64,000 bases of DNA from Watersipora subatra (Eukaryota > Bryozoa > Gymnolaemata > Cheilostomatida > Watersiporidae). Under the pieces are notes generated by a model. The model was not told where the DNA came from. It worked only from the letters and a program-made list of their open reading frames with translations, and searched no databases. Positions 1 through 64,000 of this stretch are shown here, one piece after another. Position 1 is the first letter of the stretch. Each line of letters starts with the position of its first letter. The position numbers and the translations under genes are program-made. The DNA lies in NCBI RefSeq assembly GCF_963576615.1, contig NC_088716.1, positions 3,782,001 through 3,846,000 of the forward strand, written 5' to 3'.

Positions 1-178
1 GACAGGTTGCTGGGTGGCTGATATCTAATGTGTCATCAAGAGACAGGTTGCTGGGTGGCTGATATCTAGTGTGTCATCAAGAGACAGGTTGCTGGGTGGC
101 TGATATCTAGTGTGTCATCAAGAGACAGGTTGCTGGGTGGCTGATATCTAGTGTGTCATCAAGAGACATGTTGTGGAT
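1..178. repeat. 41-bp tandem repeat, about four copies
   Basis: A 41-bp unit starting GACAGGTTGCTGGGTGG is repeated about 4.2 times with almost no divergence (AATG/AGTG variation in the first unit). The array runs off the left edge, so its full size is unknown. It lies in an intron or flank upstream of the first visible GalNAc-transferase-like exon. Confidence 0.9.
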
Positions 179-380
179 AATATATTCAGAGGTGAACTAC
201 TCTTCGCTAATTGCGCTATAACCCTTAACTTATATGTTGTTTAAACTGGATATTTAATAACCCATAGAGAGAAATCACGAGAGATATTTGTGGTACTGTT
301 TGTACCACAAATACCTGGCAGGCTTGTTTGTAGTGCAACTAACAAACAAATTGGGGCTACATGAGACTTCTTCGCTTCTT

Positions 381-572
381 AGGTATAGAGATATATAGAG
401 GTTATTATCTCTATTATAGAGGTATAGAGATATATAGAGGGTATTATCTCTATTAAAGAGGTATAGAGATATATAGAGGGTATTATCTCTATTATAGAGG
501 TATAGAGATATATAGAGGGTATTATCTCTATAGAGATATAAAGAGGGTATTATCTCTATAGAGGTATAGAAA
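381..572. repeat. 36- to 39-bp tandem repeat
   Basis: Units of the form AGGTATAGAGATATATAGAGG followed by TATTATCTCTAT are repeated about five times. Each unit contains an internal imperfect inverted repeat (AGAGATA and TATCTCT), so the array could fold into hairpins. It is non-coding. Confidence 0.85.
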
Positions 573-888
573 TAATACTAGTAAACACGAACTACTGCTT
601 ACCTTAATCTCACTTTCAATGTTGTCTGTAGTCTCAACACATGCTATATGTGCTAGTGACCTAGCAGTCTGTGATAAAATATAAACGATTGTCAGGTGTA
701 ATAACTCTATTTACAATTATTCCGAAATGTAGTGAGGTGGTTGGAAAGCGCAGATGGCAGCGCGCCTGGCTGCTGGGCCAAATGTCGGAGAAACGCGATA
801 CAAAAAATCAAAATCCATTTGCTTCAAAATTGCGATGCAATCTTTTTCCCAACATCGTTGAGAGAAAGATTGGGTGTTGCTTCGGACA

Positions 889-966
889 AACAAATGGACA
901 GACAAACGGACAGACAAATGGACAGACAAACGGACAGACAAATGGACAGACAAATGGACAGACATG
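889..966. repeat. 12-bp microsatellite
   Basis: A 12-bp unit (CAGACAAATGGA, alternating with CAGACAAACGGA) is repeated about six times. It keeps several reading frames open on both strands by chance; those frames are not genes. Confidence 0.9.
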
Positions 967-1133
967 GCTCTTATAGCAGAGTTTTATCATTATTTATTAT
1001 TATTATTCATTTATTACAAAACTTTTAAAAATGGTCCTAATATAGGAACTGCCATGTCACCCACTACATTAAAAATTCATAACAATATTCTGTCAATGCT
1101 TTCTCACTCCTCCGTTCTCTGAAACATTTGCAG

Positions 1134-1400
1134 GCCGTCGGAGGTTACGATAGTTTCTTTTACAAAAGAGACGGGGCTGATGGTTTAGCACTGAGTCTGG
1201 CAGTCTGGCTGTGTGGAGGTACAGTAGTACGCTGTGAGTGTGCATTCTCTCAACCGCTGCCTGCTGCCGAGGCATCAAAAGAGCTGGTTACTTACCTTCA
1301 GCATGCCAAATATATTCAACACGTGTTTGGTGGGTCTCTCAAGCAACAGATAACCTATCCTGGAATTGAGCTTTATAAACCTTCTTCTTATGATCTACAT
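1134..1400 (+). CDS. Exon: end of GT27 catalytic domain
   Basis: The acceptor TTGCAG ends at 1133 and the donor GTAAGT begins at 1401; 89 whole codons, phase 0 at both ends. Residue order AVGGYD, KRDGADG (1167-1184), ALSLAVWLCGG, then a helical tail with KYIQHVF, where the family has the WMDEFK..YY helix. Aligning to the family signature puts D,G,A,D,G over W,G,G,E,N. Confidence 0.7.
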
Positions 1401-4400
1401 GTAAGTTTTAAGCCCTCTCAGATACAATTATAGCCTGAGGTCAGCAGATACAATTATAGCCTGAGGTCAGCAGATACAATTATAGCTTGGGGTTTCAATA
1501 ATATTTTAGTTTAATGTTGATCAAAGACAAGTACCAGGTTTTATTAAAATTTTTCAAGTCATGTAAAGTAGAGATGCCCCGATTCTAAATTCACCAGCCG
1601 ATTCAGATACCGATCCGATATACCAATTCTTATCGAAAAATAATCCGATTCAGATCTTTTGTGTTGCATAGATAATTCATTTAGATAGATTCCTTTCATA
1701 GATAGTTCATTTTATTTATTATGGTAAATATAAATATTACTGTATTTATTAGTTACTGAATGACACCAATCGTCACACGATGATTGGTGTCATTCTGTCA
1801 ACAGTGCTTAGGAGTTAAGGCAAGACTTATAAATATGAGGCAAAGTTTTTGGCATTTATGGAAGCTGCTTCGTCTTTAGACTATAACTATCTGCCATATT
1901 GTGTAACCATAACAACGTCGCGTTGTGAGGAGCTATGGAAAAATGCATAAGAATGGCAACCAACCAAAGTGCTTTTGTCTTATGTTCACGCATTGGCTAA
2001 ACATCGGCATTGGCATCATAATTCACAAGTCTGCTTTTGATCACCTTGTCACAGCGTGGAGCTTGCATTGCAAGGACTTTCGTTCTCACAGCTTGTCTTT
2101 TGCCTTTTTAACACCAAAATCACTGCTTAAACACTAAATACCATGATTATTTTGGAATAAATAGATGTACCAGTATTTTCAAAATGCTGTCAGTTAACAT
2201 TTTGTGCTATCCGCATAGGAGTTGTGCCCACGTTTTCATATTCTAGCTGGTGTTTGATGTCATTCTACCAATGTGAACTTTGAACTTACATAATTGAGGG
2301 CTTACAAAACAAGTTAACTGCAGACGTGTGAAAGCGGCCAGCTGTCTTCATGTTATCCATTACTATGGTTTGCTCGCTGTAGGCTATAGCAAAAAGAAAA
2401 AGAACGTTCCAGCAAAGAAGCTGTATGACAATGGAGTGGTATGCACGCAAGTTTAACGGTTCTCTTCCTGTTGGATCCACCATTTCCAAGTTTTACAACC
2501 CGAACTACAAGGCCTCACTTCCTGTATTTGAGAAGCGTTCACCTCATATCGGTTGGTTACATATTGGTGCACTGGTGATTGTCAGAGTTTTGCTGTATCT
2601 GAATGTAGACTGTCATCAGACCTTCTCAAATGCTCTCGAGTTCCAAGGTTATCTATGCACTGCTAATGGAGTGGCTTTGGAATCTAATGAGTCAATAGCA
2701 CCAATGTTTATTTGTTGCTAAGACTTTAATATTTGTTACTAGGTAAATTTTGCTTACCTAAACTTTGCCAGATATGCTCATCTATTGCTAAAAAGTGGTA
2801 TTTTTATGTTGCTAGGGAAGTGATATGATTGTGTTGCTAGGGAAGTGATATGATTGTGTTGCTAGGGAAGTTGTTCGCATATTAACAGTGTAGGTCTGTT
2901 GCCAGGGAATGTATGTTTCTATAATGCTATGGAAATTACGTTTGTGCTCCGAAGGCAAAAATGTGTCAAATCCGTTTCTAGGAAAGCCATGTTAGTCTGT
3001 TGATAGGAAGCTATGTTTTTATGTTACTAGATAAATTATGCTTAAATATTGATTTCAAACCATGTTAGCTCACTGCTAAGAAAGTCATATTTATCTGTCG
3101 CCAAAGAAGCTGTTTCCATTTTGCTAGGGAAGTTATGTTAGTTTATTACTAGCGAAATAAAATCTTTTCTGTTGCTAGAGATGATGATATGTTTGGGAGT
3201 TGGTGGCCAAATCGTGTTGTTCCATTGCTAAGGAAGCTGTTGGTCTGTTGCTAAGAAAGTTATGTTTGTCTGTTGCTAAGGAAGCAATGTTTGTTGCTAG
3301 GAAAACTATATGTGTATGTTGCTAAGGAATTTATGCATTTATGTTGTGAGGAAAGTTGTTTTTGCATGTTGTTAGGGAAGTTATGTTTGTCTGTTGCTAG
3401 GGAAGTTATGTTTGTATGTTGCTAGGGAAGTTATGTTTGTATGTTGCTAGGGAAGAAATGTTTGTATGTTTTTAGGCAGATTATGTTATTCTGTTGCTAG
3501 GTAAGTTGTATGTCTGTTGCTAGGTAAGTTGTTTGTCTGTTGCTAGGGAAGCCATGCTTGTATGTTGTTAGGGAAGTGGTTGGTCCTATTTGCTGGAAAC
3601 TGTGTGAAGGTTAGCGAAGACTCTGTGCTTGGCCTGTCCTGGTGCCCTTCAACCCTCACTGATGCATACAGGTAGGTTTCAATTTTCCTACATTGTCAAA
3701 TGCTTTAGAACTGTGACTACTGCAAATTCAATTTACTCTCGAGATGTCTTATAGGCTTATATATATATCAACATGGAACTGATATCAGAATTAAGGAGAC
3801 CCAGTCTATAGTAGAATAGCTCATGCATTGGATTAGCAGGTAGTATATTTTGGTAACACGGTCAAACAAAGTCAAGTATGTTGGAGCAAAGATTTTCATA
3901 AAATTACATTGTAATTCATTTAACTCGTAAACCTGTTATAATTCCTTGATAAATACTGTAGGTAGTTACACTGTGGCGTTACAAAGGAGGTACGTATATA
4001 GAGGTTTAAAAGTAGAGATAGCGCTAGAGATGCACAAAGTAACTTACTACAACTCACAATAGATATAATTTAAACTAATCATGTTTATATATATTCTTTA
4101 TTATCTTATTTTTATTATAGTTTTCATCAGCTGCGTTGCTTTTGCTTAAAGGTTGACTTGCAACAAAATTCACATTACAGTTATTTGGTATCATAAGATT
4201 CACCATGTCTTACTCTGTTGTGTTGCAAGTGCCAAATATGTGGAAATGTGATTACAAGCTCTTAAAAGCTCAGAAGCTGAAATGATCGACCTTTTTTGAT
4301 CATAAAAAACCTCCAACATGGTTCGTGAAACAAAACTGTAAAGTAGCGATAATCTATATTTGATACGTTGTCTTCGGTAAAACCCGAAGTGTTTGTCATA

Positions 4401-5815
4401 AACTAGTATTACGATAAGTTTTATATCCAGCTTTGTATTGGCCTTTCAATTCACGTGAGAACATACGTGACAAGACAATAACCAAATTTTGTGGCTACGT
4501 CATCGAAATAAAGAGATTCCAATCTACGGCGGCTTTTCGTTTTTTAGCTTTTAAGAGCCTGTAATCACATTTCTACATATTTGGCACTTACAACACAGCA
4601 GAGTAAGACATGGTGAATCTTTTGATACCAAATAACTGTAATGTGAATTTTGTTCCAAGTCAACCTTTAAGAAATTGCTGTGCTTCAGGAAACTCCAAAC
4701 TTTGTTGAAAGTTACAATGTGTGTAGAGAGACATATTTTCTGGAAGTTTATGTTAGCTAGTTGAGAGTAGTCTGCTGTAGATGGCTCCCTCATCTTATGA
4801 TCTTCTAAATTTCACAAGTTTTCTTAGCAAGGAAGTGAGGTAGCTGTTCATTGTCTGCCCTTAGCATGAGAGGACGAGTCTGCCCTTAGCATGAGAGCAC
4901 TTTCCAGAGGGCTACCACTACATCATGGCTGATTTTAGATTTGCTTTACGCGTTGGAAAGTCAGAAGCAAAATATTGACTAAAGCAAAAATGAGTTTTTT
5001 GTTTGAGACAAGCATTGTCGGTGTCATGACATCTCTCGGTCTCATGGCGAGATTTCTAATATTGTGATGAGACAACTCCAATCAGAACAGACATGCACAC
5101 AAATATCGTGTGAATGCTACTACATGTGTTGTTCTACCCAAGTTGCAATAATAATAATAAATTCACACAGCACCATGATCCAGCAATAGTTACACAGCGC
5201 AGATGAACTGAGCAAAAATGATCGACCTTTGATCATACAAAAACCTCCAACATGGTTCTTTCAAGAGCTTTGGTACGAGAAGTCTTGGATAAGTTTTGCA
5301 TTATCATTAATACGGAGTTATCTACTGCTTTATGTGGAAAGGTAACTCCAAAATGATAGCTTTCTATAATATATTTAGGGCTATTTATTAACTTTAGGTT
5401 TGAGTGGAAGGATGGACTAATTAAGACGACTGCAGGTGACTGTGTCACGCTGCGTGCGACAGATAGCTATCTAGTGGCTGGCCATTGTCATGGCAACAGC
5501 ACCCAGCACTTCGTGTATGACAAGAAAAGTCGATATGTGAGTATTTACTCAATTGATAAAACGATTGTGATAAACTTTACTTTTTAAAACTGATCTTTTG
5601 ATGATCACTTTATTACATCTCATGGTTTGTGTGCACTGATGTGCTTGTTTCATAAACATCACACACATGTATTTTATTACCTACAGGTTATAGCCAAGCA
5701 CAATGGCCAGTGTGTCACACATTTTAATGGTGACAATGACCGGCAGGTGCTTCGACCATTGCCGTGTGAGGACAACTCTCCGTTCAATAGATTTATCTTA
5801 CATGATGAATATTGA
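1134..5815 (+). CDS. Polypeptide N-acetylgalactosaminyltransferase-like protein (GT27), 3' part
   Basis: Four exons joined in phase: 1134-1400, 3610-3671, 5398-5536 and 5687-5815 (stop TGA 5813-5815). About 198 residues are visible and the 5' part lies outside the window. Exon 1 matches the end of a GT27 catalytic domain: a VGGYD start (usual form LGSYD), then ALSLAVWLCGG, equal to the family's LELSFRVWMCGG. Exons 2-4 resemble a ricin-type lectin tail, with repeating hydrophobic residues, paired cysteines and a QHF in place of QxW. In the family these are Golgi type II membrane enzymes that add GalNAc to Ser/Thr. The copy is divergent: the GGEN signature reads GADG, the C-S-x-V-G-H metal site reads CECAFSQ without His, and the lectin CLD motifs read CVT. 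It may be an inactive relative. A lectin alpha-repeat exon may be missing between 1400 and 3610. Confidence 0.65.
1421..1490. repeat. 26-bp tandem repeat
   Basis: CAGATACAATTATAGC followed by CTGAGGTCAG is repeated about 2.5 times directly after the donor site of the preceding exon. Confidence 0.8.
1568..1800. mobile_element. hAT-like transposon end remnant with hairpin
   Basis: The stretch from 1572 (GAGATGCCCCGATTC, then repeated CCGATTCAGATACCGATCCG) has the look of hAT-type element ends. It is followed by a 14-bp perfect stem, GAATGACACCAATC (1758-1771) with GATTGGTGTCATTC (1782-1795). I found no matching right end and no credible transposase. The next kilobase (1800-2730) holds nothing I recognise. 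Confidence 0.3.
2745..3585. repeat. Degenerate minisatellite, about 25-bp unit, GTTGCTAGGGAAG core
   Basis: About 30 diverged units of roughly 25 bp share the core TGTTGCTAGGGAAGTTATGT. The best-preserved units lie at 3360-3460. The array ends about 25 bp before a small predicted exon. The core half, GTTGCTAGG, resembles an RFX/X-box half-site. Confidence 0.85.
3610..3671 (+). CDS. Exon: small lectin-domain exon at the edge of a minisatellite
   Basis: 62 nt read VSEDSVLGLSWCPSTLTDAY plus two bases that complete an Arg codon with the next exon. Phase 0 at its start matches exon 1, and phase 2 at its end matches exon 3. The donor GTAGGT is good; the acceptor (GTGTGAAG) has a poor pyrimidine tract. 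The joined sequence SVLGLSWC...FEWKDGLI has the spacing of a ricin-type lectin repeat (hydrophobic-x-x-C, then aromatic, then G-x-I). Called from phase and resemblance only. Confidence 0.5.
4150..4666 (+). mobile_element. TTAA-flanked terminal-inverted-repeat element (MITE), full copy
   Basis: A 517-bp element with inverted arms of about 125 bp (4150-4275 and 4540-4666). Ends are AGGTTGACTTG and CAAGTCAACCT, and each side is flanked by TTAA (4146-4149, 4667-4670), the target used by piggyBac-type transposases. It has no coding capacity. Related pieces lie at 5213-5262, 7534-7663, 49900-50262 and 60847-60975. The flanks 3672-4145 and 4671-5397 are intron with nothing else recognised. Confidence 0.8.
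5213..5262 (+). repeat. Internal fragment of the TTAA element family
   Basis: AAAATGATCGACCTTTGATC and the following AAACCTCCAACATGGTTC match positions 4280-4325 of the full copy. No terminal repeat is present here. Confidence 0.6.
5398..5815 (+). CDS. Exons 3-4: lectin beta and gamma repeats and stop
   Basis: Exon 5398-5536 reads FEWKDGLIKTTAGDC and ends at DKKSRY before GTGAGT; exon 5687-5815 reads VIAKHNGQCVTHF to FILHDEY-stop after CTACAG. Cysteine spacing (GDC...GHCHGN; GQC...LPC) follows ricin-type lectin repeats of GalNAc-transferases. The sugar-binding Asp of the CLD triplet is absent in both repeats. A possible poly(A) signal AATAAA lies at 6298-6303. Confidence 0.65.
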
Positions 5816-7182
5816 CGCTACCACACAGTATGATTCTAGCTATTGCCCAATTCTTTTGCGAATATCTCTGACTGACACATGTAAACAGGTGGCTGCTTGT
5901 AACAATATATTAAAAAAACCACCTCGATTTTCTTCTGGCCCATGACCACTGTTCTTTGATATTAATACTATGCATTGTAGTTATATATTATATGTATATA
6001 AGCTACGCGTGTTATATATACTATGCGCATTATATATATGCTATGTTATATTAATATTTATATATTAACTAATTGCTCTTCTTCATAATTTCGTTTATGA
6101 GAATCTCTTTGGTTGATGTTTATGTTTGCATCTTTACAATCTAATTGAGTGCAATTACAATCTTTACAATTACAATGAGTGTCTTTACAATCTAATTTTT
6201 TTTCAACTTTTAACTTATTGCTGTTTTTGATGAATATATCCTTTTAACTTACAAAAGAAATGAATATTCGATTTGATGATGTGTTTTCTGTTGTTGGAAT
6301 AAAAATTGTCATAATAGAGTGATCTCTCCAGCCTTGGTCATGAGTCTGTAACAACACTTGATCTCGACTACCAGTTGTCAATCTGTGCAGAATGTCCAGA
6401 CATATACTCTCCGTATGATTGGGCCATGATTGTAACACGCAAATAATTTTTCGTCTCGATCGTTTTTCAGCATCAATAAAATACCAATAGCTATACATGT
6501 ACAGCATCAAGTAACAGGATTGTGCTCCCGTGGTAGAGCAAACCGTCCTCGATCGAATATACTATATACTCGATCGGATACACTCCATATACCCGATCAG
6601 ATAATAATCCGGTTAGGCGTACACATCGGGCAGGTTTAAGTCATACAGGTTTACATTTGAATGTCTAAACCTGAGTGAAACATAAAAAATTTAGACAATT
6701 GTGTAAACGTCGTTTTATATAAAGCCTCACTTCCGGTGAAGTTCAGAAAATTTACATACACTTGAGAAGTAAAGTCAGAGCAACCCCCAAACCAGGCCAA
6801 GGAGAAACTGATGCTTGGTTATAGTAGCTTAGGCACTTTCAATTAAACTACACTTCCGACTCTGCCAGCGTAAAAGCGGTTAATACAGACTCGCTATCAC
6901 ACAGCCGATAGCAGACTGTGGATATACTAGCACACCTTTTAAGCCAAGCTGTCCAAGTTACAAAAGAAGATGTGTTGTACTTGAATAAATTTATTGTGAT
7001 ATCATAGTATGCCTCATCATACTAGCCAAGTCTCTACTGTTCCTCAAATGCAAAAACAACTGTTTATATAAGTGAGCAGAAGCAAACACAACATATGATT
7101 GGTGGTTACAAGTAGTTGAAATTTGTAGGTCAAAACGGCAGTTACTTTTAAAAAAAACAAATGCTATTTACAATTAAATACC
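5816..7182. other. Spacer after the GalNAc-transferase-like gene
   Basis: No gene is recognised. The stretch contains AT-rich simple sequence at 5975-6070, a possible poly(A) signal at 6298-6303, a short tRNA-like piece (CTCCCGTGGTAGAGC, 6523-6537), and two near-repeats of TATACTCGATCGGATA at about 6560-6605. Confidence 0.5.
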
Positions 7183-7533
7183 AATGATATAGACTCCACC
7201 AGGATAGGCGACGACTATCATATGGGCGAGGTTTAATGATTGAGCTCTGTTAGGATTGCGCTAGCCTGGGTTTTGAGGTTAACACAGTTCTCGTGGGGCG
7301 GTTGCGTTGCCTTGTTAGGTTTTTGGGTCTGGATTTTTATCGCCTATAAGCGTCGATCGCGGATAATACCTCATTTCCAGTTAGTAGTACAAAACATCAA
7401 AACCTGTAACCAGCAAACACGTAATTCTCTTTCCCTTTTCAATTTTAGGGATATACTAGGATCCATGGAAAATAAGACATTTCAAATAACTTATTTTTAC
7501 CAATTTTGAGATTGGTAGAGGTCGTAGTATTAA

Positions 7534-7663
7534 AGGTTGACTTGCAAAAAATTCACATTACAGTTATTTAGTGTCAAAAGATTCACCATGTCTTACTCTG
7601 CTGTGTTGTAGGTGCAAAATATATGGAAATGTGATTACAAGCTCTTAAAAACTCAAAAACGAA
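7534..7663 (+). mobile_element. Left arm of the TTAA element family
   Basis: Matches 4150-4275 of the full copy (AGGTTGACTTGCAA and then CACCATGTCTTACTCTG), preceded by TTAA at 7530-7533. The right arm is absent, so this is a solo or truncated copy. Confidence 0.75.
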
Positions 7664-7709
7664 CAGTTAATCAGCAAGTTGAACTTGCCAGACTATAGGC
7701 TTAGAACAT

Positions 7710-7994
7710 ATGTCACCAACTCTCTTACTCATGCTGACAGTCTATAAATACTGGTACACACTGATTGACATTTTATTCGCTTTTAAAAGCGTGAAGCACT
7801 GGTGTACTTTTTGCGACATTTTTTGTAACAAAGAACGTGACCTACAAAGGCATGCTCATGTACGGAGACACCGCTGCTACTCCTGTGATGAAGTGATGAC
7901 CCAGCCGCTCCTGCAAGCGCACATCTCTGCTGAGCATCCGAAAACCCTAACAGGGATGACAGTGACCCTCTCGGGCTACTGGACTTACCAGTAA
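7710..7994 (+). CDS. Putative small protein with two C2H2-like zinc fingers
   Basis: The frame encodes about 94 residues. Residues about 31-78 hold two successive finger patterns: C-x2-C-x12-H-x5-H (CTFCDIFC...RHAHVRRH), then C-x2-C-x11-H-x4-H (CYSCDEVM...HISAEH). The pattern is specific enough to suggest a real nucleic-acid-binding module. The true start is unclear: TTTTAAAAG at 7780-7788 could be a splice acceptor. It lies inside an inverted-repeat element, so it may belong to a transposon rather than a host gene. Confidence 0.35.
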   Translation: MSPTLLLMLTVYKYWYTLIDILFAFKSVKHWCTFCDIFCNKERDLQRHAHVRRHRCYSCDEVMTQPLLQAHISAEHPKTLTGMTVTLSGYWTYQ

Positions 7995-8886
7995 AAATCA
8001 ACTTCTGAGTGCCAGTAGTCCCACCAACCACCTCGGCCCTTTTCAGGGCCACCATTTCCATTTCAAGGGTTCTGTTCTGCGATGACAATGGTGGAAACTC
8101 AGTGTCGTACTTATTGTCCACTTTTTTATTACAAGTGTTCATACTCAATATCCAAATTTATAACCAAATTTGGGTTATTTCACGATGGCGTTTATTAATA
8201 TCACGAATGCTTGTGAATGGCAACTGACTGATCATAACAGTGACAATATTGGGAGCTGTGTTTATTTGACAACAAAATGAAAGCAACAGATCAGTAAAAC
8301 AACCACTATTGTTCATAATATTTGTAACTATACATGTGGCTTTATTAAGCATATTTCATTATTCTGGTACCATGTTCGGGTTCACCCTAACTAGGGTTGG
8401 CCGATGAAAATCAAATGGTTTAAATTATGCTAAAAGTCATGTTTGATTTTTTCCGAGTCAAAGACTATGATTTAAATCATCCTAAATATCATGTTTGATT
8501 TATTTTCTTCAGAACTTTCCCATCTCAAAGGCTGACTCCCAAAAATGTGAGTTATAGAGGGTCTACTGTAAATATGAACTGCACAACTTGGTCAAACTTG
8601 AAATAAATTAAAGTGATGCAAAGTTGTTTTGTTATGTTGCTAATGTTTCTATGTGGCACACTTCAATAAAATAATATTATGTTAGCAGTTATGAAAAATG
8701 CTGGTGATTGATGTTTTAAAAAAAAATCTGACTTGAAGCAAAAAATCTGATTTAAATAAAAAAAATCCGATTTTTATGATTTAAAAAAAATCATGCTTTT
8801 TTCTAACCATGAAACCAACAGAGCCGGATCATTAAACCCCACCCATACAATAGCCGTCGCCTATCCTGTGGAGGGTTTATATCATT

Positions 8887-11800
8887 GTAAATACATAATA
8901 TAAAAATACTTGCTATTATTTTTGTAATACATTATTGAATATGTGAAAAAAGTTAATAATAAAAAAAGAGCCAAAGAATATTCTCTCTCAAAGTTCAGAG
9001 AATTTTCTGCTTGTAAGTCCAAGATAGTGGGTGCCTTATAATTCCTTCAACGGGCGCATTTTAGTTTACATTTATTCCCTTCTTCGTTTGCCATAGGAAA
9101 TTGAATTCTTTAGTTAGATAATTAAGCCCTAATTGACTCGTTAGTCTAGTTTTAGCCTTTGCTCCCGTCCTTTCTCCTGCCCTTCTCAGTACCACTGACA
9201 TTTAACAAGGAATTGTCCTTTCGCTTTTATGGTGGAAAGTATTTTTTTGTAAATTTTACGCAAATTTACTACACTTACATTGAACATAACTTCTTTTTAC
9301 ATTTTTTGAAGTTTAGAACCAGTGCTGAAAAACATTGACTAGAAAACTTTTATATAAGTCTAAATTACCAAAGAAATTTAAAATCTATTAATAATTGAAA
9401 TATTAATTGCCATTCAAAAAATCAGGATTTTACCAGTTATTTACCATATTATACATTTTTTGAAAAACTCTCAATACCAGGTATATAAAAATCACCAACA
9501 TAGTAAAGAATAGAGAAGTGGAATTGTTGTGGTTAAGTAACCCTGGCTACTTTTTGAAGTGGGTTTTTGAAGAGTTTAAGTTTTTGTCTCAGTAATATGT
9601 TATCAATTGGAGGCGTGGCATTTTCGCGCCACGGCTAACTAGCTATGACGTCTAAACTATCATGTCTAAACTTTCATAATCGTAGTCAGGTCTAACCGTC
9701 TTTTGGATATTGATATCGTAATTACGATCAGTGTGGAGGAAAAGATTGCTCCGACTTAAAAAACTTGAAACGTTGAGCTTGTTTAAGCAACATTGACATA
9801 GCTTTAACCAGACATTATCTATCGGAGTTACAAATTTACAACATATGTATTTCATTTCGACAGCCTACATGCGTTTAGGCCTTAGGCTTTTTGAAACTAT
9901 GCGACCGAAAACAACTATGGTGAGAGCAACGGGAAAGCATCGCAGTTAGGTTCTACAATAAAATTTTGGGCGGATGTCGGATGTTATACAGAACATCTCT
10001 ATTTCATTAGTTAGAGAATTTCTTAAACGAAAGGTAGTATTTGAAATTCAAGTTTCAATAGTAAATATACGTTACATGTAATGTTTATATTTTCTGTATT
10101 TTAAGGATCACAGAAGGATGACTTTAAGTTGTTGTTATAATATTAAAAAAAAAACTTATTAGGTAGTTTTAAATGCAGCAAAAAATGCCAAAAAATCTTT
10201 TTATTATATCAATATAGACAATCACAAAAGCTTTTAATAGAAATTAACACAGACATGAAGTTCTAGAATGATGGCTACGTGAGATCATGGAGTTGTTTGA
10301 CAGTCTTCTCTGTACTCTTGAAACACTTTTTAAATATATTATTTAAATTGAATGCTGCCGGAGTGCACCAACTGATAACGTTTCACAATTTTTTTGTTTT
10401 AAAAGCATTGTAAAATGATTTACTAAAACATAGAACTAATGATTGTATAAGCATAATTGTTGAGCATAAAAGACTCAGAAGATGCGGTGTCAACTTCTGG
10501 TTACTTACCACAAGTGTTTTGAAATAATATATTCTCCGCTAAAAAATAAGGCCGGTTTTGTCAATGGTAAAATACTTTGCCTTTTTATATAAACAAAAAG
10601 CAAAATGAACACGAGCAGTATAATTGAACAATACCACCAAGTTGGTAAAACAAAACAAGTGAATATAACTAGCAGAAAAGGTTGTGCCGTGTAAAATTGC
10701 ATTTACAATGTAACCCTATAGCAACTCTCAACATTAAAGTTCAACATCACTGTAGGTCTTCTGATGTAACTGATGAGTGGGAAAAATGAAAAAATGACAG
10801 TCTTTTTATATATACCGTTTAAACTGTTTAGTTTTAGCTTTCTATCGACTCCATTCTAATTATGGTAGTCAGTAGATTTAAGGTGTTGGATTTATTGTGA
10901 CCATTTGCTAATGAAGTTTGGCACAGGAACAGTTGTGGTTTGATGCCCTTCATTACACCACCAAAGGTCCTTGTGAGTCTCGAACCACGGACCTGCTGAT
11001 CACAAGTCAGCACACTGTTATGGGAGGATGTGAAGAAATTATGTTATGCATAACTAATCCAAATTCACACACAACATCAGTATTAAAAGTGGTTTGTCAT
11101 ATTATTCTGTTTTGACTATATTTAGTTTGTGCACTTTTGCTTAGCTTGTGGGAACTAATTTGATTATTACCGGTTCAGGTACAAGTGAAGGTGTTAGGCT
11201 ATTGTAAGCAACACTGATATTTACCACTGAAAGATTTTTTTCTACAAGTCAAACAATGAAATATACAACTAAAAAAACTCTGATAAAACAATAATATTAA
11301 TGACAAACGATTAGAATGGCTAATGAAAGTTACATCCTTACTTGAATGGTCGTCCATGCTTGTTTGATCAGTCCCGTATGGCTGTGGGTCTTGATGGTCA
11401 AATGAGATTTGTGACAGTCCATAGTGAAGAGTGAAGAGAAGACAATGAAGAGTTTTGGCAGTTGAAATAGTGGCGTAGAAGAGGCTCAGCTGACGAAAAA
11501 GAATGAGGCTCCATAGGCGGGTAGAGAGGTTTCTCAGCAGGAAGAAGTGAGAGGCCCTCAGGAAAAGAGAAAGAGAGCTAGATAGATAAATGCTGACTGC
11601 TGAGCCATTGGAGCTGTTCTCTTTCTTAGATGACTGGCATGTGGGGTGGCTAGCCTGTGGGTGTAGGTTGAGTGTTAAGGTTCAATGCTTTATGTCAGGT
11701 GTGTGAAGGTATCTTGTTTACATAGGTCTTCAGCTGGTGCACATGGTGTTGACATGTAGGGTGGAGCTCGTGACTTACTCTTGGTATTTAGGTCATGTTT

Positions 11801-12291
11801 GACAGGAGTGGCAGATTTGTATATGTGTACTCATTTGATTCATGTCTAATGTTTCTCTGGTGGTTTTCTGTTGATGGTCGTTGGTAGATTTAATTGCTTC
11901 GACATCCCTTTGGCATGTTCTCCATCTGGTGTTGACACATTTTCTATGATTGATTTCTCTAATTTTGAAGTTTCTAATTTGCTTTTAATGTTTTCTAATT
12001 ATTGGATCTTTTGATGTTTTTAGGCGTCTTGCTGCTTGTACGTATAATATGCTTATCCTGTGGTCTGGCTGCGTTCCCTGTTGGTATCTTGTTTTTTGCA
12101 ATATTTCCATACAACAGCACTAACCACTGAGCCATTACATATATCAAATAAAATGCGCATTATAGCTTATAATCCAGTTTTTTCATACAATGGAAACTTC
12201 ACACACTGCTAACTGAATGAGCAAGTTGATACCAAAAGTAAGAATGCTATTAAAGGCTCATCTGCTAGTATGCCATTATATGTACTTGCAG
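8887..12291. other. Spacer / first intron region upstream of MINDY4
   Basis: The first coding exon of MINDY4 should lie here or between 5816 and 8887, but I could not find it. Two tRNA-like pieces are visible on the minus strand: a B-box GGTTCGAGACTC at about 10974-10985 and an A-box TGGCTCAGTGGTTAGTGCTG at about 12115-12136; both are probably SINE fragments. A purine-rich patch lies at 11425-11590. Otherwise I see nothing. Confidence 0.5.
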
Positions 12292-13178
12292 GGTTTTTCT
12301 ATTACTTACCAAGCGCTGGAAACAGAGTCACCTAGGACAGAGTCAAGTATTACTAACAGAACTGAACTTGCCAGACTGCTCAGCATTGAAAAGCTCTTGA
12401 AGAAAAATAAAGTAAGTGTTGGGGCTTGTGGCCTCACTAGCTGATATTTTTTAGAAAACAACTTTGCTTATTTGAAAGTTGAATGAATTTTTCTTGTGAT
12501 TGTGTTTAATTTACTGTGCTCAAATAGTTTACTTTTTTCATTTGTTGATTTTTAATTCTCAACTTGAAAATACAAAAAATATCAGTACAATTATCAGGGC
12601 AAGTTGTTCTGATGTGGTATTGTCTAGTTTTAGGAAAAAGCTTTGACTGAAACTATCTTAAATACATATGAGTAAAATACAACATGAGGTTAAGTAAGCT
12701 CACCTTAAACTGTGTACCTGAAGCTTGTCTTTGTCGACTTTGCTGGCCAATTAGTCTAACAGATAACACCATGTTTCTAGAGCTATGGTGAATATTCAGC
12801 AATTTTTAGCAAAAGAAATTTAGGGTAATTTTTAAATCTCATCCGCTGAAACCCAAAATACAAGGCATTTATCTCTTTTGTCTGGTAGGGAATATTGACA
12901 ATATTTTCTATGCAGGAGAGTTATGGCTATTTCATTAGAACATCTAAAATAGTGTACTGTTATAGCTACTAACTCTTGTAGCACTGCTGCTATCTCTTCT
13001 CTTGATGGTTTCTCAGTCATGTTCATCCAAGTCTCACTTTACTTAAAGGAACAAACGAGTCCATTAAAAACCATTCTAGAAGTCATAGCACAATGGTTTC
13101 TACAGAAGGTGTCAGCTGATCTACTCTCTTTGAATACCAGTAATAAACATGCCAAAGTAAAAGATCAGCAAACTTCAG
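12292..13178 (+). CDS. MINDY4: MINDY4 exons 1-2 (visible): N-terminal family module
   Basis: Exon 12292-12411 reads GFSITYQALETESPRTESS and ends LLSIEKLLKKNK before GTAAGT; exon 13049-13178 begins EQTSPLKTILEVIAQWFLQK. These match the conserved MINDY4 N-terminal block (S-I-x-N-R-x-E-L ... K-K-N-K ... P-L-K-T-x-L-E), a LisH-like helical region. This block is what identifies the protein as MINDY4 rather than another MINDY member. The intron 12412-13048 holds nothing recognised. Confidence 0.85.
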
Positions 13179-16100
13179 GTTAGTCAACTCAAGTCGTCTA
13201 TATTCTACAACGTCTCACAATCCTTAATGACCTTGACACCTGGTCTTGTATATAAGCAGGTCTCCTGATCCGAGATTGTATCAGCAGCTTTTTATTGGCC
13301 GTGAAAGCTTTTAAAATAACCCAATTTCTTTTGAGCTGAATTTCAGATTGAAACTCCAAGCTTGTAGAACTCAATGAAGAAAAATCAAATAGAGTAAATA
13401 TTTTTTTCCGCTCTTTCAAAAAATAACGTTTTAGAGAGAACTAAAAAACATAATATTTGCAATACACAGTCTGATAGTGTGATAATCCAATAGAGTATTT
13501 GTTATGAATAAAAAAGCTAATAGTTTTAGTGTGAAGCTCTTGATGTTGATGAAAAACTTTCTAGCTTTGTCTATTTTTGATCTTCATTACTGAGAATTTA
13601 AGCGTCATTAGAAACTAATGCTCTGTTAGTAGCCATTTTTAATTATTTATTTGCGAGAAGTGTCCTTGGTTGGCGACATCTCAAAAACTAATTAGCCAAT
13701 CGACTTGAAACTTTGAAATTAAACTAGAAACACAAAGTGACCGAAATTTAGTAACCCTAGTAGTGCAGGAAAAACAAAGCAAAACTACACAACCAAAGTG
13801 TTAAAGCATAAGATATCTCACCATATATACAAGTACAAGTGCATATCTTTAGTATCTCACCATCTACCAAAGCACTCCTAGAAATAGTCATTAAATGGAG
13901 TTGCCTTAGCACTGTCACCCTTTATAGTTGAGAAAATTTAGTAAAGCAGTTGACACAGGTCACATGTTTACACAAGTAAAAGGATTCATAAAACGCCAAA
14001 TACACAAATACCCCATGATTTGCTGCAGGAAAATTGTAACACCAATTTTTAGCTGCATCAGATTATAAGGAAGCCATAATTGGACAACGTTAAACAGATA
14101 ATTATGAAGTGTCACCTAAAGCCTTACAAATACACAAAAACATGAGTCTGTAAAAGTCTCATGATAGTAACTGTCTATGCCAAAAATATTTGAAAATTTT
14201 ACGCCCATATTGTGGGTTAATATACCCAAATATACATGTACAAAAATGTAAATAAAATTAGAAGTTGTTTTCTTTTGATGCTACGAGTAGACAACTGCTA
14301 ATATGCATAAAGTTTCAAAATAGATGTTGGTAACATTAATGGTTCATTTTACAGAAGGCATAGCTTTACTTGAGGAAGATGAGCTGGAGACAGAGCTACT
14401 GGTTGGGCAAGGGATGGAGCATGTCATGCAGCAGCCGATAGAAGTTGTGCCCCCTCTGCAGCCAAAGCCTCCCAACAAGATACGTCATCGTAGAAGCTTG
14501 CGTCGGGCCAGTCAGGTAGCTTAATACAGTAAACTTCCTATGACCTAAATTCAAGATAAAGTAAAATAATTTACCGTAAAACCTTTATTTCAGCGCCATG
14601 GTGCTCCATTCTTGAACCCTTCATCTATAGTGGCGCTTTATTAAAGGTGATGTTAAAATCAAAGATGGCGTTGTATTATTCAAACACCTTATCAAATTTT
14701 TCGGAAGATAAATTTAACTTAAAATTAAACTAAATTTAACCTTTTTACGGGCAAAGTTTGCACTCTTCTTCGGGACATTAACTCTTTTGGTCGCAACAAT
14801 CTTTCTAACTCACCTCCAACTTGTGATCTTTTAAATAAATATCCACGAGGAAACTGATACATGTCTCTACTAGTTTGATACTTGCAATTAACCATTGATG
14901 ATCTTATAGAATGAGTTGAAATTTGTTAGAGCTTTCAAGTTTTTTATTTCATTTTAAATTTGAAGGCATGTTTTCATTTTATAGCTATATTTAACAAGGT
15001 TGCATAAAAGCTTATCGCACTAATTGATATGTTAGCTACAGTTTGTAGCCAAACCTAGTTTTTTATGTGCCATAGAAAAGGAGTTATGAGTGTCAATCTA
15101 TTGTTAGCTGAGTGTATATTACTGCAATGATGCTATCAAACACTACACTATAAACTTGCAAGGTTATAAGTTATATAATAATGACAATTTACCAACTGCT
15201 TCAAATATATATTCAAAATATATATTTAAATATATTTTTAAATATATATTTTAAATATATATAAGTGACATAAACAGATCGTATTTAAAATTCATTCAGA
15301 AACAAAAATTAACATTTTTAAAAGCAAAAATATTTGCATCGCGTGCTCAGCCAGTTACAATCTGGTTGTTGCCATTGTTTGAAACCATTTCATTGTCTTC
15401 TGGCTGTTCAATACCTTCCACGGCGTCTCCTGACCTCAAATCTTCTGCACATTTGAGCTAGTCGATACTAGCGCACAAACAATTTTATTAACGGAAAAAA
15501 ACTTTTACATGATGCAATTTACTCCTCTATCTCAATTAAAGAGAAACTACGTGTAACAATATAGCCTCAGAGTTTCAGACTCAAAATACATAGTAGCACA
15601 GATTCCATTGTGAATGCGCAAAACCTTTTCACATACATCGAAGTATCAAGATCGCGATAAACAAGGAACTACTATTAGCCTGATACAGTTACTAATTATT
15701 TCCATGGTGCTGCTTTCAAAGTTTTGCCAAAAATAACTGGAAAGATTTGGAGTTGGAAAACGGACTTCGATACAAACAAAAACAAGAAACGAATTAATTG
15801 TTATTGATGTAAACGAGTCTAGTAAGGTTTTGTGGACACTTTTATACTGATCACTTGATATTATGGCTTCGTAAAGATCAAGGATGTCAAATAGTGGCAG
15901 TCATTTAGAAGTGACATTCAATTAAAATTTAACACTCTATTTTTCAATCCTTCCCCCATTGTGGCGCTCAAACACAGGTTTTATGGTATGTAAGGTTTTT
16001 GCTTCATACTGCGTAAAAATTCCATATAACGTCAAGTGTAAAGTTGGGGTAAGTTCTCAAATTCAATTTTAATGGTAACATATCTCGCCACTATAGTGAG

Positions 16101-19100
16101 AAAAAACGACATACGTATAGCGTTATAGCTATTATACATATACGGTACACAACTTCATGGAATTTTAGTTCATAGTGATAGATCGTCAGATGTGTCGACA
16201 AAACAGAGAATGGGTAGCTGCGCGATTGTTTATAGATGCTTAAAGACGATTGATTGGTGCCGGTGTTATAGCAACAGTCTGCCAATCTGAATGTCTCGAG
16301 TTGGAGTATAGTTGAAAGTTATCTTGTATACTAACTTTGATCCATGAATACAGATACAACAGCGAACAGGTAGACATCACTCTTTTTATAGTACAAGTAA
16401 ATTTTTGTTCTGATTTGTAGTTGTATAAAATATTTTTTATTAGTTTTACTTTGCAGAATAGACTTTGCTGTCTCGAAAAATAAACAAATTGTTGTAAATG
16501 GACGTCAAACATGTGTGATCTCTGACAACTTATTGTAAAATTACCGCAACCATAGTCTGTAAAACCTGTGAAGTTGATCAGAAAGAGGAGAAAAGTTGTC
16601 GATGTATATTAATAATATTACAGTTACGGTACAGCCAACAAATTAAAAAGTTAAGTCTAGTTTTTTTGTATGGCTAAAGGGGTGAGTTTGGAAAGAAGTT
16701 GGAACAGATGAACAGATTAGACAATTTACATGTATTTTACATAATCCTGGAATGGATTATTTAAGTTGTGGGACCTACTAGTAGATATCAAGGGAGATAT
16801 CTAATGCATCTCCTGATTGTGTAATCGCTGGTTTTAACCTACATTTTGAGTGAATTGTCAGACAAGACACACTTTTAGGCGGACATTTGTGCAGCAACCA
16901 ATCAGAGAGATACATTATGGTTTGTGACATCAAGATATTTAATGCATGTTAAATAACAATAATACCTACAGCCAATTCTTTCACAGTGTTCTCTGAGCTT
17001 CTGGAAGAACACGATAGAGAAAGCAGTTTATGTTTAATTTCAACAGTAAATTCAATGAGCCGTTAATTATCTTAATTATTAATTAATAATAATTATTAAT
17101 TAGCCGATTTTCATATCTATGGCAGCGAATTGTGGCCAATAACTTTTAAAATACTTTGAACCCCTTCTGATTTCAACATGTTTTTTAGTGAACATAAAAT
17201 ATCACAGAAGTTCTTCATAAAAGGACTTAATTTTGAGTTCCTTTTGTCATTTGTCAAAAAATTTTCATTTTCCAACTGGCTGAGAAGGTGTAACTGTGAT
17301 ATATTTCGTCTCATTCAAACATGGCAATTTAACAAGTAAGAAATACACTTGTTTGTTTCAAACTAAAACTTTTGTTCACATTTACTTACATGAAGGCGCA
17401 AGAAACAAGCCAAGCAAGGGTGCAGCATCAAATCTCTACAGACTCCTATGATGAAGTAAGTGGTGATAACGCGGAGAGGTCTAGGTGCCACAGTCCAGAT
17501 GAGCAAACAAGTCTAGACAAAGTTGAAAATGAGACAGCGGAAGCATCTCCAGTGTCTTCCTCCTTCGCTGACTCTGAGCAAGTTTCCAGTGAGTATCTCA
17601 TACAGGAGCCTATTTATGCTGAACAAACGCCTTCTCCAAGTCCGCCACACCAAGAACCTACTGTTGAGTCAGCAACACTGAACCGTGAAGTCAGTCTGGA
17701 CACAGACGACAACCAACTAGAGAGATCTACAGAACCAGCATCTACTCCAAGACCTCCTTTAAAAGTTCCAGATTATATTAGCTCTGCAATAAAAAACACG
17801 GCCTTGGAAAAGTCGATGGAGCGACTGAGAGAAAGACGCATTGCACACTTGGCTAGTACACAGGTTCAAGAAGAGACAAATCCAGTTTCAGAGGGTGGAT
17901 CAGAAATGGAGGCTCAATCAAAATCTGTTGATGCAGAAGAGGAAAGTTACAGCCCAAGAATAATCTAGTGAGTCCATTCATTCATTTTATTATAAGGCTC
18001 TTGTCCTAAGTGGTAGTTGCTTCTAGTCTGGTACATTGACATACAAACTTAAGGCATTCCAGAACAGAGCTTGCAAATCAATTTACTTGTATTTCAATAC
18101 AAGATTTTTTACATAAACTAACTAAAAACAAATTAATTTGTTTCCACTTTTTGAAAAAATTACCTAAAACAGGATATTACGATGAAAAATGTATTTTTAA
18201 TTGTTCCAATTCACTTCCTACGCTTACAAAGTAACAAGTACCTCTACGGTAGTTATGATCTGCAAACATATAACATTATCATGTACAATACTGTTTGGAA
18301 TTCTTACCTTGGACACAGATGTAGCGGCTAACAGCAGTGTGAGAGAGACTTACTTTATGACAATACGTTCTGTAATTTATACTTTTGTGACGCTACGTAA
18401 CGTAACATAAACTTTGAATTTAACCTAAATAAACTTAGCTTACTCAGAGTTTAAGTCTTACAATAAACCTAATTTTAATTTTGTTTTTACAATTAATTAT
18501 TTTCAGGCTTGGCGCTTTTTGTCTCGCTTTAGCCCGCCTTCTTAGCAAGTTTTCCAACTGGTCTGACGACAAAAATTGAGCGATGATGTTCTTAAAAGTG
18601 TCTTCTCGCATACTTAGCCACTTAACAGTTGCATCAAGAACCGTCTCATAATGTATCTCAAAACAGTTTTGTATCTCAAGGCAAAATAATGCTAGAAATT
18701 TTGTTCATATCTCAATTTTCTTATAGGTTGGGCACTCGTATGTCGAGGTTATAACTGTACATACTTGTTATTCATGTTCTTTTCAACTCAATAAACTAAA
18801 ACTAATGCTTAGACATCCTGCAGAGTAGACTGACTGGTTGTTTTAGCAATGATCCAGAACCACTGGCTAGGTCACCTGTTGAGAAAACAGTAGATGCCTC
18901 CAAAGAGCATTTGATGGATGAAGTAGTTGACCAATCAGAACAGCCAATCCCCAAAGCAGTTGCCCGAGTAGATGAGACAGCAAGCAAACAGAAAGTGGAG
19001 TACATGGCTGTGAAGGAGGTGATATCTAGTGCCAAGGCCATAGACATACACACTGCCTCAGTGAGTCTCTGCTCTGTCGGTTAATGTAAATATTTATTGC

Positions 19101-22100
19101 TTGTGGGTTGTCAAAAGATTCAGATGCGAGTATGTCACCCTTGGAGTTGTCTTCCTTATGCTACAAACACTGTCTTATCATTTATTTGTTTGATTGCTTT
19201 CAACTTAACACAAGTTAAGTTTTCTTACTAACTCAGACTGCTGCTGATTGCTCTTATACTGACAACCAACTGTGAATTAAAATTTTATTTTTGTTTTAAT
19301 CTGTTATTTTTCAGTCAATAGGATCCATGTTGTTAGTCCAATAATGAATATTCAAATGCTATTCTAGACAATCAATCATTGTCTTACAGAGCAAAAGTTA
19401 TCAAAATATGATATGCAATCAAAAGTTTATTGATGATATTAGACTTTTGAACGGGAGCGCAACTCCTTAATATTGGAGCTAGTTCAATAACTTCAAATTC
19501 CCTATAACCTACTGTATATTTGTTAGTTTAGGTGAAGTATGCTCCTTGTGTACACATGACTTTAGCCTTATCTCCTACAAAAACTAATTGGTAAGTGGGG
19601 TGCCCTCCCTAACATCTTGTTATTTTGCAGGAACTCAAAAGGCTTGTGCTAGGCTCAGCGTCTCAATCATTTCATGAGAATTGGCTCGGTCAGGGTTTAG
19701 GCTTTTGTGATATGCCTGCAGTCTTATATGGCATGGTGCAACACCGGCCTGGAACATCTGGACTGATGTCTGTTGTTCAGGGCTACTTCCTAATGGAGCT
19801 GTTATTTATTAACTCTTTAACAAGAGACCTTCCGATAAAGAGGTGAGCCGGGCTATCTTGTAGCATATAGATGAGGAGAGGAGAAAGGAAAGTTCAGAAA
19901 CAGTAGATTAACACATTCAAGCCTAACATTGTATACACAAACCTCTCTATTTGTAGACCGTATTAACAACCTTCAATCGACTGTGAAAATACCTAGGATA
20001 ACACTTTTTAACTTTTTATTATATTGAACCTTAAATATTGTAGAATTCAATAAAAACAATAGTAAAAAATAGTGAATAGTTTTTTCACAGTTTTTTGAAG
20101 ATCTGATGGTTTAAGGATAACTGAAAGAACAATCATTAATGTAGATAATTGTATGCGTTGATAGAGTGTGTATATTTTTTATAAATGGAAAAAGAAATAT
20201 TTTTGGAGTAGATCTCTTGTTGCTGATGAGAAGCTGTCTATTTATGAGCCTTCGATACCCAGAATTACCAAGAATATCAATTATTGTGTCATTAGAAAAA
20301 AATGTTCTGTCATCAGTCATTTTGCATTTTTTGTCACCTAGAAATAACATCGGCATTTCGGCGATATCTCAAAAAATAATTGTTGGATCAACTTAAAATA
20401 TTTGAATTATACTGAAAAGGAATACCCCAAAAAGGGACTAAAGTTTTGTCATCTTACCTAAACCGGAAGTAAAAAACCTAACCTACGAAGCTGAATTTAT
20501 TCGGGTGTCGAATCAGGTAGGAAAACATTTCTGCGAATTATTACTGACCCGACCTTCAAAGAGTTCATCTTAAGAAAAATCAGGATGTTTGGGTTGAATA
20601 GCCAAAGTAGTGAGTTGTTTATAGCAAACTCGAGATGACCAGAGCTGGTTAGATTGTCCGAAACAACAATAAACAAAGATCTGACATTTTTGCTACCATG
20701 TTTGTTACAGAAAAGTTCTAAAGACAATGATTTCATATTTTGTATAAAGCTAATCAAAATATCATGAGTTACTGGCTTTATAATCAAATCAGACTTCTGT
20801 CTGACCAAATAAGTGATAGAATATTACACATTCATAGTCTTCTTAAGATGAGTCAAACCGACTTTCAGTTGGTGTTGTGTCATTTCCTCTTTTCAATAAC
20901 GAAATATAATACCACCGGCACATCTTTGTAGCGTCCAATCAGGGAAGGGATAATGTCTATCAATAATTGTAAACTGTATATGATCGCCCAATAAGTTTTT
21001 AATATAGCTGATTTATCTAAAAGTTTCAATAGAGCTGCTTTGCTCAGTTGCACGGGATGGTCATTGTAGGAAATTGTCTCCTCACTCTAATGTAAGATCA
21101 GAACTTCTGGCAAATGCTATAAGTAAAGTTCTTTGGAAATGTGGAGAAGGGAAAAAAGTGGTTTACGCCTTACCTGGTGACTCTACAATATTTTCTGGTG
21201 GTGGAAGGTTTCGTCCTGATGGAATTACGGAAAATGTATGTGTAATTCTTTTTAATAATTCTTCTATCTTCTTTATATCATTCTGTTTTAATTTTTTATC
21301 TGCTGCACCTTTACTTAACTTCATCTTGTTATCACAATACCTGCCATCTGTTAATAACACAATACCTGCCATCTGTTAATATCACAATACCTGCCATCTG
21401 TTAATATCACAATACCTGCCATCTGTTAATATCACAATACCTGCCATCTGTTAATAACACAATACCTGCCATCTGTTAATATCACAATACCTGCCATCTG
21501 TTAATATCACAATACCTGCCATCTGTTAATATCACAATACCTGCCATCTGTTAATATCACAATACCTGCCATCTGTTAATATCACAATACCTGCCATCTG
21601 CTAATATCACAATACCTGCCATCTGTTAATATCACAATACCTGCCATCTGTTAATATCACAATACCTGCCATCTGTTAATATCACAATACCTGCCATCTG
21701 TTAATAACACAATACCTGCCATCTGTTAATATCACAATACCTGCCATCTGTTAATATCACAATACCTGCCATCTGTTAATATCACAATACCTACCATCTG
21801 TTAATATCACAATACCTGCCATCTGTTAATATCACAATACCTGCCATCTGTTAATAACACAATACCTGCCATCTGCTAATATCACAATACCTGCCATCTG
21901 TTAATATCACAATACCTGCCATCTGTTAATATCACAATACCTGCCATCTGTTAATAACACAATACCTGCTATCTGTTAATATCACAATACCTACCATCTG
22001 TTAATATCACAATACCTGCCATCTGTTATTCGCACAATACCTGCCATCTGTTAATATCACAATACCTGCCATCTGTTAATATCACAATACCTGCCATCTG

Positions 22101-25100
22101 TTAATATCACAATACCTGCCATCTGTTAATATCACAATACCTGCCATCTGTTAATATCACAATACCTGCCATCTGTTAATATCACAATACCTGCCATCTG
22201 TTAATATCACAATACCTGCCATCTGTTAATATCACAATACCTGCCATCTGTTAATATCACAATACCTGCCATCTGCTAATACCACAATACCTGCCATCTG
22301 TTAATATCACAATACCTGCCATTTGTTAATATCACAATACCTGCCATCTGTTAATATCACAATACCTGCCATCTGCTAATATCACAATACCTGTCATCTG
22401 TTAATATCACAATACCTGCCATCTGTTAATATCACAATACCTGCCATCTGCTAATATCACCATACCTGCCATCTGTTAATATCACAATGCCTGCCATCTG
22501 CTAATATCACAATACCTGTCATCTGCTAATATCACAATACCTGCCATCTGTTAATATCACAATACCTGCCATCTGTTAATATCACAATACCTGCCATCTG
22601 GTAATATCACAATACCTGCCAATACCTGTTGTACCTGCCAATACCTGCTATCTGCTGTTCTATCTGATATTTCTTGTTTAATTTAATCCTTAATCATTTT
22701 TATATTTTGATCTGTTTCTATCGCCTTGCAATTTCATTGGATTTGTCTCATCTCGGGGTAAGCCGACTCTATATGTTTACAGTTAGTATTAAATACTGTG
22801 ACCAGCTATGATGACGCAGTGACTTGTGCCCTCCAGTTCATTTCTTATGTAAGTTATTACAAGTATATATGTATTCCTTCCAATATGTTTCACTGAAATT
22901 AGATCTCTGAACAACCAGGACTACATAATGTGTAAGAATCACGGTTACATAATGTATAAAAGCCAGGGCTACATAATGTGTAAGAATCACGGTTACATAA
23001 TGTATAAAAACCAGGGCTACATAATGTGTGAGAATCAGTGCTATATAATATGTAGCTGTGAAACAGCATGGCAGACTAGGTGCTTTATAAGCTTCATGAA
23101 TTGCTGAAAGGATTATAGAAACTTGTTTTTGTGTAGATCATTAGTACTGTTGGTGTCCATCACAGGTTTATTTCCTTTTTGGAAGATTATGCATGATTTT
23201 TAACAAAAAATAAACTCAATTAGGTGTGGTATGGTGGCTACCCCATTGCATCTTCAATATTACTTCTGCTTATTTAGTTTGAGACTGATGATAGCAGTGG
23301 AGCCATCCTGCTCTTGTATTCAGCTGTGCTATCTAGAGGTATCGAATTGTAAGTGATTTTATATACATTTAATATTCTATTGTACGGAATTACTGAATTT
23401 ATTGTACAGAATTTTATTGTATGGTATTCTGGAATGTATATTTTATATTAATATATCACATGAGTAGATGATTGTCAGTATAGAGTAAAATACATCTTTT
23501 GTTAAAATATAATGCCACTTACATCTGCATTATTTAATATAAACAATATGTGAATTTTATCTATAAAGTTCACACCAGCCGCTTTGCAAATGGAGCTTTT
23601 TTGCTCAATCTCTGAATTACTTTATGGGAGTTATCGGCCTGATTTTAGAAGCCAGTGTCTATGATATTTTCACTATCATATGAAACTAGATTAAATGAAA
23701 CAGATTTTGGTACCAGTATACCGGAGTCAGCTGTTAAAACATTTTGATTACAAGCTGTTTTTATAGCAATTTAAACGCTACTAATGGAGATAATATGTGT
23801 TTGCACGAGAATAGTATAACCTGACACATTCATTACTAGTAGAACAGCACTAATGTAAGGCTCATGTAAATAGTGGGCTAACTTACCCTAATTATCAGGT
23901 AAACTAGAAAGGCTGTTTTTATAAACATAGAAGACCAGCAGATCCCTCCCTAGTCTGATCTTGCTAACCCTGAAGTGTTGATAACACCTTTCAGAGTGCT
24001 ATCAACAGAATTATTCCTCCCGTTTGAAGTGATGAAAAAAACTTGCACGAATGTGAAAACAAATATGACGTGCATATTTAATGACAATGTGTGATTTGTT
24101 GTGAAATTGATTTCATTGGCAACTCAAATTAAAAATCAGTCTAGAATCGTCCACCAATCAGGCACAATCTAATAAAATTTCTGCCTGTGCAAAACCGGTC
24201 TCGGGCTCATATGCCCTTTTTATTCGTGCCAATTCTCGGTCAAACAGTGCAGACAATGTAGAACAGGCTGGTGTAAACACAGGTTTACGTCAATCAAGTA
24301 TGTAATACGTCACAATTGTATACTGCCATCTCATAATGTTCTAACCAGCAATGTTGCCCATCTGGTTGCAGAGTGTTAGATGACATGGACTCCAATGAAA
24401 CCTCCCTTATTAATGAGCAAGGGTCTTGCTCCCCCGAGCTAGTGAACTTACTGCTCTGTGGTAAGGCAGCAAGCAATGTACTTAATGACTCACTAGAATT
24501 CACTCAAGGTCTTGGTAAAACTATTGTGCTGAAAGGAATTCCATCAAGGGCTGACATGGGGTTACTCTCCTTGCTTGAGCACATAAATACAGGACGTCGT
24601 AACAGTAGGCATCAGGTAAACCCTCTACATGCAGTGTTTGATTTGATGTCGGTTGGCAGTTGAGATTCGCCTGAAGTAGCCTGTTATTCTAACTTTCCAC
24701 TCATAAATTTAGGTTGGGACGTTTCTTAAAACTCCAAAGTTTCCGATATGGCTGTGTCATATTGAAGAACACTACTCACTTGTCTTCTGTATCAACAAGG
24801 AACTGATCAGTGACTGGAAAGCAGAACGAAGATTTGACCTGTTATACTATGACCCTTTGAGTTGCATGGAGGAGCCCATCAGGCTGACTATAGGTAAGCT
24901 AGTTTATGCTGACCTTAAAGTATGTTGCGTGTTGTAATTGCATATTCTATTCAAGACCAGATACGCTTGCATCTCAAAATAGTAACTCTAATTTCAAACC
25001 TCTGTTATCTTCAGTCTGCAGTTCTCATTTCAACTAATATGCTCGTAGCCCGTTGTGAGGGATCTTCATGTGTAATAAGTATGCGCACAATTATACGGTG

Positions 25101-27719
25101 CTGCAGCAAGATGGTTGAGTGGTGCGGTTGGTAGTGTGATTGGCTATGAATCTGAAAATCCGTGTTCTATTCCTGTGTAGAGCAAGCTTTTTCCCTAACA
25201 CTCTTAGCATTGTTTCGGACAGACGAATGGGTACAAACTTTATTATAATAAAGACTAGCCGGATGCCCTTTGGTTTTTCCTTTGTAATGAAACGATTGCT
25301 TAATGAATTTGATTAATATACTTGGTAAGGCAGTCAAGGTAAGCTTACCTTTACTAAAAGGATTACCGTGTTTGCAGACAGCTTAATAATCATTACATTA
25401 TGCGTACCTGTCAACTGTGTTAGTAAATGATCCCAAGAGCTTCAAGCGTGATTATTTTAACCGATGTAACAAATGTGCTAATAGTCATTGACAAGTTGGC
25501 TATAATAGTGTAATGGATTAGATCGTTGGCCTGCTGAATTGGAGGTTCTGAGATCAAATAATTTGCGGAGTAGAGTTTTCATCTTTCGATTTTAATCGCT
25601 CTAACTGAACAGCTAAAAATGGAAGTAAAGATGCTAAACAGGCCTGAAAAAGTGTAACATCCAATTATGGATGTCAAGTCATAATTGATCACATAATTAT
25701 GAATGTCAGATAACTATAGCTGATACATTTTTAGTAAGTCAATATTTACATCTTGTTGACCGTTTCCTAGAAAGTTTGTCGTGGGCGCTTTTAACAAGTT
25801 TACCAATTATTTTGCACTGCCCAGTTCATCACTAATAATGAATAACTACATGGAAGATGATCTTTTTTCTACCAGCATTGGCTTCAACTACAAGATTATG
25901 GATTTTTCTTTCAACAAACAAATGCATGTAGTAGGCATGAATAGTCAAATTGTTTTACGGCCCAGGTAGCACTGAAAGATGGCAAATGTTGCATACTGAA
26001 TAGTCTCAGGACCTTTTAAACTAGTTTTAATAAATGTCCTCATAAAAGCATTAGAAATGTCTGATTCCATTTAAAAGTAATATAGTCTGTACAAATATTT
26101 CATCTATTTTATGCAGATAGGTGTACAGAGCTAAAACCTCTTCCACAATTTTTGATTGAGAATAGAACTGAGCTATCTTTTCATATTGATTTTCTTTATT
26201 AACACTCTATTAACTTCACCTAGTCATGATTACTGTCTCTCAACTATGATGAACTGAGACACAAGAATCTGAAAGTGAAACAGTGTATACAAAGGTAACA
26301 CAGTTTAATCCAATACTGCTGATTTGAACAACACAGCTTTGTTTTTAGATACAACCAGTCGTTTCTTTGAACCACCAGAAGATGACAATGGAGTCCCTCC
26401 TCTAGAACTCTGCATCAGAACTAAGTAAATAAAGCCAATTTATCTCAAGTCATTAAATATTTTCAGTTGATTTCTATAAATAAAAAGCCCTACACTGAGT
26501 CGGTAAATCTTTTGACCCAAAAACTGATCTGATGATAAATGTGCGTCTCTCCCTGTTACGTTAACAAAAACTATTAATCACCAGCTTACGTTGAATATGT
26601 CATCTGGTTGTATACTGGTAATAAATTAGCTTTCCATGAGTGGACAGTTGCAAGAATATATGTATACTCTCATATATTTCAAGACCTTGGTTGGCGCTAT
26701 ACGCACGTTTATTACAGCTGCATGAATATGTGTGAAGTTGTGTTTGGTGGTAGAGACAGCTGCGTAGCGTCTTTAGAACTCTCTAATTATAAACATTTAT
26801 AAGAGACAAACTTTAACAAACGTTGTGACTAAACATAAGCCTAAGTTTCTATAAAGTGGACTGCTTACTTTTAGTCTCAAAAAAAGGAAATAGGGCATCA
26901 ATGAAGTTTTATGAAAAGTTTAATGAACTAATGCAACATCTATGAAAGGTTTTTGGTTATGTGATGACTATATCCTTAAAAGGGTGACAGTCCTCCAAAG
27001 CTTCTGATATATGAAGTTTTGGCTCTGAAAAGTAACTCATATGTAAGGTTTTGGGGGACCAAGAGCGAAGGCGATATATATGAAATTTTTTTACTAATAA
27101 TTAATTTAAGTATAATTAAAAATGCAATAAATAGAGTTTCCTGTAAAACATAAGTGAGCAACAGTGACTTACTGATTGATTTGCTGAGCTCCGCTTTGAA
27201 CCGTGTGACTGGTTATTATAAACTCATGTTACTTTGACTGGAATATAGGTGCTTTTGTAGCTTCAGACTGGTGCCTTGTGGCTAATCCTCATCCAGCTGA
27301 TTAGACTGATTAGAATTCAGCTTAGAAGTGTAATTGATAGCTCTATTGAATAGATTAAGTGATTAGCACAAAACTGAAGTTTAAAACTTGGGAAGAAATA
27401 TAGCCATTTAGCAAACTGAAGTCAATGGCTGGAGTAATCTTACAAACATTATGTTTAATAGGCGTCACAGAGTTGTCTTCTCCATGAAATAACAGCATGA
27501 ACACTTATTTAACAATTGTACTTAACATTATTTCTTTTTACATTTTTTAGTAATGAAGCTAATAGCTATAGTCAAAACTGTCCAATTTTTATGTTGATTC
27601 TATCTTTAATATCACCTTTTCTGTTCCTCACTAGATGGAAAGATGCACAGATTGACTGGAATGGTTCGGAGCCGATTGCCGCCAAGTCAGCTACTGATCT
27701 CTTTGATGATATCATGTGA
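12292..27719 (+). CDS. MINDY4: MINDY-type ubiquitin hydrolase 4 (FAM188B), nucleophile Cys replaced by Ser
   Basis: Thirteen exons, all phase-consistent: 12292-12411, 13049-13178, 14355-14515, 17396-17967, 18847-19060, 19631-19842, 21070-21235, 22783-22848, 23278-23348, 24372-24615, 24713-24893, 26349-26424 and 27635-27719 (stop TGA 27717-27719). They give 765 residues; human MINDY4 is of similar length. Only the first exon (start Met and a short helix) is missing. The order is an N-terminal family module, a long Ser/Pro/Glu-rich linker, then the MINDY catalytic domain. MINDY enzymes cut Lys48-linked ubiquitin chains using Gln, Cys and His. Here Gln (19739-19741) and His (24770-24772) are kept but the Cys position is Ser (TCT, 19757-19759), within PGTSG in place of GGPCG. 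Hydrolase activity is therefore doubtful, while ubiquitin binding may remain. A weak ATTAAA at 27748-27753 may serve as the poly(A) signal. The gene identification is firm; the loss of activity is inferred. Confidence 0.88.
14355..19060 (+). CDS. MINDY4: MINDY4 exons 3-5: acidic and Ser/Pro-rich disordered linker
   Basis: Exons 14355-14515 (acidic, then basic: NKIRHRRSLRRASQ), 17396-17967 (190 codons, Ser/Glu/Pro-rich, low complexity) and 18847-19060 (ends AKAIDIHTAS). The TAG at 17966-17968 is not a stop: the exon ends after TA at the donor GTGAGT, and TA plus C makes Tyr. The last residues correspond to the conserved lead-in to the catalytic domain. No folded domain is visible between. Confidence 0.8.
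14574..15986 (+). mobile_element. 1.4-kb TA-flanked terminal-inverted-repeat element, copy 1
   Basis: The ends are inverted: CCGTAAAACCT at the left and AGGTTTTATGG at the right, each bordered by TA (14572-14573, 15987-15988). Subterminal parts also match (AGCGCCA... and ...TGGCGCT). No open frame with a transposase is visible. A second, more diverged copy lies at 42524-43870. A TA target suggests the Tc1/mariner group, by inference only. It sits in MINDY4 intron 3. Confidence 0.7.
15200..15262. repeat. AT-rich self-complementary stretch
   Basis: Alternating TATATTTAAATATA-type words form a low-complexity palindromic run inside the 1.4-kb element. Confidence 0.7.
16040..16230 (+). repeat. 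Dispersed repeat, copy inverted relative to 62400-62580
   Basis: GGTAACATATCTCGCC, CAGATCGTCAGA-like and AAAACAGAGAATGGGTA words match the reverse complement of 62400-62580 in the same order, at roughly 75-80% identity by eye. Family unknown. The rest of the intron, 16230-17395, holds only an AT palindrome at 17070-17102. Confidence 0.65.
19631..19842 (+). CDS. MINDY4: MINDY4 exon 6: active-site exon with Cys-to-Ser
   Basis: Reads ELKRLVLGSASQSF, then GFCDMPAVLYGMVQ, HRPGTSGLMSVVQGYFL. The family reads YGIVQ-N-K-G-G-P-C-G at this point. The oxyanion-type Gln is at residue 37 of the exon and the nucleophile position (residue 43, codon TCT) is Ser. Gly-Gly-Pro before it is Pro-Gly-Thr, so several residues of the loop have changed, not one base. 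Confidence 0.9.
21070..24615 (+). CDS. MINDY4: MINDY4 exons 7-10: middle of catalytic domain
   Basis: Exons 21070-21235 (ALPGDSTIFSGGGRF), 22783-22848 (LVLNTVTSYDDAVTCALQF), 23278-23348 (FETDDSSGAILLLYSAVLSR) and 24372-24615 (SPELVNLLLCGKAASNVLND; then GIPSRADMGLLSLLEH). Each block corresponds to a conserved MINDY4 segment such as Q-E-L-V-N-L-L-L-x-G-K-A-x-S-N-V. Intron 7 carries the 25-bp minisatellite 21331-22660. Confidence 0.88.
21331..22660. repeat. 25-bp minisatellite, about 51 copies
   Basis: The unit reads ATCACAATACCTGCC then ATCTGTTAAT and is repeated about 51 times with only scattered single-base variants (AACAC, CTAAT, CTACC), so it is young or homogenised. The whole array lies in the MINDY4 intron between 21235 and 22783. 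Every unit contains CATCTG, an E-box. Unit length equals the period with no spacer diversity, so it is not a CRISPR array. Confidence 0.97.
22916..23040. repeat. 24-bp tandem repeat, about five units
   Basis: Alternating units GGTTACATAATGTATAAAA and GGCTACATAATGTGTAAGAA (24 bp each) form a small array in the MINDY4 intron before exon 9. Confidence 0.85.
23648..23975 (+). repeat. 330-bp dispersed repeat, copy A
   Basis: Matches 28540-28862 in the same orientation at high identity (for example CAGATTTTGGTACCAGTATA and GAACAGCACTAA). Copy A lies in a MINDY4 intron, copy B in an intron of the neighbouring minus-strand gene. No coding frame. Confidence 0.85.
24713..27719 (+). CDS. MINDY4: MINDY4 exons 11-13: catalytic His and C-terminus
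   Basis: Exon 24713-24893 reads VGTFLKTPKFPIWLC, then EEHYSLVF with the catalytic His, and ends RFDLLYYDPL...IRLTI. Exon 26349-26424 carries PPLELCIRTK, and exon 27635-27719 reads WKDAQIDWNGSEPIAAKSA to the stop. The family ends near WNGSDP; here a 16-residue acidic tail (AAKSATDLFDDIM at its end) extends further. Confidence 0.88.
25085..25275 (+). mobile_element. tRNA-derived SINE-like sequence
   Basis: AGATGGTTGAGTGGTGCGG resembles a pol III A-box region and GTGTTCTATTCCTG a degenerate B-box about 45 bp downstream. The tail ends in TTTATTATAATAAAG. It is not a functional tRNA: no acceptor stem is visible. Confidence 0.45.
25498..25620 (+). mobile_element. tRNA-derived SINE-like sequence
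   Basis: TGGCTATAATAGTGTAATGG (A-box-like) and GGAGGTTCTGAGATCAAA (B-box-like) are spaced as in a tRNA head. The remaining intron from 24894 to 26348 holds nothing else recognised. Confidence 0.45.
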
Positions 27720-27966
27720 TGTTAGCGCAGCACAGAGCATTAATCAAATTAAAGAATAATGGTAGATAGTGTTTAGGAAAATCCATGACATGCTAGTGTA
27801 ATTTTTGTACGGAACAACGATAGCTAATATCAAATTTTTCAAAAATATTTTCTGCTTCTAAAGTACTGCTTCCACAACATATATATATATACATAGTTGT
27901 TTTTTATGAATACAAAGGAAGTGATCATACAAAAACAATGGAACGGGACGGATTTAGACATGTGAT

Positions 27967-28131
27967 TGTCAGACTCTAACAACTGCTTGTTACTAGGCTG
28001 TCACAGGACTGCTCATTGGTTGACAGACTCTAACAACTGCTTGTTACTAGGCTGTCACAGGGCTGCTCATTGGTTGACAGACTCCAACAAGTGCTTGTTA
28101 CTAGGCTAGCACAATGCTGCTCAGCGGCCTG
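27967..28131. repeat. 54-bp triplication overlapping the stop codon of the four-TM gene
   Basis: Three 54-bp units start at 27967-27970, 28024 and 28078 (CAGACTCTAACAACTGCTTG; the third has CAGACTCCAACAAGTGCTTG). Units 1 and 2 are nearly identical. Unit 3 contains the last six codons and the TAG stop (28101-28103) of the minus-strand gene, so the array spans its coding end and 3' UTR. Confidence 0.9.
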
Positions 28132-30362
28132 TTTTCCCTCATCTCTTCCTGTTGAACATTCCTGACCTTGGCTGCCTTACGCGCTGCGACTGCTGTAATA
28201 AGCAATAGAGATGGTGAGGTACAGACATCAGAATCTACAGTACACTTTAATTGCAAAAAACATGATTAAACTGAGATCTTCGTTCAAAGTTTTTGTTGCC
28301 AACTAACCTTTAGTGCTGAAGCCTTTTCCAAACATGTTCAGAGCCATTATAGTTCGACAGAGAATGATTGCATCTAATAGAATGACTATCACACTGAGTG
28401 TCAACAGAGCAAAGATGATCACATCATTTAGCTCTACTCTCATACTAGACACCTACAGTATAACAGCGGCCAGATATTACATAAATTAGCAACATCAACC
28501 AGCAGGACCTGAAAACGAGTTAAAGACAAGTGTTGTTAAAAGCCAGTGTGCTGCCTATGACATCTCCACTATCATATGAAACTGGATTAAATGACACAGA
28601 TTTTGGTACCAGTATACCGGAGTTGGCTGTTAAGACATTTTGATTATAAGCTGTTTTTATAGCAATTTAAACGCTACTAATGGAGATAATATGTGCTTGC
28701 ACGAGAATAGTGTAACTTGACACATTCATTACTAGTAGAACAGCACTAAAGAATTGCTCATGTAAATAATGGGCTAACTTACCCTGATTATCAGGTAAGC
28801 TAGAAAGGCTGTTTTTATAAGCATACAAAACCAGCAGATTCCTAGTCTGAGTTTGCTCTCTCTCATCACCTGTAACAAGTGACACACTTTATAGACCACT
28901 GTGTGTATGTGTACTCTGTATGACATGTTATTAAATCTATTCTACTTACAGAGTTGACTATGGTAATATTCCATACAATCAGGTAGACGATAGCTGCTAT
29001 ACTTATGACCATAACCACTGTTGAGTTGAAAGGCATCAGTCTCTCTTCAAGAAGAATGGAAGTAACTGACCCGACCTGAAACAAATAATTTATTGAATGA
29101 TGATATACATAGGCTATACATAATGAAATAAAACTGGAGTTATCTGCTCAAAGTAGTTGACAAAGAAGTAGTTAACACCTTCCCAGCCCCTTTAAACACT
29201 CTTCATACATCTGTGATAATCAAGCCAACATGGATATCAAAATAACGCATGCAAAACAACTAGAGTCAAGTGATTACAATATTAACTGCTTGTAACAACA
29301 ACAATAGTAAGATAAGCTCATTGTATCCTAATCAGTGAACAACTTTTGTCCCGCGCCTCTTATCATATAATCACATGCCCTTTAGACTACGGAGTATAAA
29401 CTTCCAATGAGAAAACAATGCTACTCCTCATAGAAGTTAGTTTTCTTCTGCTTTATTTTGAAAACAAAAGTTGCCTACTTTTACACCAGCTTTTTGTAAA
29501 ATGTGCTTCTCTGATGTTTACACAGGAGGGTTTAGTCCAGGATGAAAGTGAAACTGGGTGCAATCATAGTTCAATCTAGTTATTAGTACTTACTGATAGC
29601 TGAAAATTGAGAGTAACTAGAATGGAGATGGAGATGAAGTTGTTACATATCTGCTCTGTGATACAGTTGTCTGAGCAGAAGAGGCCGAGAACCGAATAAA
29701 AATTAATAAACTGGTAAAGGAGGTAGGCTGTACTGATGACCAGTAAAACAAGAGGAATGATGAGAACCAAGAGATGTTCTATGCTCATCTACAAAAACAT
29801 GAAAATAATGCAGCCATCTGAGTGAGAGACTACAAAACTATACAGATCTATATACTAGTTAGTTAAATAATTTATAGACGCCAGCCACAGGAATATAAAA
29901 ACCATAGATGTCAACATGCATGGCTATGAATTTTGTAGGCTCAAACGCAACAAACTAAAACATTCAAAAACGTTGTTGCAACACAGACATTAATAACGCT
30001 AGCTATTATTACCACACTGAGTTAGCAGAATATAGAGATTAGGCCAGCATCATATAGAAACACATTCTAAAGTAATACGCGTTGTCAAAGTTAACTATAC
30101 AATTTATAGACATACAAAAAAAGTGTGTAAGATATCTGTAATTTAGCGATAAAAGATTATTTTAAATATAAAAGAAGGTGAAATCTTTCTGTACGCTTGC
30201 CAGTTTTCTTCTTGTGTCTGGCAATTTCCTATATAAAAAGCAAATTAAACTTCAAGTCTTTATTATTAGTAACATTGTACAATATATAGAAATTTTACCA
30301 AAATTCTATGAAAGTACAACTACAAACTGTCAACTACCAAGTCTACTCACTCCTTCTTCCAT
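28101..30362 (-). CDS. Unrecognised protein with four membrane segments, 189 residues
   Basis: Five exons on the minus strand, all in phase: 30351-30362 (ATG plus three codons, MEEG), 29594-29788, 28950-29075, 28308-28452 and 28101-28192 (stop TAG). The first exon is only 12 coding bases; the next exon also begins with ATG, so translation could start at 29788 instead. Hydrophobic segments lie at about residues 9-31, 52-69, 85-108 and 119-142. The first loop carries CSDNCITEQIC, and an N-x-S/T site (NST) precedes segment 3. A basic-acidic cytosolic-type tail follows (KAVAARKAAKVRN to SSIVLA). I do not recognise the family; the layout resembles small tetraspan membrane proteins, but no tetraspanin CCG motif is present. 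It converges with MINDY4, with 381 bp between the two stop codons. Confidence 0.75.
28540..28862 (+). repeat. 330-bp dispersed repeat, copy B
   Basis: Same family and orientation as 23648-23975; it sits in the intron between exons 3 and 4 of the four-membrane-segment gene. Divergence between copies is small and spread along the length. Confidence 0.85.
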
Positions 30363-31064
30363 GGTGAAGTGTCAGACAGAAGGAAGAAGATGGTCTGAAT
30401 AGGATGACTCTACTATATGCAGTGACCAGCCAAAGCACAATGTTATAAGATAACAAGATTGGCTTTATCATCAATTGTTTATGCCACTGTGTGAATGCAG
30501 AGAGTATCACTCGTAGCCATGACAACATCGAGGTAGCGCTATGTCCGTGCAAACCAATTGGTGTTACTTAGTAGAGATGGAGTAATGTTGCACAATGCAT
30601 GCCATCAGTTGAGTCACTTTAGTGCACTATAGTGACACCGCATGAGAGGACCAAATCAATGGACGATAGCCAATAGCTTTATTAATCAATCGAGCTATCA
30701 ATATTTGTCTGGATAAAACAGAACAATTGAATGGTAATCACACTGCTAGTTTAGCATTGGTAAAACAGAAACAAAGCATGTTTTAGTGCTTAATTTGTCT
30801 TTTCATACTTCAACCTATGTCTTGATTGGTCACTATAAAAATAAATCTTTGTTTTACCATTGTACTGAATATGAAATTGTCCTCCCTTATTTGAGCAGCT
30901 ATCTAAATATTTACTATAATAAAAGCTTTAGTCCGTCAGTACGTCTGTCGTGGAGATTAGAAAAAAAAATGGCTTCCACCAGAATTTAACTGCCAACTTT
31001 TGGCTTGTTTGACTGACACTCTGCCAACTGCGCCTATTGCATGCCTTAACACATTGCAGAATAA

Positions 31065-31180
31065 TTTTTGTCGCAATAATAAAATCCCATTATCAGTTTA
31101 TCTCCCAAAGAATGTGAACATCATCCTATGAATATTATGTCATTAATGTTTTTTTTTGTATTTAGATGTCTGTTTGAGAA
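31065..31180 (+). repeat. 115-bp dispersed repeat, copy 1
   Basis: Matches 33412-33530 (CTCCCAAAGAATGTGAA and TCTGTTTGAGAATGAAA in the same order). Confidence 0.75.
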
Positions 31181-33411
31181 TGAAAGAACCTTTCAATTTG
31201 AACAAGAGGACAATTCAAACTCTGATACCATACACAGATCTAGCTACTGAAAAAATTCATTGACAAATGGCTTGCCTCAAGTTATAAATGCTTTATAATA
31301 GAAAACTTTATAATATGTAAATGTCAGATTACTATAAGATCAGTTGAAATGGAATTTGCTCACATCAAGGCAGACCATTTGCACTTTGGTAACTGGGCCC
31401 TTTTCTCCGTGATTATTTAATCTGATTGCCTTACGAGTCCATATTAAAGATTCAGTAGCAATAATCAAACAGTCAGAGAAACATTAAGGCAAGAAAAAGT
31501 CAACGCCTATAATAATTATTGTTACCAACAACATAAAACTATAAATAATATGTTAACACTTGTCCTAGTACGATCCTAGTATAAAAAAGACAATAGTTCG
31601 GAGTCCAGAAACAAGTCAAACACGTCCTGTAAGCTAAAAATCATCAACCGGACTCTCGGTAATCTGACAAACCAAAATATAACACAATAATACCAACACA
31701 TTGGTCCTAGCTTTTGAAAGACGATCTTTGTAGAAAAGTAGCCTTAGGGTAAAAGCAGATTTACTGCAGTGACAGAGTAACCAATCAGTGGTTTTGGGTT
31801 CACAGCCAGCGAACTAAAAACTGAATATTATCGACTTGCTAAATTAGAAATCCATATCACAGTTTATTCACATAGGTTACCTGAGATAGAGCTGAGTATA
31901 AAGTCTTGTGCGATATTAAAAATATGCCACAGAAATTAGAGTGTAAAAATCCATTTACTTAGTAAACAGAAACATTTGTTCATTCAGTATAATTGCAATG
32001 TTCAGTTTACTGTAACATAATTTACAATTCAGCACTGTAACATAATTTACAAAAGGACATGTACTTGGGAAGAGCCTTACAGCTAGTATGATTCCGACAA
32101 AAGTGTATTACCGCTAGCTAAAAAGCTGGAAAGGCATTGTGACATCATCAATCAAATCAAATTTAGCCTAGAGAAACATAATTATGTTTTGTATTTAAAG
32201 TGGGCTATAGAAACAATACGATGAAAATATATTGATATATGATATGATCTCATCAATGATAAGAATACCATTTAAAAGATTTTAACTAGACACTTGATAA
32301 ATATATGTCAAATTTTGAATTTTATGGTCTACTTGCTGTTGCTTTTATTTTATTTAAATTTAACAAGTCAGTCATTTCACTTATTTCTTTAGCATTGTGA
32401 TGGTATCTTTAAAATATTATATTGTAAAACAGCCTTTGGACGGTGTTGTGTTAAATGGATAAACTTTGAGACTCATACTCATACATGTAAATCAATGGTT
32501 ATTATAGAGACATATATTTCACACTTTTCTTCACAGTTCTACTGCTAAGAGCGACAATAGTTAGTAAAGCAAATACAGCGGCAAAATACTCTTGGTAATG
32601 ACTTTTATAGAGATTTGCAAAAGATCAAGTTTCACCAAACACCCGCTTGGCCATGTCCCATTGAAAGCGTATACAGCTCCGAATGAACTTAAAATAAAAT
32701 CCGCAAAATTGATCTTTGTTAAAGCGCTCAAAAGAAAAAGATGTCTTTTTCTGAGCGTTTTAACTGCGGTCAAGTGTTGCCTATTTTAATTTAAAAACCT
32801 CTCGCCAGTCACATCACCTAAAACAAAACAAATCTCAAAAAATAAAAAAATGTTGATACTTTCCGATACAATTTTTTAAAACTTCACATGAGAGGCCCGG
32901 CTGAGGCCCTACATGAGAGAAACCTGTTGGGGGCTTACACCGCCCCTCCACACCCCTAGGTGTTCATAACTAGTCGCCTAACATTAGCCGCCCCAACTTG
33001 CAACCAGGGAATACAGGCCTGTTGCTAACCTCTCTTCAGCTCTGTTTTCTGCCTTCCCTTGCCATATGTTTAGTGCCCTCAACTTCATTTCACACTTATG
33101 TAAGTTTTAGCACCTCAGCCTGGGTCTGTCCTGACGCTTCTTTCCTTTGTAAGTATGTGAATATAATACCTGCTTCGGTAATTGCTCATAACCCATCCTG
33201 TTTACATGCCTTCTTATGTAACTTTCTATCAAAATGTCTACAATGGATGGGAGGCCAGCCCGTCTTAATATTTTGGTATGAGTGACTTTATCTTTTCAGG
33301 TGAGATTCTTTATACTGCATAGTTATCTCATCATGACTGTGTGCAATCTATCCAGCCGTGCTTGGTACACTGTACAGGTCTAAGCTCCATATAATAGGGT
33401 GGTTATATATT

Positions 33412-33530
33412 TCTGTCGCAACAATAAAATCCTATTATCAGTAATTCTCCCAAAGAATGTGAATATCATCCTTCGAATAGTATCATTAATACTGTTTTTT
33501 TGTATTTTTATATCTGTTTGAGAATGAAAA
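33412..33530 (+). repeat. 115-bp dispersed repeat, copy 2
   Basis: Same family as 31065-31180, with the same orientation and a TTTTTTTGTATTT tract inside. Confidence 0.75.
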
Positions 33531-33632
33531 ATCTTACAGTGTGGCAAAAAGAAATCAGTTTATGAAAGTGTAACTTCATGTAGAGTAAAAGTTTAATTTT
33601 GAGTTAGTCTGACTTCTAGGGATGAAAGCATT

Positions 33633-33850
33633 ATGAGTATACAGGTGAAAAGATTGGAGTTTTGCAACCACGGTCCAAACTTCACTCATGGGAAAGTGCT
33701 ACAGTAGAGCGATGAAAGATAATTACAAGACTGTGTCTAAACATGGGTTTGTAAAAAGTTCCAAACAAAGTAACTTATTTTAGTAAAAACCATCACATCC
33801 AAGACAGTTTCATTAATATCAGCTCAATCAATAAATGCTCAAAAGACCTA
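33633..33850 (+). repeat. 210-bp dispersed repeat, copy 1
   Basis: Matches 57137-57350 in order and orientation (GGTCCAAACT, GGGAAAGTGCTA, GTAGAGCG, AACAAAGTAACT, CACATCCAA). Confidence 0.7.
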
Positions 33851-34394
33851 CCGACATCATCAAACTGTCATCAAAAAATTACACGACTTTCAGACACTTC
33901 TGGGAGACCTTTTTCTCGGTAAAAGAATTAAATGACCAAGTTAGTAACTACTGCAATTCGTTTATGATGGCAGCATTTTATAGTCATTATTTATGCTCTC
34001 TAAAACGAAAAAACTAACAAACATTTGGCTAGCAGTCTGCCCTTGAATGTAGCCTCAAAAAATAGTTTCTTCCTACTGCAAACATAATATAGACAATCGT
34101 TTTTTAGTTCAAAGCAGGAAGTAGCAGCTGTACCTACAATAAGTAAAGCAGCTATTAGCTTAAACCCAGTAAACCTATTTTTTCTAGTTGTGCAAAAATG
34201 TAAAATAGCTCTGAGAAATATTGCTTAATCAGCACCAAGGATTTCAAGAAACACTTGCTACAGCATGTCAACAAGACAGCTATGCATGCATATTACTAGT
34301 TGATACAGACCTTGCCAAGTGTTTTTTAATCATTATAAAAAGCAATGTACCATAAAATGGGAATCAGTTCTTTAACAGCTCAAACACATAGATG

Positions 34395-34400
34395 TTTATT
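34395..34400 (-). terminator. Possible poly(A) signal of the phosphatase gene
   Basis: The minus strand reads AATAAA 281 bases beyond the stop codon at 34681-34683. Called by position and motif only. Confidence 0.35.
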
Positions 34401-34680
34401 TAGGTTAACATGCCTTTTGTAGAACTACATATATAGAAATGCAGTGAAATCACACCTAAATTTTAGAGACACCTTTACTTGGTAATAAAAATTCAGATCA
34501 TAAAAACCACACTCGAAACTGGGAAAGATTATAAGTAGTCGGGCGAAAACGGTGCTTAAACTGGAAAAAGTGAAATATAGAACAAAGCAGTTTAAAGTGC
34601 AGGTAAAATAATTATATGACAAAAAGAGATAGGAATGTTCTGCAAGTAATAAGATGACATCCTGCTATAAACCAGGAAGT

Positions 34681-37600
34681 TTATCTGAAGTTGGAGTATT
34701 CTCCAAAATCTCTAATATAGTCCTGAAGCACTTGATACAGGTATCCATATTGTTCCTGTAAAATATCAAACATGTTTTATGCACTTCTAATTTAGGCAAA
34801 ACAAGTTAAACAAAAATTAGCAAAAACTTGGCACAGAGCAGCATCCAGAGCAGGTAAGTAGATAGGTAAAGTGAGTAGGGTAGGTGGATAAGGTAGGTAA
34901 GGTGAGTAGGGTAGGTGGATAAGGTAAGTAGGTAGGTAAGGTGAGTAGGGTAGGTGGGTAAGGTAGGTAAGCAAATACATGCCGCAAAAACCGGAAAATA
35001 TTCAAAAAAGACTGGCATAGACAAAGACCATGAAGATAAAAAATAGAACTGGAAACAGAAAGGTATATTCCGTAAAATAATTTAAATAGAGATTTTGTGT
35101 GACGGAGAGTGAGTGAAGCTGAAAAACGTAATAAAAATAATTGTGAAAAAGCATTAAAGATTAATAGAAATTCTTTCATAAGTGTGAAAAAGGATGTGAA
35201 AAAACCATGACGGTGTAAATAAGAAAGGAAATATAACTACTATTGTACTAATATACTCAAAGATGACTACTAACAATTGTAGATATGAACTGAGGTCGTC
35301 TCAACTTAGCAAGAACTGTCGATGTGTAGACATCAACCATCTGCTCTGTATTCAGTTTCTCTATAGCATTGTATGCACAGATGTAGATTCCACACTTGGT
35401 GCTACCATCTCTGAAATAGATTGAGTTAGTTTCCAGAAAGGTTTTAAAAGTGGTATGATAGTTCAAGCAATTTACATTTCATATTTTTATATGTACATTT
35501 ATAATATTCATATTTCCTTTCATATCTCTTACTGTCTAGCTGACCATTTAAAGAAACCTTTTGAAATAAATTGGCTCTCTTTTTCTTCCTCAATTTATAG
35601 TAGCTTGAAAACCTAAAGCTGGTTTTGGTGATGGAAATGTTACATAACTGACACTTACAAACAGGTGACACACATTCTACTGCAGGCCATTCCTTGCTGC
35701 AGCTTGAGAGTAGCCTCTTGAAGAGATATGATCACATCAGTAAGGGGGAGAGATTCAGACATCCACTTGTTTGGTACAAGTACCTGTACTTGCATGCAAC
35801 CCTGTCAGTCAAATATGTAAACACTCTATAGTTTAATATGTGTTAGCTTTGCAGCTGATATTTCCATTGACCACTTGGTGTCATGCTAAAACATTAGACA
35901 AATGAATACAACAAATGAATACAATTCAAATGAACAAATGAATACAATTCTAGGATTTCACTGAAAGCCACTACCTCAAGCTGAATACTGATTATGTAGG
36001 GAGTTGCATACATGGCAAGTGGCACAGGTGGCTCGTGGCACAGGTATCATAGCAATCTACATGACACTAATACTTATTTTGAATAATTGGCAAAATTCAA
36101 TAGTTTTATATATTTAAAGCAGGTACAAGTTTTTACAGCTCAAGGAATGACAGCATCCAGTTTAATTACATGTTATATTTGACTGGTTTTTTTATAACCA
36201 GAAGTTAAAAAAACTATAACAGAGTATCATAGCTACCTGGTCAGATCTTACATCAAGATGAATAATCTCAGCTGCGTCTCCACTTATTGACTTTTCTCGG
36301 GTTATAATAAAGGGACCAACTTTTAGTGGTGCAGCTCTCTTGGCGGGGTAGAAGATGGTCTAAAAATGCAGTTTGTCATAATAATGTAAGTTTATTGGTT
36401 AAATTGATTGAACCATGTAAAAATTCAAATTCATCCGAATAATTTTTAGACAGTAGATACATGTATATGTGTTAACTAGAAAAAACTAGATTTTTCATGT
36501 TAGTGAAATATGTATAGTGACTATATATTGCCTGGTGGCTAGTTGTTTACCACACTTTACTCCTGCTGTAAAAATATTCCCTTGCTATCTGTTTAGTCCC
36601 AGCCAGCTTTGCACACAAAACATTTAATTTCAATAATCAAATAGTACAATACAATATAATACATACATACAATACAATACAATTTTACATACTCATACAA
36701 CTAGATATATTTTTTAACATACTTTCATTTCTGGTGCTATTAGAAAAATGCAAACTTAACATAATTCATGGATATCATAGCACGAAAACTAGATAAGTTA
36801 TTTTTAGTAAAACTGCTCAGTAAACTTTTCTGTTTCTTTTACTGCTTTCTTACACTCAGCACATTCTCAAGTGAAAGCGAGCAATAGAAGTCTGCATCTA
36901 TTTAATACATGTAACTCTAGTAAATTTAAAATTAACTTCAACTCAGATTTACTCACACAATACATAGCTACTAATTCTGCTTCATGATGCGATGCATCAT
37001 CAGAAATTATGAATGACCTGATCAATTATATCATATAGAAACAAAATAAATGTGAATGTTAATGGGAATGTGAATAGTCTAATGTGAATGTTCAGCAAAA
37101 TTTCAGGAAGTTTTTCTAAAAAATTTGCATTGACATTTAATTAACTTTAATAAATACTTAGAACTGATTTTTTACAGGTGAATATTTGTTCACTTGTGCT
37201 TGATAAGCATTTGTGATACTCACCGGGCTTGTCTCAAGTTGAATGATGATGTTAGTCTGGTTCTCTAGGAGTAGTTGCCAGAAGTCAGCGACAGTGTTAT
37301 CCAATGGTAACTGAGTGGATATCCATTGTTTCTTTTCTCTGTATCCCTAAAGTATTGTTGGAAAAATAAAATCGAAAGTTTCATTTGAAAGAGCTTACAA
37401 ACTTGTAATATCGAATCGCAACATACTGCAGTATTATAAGTATATTATTATAAGTAAAAAAACTTGCAATTTTTTTGTTAAGATCTGTTCGTATATGTTA
37501 ATTGAAAAAGAAACTGTTCGTTTCGTTTTCTTGATAATTTTCAACATTTATTTCAAGAATGCCAGTGTGTGTGGAAGGCCTTGTCATGAGTTTATTATAA

Positions 37601-38303
37601 AACTAAAATGGCCTTGCTGTTTTATTTCCACTATCCCTTGCTCTGAAAATAGTCAGATATGAGATAAATCTCCGTTCCACGATTATATCCTTTATACAAT
37701 TGGCAATATCTCCATGAATAAAGGCAATATTCCAATCATCAAACTTCAGAACTGTCAGCAAATAGTTAAATTGTCATACCGCAAAGCTTTAGCCTGCAGC
37801 CAATGCTGATTACTGTTTTGTGAATTAATGTTGACATTTGACTTTTAGAGGAAATGCTTAGCTTATTTTCCTGAGAATCTTACTTCTTCCAAAAAATGAC
37901 CCTAAAGAACTATTTAGGGTCAAAATTTGTTAAATTTTGTTTAAGTACATCAGTTTGGTAGTTGAAATTTTTTCAAATTCTCTTTTTGAAGTTTGAGATA
38001 TTGAGAGATGTTCGAATTAAGCAATTTCAAGTTTGCATACTCACATCAACATAAACAGCATTGATGTATCTCCCATTGGCTCCATTTGTGAGGTACGGCA
38101 TTGCTTTCTCAGCTAAAACAATTGGTATTGCTCAGAGAAAGACAAGTAAATATTACAGCAAGAGTAACACATACTAACACATCCATAACATATTGATAAC
38201 ACATACTCGGGAGTATCTCAGGAAATCTGTTCTTGAGCTGATTATCAGGATCATTTGCTGTGAGATAAGAGTGTTCAACAGAACCAGATCTATCCTCAGC
38301 GTG
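34681..38303 (-). CDS. Phosphatase exons 15-22: degenerate D2
   Basis: The D2 fold is recognisable: [73 protein letters not shown]; and the terminal [13 protein letters not shown]...FGEYSNFR-stop. The WPD region is WMSESLP. The signature loop is [12 protein letters not shown]: the Cys remains (35661-35663) but the phosphate-binding Arg is Lys (35395-35397). This D2 is a pseudophosphatase, as in many receptor phosphatases, probably with a regulatory or docking role. The exon near 36957-37017 ([11 protein letters not shown]) is a weak call. Confidence 0.88.
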
Positions 38304-41300
38304 CTATAAATCAGAGTAAACTATTAAATCCTTGAAAAGCTGATAACCAGAAAAAAGTATAGCACAAAAATACAGCAAAATTATGTCCTTTTATAAAGTG
38401 AAATGAAAAACATTAGATTATGGTTTACTACTGAGTACTAAACGTCATACTTTCAGTAGACGGTTTGTCTGCACAACCAACCATGAATTGTCTTAAAATT
38501 TTAGTCATATAACTACAGTGTATATTTACACAGTGTAATATATAGTTTATATATCTACATCTATAACCAAATAAATATATATACACAACTCTTTATATAG
38601 TTTAAATATATATGTTTAAATACCTATGGTGTATATATACACAAACACACTGTAACCTATAGTGAATATATACATGTAAATTTATACAACTAAATTAATA
38701 TTTTACAGACTTCAAAGATGGTAAAAGATGGTGGTACAGACACATCATCTACATAGCTCAGTATTTTCAAGCGGTAGCTATTAAAATGATATAATGAATA
38801 ATCCGTGTCGCGGAAGATTTGACCCTGGAACTTCCCGTTCCACAGACGATATGCTAAACCATTGAGCTACACGAGATTGATAGATTCATCCTCCGATATA
38901 CATGTATGGGGCTATGTGGGTGAAAATATGCTAATGCTCTCCGTTACGGCTTAACATCATTATATGCATTAGTGACAGCCATCGATAACCAATTGACTCT
39001 AATTAGCTATTGACAATGTGCCAGGCTAATGGTAAGTGACAAGCAACTGCATTACAAGCTAGTTTTTAATACCTGTGCATTGCTGAGTATTCCGCTAGTA
39101 TTTATATATGTACAATTTATACACAGTGCACCCTCAGGATACGATTATATTAATACACCTTCAGCTTAAGAAGCCGAACATGATGGTTTTTTCATCTCAT
39201 CGTATAAATTATTTTACCATACGAATCTTATTTCACCATACGAATTCAACAACATTTTGCTGGTGTTCAAATTTGGCAGTCTGTATGCTTATTACGCACG
39301 TCAAAAGTACAAAGACACGACAATGATGTTCGCCAAAAATCTTTTCACAACGCCTAAAAGAGACACAATGATCAAATTCTTTCTCTTCAGCAATTTTCGT
39401 GCATAAAATGGTAACATTTTCCTTTTAAAACCGGTAGCAAAATTGGAGTTGCAATTCCTTCAAAAAGAAGACTCATTGGGCAGGCAACTTCTCTTAACCT
39501 GCTAGCAGAAATTCGCTATATTATGAAAACAGCATCATTCGGGCTTTTTTGCCGAATTAGGCTAATAAAAGTTTTAATGAGACCGGTTAATAAATTGTAA
39601 TAAATTGAAATTGTAATAAAAATGAAACTAATAGGTGATAAAATTTTAGTGGTCCAAAGCTGAAATTCAGTAAAATAGTTAAAAATACATACTAAACCTT
39701 TGTGCGTATTTTATGTTTGTGTTTAGTAAGCTAAACTGATTTAAAGTGAGTTCAAAGTTTTTGTTATGTTTTTGTACCTCAGTCTTGAAGGTAAGAACTC
39801 TCTACGGTACGCACTATACAGAAAATTGCCACATTACATTTTAATGCAGTTCAAAACCAACAAAAACACTATACACAATAAAGTTACTGCAAGTAACTAT
39901 AGTTACTAAAGTAAACTTACTATTTTGTATCTAATTTTTAATATGTGCAGCACTTGCATAAAATTTTGACGATTTTTACCAGGGGATGTTTGCATTATAT
40001 TATTACTATGGTTTCTATACCCAAAAATACAATTATTTCACCATACCATGCTAACCTTTGAACAAATCAAAATCATATTCTGTGAGTGGCACTGTGAATT
40101 GTATATCATTCAATTATATGAATACTCAAATATGTATACCATTTTAAAGTAATCAAGTAAACCAGATAAAAAAAAATTCTAAACTCGCTGCCACGAGTTA
40201 AACACAAGTTTACATATTATAACTCTACCGTGTGTCAATGTGTGAGTGTGTTACAGGTGACACACATTAGTGTTAGTAAATGATGGAAGTCAAAGTGATA
40301 GCGTGGTATAATCTGCCTGTGGTCTACCATGCTGACCTACATTTACTATGTAATGTTATTTCTTGAGATACATGACTTTGTAATCTTACATGTAACAAAC
40401 AACATTAATTTGGCAACAAAGTCAGACAGGCCAGGACATTTGTCAGCCGCACAACAATTGAGGTGAAGCCCACCCATTATGAAATAATAGGTGGTTTTAG
40501 AGGCTTGGCTATATTATAGCTAAACAAAGACTTCTAAAGTACTCATGACATTTGGCAAAGTGCCAGCAAACTGCACACTTGCCGTTGCGTCAGACGCTGG
40601 GTGTTTCGCAATCAGTTTGAAATTATAGCGAGGAGAAGGAAGTCGCAAACAGGAGTTCGGCTGTTTGTGCTAGAATTGTGAAGCCGTTTTGGAGTATCAA
40701 TTGAAGAAAGCATAATGGTAAGTCCGAAATTATTTTCTTTTTATATTATAGTCACTTTAGTGAGCCCTTGAACATCGTGCAAGTTTTCATGTCAGTGTAG
40801 TTTTTATCTTTCCAGTCGTGGCCACGACTGAGTTAAAGCTTCTCAAGGACTATTTTTTCAGAATTAATTTTTAGTGATGATGGTATCGTTTGGCAACAGT
40901 GTACCAGCAATAAGCAATAAAGTTTAACGATGCTACACTCAATAAAAGTTGAACAAGCCAGTAAAGCTTCCATCTTATAACGTGAGTCTGCTATAAAATA
41001 CCTATAGAGAGTTTTAGGATTGCAGCAAAATAATTTTATGAATTATGTTTTTGAAATAGCAGGCATACCAAATCCAGTCATTCATTTCTTTTGAAATATA
41101 TTTATATATAAATTTATATATATTTATATATATATTTATATATATATTTATATATATAAATATATTCTTTGAAATAAATATCTATAAATTATTTCAAATA
41201 ATATAAATTTTTGAATAAATTTATTTTAAATAGCAATATATTTATTTTATTTGATAAAATTATATTAAATATATTTATATTACTAAATATATTTAATAAT

Positions 41301-44300
41301 ATACCTATAATAAGCTCAAGTTACATGTAATTACTAGGTAGTTATGCTAGTCTGGCTATAGAATCACCTGGTACTCAGCAGAAATGAGATCAGCATTACT
41401 ACCCGTCTTGTGTGTATAAGCAGTCATCCTCGCTTCAATGTCTGCTGGTTGACATGAGAACAGTTTTGTTGACAGAGACTCAGAGAGGGCATCATGAAGT
41501 AACTCGTACTGCTCCTGTATAATGAAGAAATCATCAGTGACGAAAGCTTGACTGGTAACCTAGTGGCTATCAGCTTAAAATCAAAGGTCATCACATGAGT
41601 TTTCAGGTACGAATACAATATTTTGCTGACATAAAATTTCAATGACACATCTTTGAAAGTTTTATGTTAGTATATGTATGAACACAATAATGTTGCTTTT
41701 GGGGCATTCTTAAGTATACTCAACACTAATTTGCTACCCAATCTACCATCAATCTCTATAGAATGTTTATAGCTGATTTGTGGGTTGCACCTGCATGCAT
41801 ATCGAATACTTCTATAATTGTATTTAGGCACATATGTTTCTTATGTATGACAGTTTTATTACAACAGTTATACTCCCTGTAGGCTACAGGAATAACCAGC
41901 GTTTAGCAGACTGTCACAGCCAGCCGTACAGAACTCATCTCTATTAGTCTTTAGCATACTTAATAAAACAGCCAGCTTTATCCTTATTTGATAAATACCA
42001 TAAACATACCACAGTCTGTATCATACAGGGCCTTCTGGTTCTCATCTCACTCAAACATGCAAAAGCATCGACTGAACCTTCAGCTGCTGCCTGGTCCAAG
42101 AGGTAGTCCAGTGCCACAAAAGTGCCAGTTCTTCCAACACCGGCACTATAAATAATAGAACAACAAAGTTTTAGGTTATTTTCTGGCTCAAATAGAATCA
42201 GTAATAATATTTTTGTCTAAAATAAATAATTTAAAAAGACAGATCTGATTACTAATTAATAGAAAAAAAACTATTGTATACATCAGCAGAAGCTTCCCTA
42301 AATAACTTGAAATATTTAGCTTTCCAAGAACCTTATTTAGTTTCAATTTTTGACATCTAAAACTGTAGTCATTTTAGTGATTGCAGTAAAATGTATTATA
42401 TTTTGTGTGGTGGTGTAATATAATACAAAAACAATAGTAATATTTTGTGTCATTCTAGCATTATTTCTTCATCCCTTAGACTGCCAGTTTAGGAAAGCTA
42501 GAATAAATTGATGCAAGTTTATACCGTAAAGCGTCTAATTGAACGACATGGGGCTCTATTTTTCAATCCTTGCTCTATAGTTGCAGTCAAATGAAGGTGG
42601 CGTTTAAATAATGGTTGGCGTTGTATCTTTTAAATGGCTTGGTAGAATTTTGGTAAGATAAATTCATCTCTTAATAGGCGAAGTGAATATTGACTATATT
42701 TTGACCTGTCTTTCCGGTGGAGCGGTATTAGCCTTTTTGGATGCAATAAATCTGCTAGCTTACATTCAAGTTGTCAAAGATCTATTAATAAATATATAGT
42801 GCAAAGCTGAGAAATATTTCTACCAGTTTATATCTATTGCTTGAAATTAACCTGCGACAATATTATACCTCTGTGTCGTGCCTTACAGTTTGTTAAAGTT
42901 TTCAATTTTTATTTCATTTTAAATTTGAATACATGTACATATTTTTGTATTATATCTAAATTTAAAAATATTGCATTGGAGCTCATAGCACTCAACCATA
43001 TTTTTTGCTACAGTTTGCAGCAAAAACTAGCTTATTATGTGCAATAGAAAAGGAGTTACGAGTGTGGATTCGTCGTAACTTCAGGTTACCGTAATGATGC
43101 TATCAAAGAACATGCTATGAATCTGAAAATTTACAAGTTATATAGCAGTGATCGATCAAATGCTACAAATTAAAATTCATGAACAAGTGTCATCAACGAA
43201 CTATACTTATATTACATGCACAAACAAAAATTAATGTTTTTAAAACGAGAATATTTGCATCGTTTGCTCAGCCAGTTGTGTTCTGATTGCTGACTATGAT
43301 GAAACGAACAACTTCTGGTTGTTCAATACTTTTCACAGTTTTATGACCTCAACTTTTCTTCTATGAACTTAGCTGAACTAGTCGATTTTAGCGTCTAAAC
43401 AATCTTTTAGGTTGGCAAAAGCTTTATGCATTGCATTTTGCACGAATTCATGTAACGTAATGATAAACTTATAGCCGCATGCACTATAAATACTACTTTT
43501 TACCTAAACTAGTTGTTCATAAACCACCATAAATGTATACTGTTTTAATATATGTACCTCAAAGTATCAAGACCTTATTAAACAAGGAGCTATTAGACTG
43601 ATACAGTTACTAATTGTTTCTATGCTGTTGCTTTCGAAAATTTCGAAAAAATTGAAAATATTTGGAGCAGGATAACAAAAGAATTAATTGTTATTGATAT
43701 AATCGATCCATTATTAATACAATTTTGTGAACACTTTTTTACTGATTACTTGCTATTCTAGGTTAGAGGTGGCGTTCGATTAATGAGTGGTGCTCTGTTT
43801 TTTAACCTTTTTTCCATAGTGGCATTCAAATAGAGGTGGTCTTCAATATTCAATTCATATTACGTATGTAATGTAATATGAAGATAAAACAAACCAGAAG
43901 TAGAGCTCTGAAAAGATGTAGGATTGACTTTCAAATATATGATTATTGATCACAGAAAGTTCCCAAAATTGAAAGCAATGACACACACAATGCCCACATA
44001 AAGAAGGGTTTCAAATTTAAACTAAAAGAAATTGTAACCATGTTAGACATAAAGCACCATGACAAAGAGATACGTCTTGTCTACAGAAACGAAAGGTTTT
44101 GGATCATTGGCTTGTGCAAAATGCCATTTTTCTTTTGGTGAGCGAAGCAATTAGCAAGCAACAATGTGTAGTAATAGTAATAGTAATGTGTGCAACAAAG
44201 TTCATCATATTATATTGTCTATAAATGTTTTGGTGTTTATTTTATTGAAGTGTTTGCTTTTTATATTTCATAGATGTATAGAGGTTTATAGTTTGTTAGA

Positions 44301-47300
44301 AATTTGTTTACTAGATTTGTCACAAAGTTTCAAGTCTTGATAAATATTTATTAAGTGTTTACCCACTTTTTTTACCCCTGTTAGTTAATTACTTGTCGTA
44401 ACTATATAAAACCATTTCATAGGTGAATATATCAGTTTATAGATTATTTGTGGACATATCATGCTCATTCACCAGTCGTTAGTTTTCATCTATTCTGGGT
44501 CATTGCAGATTCAAAGAAATGTGAAAATGACAATCAAAGGATTAAACATTATATTACCAATTTGTCTTAAAGTTTGTGATTTACGAGCATTTTTCTTATC
44601 CAATCTGACTTAAGGTACATCGCTAATAAAACACAATGGCAAAAAACAATGACAATATAATCACGACCTCAAAAGATTGTTTAATAGATTCTGAAATAGT
44701 TAGTTGAACTGAATTTATAGCTCCCAGGATGAAAGCTGTGAGAATTTCTGCGGACTTTACAGAAATTAGCCATAAATAAACTGTTGTCTACTTAGATTCT
44801 GTTGTCTGTTGTCTAATTAGATATTTAAAACTAAAAATCGAACTATCAAATCAACGAGGCGTTTGACAAGCTTTAAATGTCTAGAAGCATGAATTAGCCT
44901 ATCTTAGCAACACATGCAAAAACATTTCTAGCAGGTAAAATGGTACTGCCAGGATTTTCATAGTTGAAAACTATAAAAGAGAAACTAGTATCAAATCAAC
45001 GAGGCGTTTAACAAGCTTTAAATGTCTAGAAGCATGAATTAGCCTATCTTAGCAACACATGCAAAAACATTTCTAGCAGGTAAAATGGTACTGCCAGGAT
45101 TTTCATAGTTGAAAACTATAAAAGAGAAACTACCTGCAGTGCACAAGTAAGGGCTGTGTGTCATTGTGGCTTACGCTGGTACTAATGAATCGATGAAATG
45201 AGACAAACATCTCAATATCAGGTACTCCGTGGTCAGGCCATGACAGGTAGTTAAAGTGTGGAACCACCCTTGTCTCTCCATCCTAAAGAAAAAAACTTGG
45301 TTTAAAATTATAGCAATTTTTTTTATTTTTGTCTGGAGTTAATGTTAGAAAAATTTATCTCAACTCTCTTTACTTGTAAAAAATGTTGTTAAAGTTCTGT
45401 ATCAGTAGAACCATAAATACATGTCATTATTGTATTTATGGTAATACTGTAATATTATGTCATTGACACAAATGTTGTTTTGCCATTAGGAAGACAACCA
45501 CCTACTGTGAGAAGAAAATTTATTTAGGTGTTTTTGCAGATGATTCAAATTCATCTGACATATTTTCACTAAAGTGGATTGCTCCACCTAAAATGAAAAG
45601 GAATTTATTTACATTTTAACGATTTTATTTCTTCTTCAGAAGCTAATCTAAAAATTACAAAATATTGGAAAAAACTTATTTTCAGGTTTTCAGCTTTGAT
45701 TTCAAATTAGCATTTAATCTAGCCTTACGTACATGTATATTACTGACGGCCATTGCTCACTATCTGTTCACTTTTTCTGTCACAGATAAATCATTGTTAC
45801 CAGACTGGCTTAAGTATTCTGAGGCTTCAGAAAAGGCCTGATTAGTTCAGTTGGTTAGGGCATCAGTCTAACTAGCTACGTAAGTGTTGTTTATCTGAAC
45901 CACAACCTGACCAAATTTTCTGTGTGTCAACTAATTGCATGCACACAATTTTCTGATGGAGCACAAGTTAGCACATTCAAAACAGCTTTTGTAAAAGAAA
46001 AGTAAAAGATTTTGACATTCATAATGCACTTCATCATTTCTGACTATTAAACTATTTTTATGAGTCCTCTTTTGCAAATCTCAAATGACACTCATTTCAG
46101 TTAGAAGAACTCAAAATAGAAATTCAAAATTGTCCAATGAGGACCCAATTTTAATGAACTAAATATACATAAATGTTTGCTCATTCTTCAATTATAGAAG
46201 CTTATGTACACAGATACTAATAGTAGCTGTTATTTTAGATAATCTTTGGCAAAAAAAACATAATTTTGATCATCTTATGTTTTACATCTAAGTATGAAGA
46301 AACTGAATGAGAGTTGTATACTTATGTTCATTAAAGACTAGTAGCCCAGTTAGCAATTAGAACTTCTGTAAATCTACAAATGTTGAGCAATAGAAATCTA
46401 ATGTCTCATTAAAGGTCAAATCTTTACTAAAACTTACAGATGATGAACTCTGTGTGCTTTTCACTTGCTGAGCCTTTTGAGTTATCTACAGGTCACGGTT
46501 AACGATGCTTTTTAGTTGATCATCCAAAAAGTTGAGTAAACTATGCCGCTTTTTATAAGTTAAAAGATTGCCTAGGTTGGCAGTACTTTAGGGTTTATGT
46601 AAAATTTGATTCATGTTTTAAAACCATCAGCTTTTAAAATACAAATACCAAGTTCTGGCTGACAAAACGGTAAAATTACATAAAGCTTATTGTTTACAGT
46701 AAAACTTAGGTACTCACCTTGACAACCTGTAGATGGCTCAGAGAAAACTCTGAAAACCTCTCCACACTTTTAAGGGAGATACAAAAATCCCCAAATACAT
46801 CAGCCATACCCTTTTCTAAAGGCCAGTACTGCTTGCATTTTATCTGTAAGTTATATCAAAAGAGCAACTAGTTAGACGCTTTCCTTTAGATATTTGTGAA
46901 ACTTAGTTCAAGGTATTACAACTAAAAGCTATGACAAACTCCATATAAGTCCTATATAGTGTTTTGAACTAATGTTGAGTTAAAACCTACCAAATCAACT
47001 ATAGGGTTGTTCATGCAGTGGTTACACTATCCAGATCCTTTCCAAAAAAACCAAAGTTTTTTAACTTTTTGTTAACTATACATGAAACATTGTAAGGGTA
47101 GCCTACCTTGGAATTTTCTACTGCTTTTGTAACCATGATGATAGCACTTGGCCTCTGCTCCCAGATCATCAACCAAAAATCTTTGACAGTTTCATCAGTG
47201 TGAGGACCTGATAATTAAGAATTTGAAACACAGTTGTTACACAGTAAATAGGCATTTTTTGACCCCAGATGGACAGTTTTATAAACAACTAAGGAAATTC

Positions 47301-50300
47301 AGCTGAATCACTTCTAGGAATGCAAATGATTCCTTACTCGTTGCATGACTTACCTTGAGCAGCAATGTATTGGTTGTCTCTTTCATAGCCCTACAACATT
47401 ACATTAGTAAATTTCATTCATCAAATTCCACATGCATTCCAGTTCGCTGTTTAATAAATTAAGGCTTCAATAAATAATGTTTAATAACTGTATAATAAAT
47501 ACTTACGAGCGTAATACAACATAACTAGTATGTAAATATATTTAGTGCTGTATATCTACTACACAACCCCAATAAATTTTCATTGAATAATTCAGCAAAA
47601 ATACTGAAAAAAAATAAAGAAACTGGATTGTTAGTTAATTACTAATAATAATATATGTCAACATATCTTAATATTAACATTATTTTATTATCATATCAAC
47701 ATAAAGATGTAACACTGAAAATAACACTCAAAGTCTTCAAATCCTTGATCATAGCGTTGCCAATGCTTTGCATTGGCAACGCTATGATCAAGTTTATGAA
47801 CATAAACTTTTGAGAAAGCGGTTGTTTAGGTACCTTCAAGTAGGAAGCATTAATGAAGTCTGTTTTTTCGAGAGAAGTTTCTTGAAGTTGTACTCTGTGG
47901 GCATCTCCTGAAATAGAGGTTTCTGATGTATATGCCATCCTCAAGGCATATTATTCAGTTTTATTCAATTAAATAACCATATATTATGGCTATGTAATGG
48001 AGATATACACATATAAAGATTTTGATAAAAAGTTTTTGAAAAATTTGACTGAAATATTTGTTCTTTTTCAGCCGTATAATTTAATACAATTGACAGCTAG
48101 CCAATTGCATATAACCGCTGAATGCAGCTTAACTATTACTGAATACAGCTGTTAGATCTATAAGCACCTCTAAAATAGTTGCTAACCTTATATCATTGTT
48201 CTAATATATCTTATTTAAAAGTCCACGAAACAGCCTTTTCAATCAGGTAAAGTAGCAGTGTTATAGTTGCTTTTATAAGTATATAAACATGACATATAAG
48301 TATGTTCAGTAATAGCATGTGTGTACTAAACAAATTTTAAATAAATAAAAAAAATTGAAGTTACGGCTACAGAAACATACAAACAAATTATATGAACAGA
48401 GCAGACAGAACTTATTAAACAGCTTCTACTAACAAAATTAGTTTCTAAGTTAATCAGCAATTACCCGGATACAAGTCTTTGTATCGACACTTCTTTTTAT
48501 TCTGCGGTTGAAGTGCAACATCCATCTTAGGTGGAGCCTTTCCTTTAAGTGCCTGTAAATGTACATTGGGTAACTGCACATACACATAAGTGAACAGTAC
48601 ATACACATTAGGGAACTGTACGTGCACATTAGGGAACTGTGCATTCACATTAGGAACTGTACGTACACGTAAGGGAACTGTACATACACATCAGAGAACT
48701 GCGCATACATATAAGTGAACAGTACATGTGCATAAGAGGACTTTACATCCACATTAGGGAGCTGCACATACACATAAGTGGACAGTACATACACATTAGG
48801 GAACTGTATGTACACATAAGGGAACTGTACGTACACATAATGTAGCTGTACATACCCATAAGGGAACTGTACGTATACATTATAGAACTGTACATATTCA
48901 TAAGAAAACTGTACACTTACAGGCAAAAATACACTGATTATAGATAGATGATTGCGACAACTACACAGTTGCTTTAACAAAATGAGCTATTGGTTGGTGT
49001 GAGAAATGGTTAACTAGTAAATTAAATTAATTTCCTTTAGATTCCTTGGCTTCACAATGAAATGAGCTATTTAGGATGATACTACTTGATCATATAGAAT
49101 AAGTTGTATAAACTTGTTCAAGTTGACTAACTGATTTCAAGTTGACTAACTGACTAACAAAATCAGATAAAAAATCAGTGTCATTTTCTAAAAAAAAGTC
49201 ATGTATACTAAGAAACTCTAGTCCATAAAATTTCATAAAATGACTGCTCATGAAATAAAACATGCTCATAAAATGATACCTCTATCTAGTTATCAGTGGA
49301 TTTTTATGGCAATTTAAACAGAGTATTTAATACTAATTTACTAGTTTTTACAGCAATAATAGGATTAACCCATGAGTGTTTGGTTTTTATTTATTTTGTA
49401 TAGCGTAGTCCTGGTAAAAAAAATTATCTTGCATAACCTGCGCAGCCTTGATCTATCCCCAATTGAAAGAAACATGTGTTAATACAATATCACTCTTTGT
49501 TGTTAAAAACAGAATATCGTCCTGGGAAATTTTGGGCAGAAACCCATTTGTAGAAAAAAATCTATATTTTATGATATTTGAATGACCTATCATTATCTGA
49601 GGTACTGTCAACTGGTTGTAAATATCCTAGTGATTTTATGGCAATATCATATTAAAAATATCAAAAACCTGATAGAGACAATTTCAGGATTATTAGGACT
49701 GAATATCCATTACATTTGAATTCTAATACAATTACAGTAGAACCTCATATACAGTAATTCATTTAATTTTGCAACCTTAGCTCGAAGGAGTTTATCACTC
49801 TCTGATAAACATGACGATCCTGTTGGTCACCTGTGATAGTAGAAAGTATGGAAGTAATGGGTCACATGATCAGATTACGACTAGATGATTAGACCAAGCC
49901 AAAACAAAACTGTAAACTAGCGAGCATATATATTTGGTAAGGGCTCTTTGGTAAAACCCAAAGTGTTTTTCATAAACTAGTGCTACGAGAAGTTTTATAT
50001 CAAGCATTTTATTGGCCTTTCAATTCACGTTAGAACATCACGTGTCAAAACAATAACCAAATGGATTGATTACGCCAGAGAAGTAAACTGATTCCGATCT
50101 ATGGCGGCTTCGTGATATCGTCGATTAACTGTTCATTTTTGAGCTTTTAAAAGCTTGTAATCACATTTCCACACATTTTGCACATATAACACAGCAGAGT
50201 AAGACATGGTGAGTTTTTTGATACCAAATAACTGTAATGTGAACTTTGTTGCAAGTCAACCTTTAAAAAAGCACAATATATTTTTGGGCACCTACCAGGC

Positions 50301-53300
50301 AAAAGTCCATTTGTAGAAAAAGTTATACTGTTTTTGATCATTGAAATAGCTGTTATTATCCATAATATTGTCAACTGGTTGTAGGTATCTTAACAATTTT
50401 ATTGGAAATATCAAAGCGATGTTTCAAAAATACAAATTCATATAATCTAGAAAGTATATTTAAAAATGTAAAATGGAACCCTGTATATGATGCAAGAAAT
50501 GTAAATGAAGTGTATGATAATTTTGTAAAAATATCACTGGAGGTTTTTGATAAAATTGCTCCTTTCAAGAATCAGAAACGAAAAAGCTGTGTTAATAATT
50601 AAATGATGAAGGGATGGTTTACAAGTAATATTAAAACTGAGATAAGAAAAAAGATTTGCTTAAAAAAATATATTTCGTATCCTTTTAGCTCAAAGCTTAA
50701 AAAAGTGTACATTGTTCAAAGAAATAAGGTCAGTACACTCATTAAAAAAGCTAAATGTATGTTTTATGAAAAGCTAATAGCTGAATCCTCCAACTCTGCT
50801 GAGATGTGAAAAGATAAAAAAACATTTAACTGGTCTAAATGAAAATAAAGCTGCAGGGTTGGATTTGATTCCCGCTAAGCTTGTTAAAATGTGCGCACCC
50901 TACCTTACATTACCCTTAACCTATATAATAAACATGACAATTAACACTGGCACTCTTCCTACTAACATGAAAATTGCAAAGGTACTACCATTGTTTAAAA
51001 AAAGGATAAAAAATGATGTCCAGCAATAATAGACCTATATCAATTCTACCAGTTTTTTCAAAAGTTTTTGAGAAAGTCGTGAACGCTCAGGTGCAGAATC
51101 ATGTGGAAACACACAGCCCTATAACCAAACATCAATATGGGTTTCAAAAAGGGAAAGGCACACATAATGCTTTAGTAGATTTTTCAAATCAGTCTTTTTC
51201 TGCTTTAAATGAAAAAAACATTGTCCCAGGTATTTTTATCAACTTCTCAAAGGCTTTCGACACCATAAATTACTCTATTTTGCTTCAAAAACTCACAGCT
51301 TATAATTTTTCATGTAGCGCTGTCAAACTATTTAAAAGTTACCTTTCTGATAGAACTCAGTCAGTATATTTAAATAAATCTACTCTCTCTGAATCACAAC
51401 AAATTGAATGTGGGGTTTCACAAGGTTCTATCCTTGGCCCTACATTGTCCCTTCTCTATATAAATGATTTAATTTATTATTCGAAACCCTCCTCTACTAT
51501 TTTGTTTGCTGATGACACAAATCTGTTTTCACTGACAAGAAATTAAATGATAATATCCACGAAATCAATTCAGCTTTAGATAGGGTTCAAAATTGATGCA
51601 CGGCAAACAAACTAACTATTAACATTAATAAAACAAATTTTATAATAATCAAAAATCATCAAAATAAATTCGAACTTAGCCAAAATATAAGTATCAACGG
51701 TAAGCCAATAAACAATGTTACAAATGTGAATTTCTTAGGAGTAGTTATTGACAACTCATTAAACTGGTCTTCTCATATTGATTAATTGAGAAGTCAACTA
51801 CATAACAAGTTGGGTATAATTTTCAAAGTCTCAGAAATCTTTCCAACTGACATTTTAATATTGCTTTATAACAGTTTATTAAAAAGTAAACTAATTTATT
51901 GTTTAGAAGCATGGGAAAATGCTGCTGAGTGTCATTTGAATAAAATATTCCTGATTCAAAAGCGTCTAATGCGAATAATCTTCCATAAAACATTCAAAGA
52001 CCACACGGTTGATCTGTTCAAAAAGGCTAATGTTCTTCCAATTAATGAGTTATACAAACTTTGTTTAGGTATTCTCACTCATTCATCATTCTACTCTGAC
52101 ACTCATGTTCAACAACACTCTTATGCTACTCGTTATTCTTCTTATGCCTTACCCTAAGTCTACATCTACAGCTGGACACCGACAGGTAACTTACCAGTTG
52201 TCCAGTATTTGGAATGACTTACCAATATCGATCAGGTACATTGAAAATTCAAATAGTTTTAGGATTGCTTTAAAAAAGCAACTACTTGACTCATTGGGAT
52301 GGCTTTAGGTCTTAATATGTGAACATTATTATATTAAGAAAAATCTCAACTCGGGCCCTGCGCGTTGATTAGCCCTGCTACTGTGCACATGGGCCTTCAT
52401 CACTCCCTGTTGTATTATGATTGCTCATTCATATGTGTATATTTATTTAGTTTGTCTCTGTGTGCATCTGTTTTTGTGATGAAAATAAACTTAAACTCTA
52501 AATATCATGGTAAAAGTTAGCAAAAACAGAAGCAATATCAGGGTTATGAGGACTGAATATCAATTACATTTGAGTTCCATTGCAATTACATGAGTTCGAT
52601 TACATGTTCTGAGAATAAAATATGTTTTTGATCTAAAATGATTTATCCACACCGTTGTTACTATTTCTGTGTCATGCTATGATAGATATACAATGGGAGT
52701 GGTCTGAGTACAAACATAATTATGTCAATTAGAGACAAGCCTTCATAAGATATCCAGACATAAAAAAATACAATATTTACCTCATACTGATCTATGATAG
52801 CTGCTTTGTTAGTCTTTGTGTACCACTGCAACTTTTCAACTGGTATAGCTTCGGAACTGGGTTGGTCAGCACCCATATTATCATAGATTAGGTCTGCAAA
52901 CTCGATTTTAGTTGTTTCCTTTTTGGACTGATTTGTTCGCAATCTATAAAAAACATCTACTGCTCAAATATTGTTTAGTGTTAATCCGGCTTATCTAAAT
53001 TCGACATCTAGCCTGCTAGATTTAGTTGTACTAGTGGTTCATAGTTAGGTACTAGTCTTCTCAGACTAAATTGGTTCTAATTTTTAGTCAAACAGTTTTA
53101 AACATCTTAAACATTTGAAAGGTTACCTATTTTAGATGCTGGCATCGTGAGTTTTCAATTTAAGCAGATGTCACCTTCAAACCTGCTTGTTTGCTTACTT
53201 GTTCCAAAGCTCAGAAAAAAACTGTTGCAAAAGCTGTTTGCCATGACAATACCATAGTCGAAAGCGTGTTGGTAGTTTCAAACAATAACAAACAACAATC

Positions 53301-56300
53301 CAGAAGCTCAAATATGAAATACTAATTGCTAAGATAATCATGAAAAGTAACTTAAAGTACTGTGATATTTTTATAGCTGTAATCTAGAACTTACATAAAC
53401 CATGTTTCGCCATAATTTCAACCATAATTGCCCATATTTTAAACCATGTTTGGCCATGTTAAACCATATTTAAAATAAAGTCAATGCACCACGAAGTAAA
53501 CAAAAAGTAATATATGTCACAAACAGTAGAAAGCGACTGCAGAACACAGTCAACTTTGTCATGTAAGAAGTTGTGAGATTACTTACCTCCAGACTATATA
53601 AAGCAGTAAGACAACCAAAACCACCAGAGCAAGACCACCAACTACTGATCCTCCTATGACTCCACCTAGACTGTCTTGTTTTGTGACTGAAGAATAGGCA
53701 GAAATGATATGATATTTATTGTACACGATCAGTAATTTGAACAAAACCAGACAAAAAATAAATAATGCCGACAGCAACCTAAACAAACATTGAGTTAGGC
53801 TACTGTGTAAGTGACCTGCAGATTGCATTGTCACTAAAATTCTATGTAAGCGTAGAACATGAAATATTTGCTGATTTGTACAGCGTGTCCTCAAGATACG
53901 ATTTTAATTTTTTCCGTGGTTGGCATCGCATGATAGAAAGTCATATGGTTAGGCGTAGAAACCATAGCAATTATATGCTGCAAACATGCCCCGGTAAAAA
54001 TCATCAAAAATTTATACAAATACTGTAAATCTTAAAAATTAGTAACAAAATAGTATGTTAACTTTAGTAACTATAGTTACCGGCAGTAACTTAAATATAT
54101 TAAGTGTTTTTATTGGTTATGATTTGCATTAAAATTTAACAATGCAATGGGGTGTGCAGTATTTACCGTTGATAGTTTTTGCTTTCAAGACAGACGTACA
54201 TACATACAACATAAACTTTGAGTTCACTGTAAATAAATTTGGCTTACAAAACACACACTTGAAGCTAAGTTTTAGTATGTATTTTTAACTATTTTACTGC
54301 ATTTCAAATTTTTATCAATAAAATTTTATTGCTCATTGGTTTCTGGCTTCAATTCCAATATAATTTTAGCCGATCTCATTGAAACCATTTTCGACTTCAT
54401 TAGGCAAGAAAGCTTAAACAATGTTGCTTTCGTAATAAAGTGGGTTTTTGTTAGCTAGTTAATTAAAGTGGTCTGACCTTCAGTTTAAATAAATCGCAAC
54501 TCCTACTTTGCTTTTAGTTTTTATAAGAAAATATTACTGTTTTACACATGATAATTGCTGAACTGAAAGATATCTGCCATGGTGTTTTTTCAGACAATGT
54601 AAGAAGTATTTTTTGTTATTTCGATGTATATAATATAGCAAACCGACTGCCAAATTTGAACTTGAAGGAAAATTTTTTTGAACTGTATGATAAAATAAGA
54701 TTTGTATTTGGTGAAAAAATCATCATGTTTCACTAAGGTGAAAAAATTGTATATCAGGATAGTCGTATCCTAAAAGTGCACTGTACATACTTAAAAGTTT
54801 ACTTTGTACAATATATGGCTAACTTACCGGTTATACTATTTAAATATTGACAGGTAGTCTGTGTGCTATAAATCATTTGAAATCACTTGAATAAACCAGA
54901 TTATGACAACACTATAGTCAAAGATATTTGGCAACTTTAAATAACTATGATCAGTGGAGAAATTAATAGTTTTTGACTTTAATGTTCATAGAGAGTAACC
55001 TATGTGTAACTAAATTAAGGAACTTTAAAGAACAAAAGAACTCAAGATGAAGATGGTACCACGTTTAACAAAGTTTTACATTGCCCTCTTCTCTCTAATA
55101 AACGTAAGAAAACTTATTACAAAAAATTGCAAAGCGCATAAAGATAACTTTCACACCGTTTTATGCCAAATTTAGAAGGTGTAAGCTATATAGGGAAAAT
55201 GAAAATATTAGCTAAGTTTTTTCTTGCTATTTCAAAAAAGTATTTTATTTCCAAAAAGACTAGCAAAAAGTTTTGAAACCATTTTATCAAGTATACGCTT
55301 TATACATACATGTATGCTACATATAAATTAGAAATGCTGTGCCTGTTTGTTCCTAATTGCAAAGCAAAAATTGAATCATGCAAAATTTGTAAAATCTTTC
55401 AAACCTACTAACAATATATGATTTGATGAAATCATAGAGTCATGGTGATTCATTTTTAACTACTTCTGGAATAAGCTAAATCTTGTCGTCTATGGCCATT
55501 ATAACTGAATTGATACTAAGCTAAACACACTTGTTTATCAAAAGCTTTGATACGATTATATAACATAAACCCTGAATAAATTTAACAACTTCCAGCATTA
55601 AAATATCAAATTTAGTTAGATTGAAACTGAATATGTAGTTCCAGGATATTTTATAGTCACTTTTGATGCTATTGACAACTACAGAGTGAAGTATAAAAAG
55701 GAAAATCTAGTTTTCAGCAGAGCAAATAGGATGTTCTACAGATCTATAGCATTCTATTCACTTAGTATTGAGTTACAGCTAATGCTATATAGAAGACTTT
55801 CAGCTAGTATTACTAACCAGTTACAGTAATGTAATCAGGATGGAGTTCAATAAGTGGATCATATCCTTCCTAAAATGAAATATAATGTAAGATATTTTAA
55901 CAATAAAACATTTGAACTCTTATATTGATAATTGAGTCAAAAGAGTATCCTGATACAAATGCATCATCTACCTTTATAGTTGATCTGATTACAAGTACAG
56001 TTGATGAGATAAATGAAGAAGAAATGTTGCAAAATAAGAATGAACGCTATAGTGTGCATTAGAATCTGCCATCAGATTACTCATACACTTCAGCGTATAA
56101 GTAGTTTACAAAACTAGCAAACTTTTGACCAACTTTTTGGTTTAATCTATGAAACAAATTTGAAATATGAGCATAGGAGATGGTTCGAGATGTGGCTGTT
56201 AAGTGACCGCATACAAAAACTAAATTGTGTGATCTTTGTCATCAAATCAGTTTAAAAAAGTTAAGGAAAGGTGGGCTAAAAGTGAAACTAAAAAGGTGGG

Positions 56301-59300
56301 CTAAAAATAAAAAGTTGAAGTAAAGCCAAAATTGGAATTCACTTTAATGTAAAATTAACCCTTTTGCTGGAGAAATGACATAAATGGTATAAACGTCGTT
56401 TTCGGTGAAAATCTGTAAAGCTGTTGCGTAGTAACAATAAAAAGGATATGAAGTTGGTATGAAGTTAGCTGTTAAGCCTAAAACATTGTCGTTAATTTAT
56501 TTATCTATAAACTATGATATAAAACGGTCATTTGAAGGGCATTTCTTCTTGCTACAAGCCAAACAAATACATGTACCAAATCGTTATTCCGTTGCAGAAA
56601 TGTAAAATGGAGAAACCATTCAGCAAACGGTTCGATCTTTGAAATGAAGGAATAACAATTTTATTTGATCCTGTACTGGTCAGTGATTGTTTAACTGATT
56701 AATACAATAATAATTCACATGATAGTAGCTATTTCAACTCTAAAAACTTCAAATGTGTAGAGAATAGTCCTGGTTATAGTAGCTTGTACCATGATAATGC
56801 TATATCCACTTGTGCTGCCGATGTGAATACTAAAAAGTACCTCATCATAGCAACTCCAATACAAGCAAAACACATGCTACTAGCTTTAATACACAAATTA
56901 ATGCTACTGAGAGGTAAAAATAGAGCGTATATAATTACACAGGCTTTTAGTTGTTAGAAAAATGTTACTGACTTAGGTAGTGAAAAGCCTTCATCGCTCT
57001 ATGATTTTTCTTTCAACTTAGGGCCCAACTTAACACCACCTGTTAGAATCATTTGATTACTTTTCCTTTCTACTGAGCAAGGTGGAAGTAGTTTGTAGAA
57101 AATTAAAGTAGCAGAATCTAACAAGTGTTACGAGTGTACACACTCAAATATTGGGGTTCTGCAACCACAGTCCAAACTGAACGTGATGGGAAAGTGCTAT
57201 AGTAGAGCGGTGAAGGGCAATTACAGAACTGTGCCTAAGCAAGGGTTTGTGGAAAGATCTAAACAAAGTAACTCACTTTACTAGAAAATATCACATCCAA
57301 AACTATCAAGTAAATATTAGCTAAAGCCATGTATGCTCATAAAATACTGACTTTATTGAACTGCTAACAAATTTACCTGATGATTGTGGCAGACTTTTAA
57401 GGCGGGGAAAAGGCTAAAATGATTTTCAAGAGTATGTGTAGGGAGCTAAATTCATTTAAGCTAAGCTTATACAGTGCACCCTCGAGATACGATGTTAATC
57501 TGTTCCAAGGTTGGCATCATATAATGAAAAAATCGTATGTAGGGGTATAGAAACCATTGTAATTGTACAACGCAAAAAAAATGGTAAAAATCGTCCAAAA
57601 TTTTATAAAAATGTTGTACATATTGAAAATTAGTAACAAAATAGTATGTTAACTTTAGTAACTATAGTTACCTACAGTAGCTGCATTGTATTAAGTTCAC
57701 CTAGTGATTATAATCTGCAAAACTGTAAAATGCAACATTATGTGTGTACGAAAAGCAGTACGCGCGGTAAGGAATTCGTACAGTCTTACTATCAAGACGT
57801 ACATACAACATAAGCTTTTCATTTTTAACAACTGCAATTGTTGACTAGTTGCAAACATATTCCTTGGCAATATTAACAATACAAGCGTCTTCTTCCTATT
57901 TATTTATGACCTCCAACTCTGTTGTCATGGAAATCATTTTTCCTTTGTCTTGTAAAGGGATTATAACGCAAAAAAATGAATACTCGCTCTTGATTAGGTT
58001 CTTATCACCAAATTTTTCACGTGGAACGCTGACCTGAGAGAAGTCGGTCATCGTGTCTCATCTAAACGTTGTGAAATGTTTTTGGCAAACCGCATTTCGG
58101 TGTCTTTGTTATTTCGACGTGCGTTATGAGCACACCGACCGCCAAATTTTAACTTGGGCAAAACTTTTCTCAAATTCGTATGGTGAAATAAATTTCGTAT
58201 AGCTATGTGAAGATCTCACGATGTTCAACTTCATAAGGTGAAAAAATCGTATATCAGGGTAATCGTATCTAGATGGTGCACTGTAATTTAATTTATTTTA
58301 CAATGAGTAGCACAAGTGTAGAGAACCGAACATGTTGCTGTCAAACCTTTTTGACACCGCCATTCGCAATTATGGTCACTGAGTAATTACTTTTTAGAGA
58401 GCCTCCTATGACTGTTATGTGTACCAAGTAATCTGTTTTAATGTACAATGGACATTAAACTTGACTTTTGCAGTCATTTAGACAAAATTTCAATTCCAAC
58501 TTACCTCAGTTTCTAACTTAATGGCTATGTATACCAAATATTCTGCTTTAGCTTCCAACTCAGCATTGTAGAACTCTCCATACGTCTCTCTATCTCCAAT
58601 TGTAAATTTGTACTCCTCTCCAACTTCATCAGCAAGAAGTTCAGCTGTGGTGTAGCAGTAGCATTCTTTTGATTCTGTGTATAAGTTTCCTGCTGCCTTT
58701 TTCGTGCAACCACAATTATTTACTGCTCGTTTTGTTCTTCCTTCAGACTGTCTGACCAACATCAACATATATGACCTAAAAGGATGAAGTTTACTTGCAT
58801 GAGACTAGATAAAAAATAAGAATTAGACACTCAATAAAAATGTAAATAACCTAATTGAAGAAACATAAGCTCAAAATAGTTTAGTGCATTGTCTTCAAAC
58901 CGTACTCATCACTAACACATTGCACAAGACGAAGAACATTTATGTTCTACAACTTGAAGAAAAAAAGACAGATTTATGTTTTGTCCTCTCTTTGCAAAAC
59001 ATACTATACCATTCAGAATTCACTAATAAAATTTGCAGTCATCAGGATTTATTTTTATCTTAGCGACTGTACTTATAGCAGATCTTGAAATTTAGGTTTT
59101 TTTTAAAGTTCTTTAAGTAACTACAGATACAGTGATTATAACATATCGACTTGAACTTTAGTTTAACTACTGAAATCATAATGCATCATATTCAAATTTT
59201 TTGTTATCAATTGTAAAATGCAAACTACTGTTTCACTTGTTGCATCACCAAACAAACCTTACAATGCAGTTGCTGGTTTAGAACCAAGTCAATTCATTAC

Positions 59301-62300
59301 CAGGCTCACTGTCTTTTGAGTGAACATTTCTTCCAGCACCATGACACCAATAATAAATATAATTTATTAACACTAATAGAAAAAAAGTCTAAACTTCCTT
59401 CTCACTGCTTACGGCTACACAAGTTTCCATAATTCTCTGAGCAAACCAATCTAACAGCCAGCTTCGACAAGTCATTGGTATTGGTAGAGTGTATCACTTG
59501 TTTTTGCATATTGTGGATATAGAATCTCCAAGCCTATATAGAAAATGAAACAGCTCATTTTTTGTAAACTAGTTGCTGTGGCAGTTTTTAAAAATCTTAG
59601 TTAATTCCTTTTGAACACTTGAACAAAAAACTGAACTGCTGATATACATCAATAAATAGTTTACCAATATTTATATACTTGAACTCGCAGCAAACTAGGT
59701 AATTCGTATGAACAATTCTAAAGAAATGAAAAAGAAAATGGTTTTGCCTTTTTTTGGACATTAACCCTTTGACTATCACATTGTTTGTTACAACAAATGC
59801 TTCGGCGCTTCATTTTTCTTACTCAAAAACCCGACATTTTGTTTTGACTCTTGCTCCGTAATTACGTGTTCTATTAAAGCCAAATTAATAATATATCATT
59901 AGAACCCTTGTAACATCAGGATATAACCAATGGTAGGCCTACTAACTTGTAGTAACCTTACAGTAAGTTACGTGATGCCGAATACAAAAATGCTCACCTT
60001 TGTTGTAAAAATACAAATTTATTGACTTTAGTTTATATGGTAACGGTGCATCTTAGGTTGGTACAACGCGCATACAATGCATGCGAAACGCACACACAAG
60101 GCACTTGCAACAAACAAACATTGCGGATACAACGCGCATACGCTATCATCACAACGCACATACAACGGTCCATATAAATATAATACTTTGTGTAATGTTT
60201 AAACCTGTTTTATTAACAGGCTATAAATATAAAGAGAATATTGAATATCAATATAATATTATTGTTATTATTATTACACATTAATATTATTGACAATAAT
60301 TAATATATTATAATAATATAATATTATTAATAAAATATTATTAATAATATAATTTACAACGCGCATACAACGCGCATGTGTCGTACGGCAATGTACCGAC
60401 CTTAGATGCACAGGTACTCCTTTATATTGCCGTTTTGCCATTTCCATATTGCCACAAAGGTGTTAAGCTACATGTAACATAAAAAAAGATGATAACATGT
60501 AAAATGCGCTAATGCAGAGTTATATCTTGCAATATTAATATAAAACAAACTGGACATAAATCACTGAAATATGTATCATTGACAAACCAATAAAATTGTA
60601 TTTTATCATGCAAAATAGAATTATTGACAGCATAAAACCCCCTAAAACTAATGACAATAATTTCTCCAACTAAAAGTTTTGATTTTGAACTTGAAGGCAC
60701 CTGATGCTAGACAGAAAAATCCATACCAAAATGTCAGTTTTGTTTATACAAATGAAATGTTTTGGATCATTTGACTACTGCAAGACACATTTGTTTTTAT
60801 AGGTGAGGTTATCGATTACCGAAAAATATATAGTGTTTTCTTTTGAAGGTTGACTTGCAATAAAGCTCACATTACAGTTATTTGGTATCAAAAGATTCAC
60901 CATGTCTTACTCTGTTGTGTTGTAGGTGCCAAATATGTGGAAATGTGATTACAAGCTCTTAAAAGCTCAAAAATGTATGTATAGAGTTTTATAGTGTGAT
61001 AGAATTTGGTTTAAGGGAGTTGTAACAATGTTTTAGAAATCTTGATAAACACAGTAGAAGTAGAATGTTTACCTGGTATGTTATAGGAGTTCTACATTAC
61101 ATGTTATATGTTATATGCTCAATAAAATACATGTGAAGTACTTTATCTTTTTGAAGATTTTTCCAAACTCACTCCACTGAAAATAAAAAAACCATACTTA
61201 AATTTTTTAATTTGTTAACTGTACAGTAACTGGAGTATTATTGATTTGCATTGACAACTTTTCACCTTTATAGTAGTAAGTTTCACTGGTTTTATAAACT
61301 ATGATGGTGGTAGTTTTACAATAAGTTGATGGTGAATGCACATATTCGACGTTCATTTGCGATGATTTCTTTGTTTTTCTAGACATCCAAGTTTCCCAAA
61401 AAATAAAACTAATAACAAATGTATTATTTGTATGCAAGAAAGCAAGACACAAATATATTTCACTAAAAAAAAGCGACGCCTACCTGTTCGTCGTCATCTG
61501 TATCCACGGGTTAAGAATAAAATAAAAGATAAATTCCGGCGATTCTCCGTACTCGTGACATTCAAAATAGTAGATCGACACTGTAACACCTACACCAATC
61601 GATTGCCTTGAACTCTTTTGCTACCATGCGCTGACCTAGCAGCAATCGGGGTAATAGAAGTACAGAACGTCAATCCATAAAGCTTCACTTTTCTTATTAT
61701 TACAAAGTCTACACGTTATAGAGACCAATCAAATTTAGTCTCCAACAAAACAACCTTGTTTCCAATCACGTGAAACCAATTGAAAATCTTTTTGCTAAGC
61801 GATTTCAGTTTTACTTATTTTTCAAAATGGAACAACCTGAATTTTAGCCACTCCTCTAGTGATTTTGATTACTCTCCAAGTAATTCTGACTCTAAAAGCC
61901 GTTTAGTAGCCTCTACTAGTTGTAATAATTATAATACTAGTAGTAGTAGCAAAAATGGTAATCTCAAGATCAGCCAAAACTCTGCAAGTACCTATAATGA
62001 TGAGCCTAGGCCAGGCTTTCCCACACATTCTTGACTTTCTAAAGGTCGTGTTGGAGTCAAAGGATTGGATTTTTTCACATAAATTGTGTTACACAAGGTT
62101 GTTTACAAATAATTTCTATCGCTTGCAGTTGTATTTCGTTCTTTAGTATTTGTATCCTTGTAAAACATTTGTAATGATTATTTTAAGTAGTTCTTTTCTT
62201 TGATTTATCACTAAACTATTTGTTACCTACGTCATGGATAATCTTGTTCTGAATAAGATGCATTTTATAATTAAACAAAATCTGCATTGATTCTGAAGTT

Positions 62301-63914
62301 CTTGCATAAGTACTAACAGTGTATTAAAATTTTCAAAATCAGCCTAAATTAACTTGGTCAAAACAGCAAGGTTAGCACAGTAGTGAAAGAGTTAAGTATT
62401 TATTAACATTGGCGCTGTTACCTATTCTCTGTTTTCTCGACTTGTCTGACGATCTGTCATGACGAACTAAAATGTCATGAAAGCTATATGTAATAGATAT
62501 AACTCTATATGCATGTCATTTTTCTCAGAAGTGTGGCGAGATATGTTACTATTCAAATTGAATTGACAAGGTTACCCTAATTGACACTTTATGTAATGTG
62601 GAATTTTTCATGTAGTACAAAGCAGAAACTGTGCATACATTTTTTACATTGACTTTATGACTTTTTTACATGATCTTTATGTTATAGGAGCCTCTACTGT
62701 ATTTATAAACCATTTTTTCCCGATGAAATACGTCCTCTTGTGGCGTAATCCACTTATTTTACCACTATCAATTAAATACCCGCCCAAACTACTATTTAAA
62801 AGTACTCCATTGACAATCTAAATGTTTTTACTGTAAATATGTAAAATTTCTGAACACTTAAAAAAACATATCGCTCTCATTCACCAATCACTAAGTTTTA
62901 TAGATTCTGAGCCACTGCAGATTTGTGGAAATGTGCACATGGCACTTGGGTCATGCTTGCATTTGCATAGAAATGCAAAAAATGGAATCCTAAAGAGTTA
63001 ATAAAATGATGTAACAATGCAACAACATAGTTTTAGTTGTTGTAATTCACCACATGTGCTATCTCAAAGTTCTTGTTTGTCGGGATTGAAAAAATCGGCT
63101 TCTCAACAAATTGGTTAACCAGTACCAAAAAATCCAATGATATTGCAAACAAAAGTTCACATTTCCATTAGTACACATATATGATCACTAGTTACATGAC
63201 ACATTGTGACATGATAATACAAGTTTTATTAAGTCTAACACAAGTCGAATAGTCACATTTTCTCAACCAATTTTTTTGCCATTCGTTCAAGAATAGTTAT
63301 GATTCGATCACCGTTTTGGTGTAGCTCTAAATTCAATTTTATGTAGTGAGTCAAAGTAGGCATACAAAATAATATGCTAACATACCGAATAGTTCCTCTT
63401 TCCACCTCAACTTTCTTTACTTTTATCGTCAAAGGCTTTCCTTTGCTTGCTTCATTTACCTGTTCTATCTTTGACTTGTCAAAGTTGACAACTGCATCAG
63501 ATAAGTTTAAAGTTATGCTTTTTTATTACCAGTTTTTGCCAACAAAGGCGATGAAGATAATGAAGATATAAAGATAAAAATTATAACCGGCAAACAATGA
63601 GTGGTTGAAGGACATGCTTTACAAAAAGCTTGCTTGGAGTATATGGTAAATAAAATTAACTTCATCATAACACGCTATTCATGAGAAACTAATCAATATT
63701 GAATATTGATACATTAAAAAGAATACTTACTGATTAACTGTGTGTATATTCCATGCTGTACTTCTTCTCCTAGTCCAATAGAATTACTAGCTGAAAAAGT
63801 ACATTCTATCAGTGTCGCTGATGGAAGGCTACAAAATTCTACTGTTTGGGGCGTGTTTGTCACAGACTCTAATTCTCTCTTCTTGTCTGAAGAATATTCA
63901 TAAAGACATCTGAC
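34681..63914 (-). CDS. Receptor-type protein tyrosine phosphatase, 3' 22 exons
   Basis: Minus-strand exons in order: 63731-63914, 63386-63491, 58505-58775, 55818-55869, 53587-53686, 52781-52943, 48465-48552, 47834-47907, 47354-47390, 47107-47207, 46718-46843, 45134-45282, 42010-42145, 41368-41514, 38207-38303, 38045-38112, 37224-37346, about 36957-37017, 36237-36359, 35659-35801, 35275-35410 and 34681-34755 (stop TAA). About 850 residues are visible: fibronectin-type ectodomain (1-205), membrane segment (about 213-236), phosphatase D1 (about 270-545) and D2 (about 580-850). Every junction keeps phase except the one into the exon near 36957-37017. Such receptors remove phosphate from tyrosines in adhesion and growth signalling at the plasma membrane. 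D1 keeps all key motifs; D2 has lost them. Subtype (LAR-, kappa- or alpha-like) is not resolved, as the 5' exons are outside the window. Introns carry many transposon copies. Confidence 0.92.
34848..34975. repeat. 31-bp GT-rich minisatellite
   Basis: Units built of GGTAGGTAAGGTGAGTAGGGT lie in the last intron of the phosphatase gene. On the plus strand the array is a string of splice-donor-like words; on the minus strand it keeps all frames open (TYPTHLPYL), a repeat artefact rather than a gene. Confidence 0.88.
36633..36690. repeat. AATAC-type microsatellite
   Basis: Runs of ACAATACAAT and ATACATACATAC in an intron. Confidence 0.8.
38800..38882 (-). mobile_element. tRNA-like SINE head
   Basis: The minus strand reads TGTAGCTCAATGGTTTAGCA (A-box) and GGGTCAAATCTTCC (B-box) about 40 bases apart, flanked by CTCGTG...CACGG, which could pair as a remnant acceptor stem. 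The anticodon stem does not pair, so this is a pseudo-tRNA or SINE. Confidence 0.5.
39124..40094 (-). mobile_element. CAGTGCACC-family TIR element, copy 1 (inverted)
   Basis: 971 bp from CAGTGCACCCTCAGGATACG to GTGGCACTG. The interior matches the 57-58 kb copy in reverse orientation. The flanking TA dinucleotides have decayed (CA and TG). No coding capacity. Confidence 0.75.
40560..40714 (+). promoter_or_regulatory. Orphan first-exon-like sequence with ATG at a splice donor
   Basis: A CpG-containing stretch (GCGTCAGACGC, GAAGTCGCAAAC) ends in AGCATAATG followed at once by GTAAGT (40715-40720), the layout of genes whose first exon stops right after the start codon, such as many ribosomal protein genes. 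It is on the strand opposite to the phosphatase gene, inside its intron. I found no downstream plus-strand exon. Confidence 0.25.
41092..41300. repeat. AT-rich self-complementary microsatellite
   Basis: TATATATTTATATATATTT-type words form a low-complexity palindromic tract next to a phosphatase exon. Confidence 0.85.
41368..52943 (-). CDS. Phosphatase exons 6-14: juxtamembrane segment and catalytic D1
   Basis: Motifs in order: [24 protein letters not shown] (pTyr loop, usually KNRY); [60 protein letters not shown] (WPD loop, Asp at 45232-45234); [15 protein letters not shown] across the exon 12/13 junction (Cys at 45136-45138, Arg at 42130-42132); and [10 protein letters not shown] (Q-loop) in exon 41368-41514. 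All catalytic elements are present, so D1 should be active. Confidence 0.93.
42524..43870 (+). mobile_element. 1.4-kb TA-flanked TIR element, copy 2
   Basis: Begins TACCGTAAAG and follows the order of the 14574-15986 copy (GCTGAACTAGTCGATTTTAG versus GAGCTAGTCGATACTAGC; ACAAGGAGCTATTAGACTGA versus ACAAGGAACTACTATTAGCC). The right end is diverged and its exact limit is uncertain. Confidence 0.65.
44060..44620 (+). repeat. Diverged dispersed repeat related to 60690-62950
   Basis: Words such as GTTTTGGATCATT (44092), TCTTGATAAA and TTCACCAGTC...CATTGCAGATT recur in the same order between 60745 and 62945, where the family is interrupted by a TTAA-element arm. Family unknown. Confidence 0.45.
44845..45132. 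repeat. 145-bp tandem duplication ending at a splice donor
   Basis: Two copies (44845-44989 and 44990-45132) differ at about one internal base (GTTTGAC/GTTTAAC). Copy 2 ends at the donor GTAGTT of the D1 active-site exon (donor 45128-45133, minus strand); at the same place copy 1 reads CTAGTT and has no donor. Confidence 0.92.
45840..45925 (+). mobile_element. tRNA-like SINE head
   Basis: GGCCTGATTAGTTCAGTTGG and TTAGGGC form a good A-box/D-arm; a degenerate B-box (TTATCTGAACC) follows about 40 bp later. Stems do not close into a full cloverleaf. Confidence 0.45.
47744..47792. repeat. Perfect 23-bp inverted repeat with 3-base loop
   Basis: CTTGATCATAGCGTTGCC plus AATGC (47744-47766) pairs perfectly with 47770-47792 across TTT. 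It lies in the short intron below exon 47834-47907 and would form a strong hairpin in the pre-mRNA or in DNA. Confidence 0.95.
48553..48925. repeat. 21-bp minisatellite abutting a phosphatase exon
   Basis: About 16 diverged units of 21 bp (GGGAACTGTACATACACATA) lie directly upstream, on the minus strand, of the acceptor of exon 48465-48552. Because 21 is a multiple of three, the minus strand stays open as a seven-residue repeat (VYVQFPN-like), partly in frame with the exon. One 20-bp unit shifts the frame. Confidence 0.9.
49510..49740 (+). repeat. Dispersed repeat, intact copy (empty site for the retrotransposon)
   Basis: Matches 50290-50413 joined to 52500-52590 (CCATTTGTAGAAAAA, GTCAACTGGTTGTA, TTAGGACTGAATATC). 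It shows what the second copy looked like before the retrotransposon inserted. Confidence 0.75.
49900..50262 (+). mobile_element. TTAA element family, right part
   Basis: Matches 4327-4666 of the full copy through the right terminal arm, ends CAAGTCAACCT and is followed by TTAA (50263-50266). The left arm is missing. Confidence 0.78.
50414..52499 (+). mobile_element. 5'-truncated non-LTR retrotransposon (Jockey/CR1-like)
   Basis: A 2.09-kb insertion flanked by the 8-bp duplication AAATATCA (50406-50413 and 52500-52507). Coding remains lie in several frames. Region 51013-51546 carries reverse-transcriptase blocks: [54 protein letters not shown] and FADDTNLF. The first catalytic Asp of motif A reads Asn (FINFSKAFD). 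A typical C-terminal segment ([12 protein letters not shown]) lies at 52202-52237. The endonuclease is missing and stops or frameshifts separate the pieces, so it is dead. The 3' end AAAATAAACTTAAACTCT is typical of the group. It is antisense to the phosphatase gene, in the intron between exons 6 and 7. Confidence 0.88.
53587..55869 (-). CDS. Phosphatase exons 4-5: stalk and transmembrane segment
   Basis: Exon 55818-55869 ([17 protein letters not shown]) is a short stalk. Exon 53587-53686 begins TKQDSLGG and encodes one 22-residue Gly/Val/Leu-rich membrane helix ending LLLYIVWR. The basic residues after it (R, then LRTNQSKKE in the next exon) fit a cytosolic stop-transfer, giving type I topology. 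Confidence 0.88.
53881..54783 (+). mobile_element. CAGTGCACC-family TIR element, copy 2
   Basis: 903 bp from CAGCGTGTCCTCAAGATACG to AAAGTGCACTG with TA on each side (53879-53880, 54784-54785). The interior shares AAATTAGTAACAAAATAGTA with the third copy. No transposase frame. Confidence 0.82.
57137..57350 (+). repeat. 210-bp dispersed repeat, copy 2
   Basis: Same family and orientation as 33633-33850; it ends about 120 bp before the third CAGTGCACC element. Confidence 0.7.
57472..58283 (+). mobile_element. CAGTGCACC-family TIR element, copy 3
   Basis: 812 bp, CAGTGCACCCTCGAGATACG at the left and TCTAGATGGTGCACTG at the right, with TA flanks (57470-57471, 58284-58285). Inner terminal parts also pair (AATCGTATGT and ATATCAGGGTAATCG regions). 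The TA target fits a Tc1/mariner-type non-autonomous element. Confidence 0.85.
58505..63914 (-). CDS. Phosphatase exons 1-3: membrane-proximal fibronectin-type ectodomain
   Basis: Exon 63731-63914 ends a fibronectin type III domain ([18 protein letters not shown] is close to its typical last strand: C-x-V/F-x-A-x-N-x-x-G). Exons 63386-63491 and 58505-58775 form the juxtamembrane fibronectin-like domain: [19 protein letters not shown], then [19 protein letters not shown] and [13 protein letters not shown], the usual GDG-x-x-Y-G-x-Y-N and Y-x-V-x-x-x-A motifs. Exon 3 also contains RTKR (58727-58738), a furin-type site, and a Cys-rich loop (CGC, CYC). Confidence 0.85.
60047..60410. mobile_element. 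Small MITE with CpG-rich and AT-rich interior
   Basis: Ends GTGCATCTTAGGTTGGTAC (60047) and GTACCGACCTTAGATGCAC (about 60392-60410) are inverted with two mismatches in 19. Inside, ACAACGCGCATAC words recur at both sides and an AATATTATTA-type palindromic tract (60240-60350) fills the centre. Confidence 0.7.
60847..60975 (+). mobile_element. TTAA element family, left arm
   Basis: Matches 4150-4275 (AGGTTGACTTGCAATAAAGC and CACCATGTCTTACTCTG). The preceding bases are TTGA rather than TTAA. The right arm is absent. Confidence 0.72.
62400..62580 (-). repeat. Dispersed repeat, inverted copy of 16040-16230
   Basis: The minus strand repeats AGTAACATATCTCGCC, AGATCGTCAGAC and AAACAGAGAATAGGTA in the same order as 16040-16230. 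The surrounding stretch 62580-63385 is intron with nothing else recognised. Confidence 0.65.
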
Positions 63915-64000
63915 CTGAAAATAGATTTGCTGATGTGATAATAAAATCAAAAACCCAGATAGTTAGTTCTTTCTACAGTCAACTAACTGTGGTGAACAAA

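What the first reader, a model, noticed from the sequence alone, without database searches (positions are those of the whole stretch)
19739..19759. MINDY4 with Ser in place of the catalytic Cys
The exon keeps VQ six residues before the nucleophile and the partner His (24770-24772), but the nucleophile codon is TCT (Ser) and the loop reads PGTSG instead of GGPCG. In cysteine deubiquitinases a Cys-to-Ser change normally abolishes cleavage but leaves ubiquitin binding. All 13 exons are open and in phase, so the gene appears maintained. It may be a natural ubiquitin-chain binder or trap, or one paralogue of an active/inactive pair as in vertebrate MINDY4/MINDY4B.
Basis: partly seen in the sequence, partly recalled or inferred. 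Interest (0 to 1): 0.72.

Follow-up and report, generated by a model that had tools for sequence, protein, structure and literature searches.

The report
MINDY4-like gene lacking catalytic cysteine
This animal gene encodes an intact-looking protein of the MINDY-3/4 family of ubiquitin-cutting enzymes in which the cutting cysteine is a serine, so it is probably an inactive relative that binds or scaffolds rather than cuts.

Summary
A 14-exon model on the + strand (9974-27719) is open over 785 codons with 13 GT-AG introns. Its C-terminus matches PF13898 MINDY-3/4 end to end (E 4.3e-106). Codon 19757-19759 is TCT (Ser462) in a loop reading PGTSG; Gln456 and His692 are present. The one significant PDB relative, MINDY-3, sets its GGPC cysteine opposite Ser462, though that stretch is weak by itself. 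If the ancestor was GGPCG, at least four base changes are needed, so one read error does not explain it. No second loop exon was found in the window.
Most likely this is a pseudo-deubiquitinase: fold kept, cleavage lost, with a binding or scaffold role. That role is inferred.
The case may be less exceptional than proposed. An indirect read-out of the Pfam model gives weak columns for the catalytic Cys (0.14), His (0.17) and Gln (about 0.15), while 6 of 9 other positions tested cost more bits when changed than His or Cys. Against this, the paper that defined the family reports perfect active-site conservation.
The decisive genome search for an active paralogue did not complete (14 tries).

The parts
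9974..10033 (+). exon 1, start ATG, residues 1-20 (SLVREFLKRK)
   Evidence: least secure exon, placed by recalled likeness to the N-terminus of vertebrate MINDY4 and by phase
12292..12411 (+). exon 2
13049..13178 (+). exon 3
14355..14515 (+). exon 4 (acidic ALLEEDELETELL)
17396..17967 (+). exon 5, linker rich in P, S, T, Q and acidic residues
   Evidence: acceptor weak, so the 5' end is less certain
18847..19060 (+). exon 6
19631..19842 (+). exon 7, start of PF13898 with the altered Cys loop
19739..19741 (+). Gln456 codon CAA, position of the oxyanion-hole Gln (Q131 of MINDY-1)
   Evidence: role in MINDY-1 from PMC4942677
19748..19762 (+). loop PGTSG where MINDY-3 has GGPCA
19757..19759 (+). 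Ser462 codon TCT at the nucleophile position
21070..21235 (+). exon 8
   Evidence: acceptor chosen by phase
22783..22848 (+). exon 9
23278..23348 (+). exon 10
24372..24615 (+). exon 11
24713..24893 (+). exon 12, with the partner His
24770..24772 (+). His692 codon CAC
26349..26424 (+). exon 13
27635..27719 (+). exon 14 with stop TGA

Best explanation
A pseudo-deubiquitinase: a full-length, apparently maintained MINDY4-like protein whose MINDY-3/4 domain still folds but cannot hydrolyse ubiquitin chains, because the nucleophile is Ser and the flanking Cys loop has changed (the Pro before the nucleophile is Thr; one loop Gly is Pro). Shown: open frame, full-length domain match, Ser at the Cys position, Gln and His kept. 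Inferred: folding, loss of cleavage, and a remaining role as a K48-ubiquitin-chain binder and/or protein scaffold.
For: Open 785-codon model with GT-AG introns. Full-profile PF13898 match, 355.2 bits. Ser opposite the MINDY-3 Cys. Residues that the family model weighs heavily are kept: alanine at W685, Q469, G621 or G674 costs 9.1, 5.5, 5.1 and 5.1 bits. In MINDY-1, C137A, H319A and Q131A/E abolish cleavage (PMC4942677, section 7 part 1 and passages). The Pro before the Cys (P136) has a regulatory part: P136A/P138A is less active than P138A (PMC8550791 passages). MINDY1 C137A was crystallised with K48-diubiquitin, so loss of the nucleophile need not stop binding. Ubp8 C146S is inactive but binds ubiquitin like wild type (PMC6172466). 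Human FAM188B forms a complex with USP7, reduced by deleting one predicted motif (PMC5967306 passages), so a scaffold role is plausible.
Against: No expression, binding or selection data, and no relatives to compare. P136A alone says little: it does not cleave diubiquitin, but wild-type MINDY1 does not either. Activity cannot be settled from sequence: USP53 and USP54 were called inactive but cleave K63 chains (PMC12037411 passages). The altered loop might also disturb ubiquitin binding. [quoted passage not shown]
Confidence: 0.62

Rival explanations
1. It is the inactive half of an active/inactive pair: a second MINDY4 gene with a GGPCG loop elsewhere in the genome does the cleaving, and this copy regulates it or has another job, as assumed for vertebrate MINDY4 and MINDY4B. 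This is compatible with the main explanation, so the two confidences overlap.
For: Vertebrates have MINDY4 and MINDY4B (five family members named in PMC8424594, passages). FAM188B2 is in a table of zebrafish hair-cell-enriched transcripts (PMC4619078 passage).
Against: No second copy found in the 64-kb window. The long N-terminus looks like MINDY4 itself (recalled likeness, not tested). A later paper says that the zebrafish fam188b2 identifier is no longer in the current assembly (PMC10299642 passage). The genome could not be searched.
Confidence: 0.3
2. A decaying gene: cleavage lost its value in this lineage and the gene is drifting under relaxed selection.
For: Several loop positions have changed, not just the nucleophile.
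Against: No internal stop or frameshift in the 785-codon model; the whole domain still scores 355 bits; Q456 and H692 are kept.
Confidence: 0.15
3. Still an active hydrolase, with Ser462 or another residue as nucleophile.
For: Gln and His remain; PMC6172466 notes the possibility that serine mutants keep some hydrolase activity.
Against: Ubp8 C146S had no activity (PMC6172466); the loop around the Ser has changed too.
Confidence: 0.05
4. Assembly or sequencing error, or a rare allele, at the loop.
For: Only one sequence is available.
Against: If the ancestor was GGPCG, at least four base changes in 15 bases would be needed (codons), with the frame intact on both sides.
Confidence: 0.04

Closest known systems
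MINDY-3 (FAM188A; PDB 9rmd)
   Same: The one significant PDB relative, E 2.5e-16; Gln, His and the loop align
   Different: Has GGPC; C51 is its predicted catalytic residue and it cleaves K48 chains; an EF hand is inserted in its domain (PMC4942677). The window protein has about 420 residues before the domain
MINDY-4 (FAM188B)
   Same: Layout and N-terminal likeness by recall
   Different: Loop GGPCG by recall; here PGTSG. The assay legend of PMC4942677 lists FAM188A, not FAM188B
MINDY4B (FAM188B2)
   Same: MINDY4-type protein that I recall as annotated inactive
   Different: Vertebrate paralogue, shorter by recall; its loop could not be compared here. Two reviews list it simply as a K48 DUB (PMC8424594, PMC11489175; passages)

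Membership tests
PF13898 MINDY-3/4 conserved domain | Full-length profile match above the gathering score | tested here: met
   355.2 bits against 27; profile 1-344 of 344
Active MINDY deubiquitinase | Catalytic Cys | tested here: not met
   Ser462, TCT at 19757-19759
Active MINDY deubiquitinase | Partner His | tested here: met
   His692 opposite the MINDY-3 His
Active MINDY deubiquitinase | Oxyanion-hole Gln six residues before the Cys | tested here: met
   Gln456
Active MINDY deubiquitinase | Cleaves K48-linked chains | not testable with these tools
   needs an assay
MINDY4 orthologue | N-terminal region and closest kinship to MINDY4 rather than MINDY3 or MINDY4B | not testable with these tools
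   No MINDY4 or MINDY4B sequence turned up in the collections searched; likeness of the N-terminus is recalled only
MINDY4B-like pseudo-DUB of an active/inactive pair | A second, active copy in the same genome | tested here: inconclusive
   None found in the window; genome search did not complete

The most novel reading that the evidence does not exclude
The MINDY-3/4 family is mainly a non-catalytic ubiquitin-chain reader or scaffold: cleavage is kept in only part of it (such as MINDY-3) and has been lost repeatedly, this gene being one clear loss in an otherwise intact protein. The Pfam model, in which Cys, His and Gln appear as weak columns while several scaffold positions are strong, fits this; the report of perfect active-site conservation in the founding paper speaks against it.
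Probability: 0.2. Interest if true: 0.55.

Novelty: new member of a known kind. Interest (0 to 1): 0.32.

Why it matters
Pseudo-deubiquitinases show which parts of a DUB work without cutting. A natural Cys-to-Ser case with Gln and His kept would help to separate chain recognition from cleavage in the MINDY fold. If the family-model read-out is right, that separation may be common in MINDY-3/4 proteins.

Tried and rejected
Second copy or alternative exon 7 in the window: none found; the best other tblastn hit of exon 7 had E 1.3, and a loose six-frame pattern search printed four hits, none with GGPC. Relatives in viral contigs (1 stretch matched a pattern, 0 confirmed) and genome contigs (60 stretches matched, 0 confirmed). 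NCBIfam: no match for the 383-residue C-terminal part. MINDY4 with cilia: 5 papers listed, none on that subject by title. MINDY4 with 'catalytically inactive': 3 papers listed, one read by passages, nothing on MINDY4 catalysis. FAM188B2: 8 papers listed, two read by passages.

Considered and dropped: serine hydrolase (needs an assay; unlikely), viral or bacterial origin (intron-rich structure), ubiquitin trap as the main reading (the tight-binding effect reported is for Ala). A point mended on re-reading: P136A in MINDY1 does not by itself show loss of activity, because wild type does not cleave diubiquitin either. On re-reading I also found the statement of perfect active-site conservation, and lowered the probability of the novel case from 0.25 to 0.2.

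Full report
OBSERVATION. The stated codons were read directly. In a model of 14 exons (9974-27719, + strand, 785 residues, one terminal stop, GT-AG at all 13 introns), residue 462 is Ser (TCT, 19757-19759), residue 456 is Gln (CAA, 19739-19741) and residue 692 is His (CAC, 24770-24772). I chose the exon borders by homology, phase and GT/AG. Exon 1 and the 5' end of exon 5 are the least certain. Introns contain a stop in 7.0% of triplets, which would give about 2e-25 for 785 open codons; this is only a rough guide, since exons were picked. The other two frames of the joined CDS hold 48 and 75 stops.

IDENTITY. Residues 422-768 match PF13898 (MINDY-3/4 conserved domain) over the whole profile with 355.2 bits, E 4.3e-106; nothing else in Pfam was listed at E up to 1. 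NCBIfam had no match. In the PDB only the MINDY-3 chain 9rmd is a significant relative (2.5e-16); the two other listed chains had E of 0.66 and 0.74. The 9rmd alignment sets HYSLVF against HLTVFF, and HRPGTSGLMSVVQ against FEGGPCAVIAPVQ. The second stretch alone scores -1.8 bits, so it is weak by itself. By my count from the printed numbers, the aligned Cys and His are chain positions 53 and 289, two above the C51 and H287 that PMC4942677 gives for FAM188A. The assignment to MINDY4 rather than MINDY3 or MINDY4B rests on the long N-terminal region and on recall; no MINDY4 sequence was available.

THE LOOP. If GGPCG was ancestral, Gly to Pro needs two base changes, Pro to Thr one and Cys to Ser one, so a single error is not enough. 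No other exon-7-like sequence was found in the window: the best other tblastn hit had E 1.3, and the loose six-frame pattern search printed four hits, none with GGPC.

HOW CONSERVED ARE THESE COLUMNS IN THE FAMILY? I read out the Pfam model by scoring copies with one residue changed. At residue 462 all 20 residues were scored: Cys gains 3.2 bits over Ser, Arg 1.5. Normalised with background frequencies (recalled HMMER values) this gives Arg 0.15, Cys 0.14, the rest nearer background; 0.46 bit. At residue 692 all 20 were scored: His 0.17; 0.43 bit. At residue 456, 13 residues were scored (native; Ala on a longer piece; Cys; ten) and 7 were assumed: Gln about 0.15; 0.19 bit. As controls, nine other positions were changed to alanine: W685 cost 9.1 bits, Q469 5.5, G621 5.1, G674 5.1, Y693 4.2, P683 4.0, N626 2.8, D719 1.9, and F676 gained 0.5. 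H692A cost 3.2, and Cys scores 3.1 above Ala at 462, so 6 of 9 controls weigh more than these two. In the loop itself, T461P gained 0.7, P459G gained 1.8 and G460A lost 1.9. Cys raised the score only at 462 among positions 456-464. The copy with the family loop scored 51.7 bits against 45.9 for the native exon-7 fragment. So Ser462 lies at the Cys column, but the family model does not seem to be dominated by active-site residues. This is indirect: a blurred seed alignment could also flatten the columns, the controls were few and chosen by me, and I could not see the seed. [quoted passage not shown]

MECHANISM. In MINDY-1, C137A, H319A, Q131A and Q131E abolish cleavage (PMC4942677, section 7 part 1 of 2 and passages). 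The Pro before the Cys moves on substrate binding, and P136A/P138A is less active than P138A; P136A alone does not cleave diubiquitin, but neither does wild type (PMC8550791, passages). MINDY1 C137A was crystallised with K48-diubiquitin. The window protein lacks both the Cys and that Pro. Loss of cleavage is therefore likely and chain binding possible. In Ubp8, Cys-to-Ser had no activity, bound K48-diubiquitin at 4.6 uM and monoubiquitin like wild type; Cys-to-Ala bound K48-diubiquitin ten times and monoubiquitin about thirty times more tightly (PMC6172466, passages). I therefore favour 'binder or scaffold' over 'trap'. Human FAM188B forms a complex with USP7, and deleting one predicted motif reduced it (PMC5967306, passages). 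Against any firm claim: USP53 and USP54 were wrongly called inactive (PMC12037411, passages), and yeast YGL082W has the catalytic residues but no activity in the assay (PMC4942677).

WHAT IS KNOWN. Two reviews list MINDY4B as a fifth MINDY member and as a K48 DUB (PMC8424594, PMC11489175; passages); another paper names four members (PMC9380329, passages). I recall that protein databases call MINDY4B inactive; no passage I read says so. Searches for MINDY4B (12 papers), MINDY with deubiquitinase and pseudoenzyme (6), MINDY with 'catalytic cysteine' and FAM188B (2), MINDY-3/MINDY-4 with structure and K48 (2), FAM188B with deubiquitinase (14), inactive deubiquitinase with MINDY, evolution and 'active site cysteine' (20, of which 15 listed), FAM188B2 (8) and MINDY4 with 'catalytically inactive' (3) listed no study, by title, of a MINDY4 protein without its Cys in an invertebrate. 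Only open-licence papers are held. FAM188B2 appears in a table of zebrafish hair-cell-enriched transcripts, with ear and neuromast given beside it (PMC4619078, passage); [quoted passage not shown]). It is a lead only.

LIMITS. The host species is unknown to me; that it is an animal is my inference from the gene content. The genome search for a second copy was asked 14 times and never answered. No relatives, expression or selection data were available.

Noticed in passing
21330-22621: A 25-base minisatellite, about 52 copies at 96% matches, fills most of intron 8 of this gene (intron borders).
   Followed up: no
41947-42216 and 58493-58804, - strand: Fragments of receptor-type tyrosine phosphatases: a Y_phosphatase match (PF00102, 8.5e-12) and a PTPRU-type Fn3 match (PF23144, 9.7e-12), suggesting one or more such genes downstream on the other strand.
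   Followed up: partly
51010-51543, + strand: Reverse transcriptase fragment (PF00078, 4.5e-23), LINE-like; related-looking frames continue in other phases nearby.
   Followed up: no
5360-5584, + strand: Weak ricin-type lectin match, below the gathering score (18.1 against 29 bits), perhaps part of a neighbouring gene.
   Followed up: no
44844-45132: A 145-base unit in two nearly identical (99%) tandem copies.
   Followed up: no
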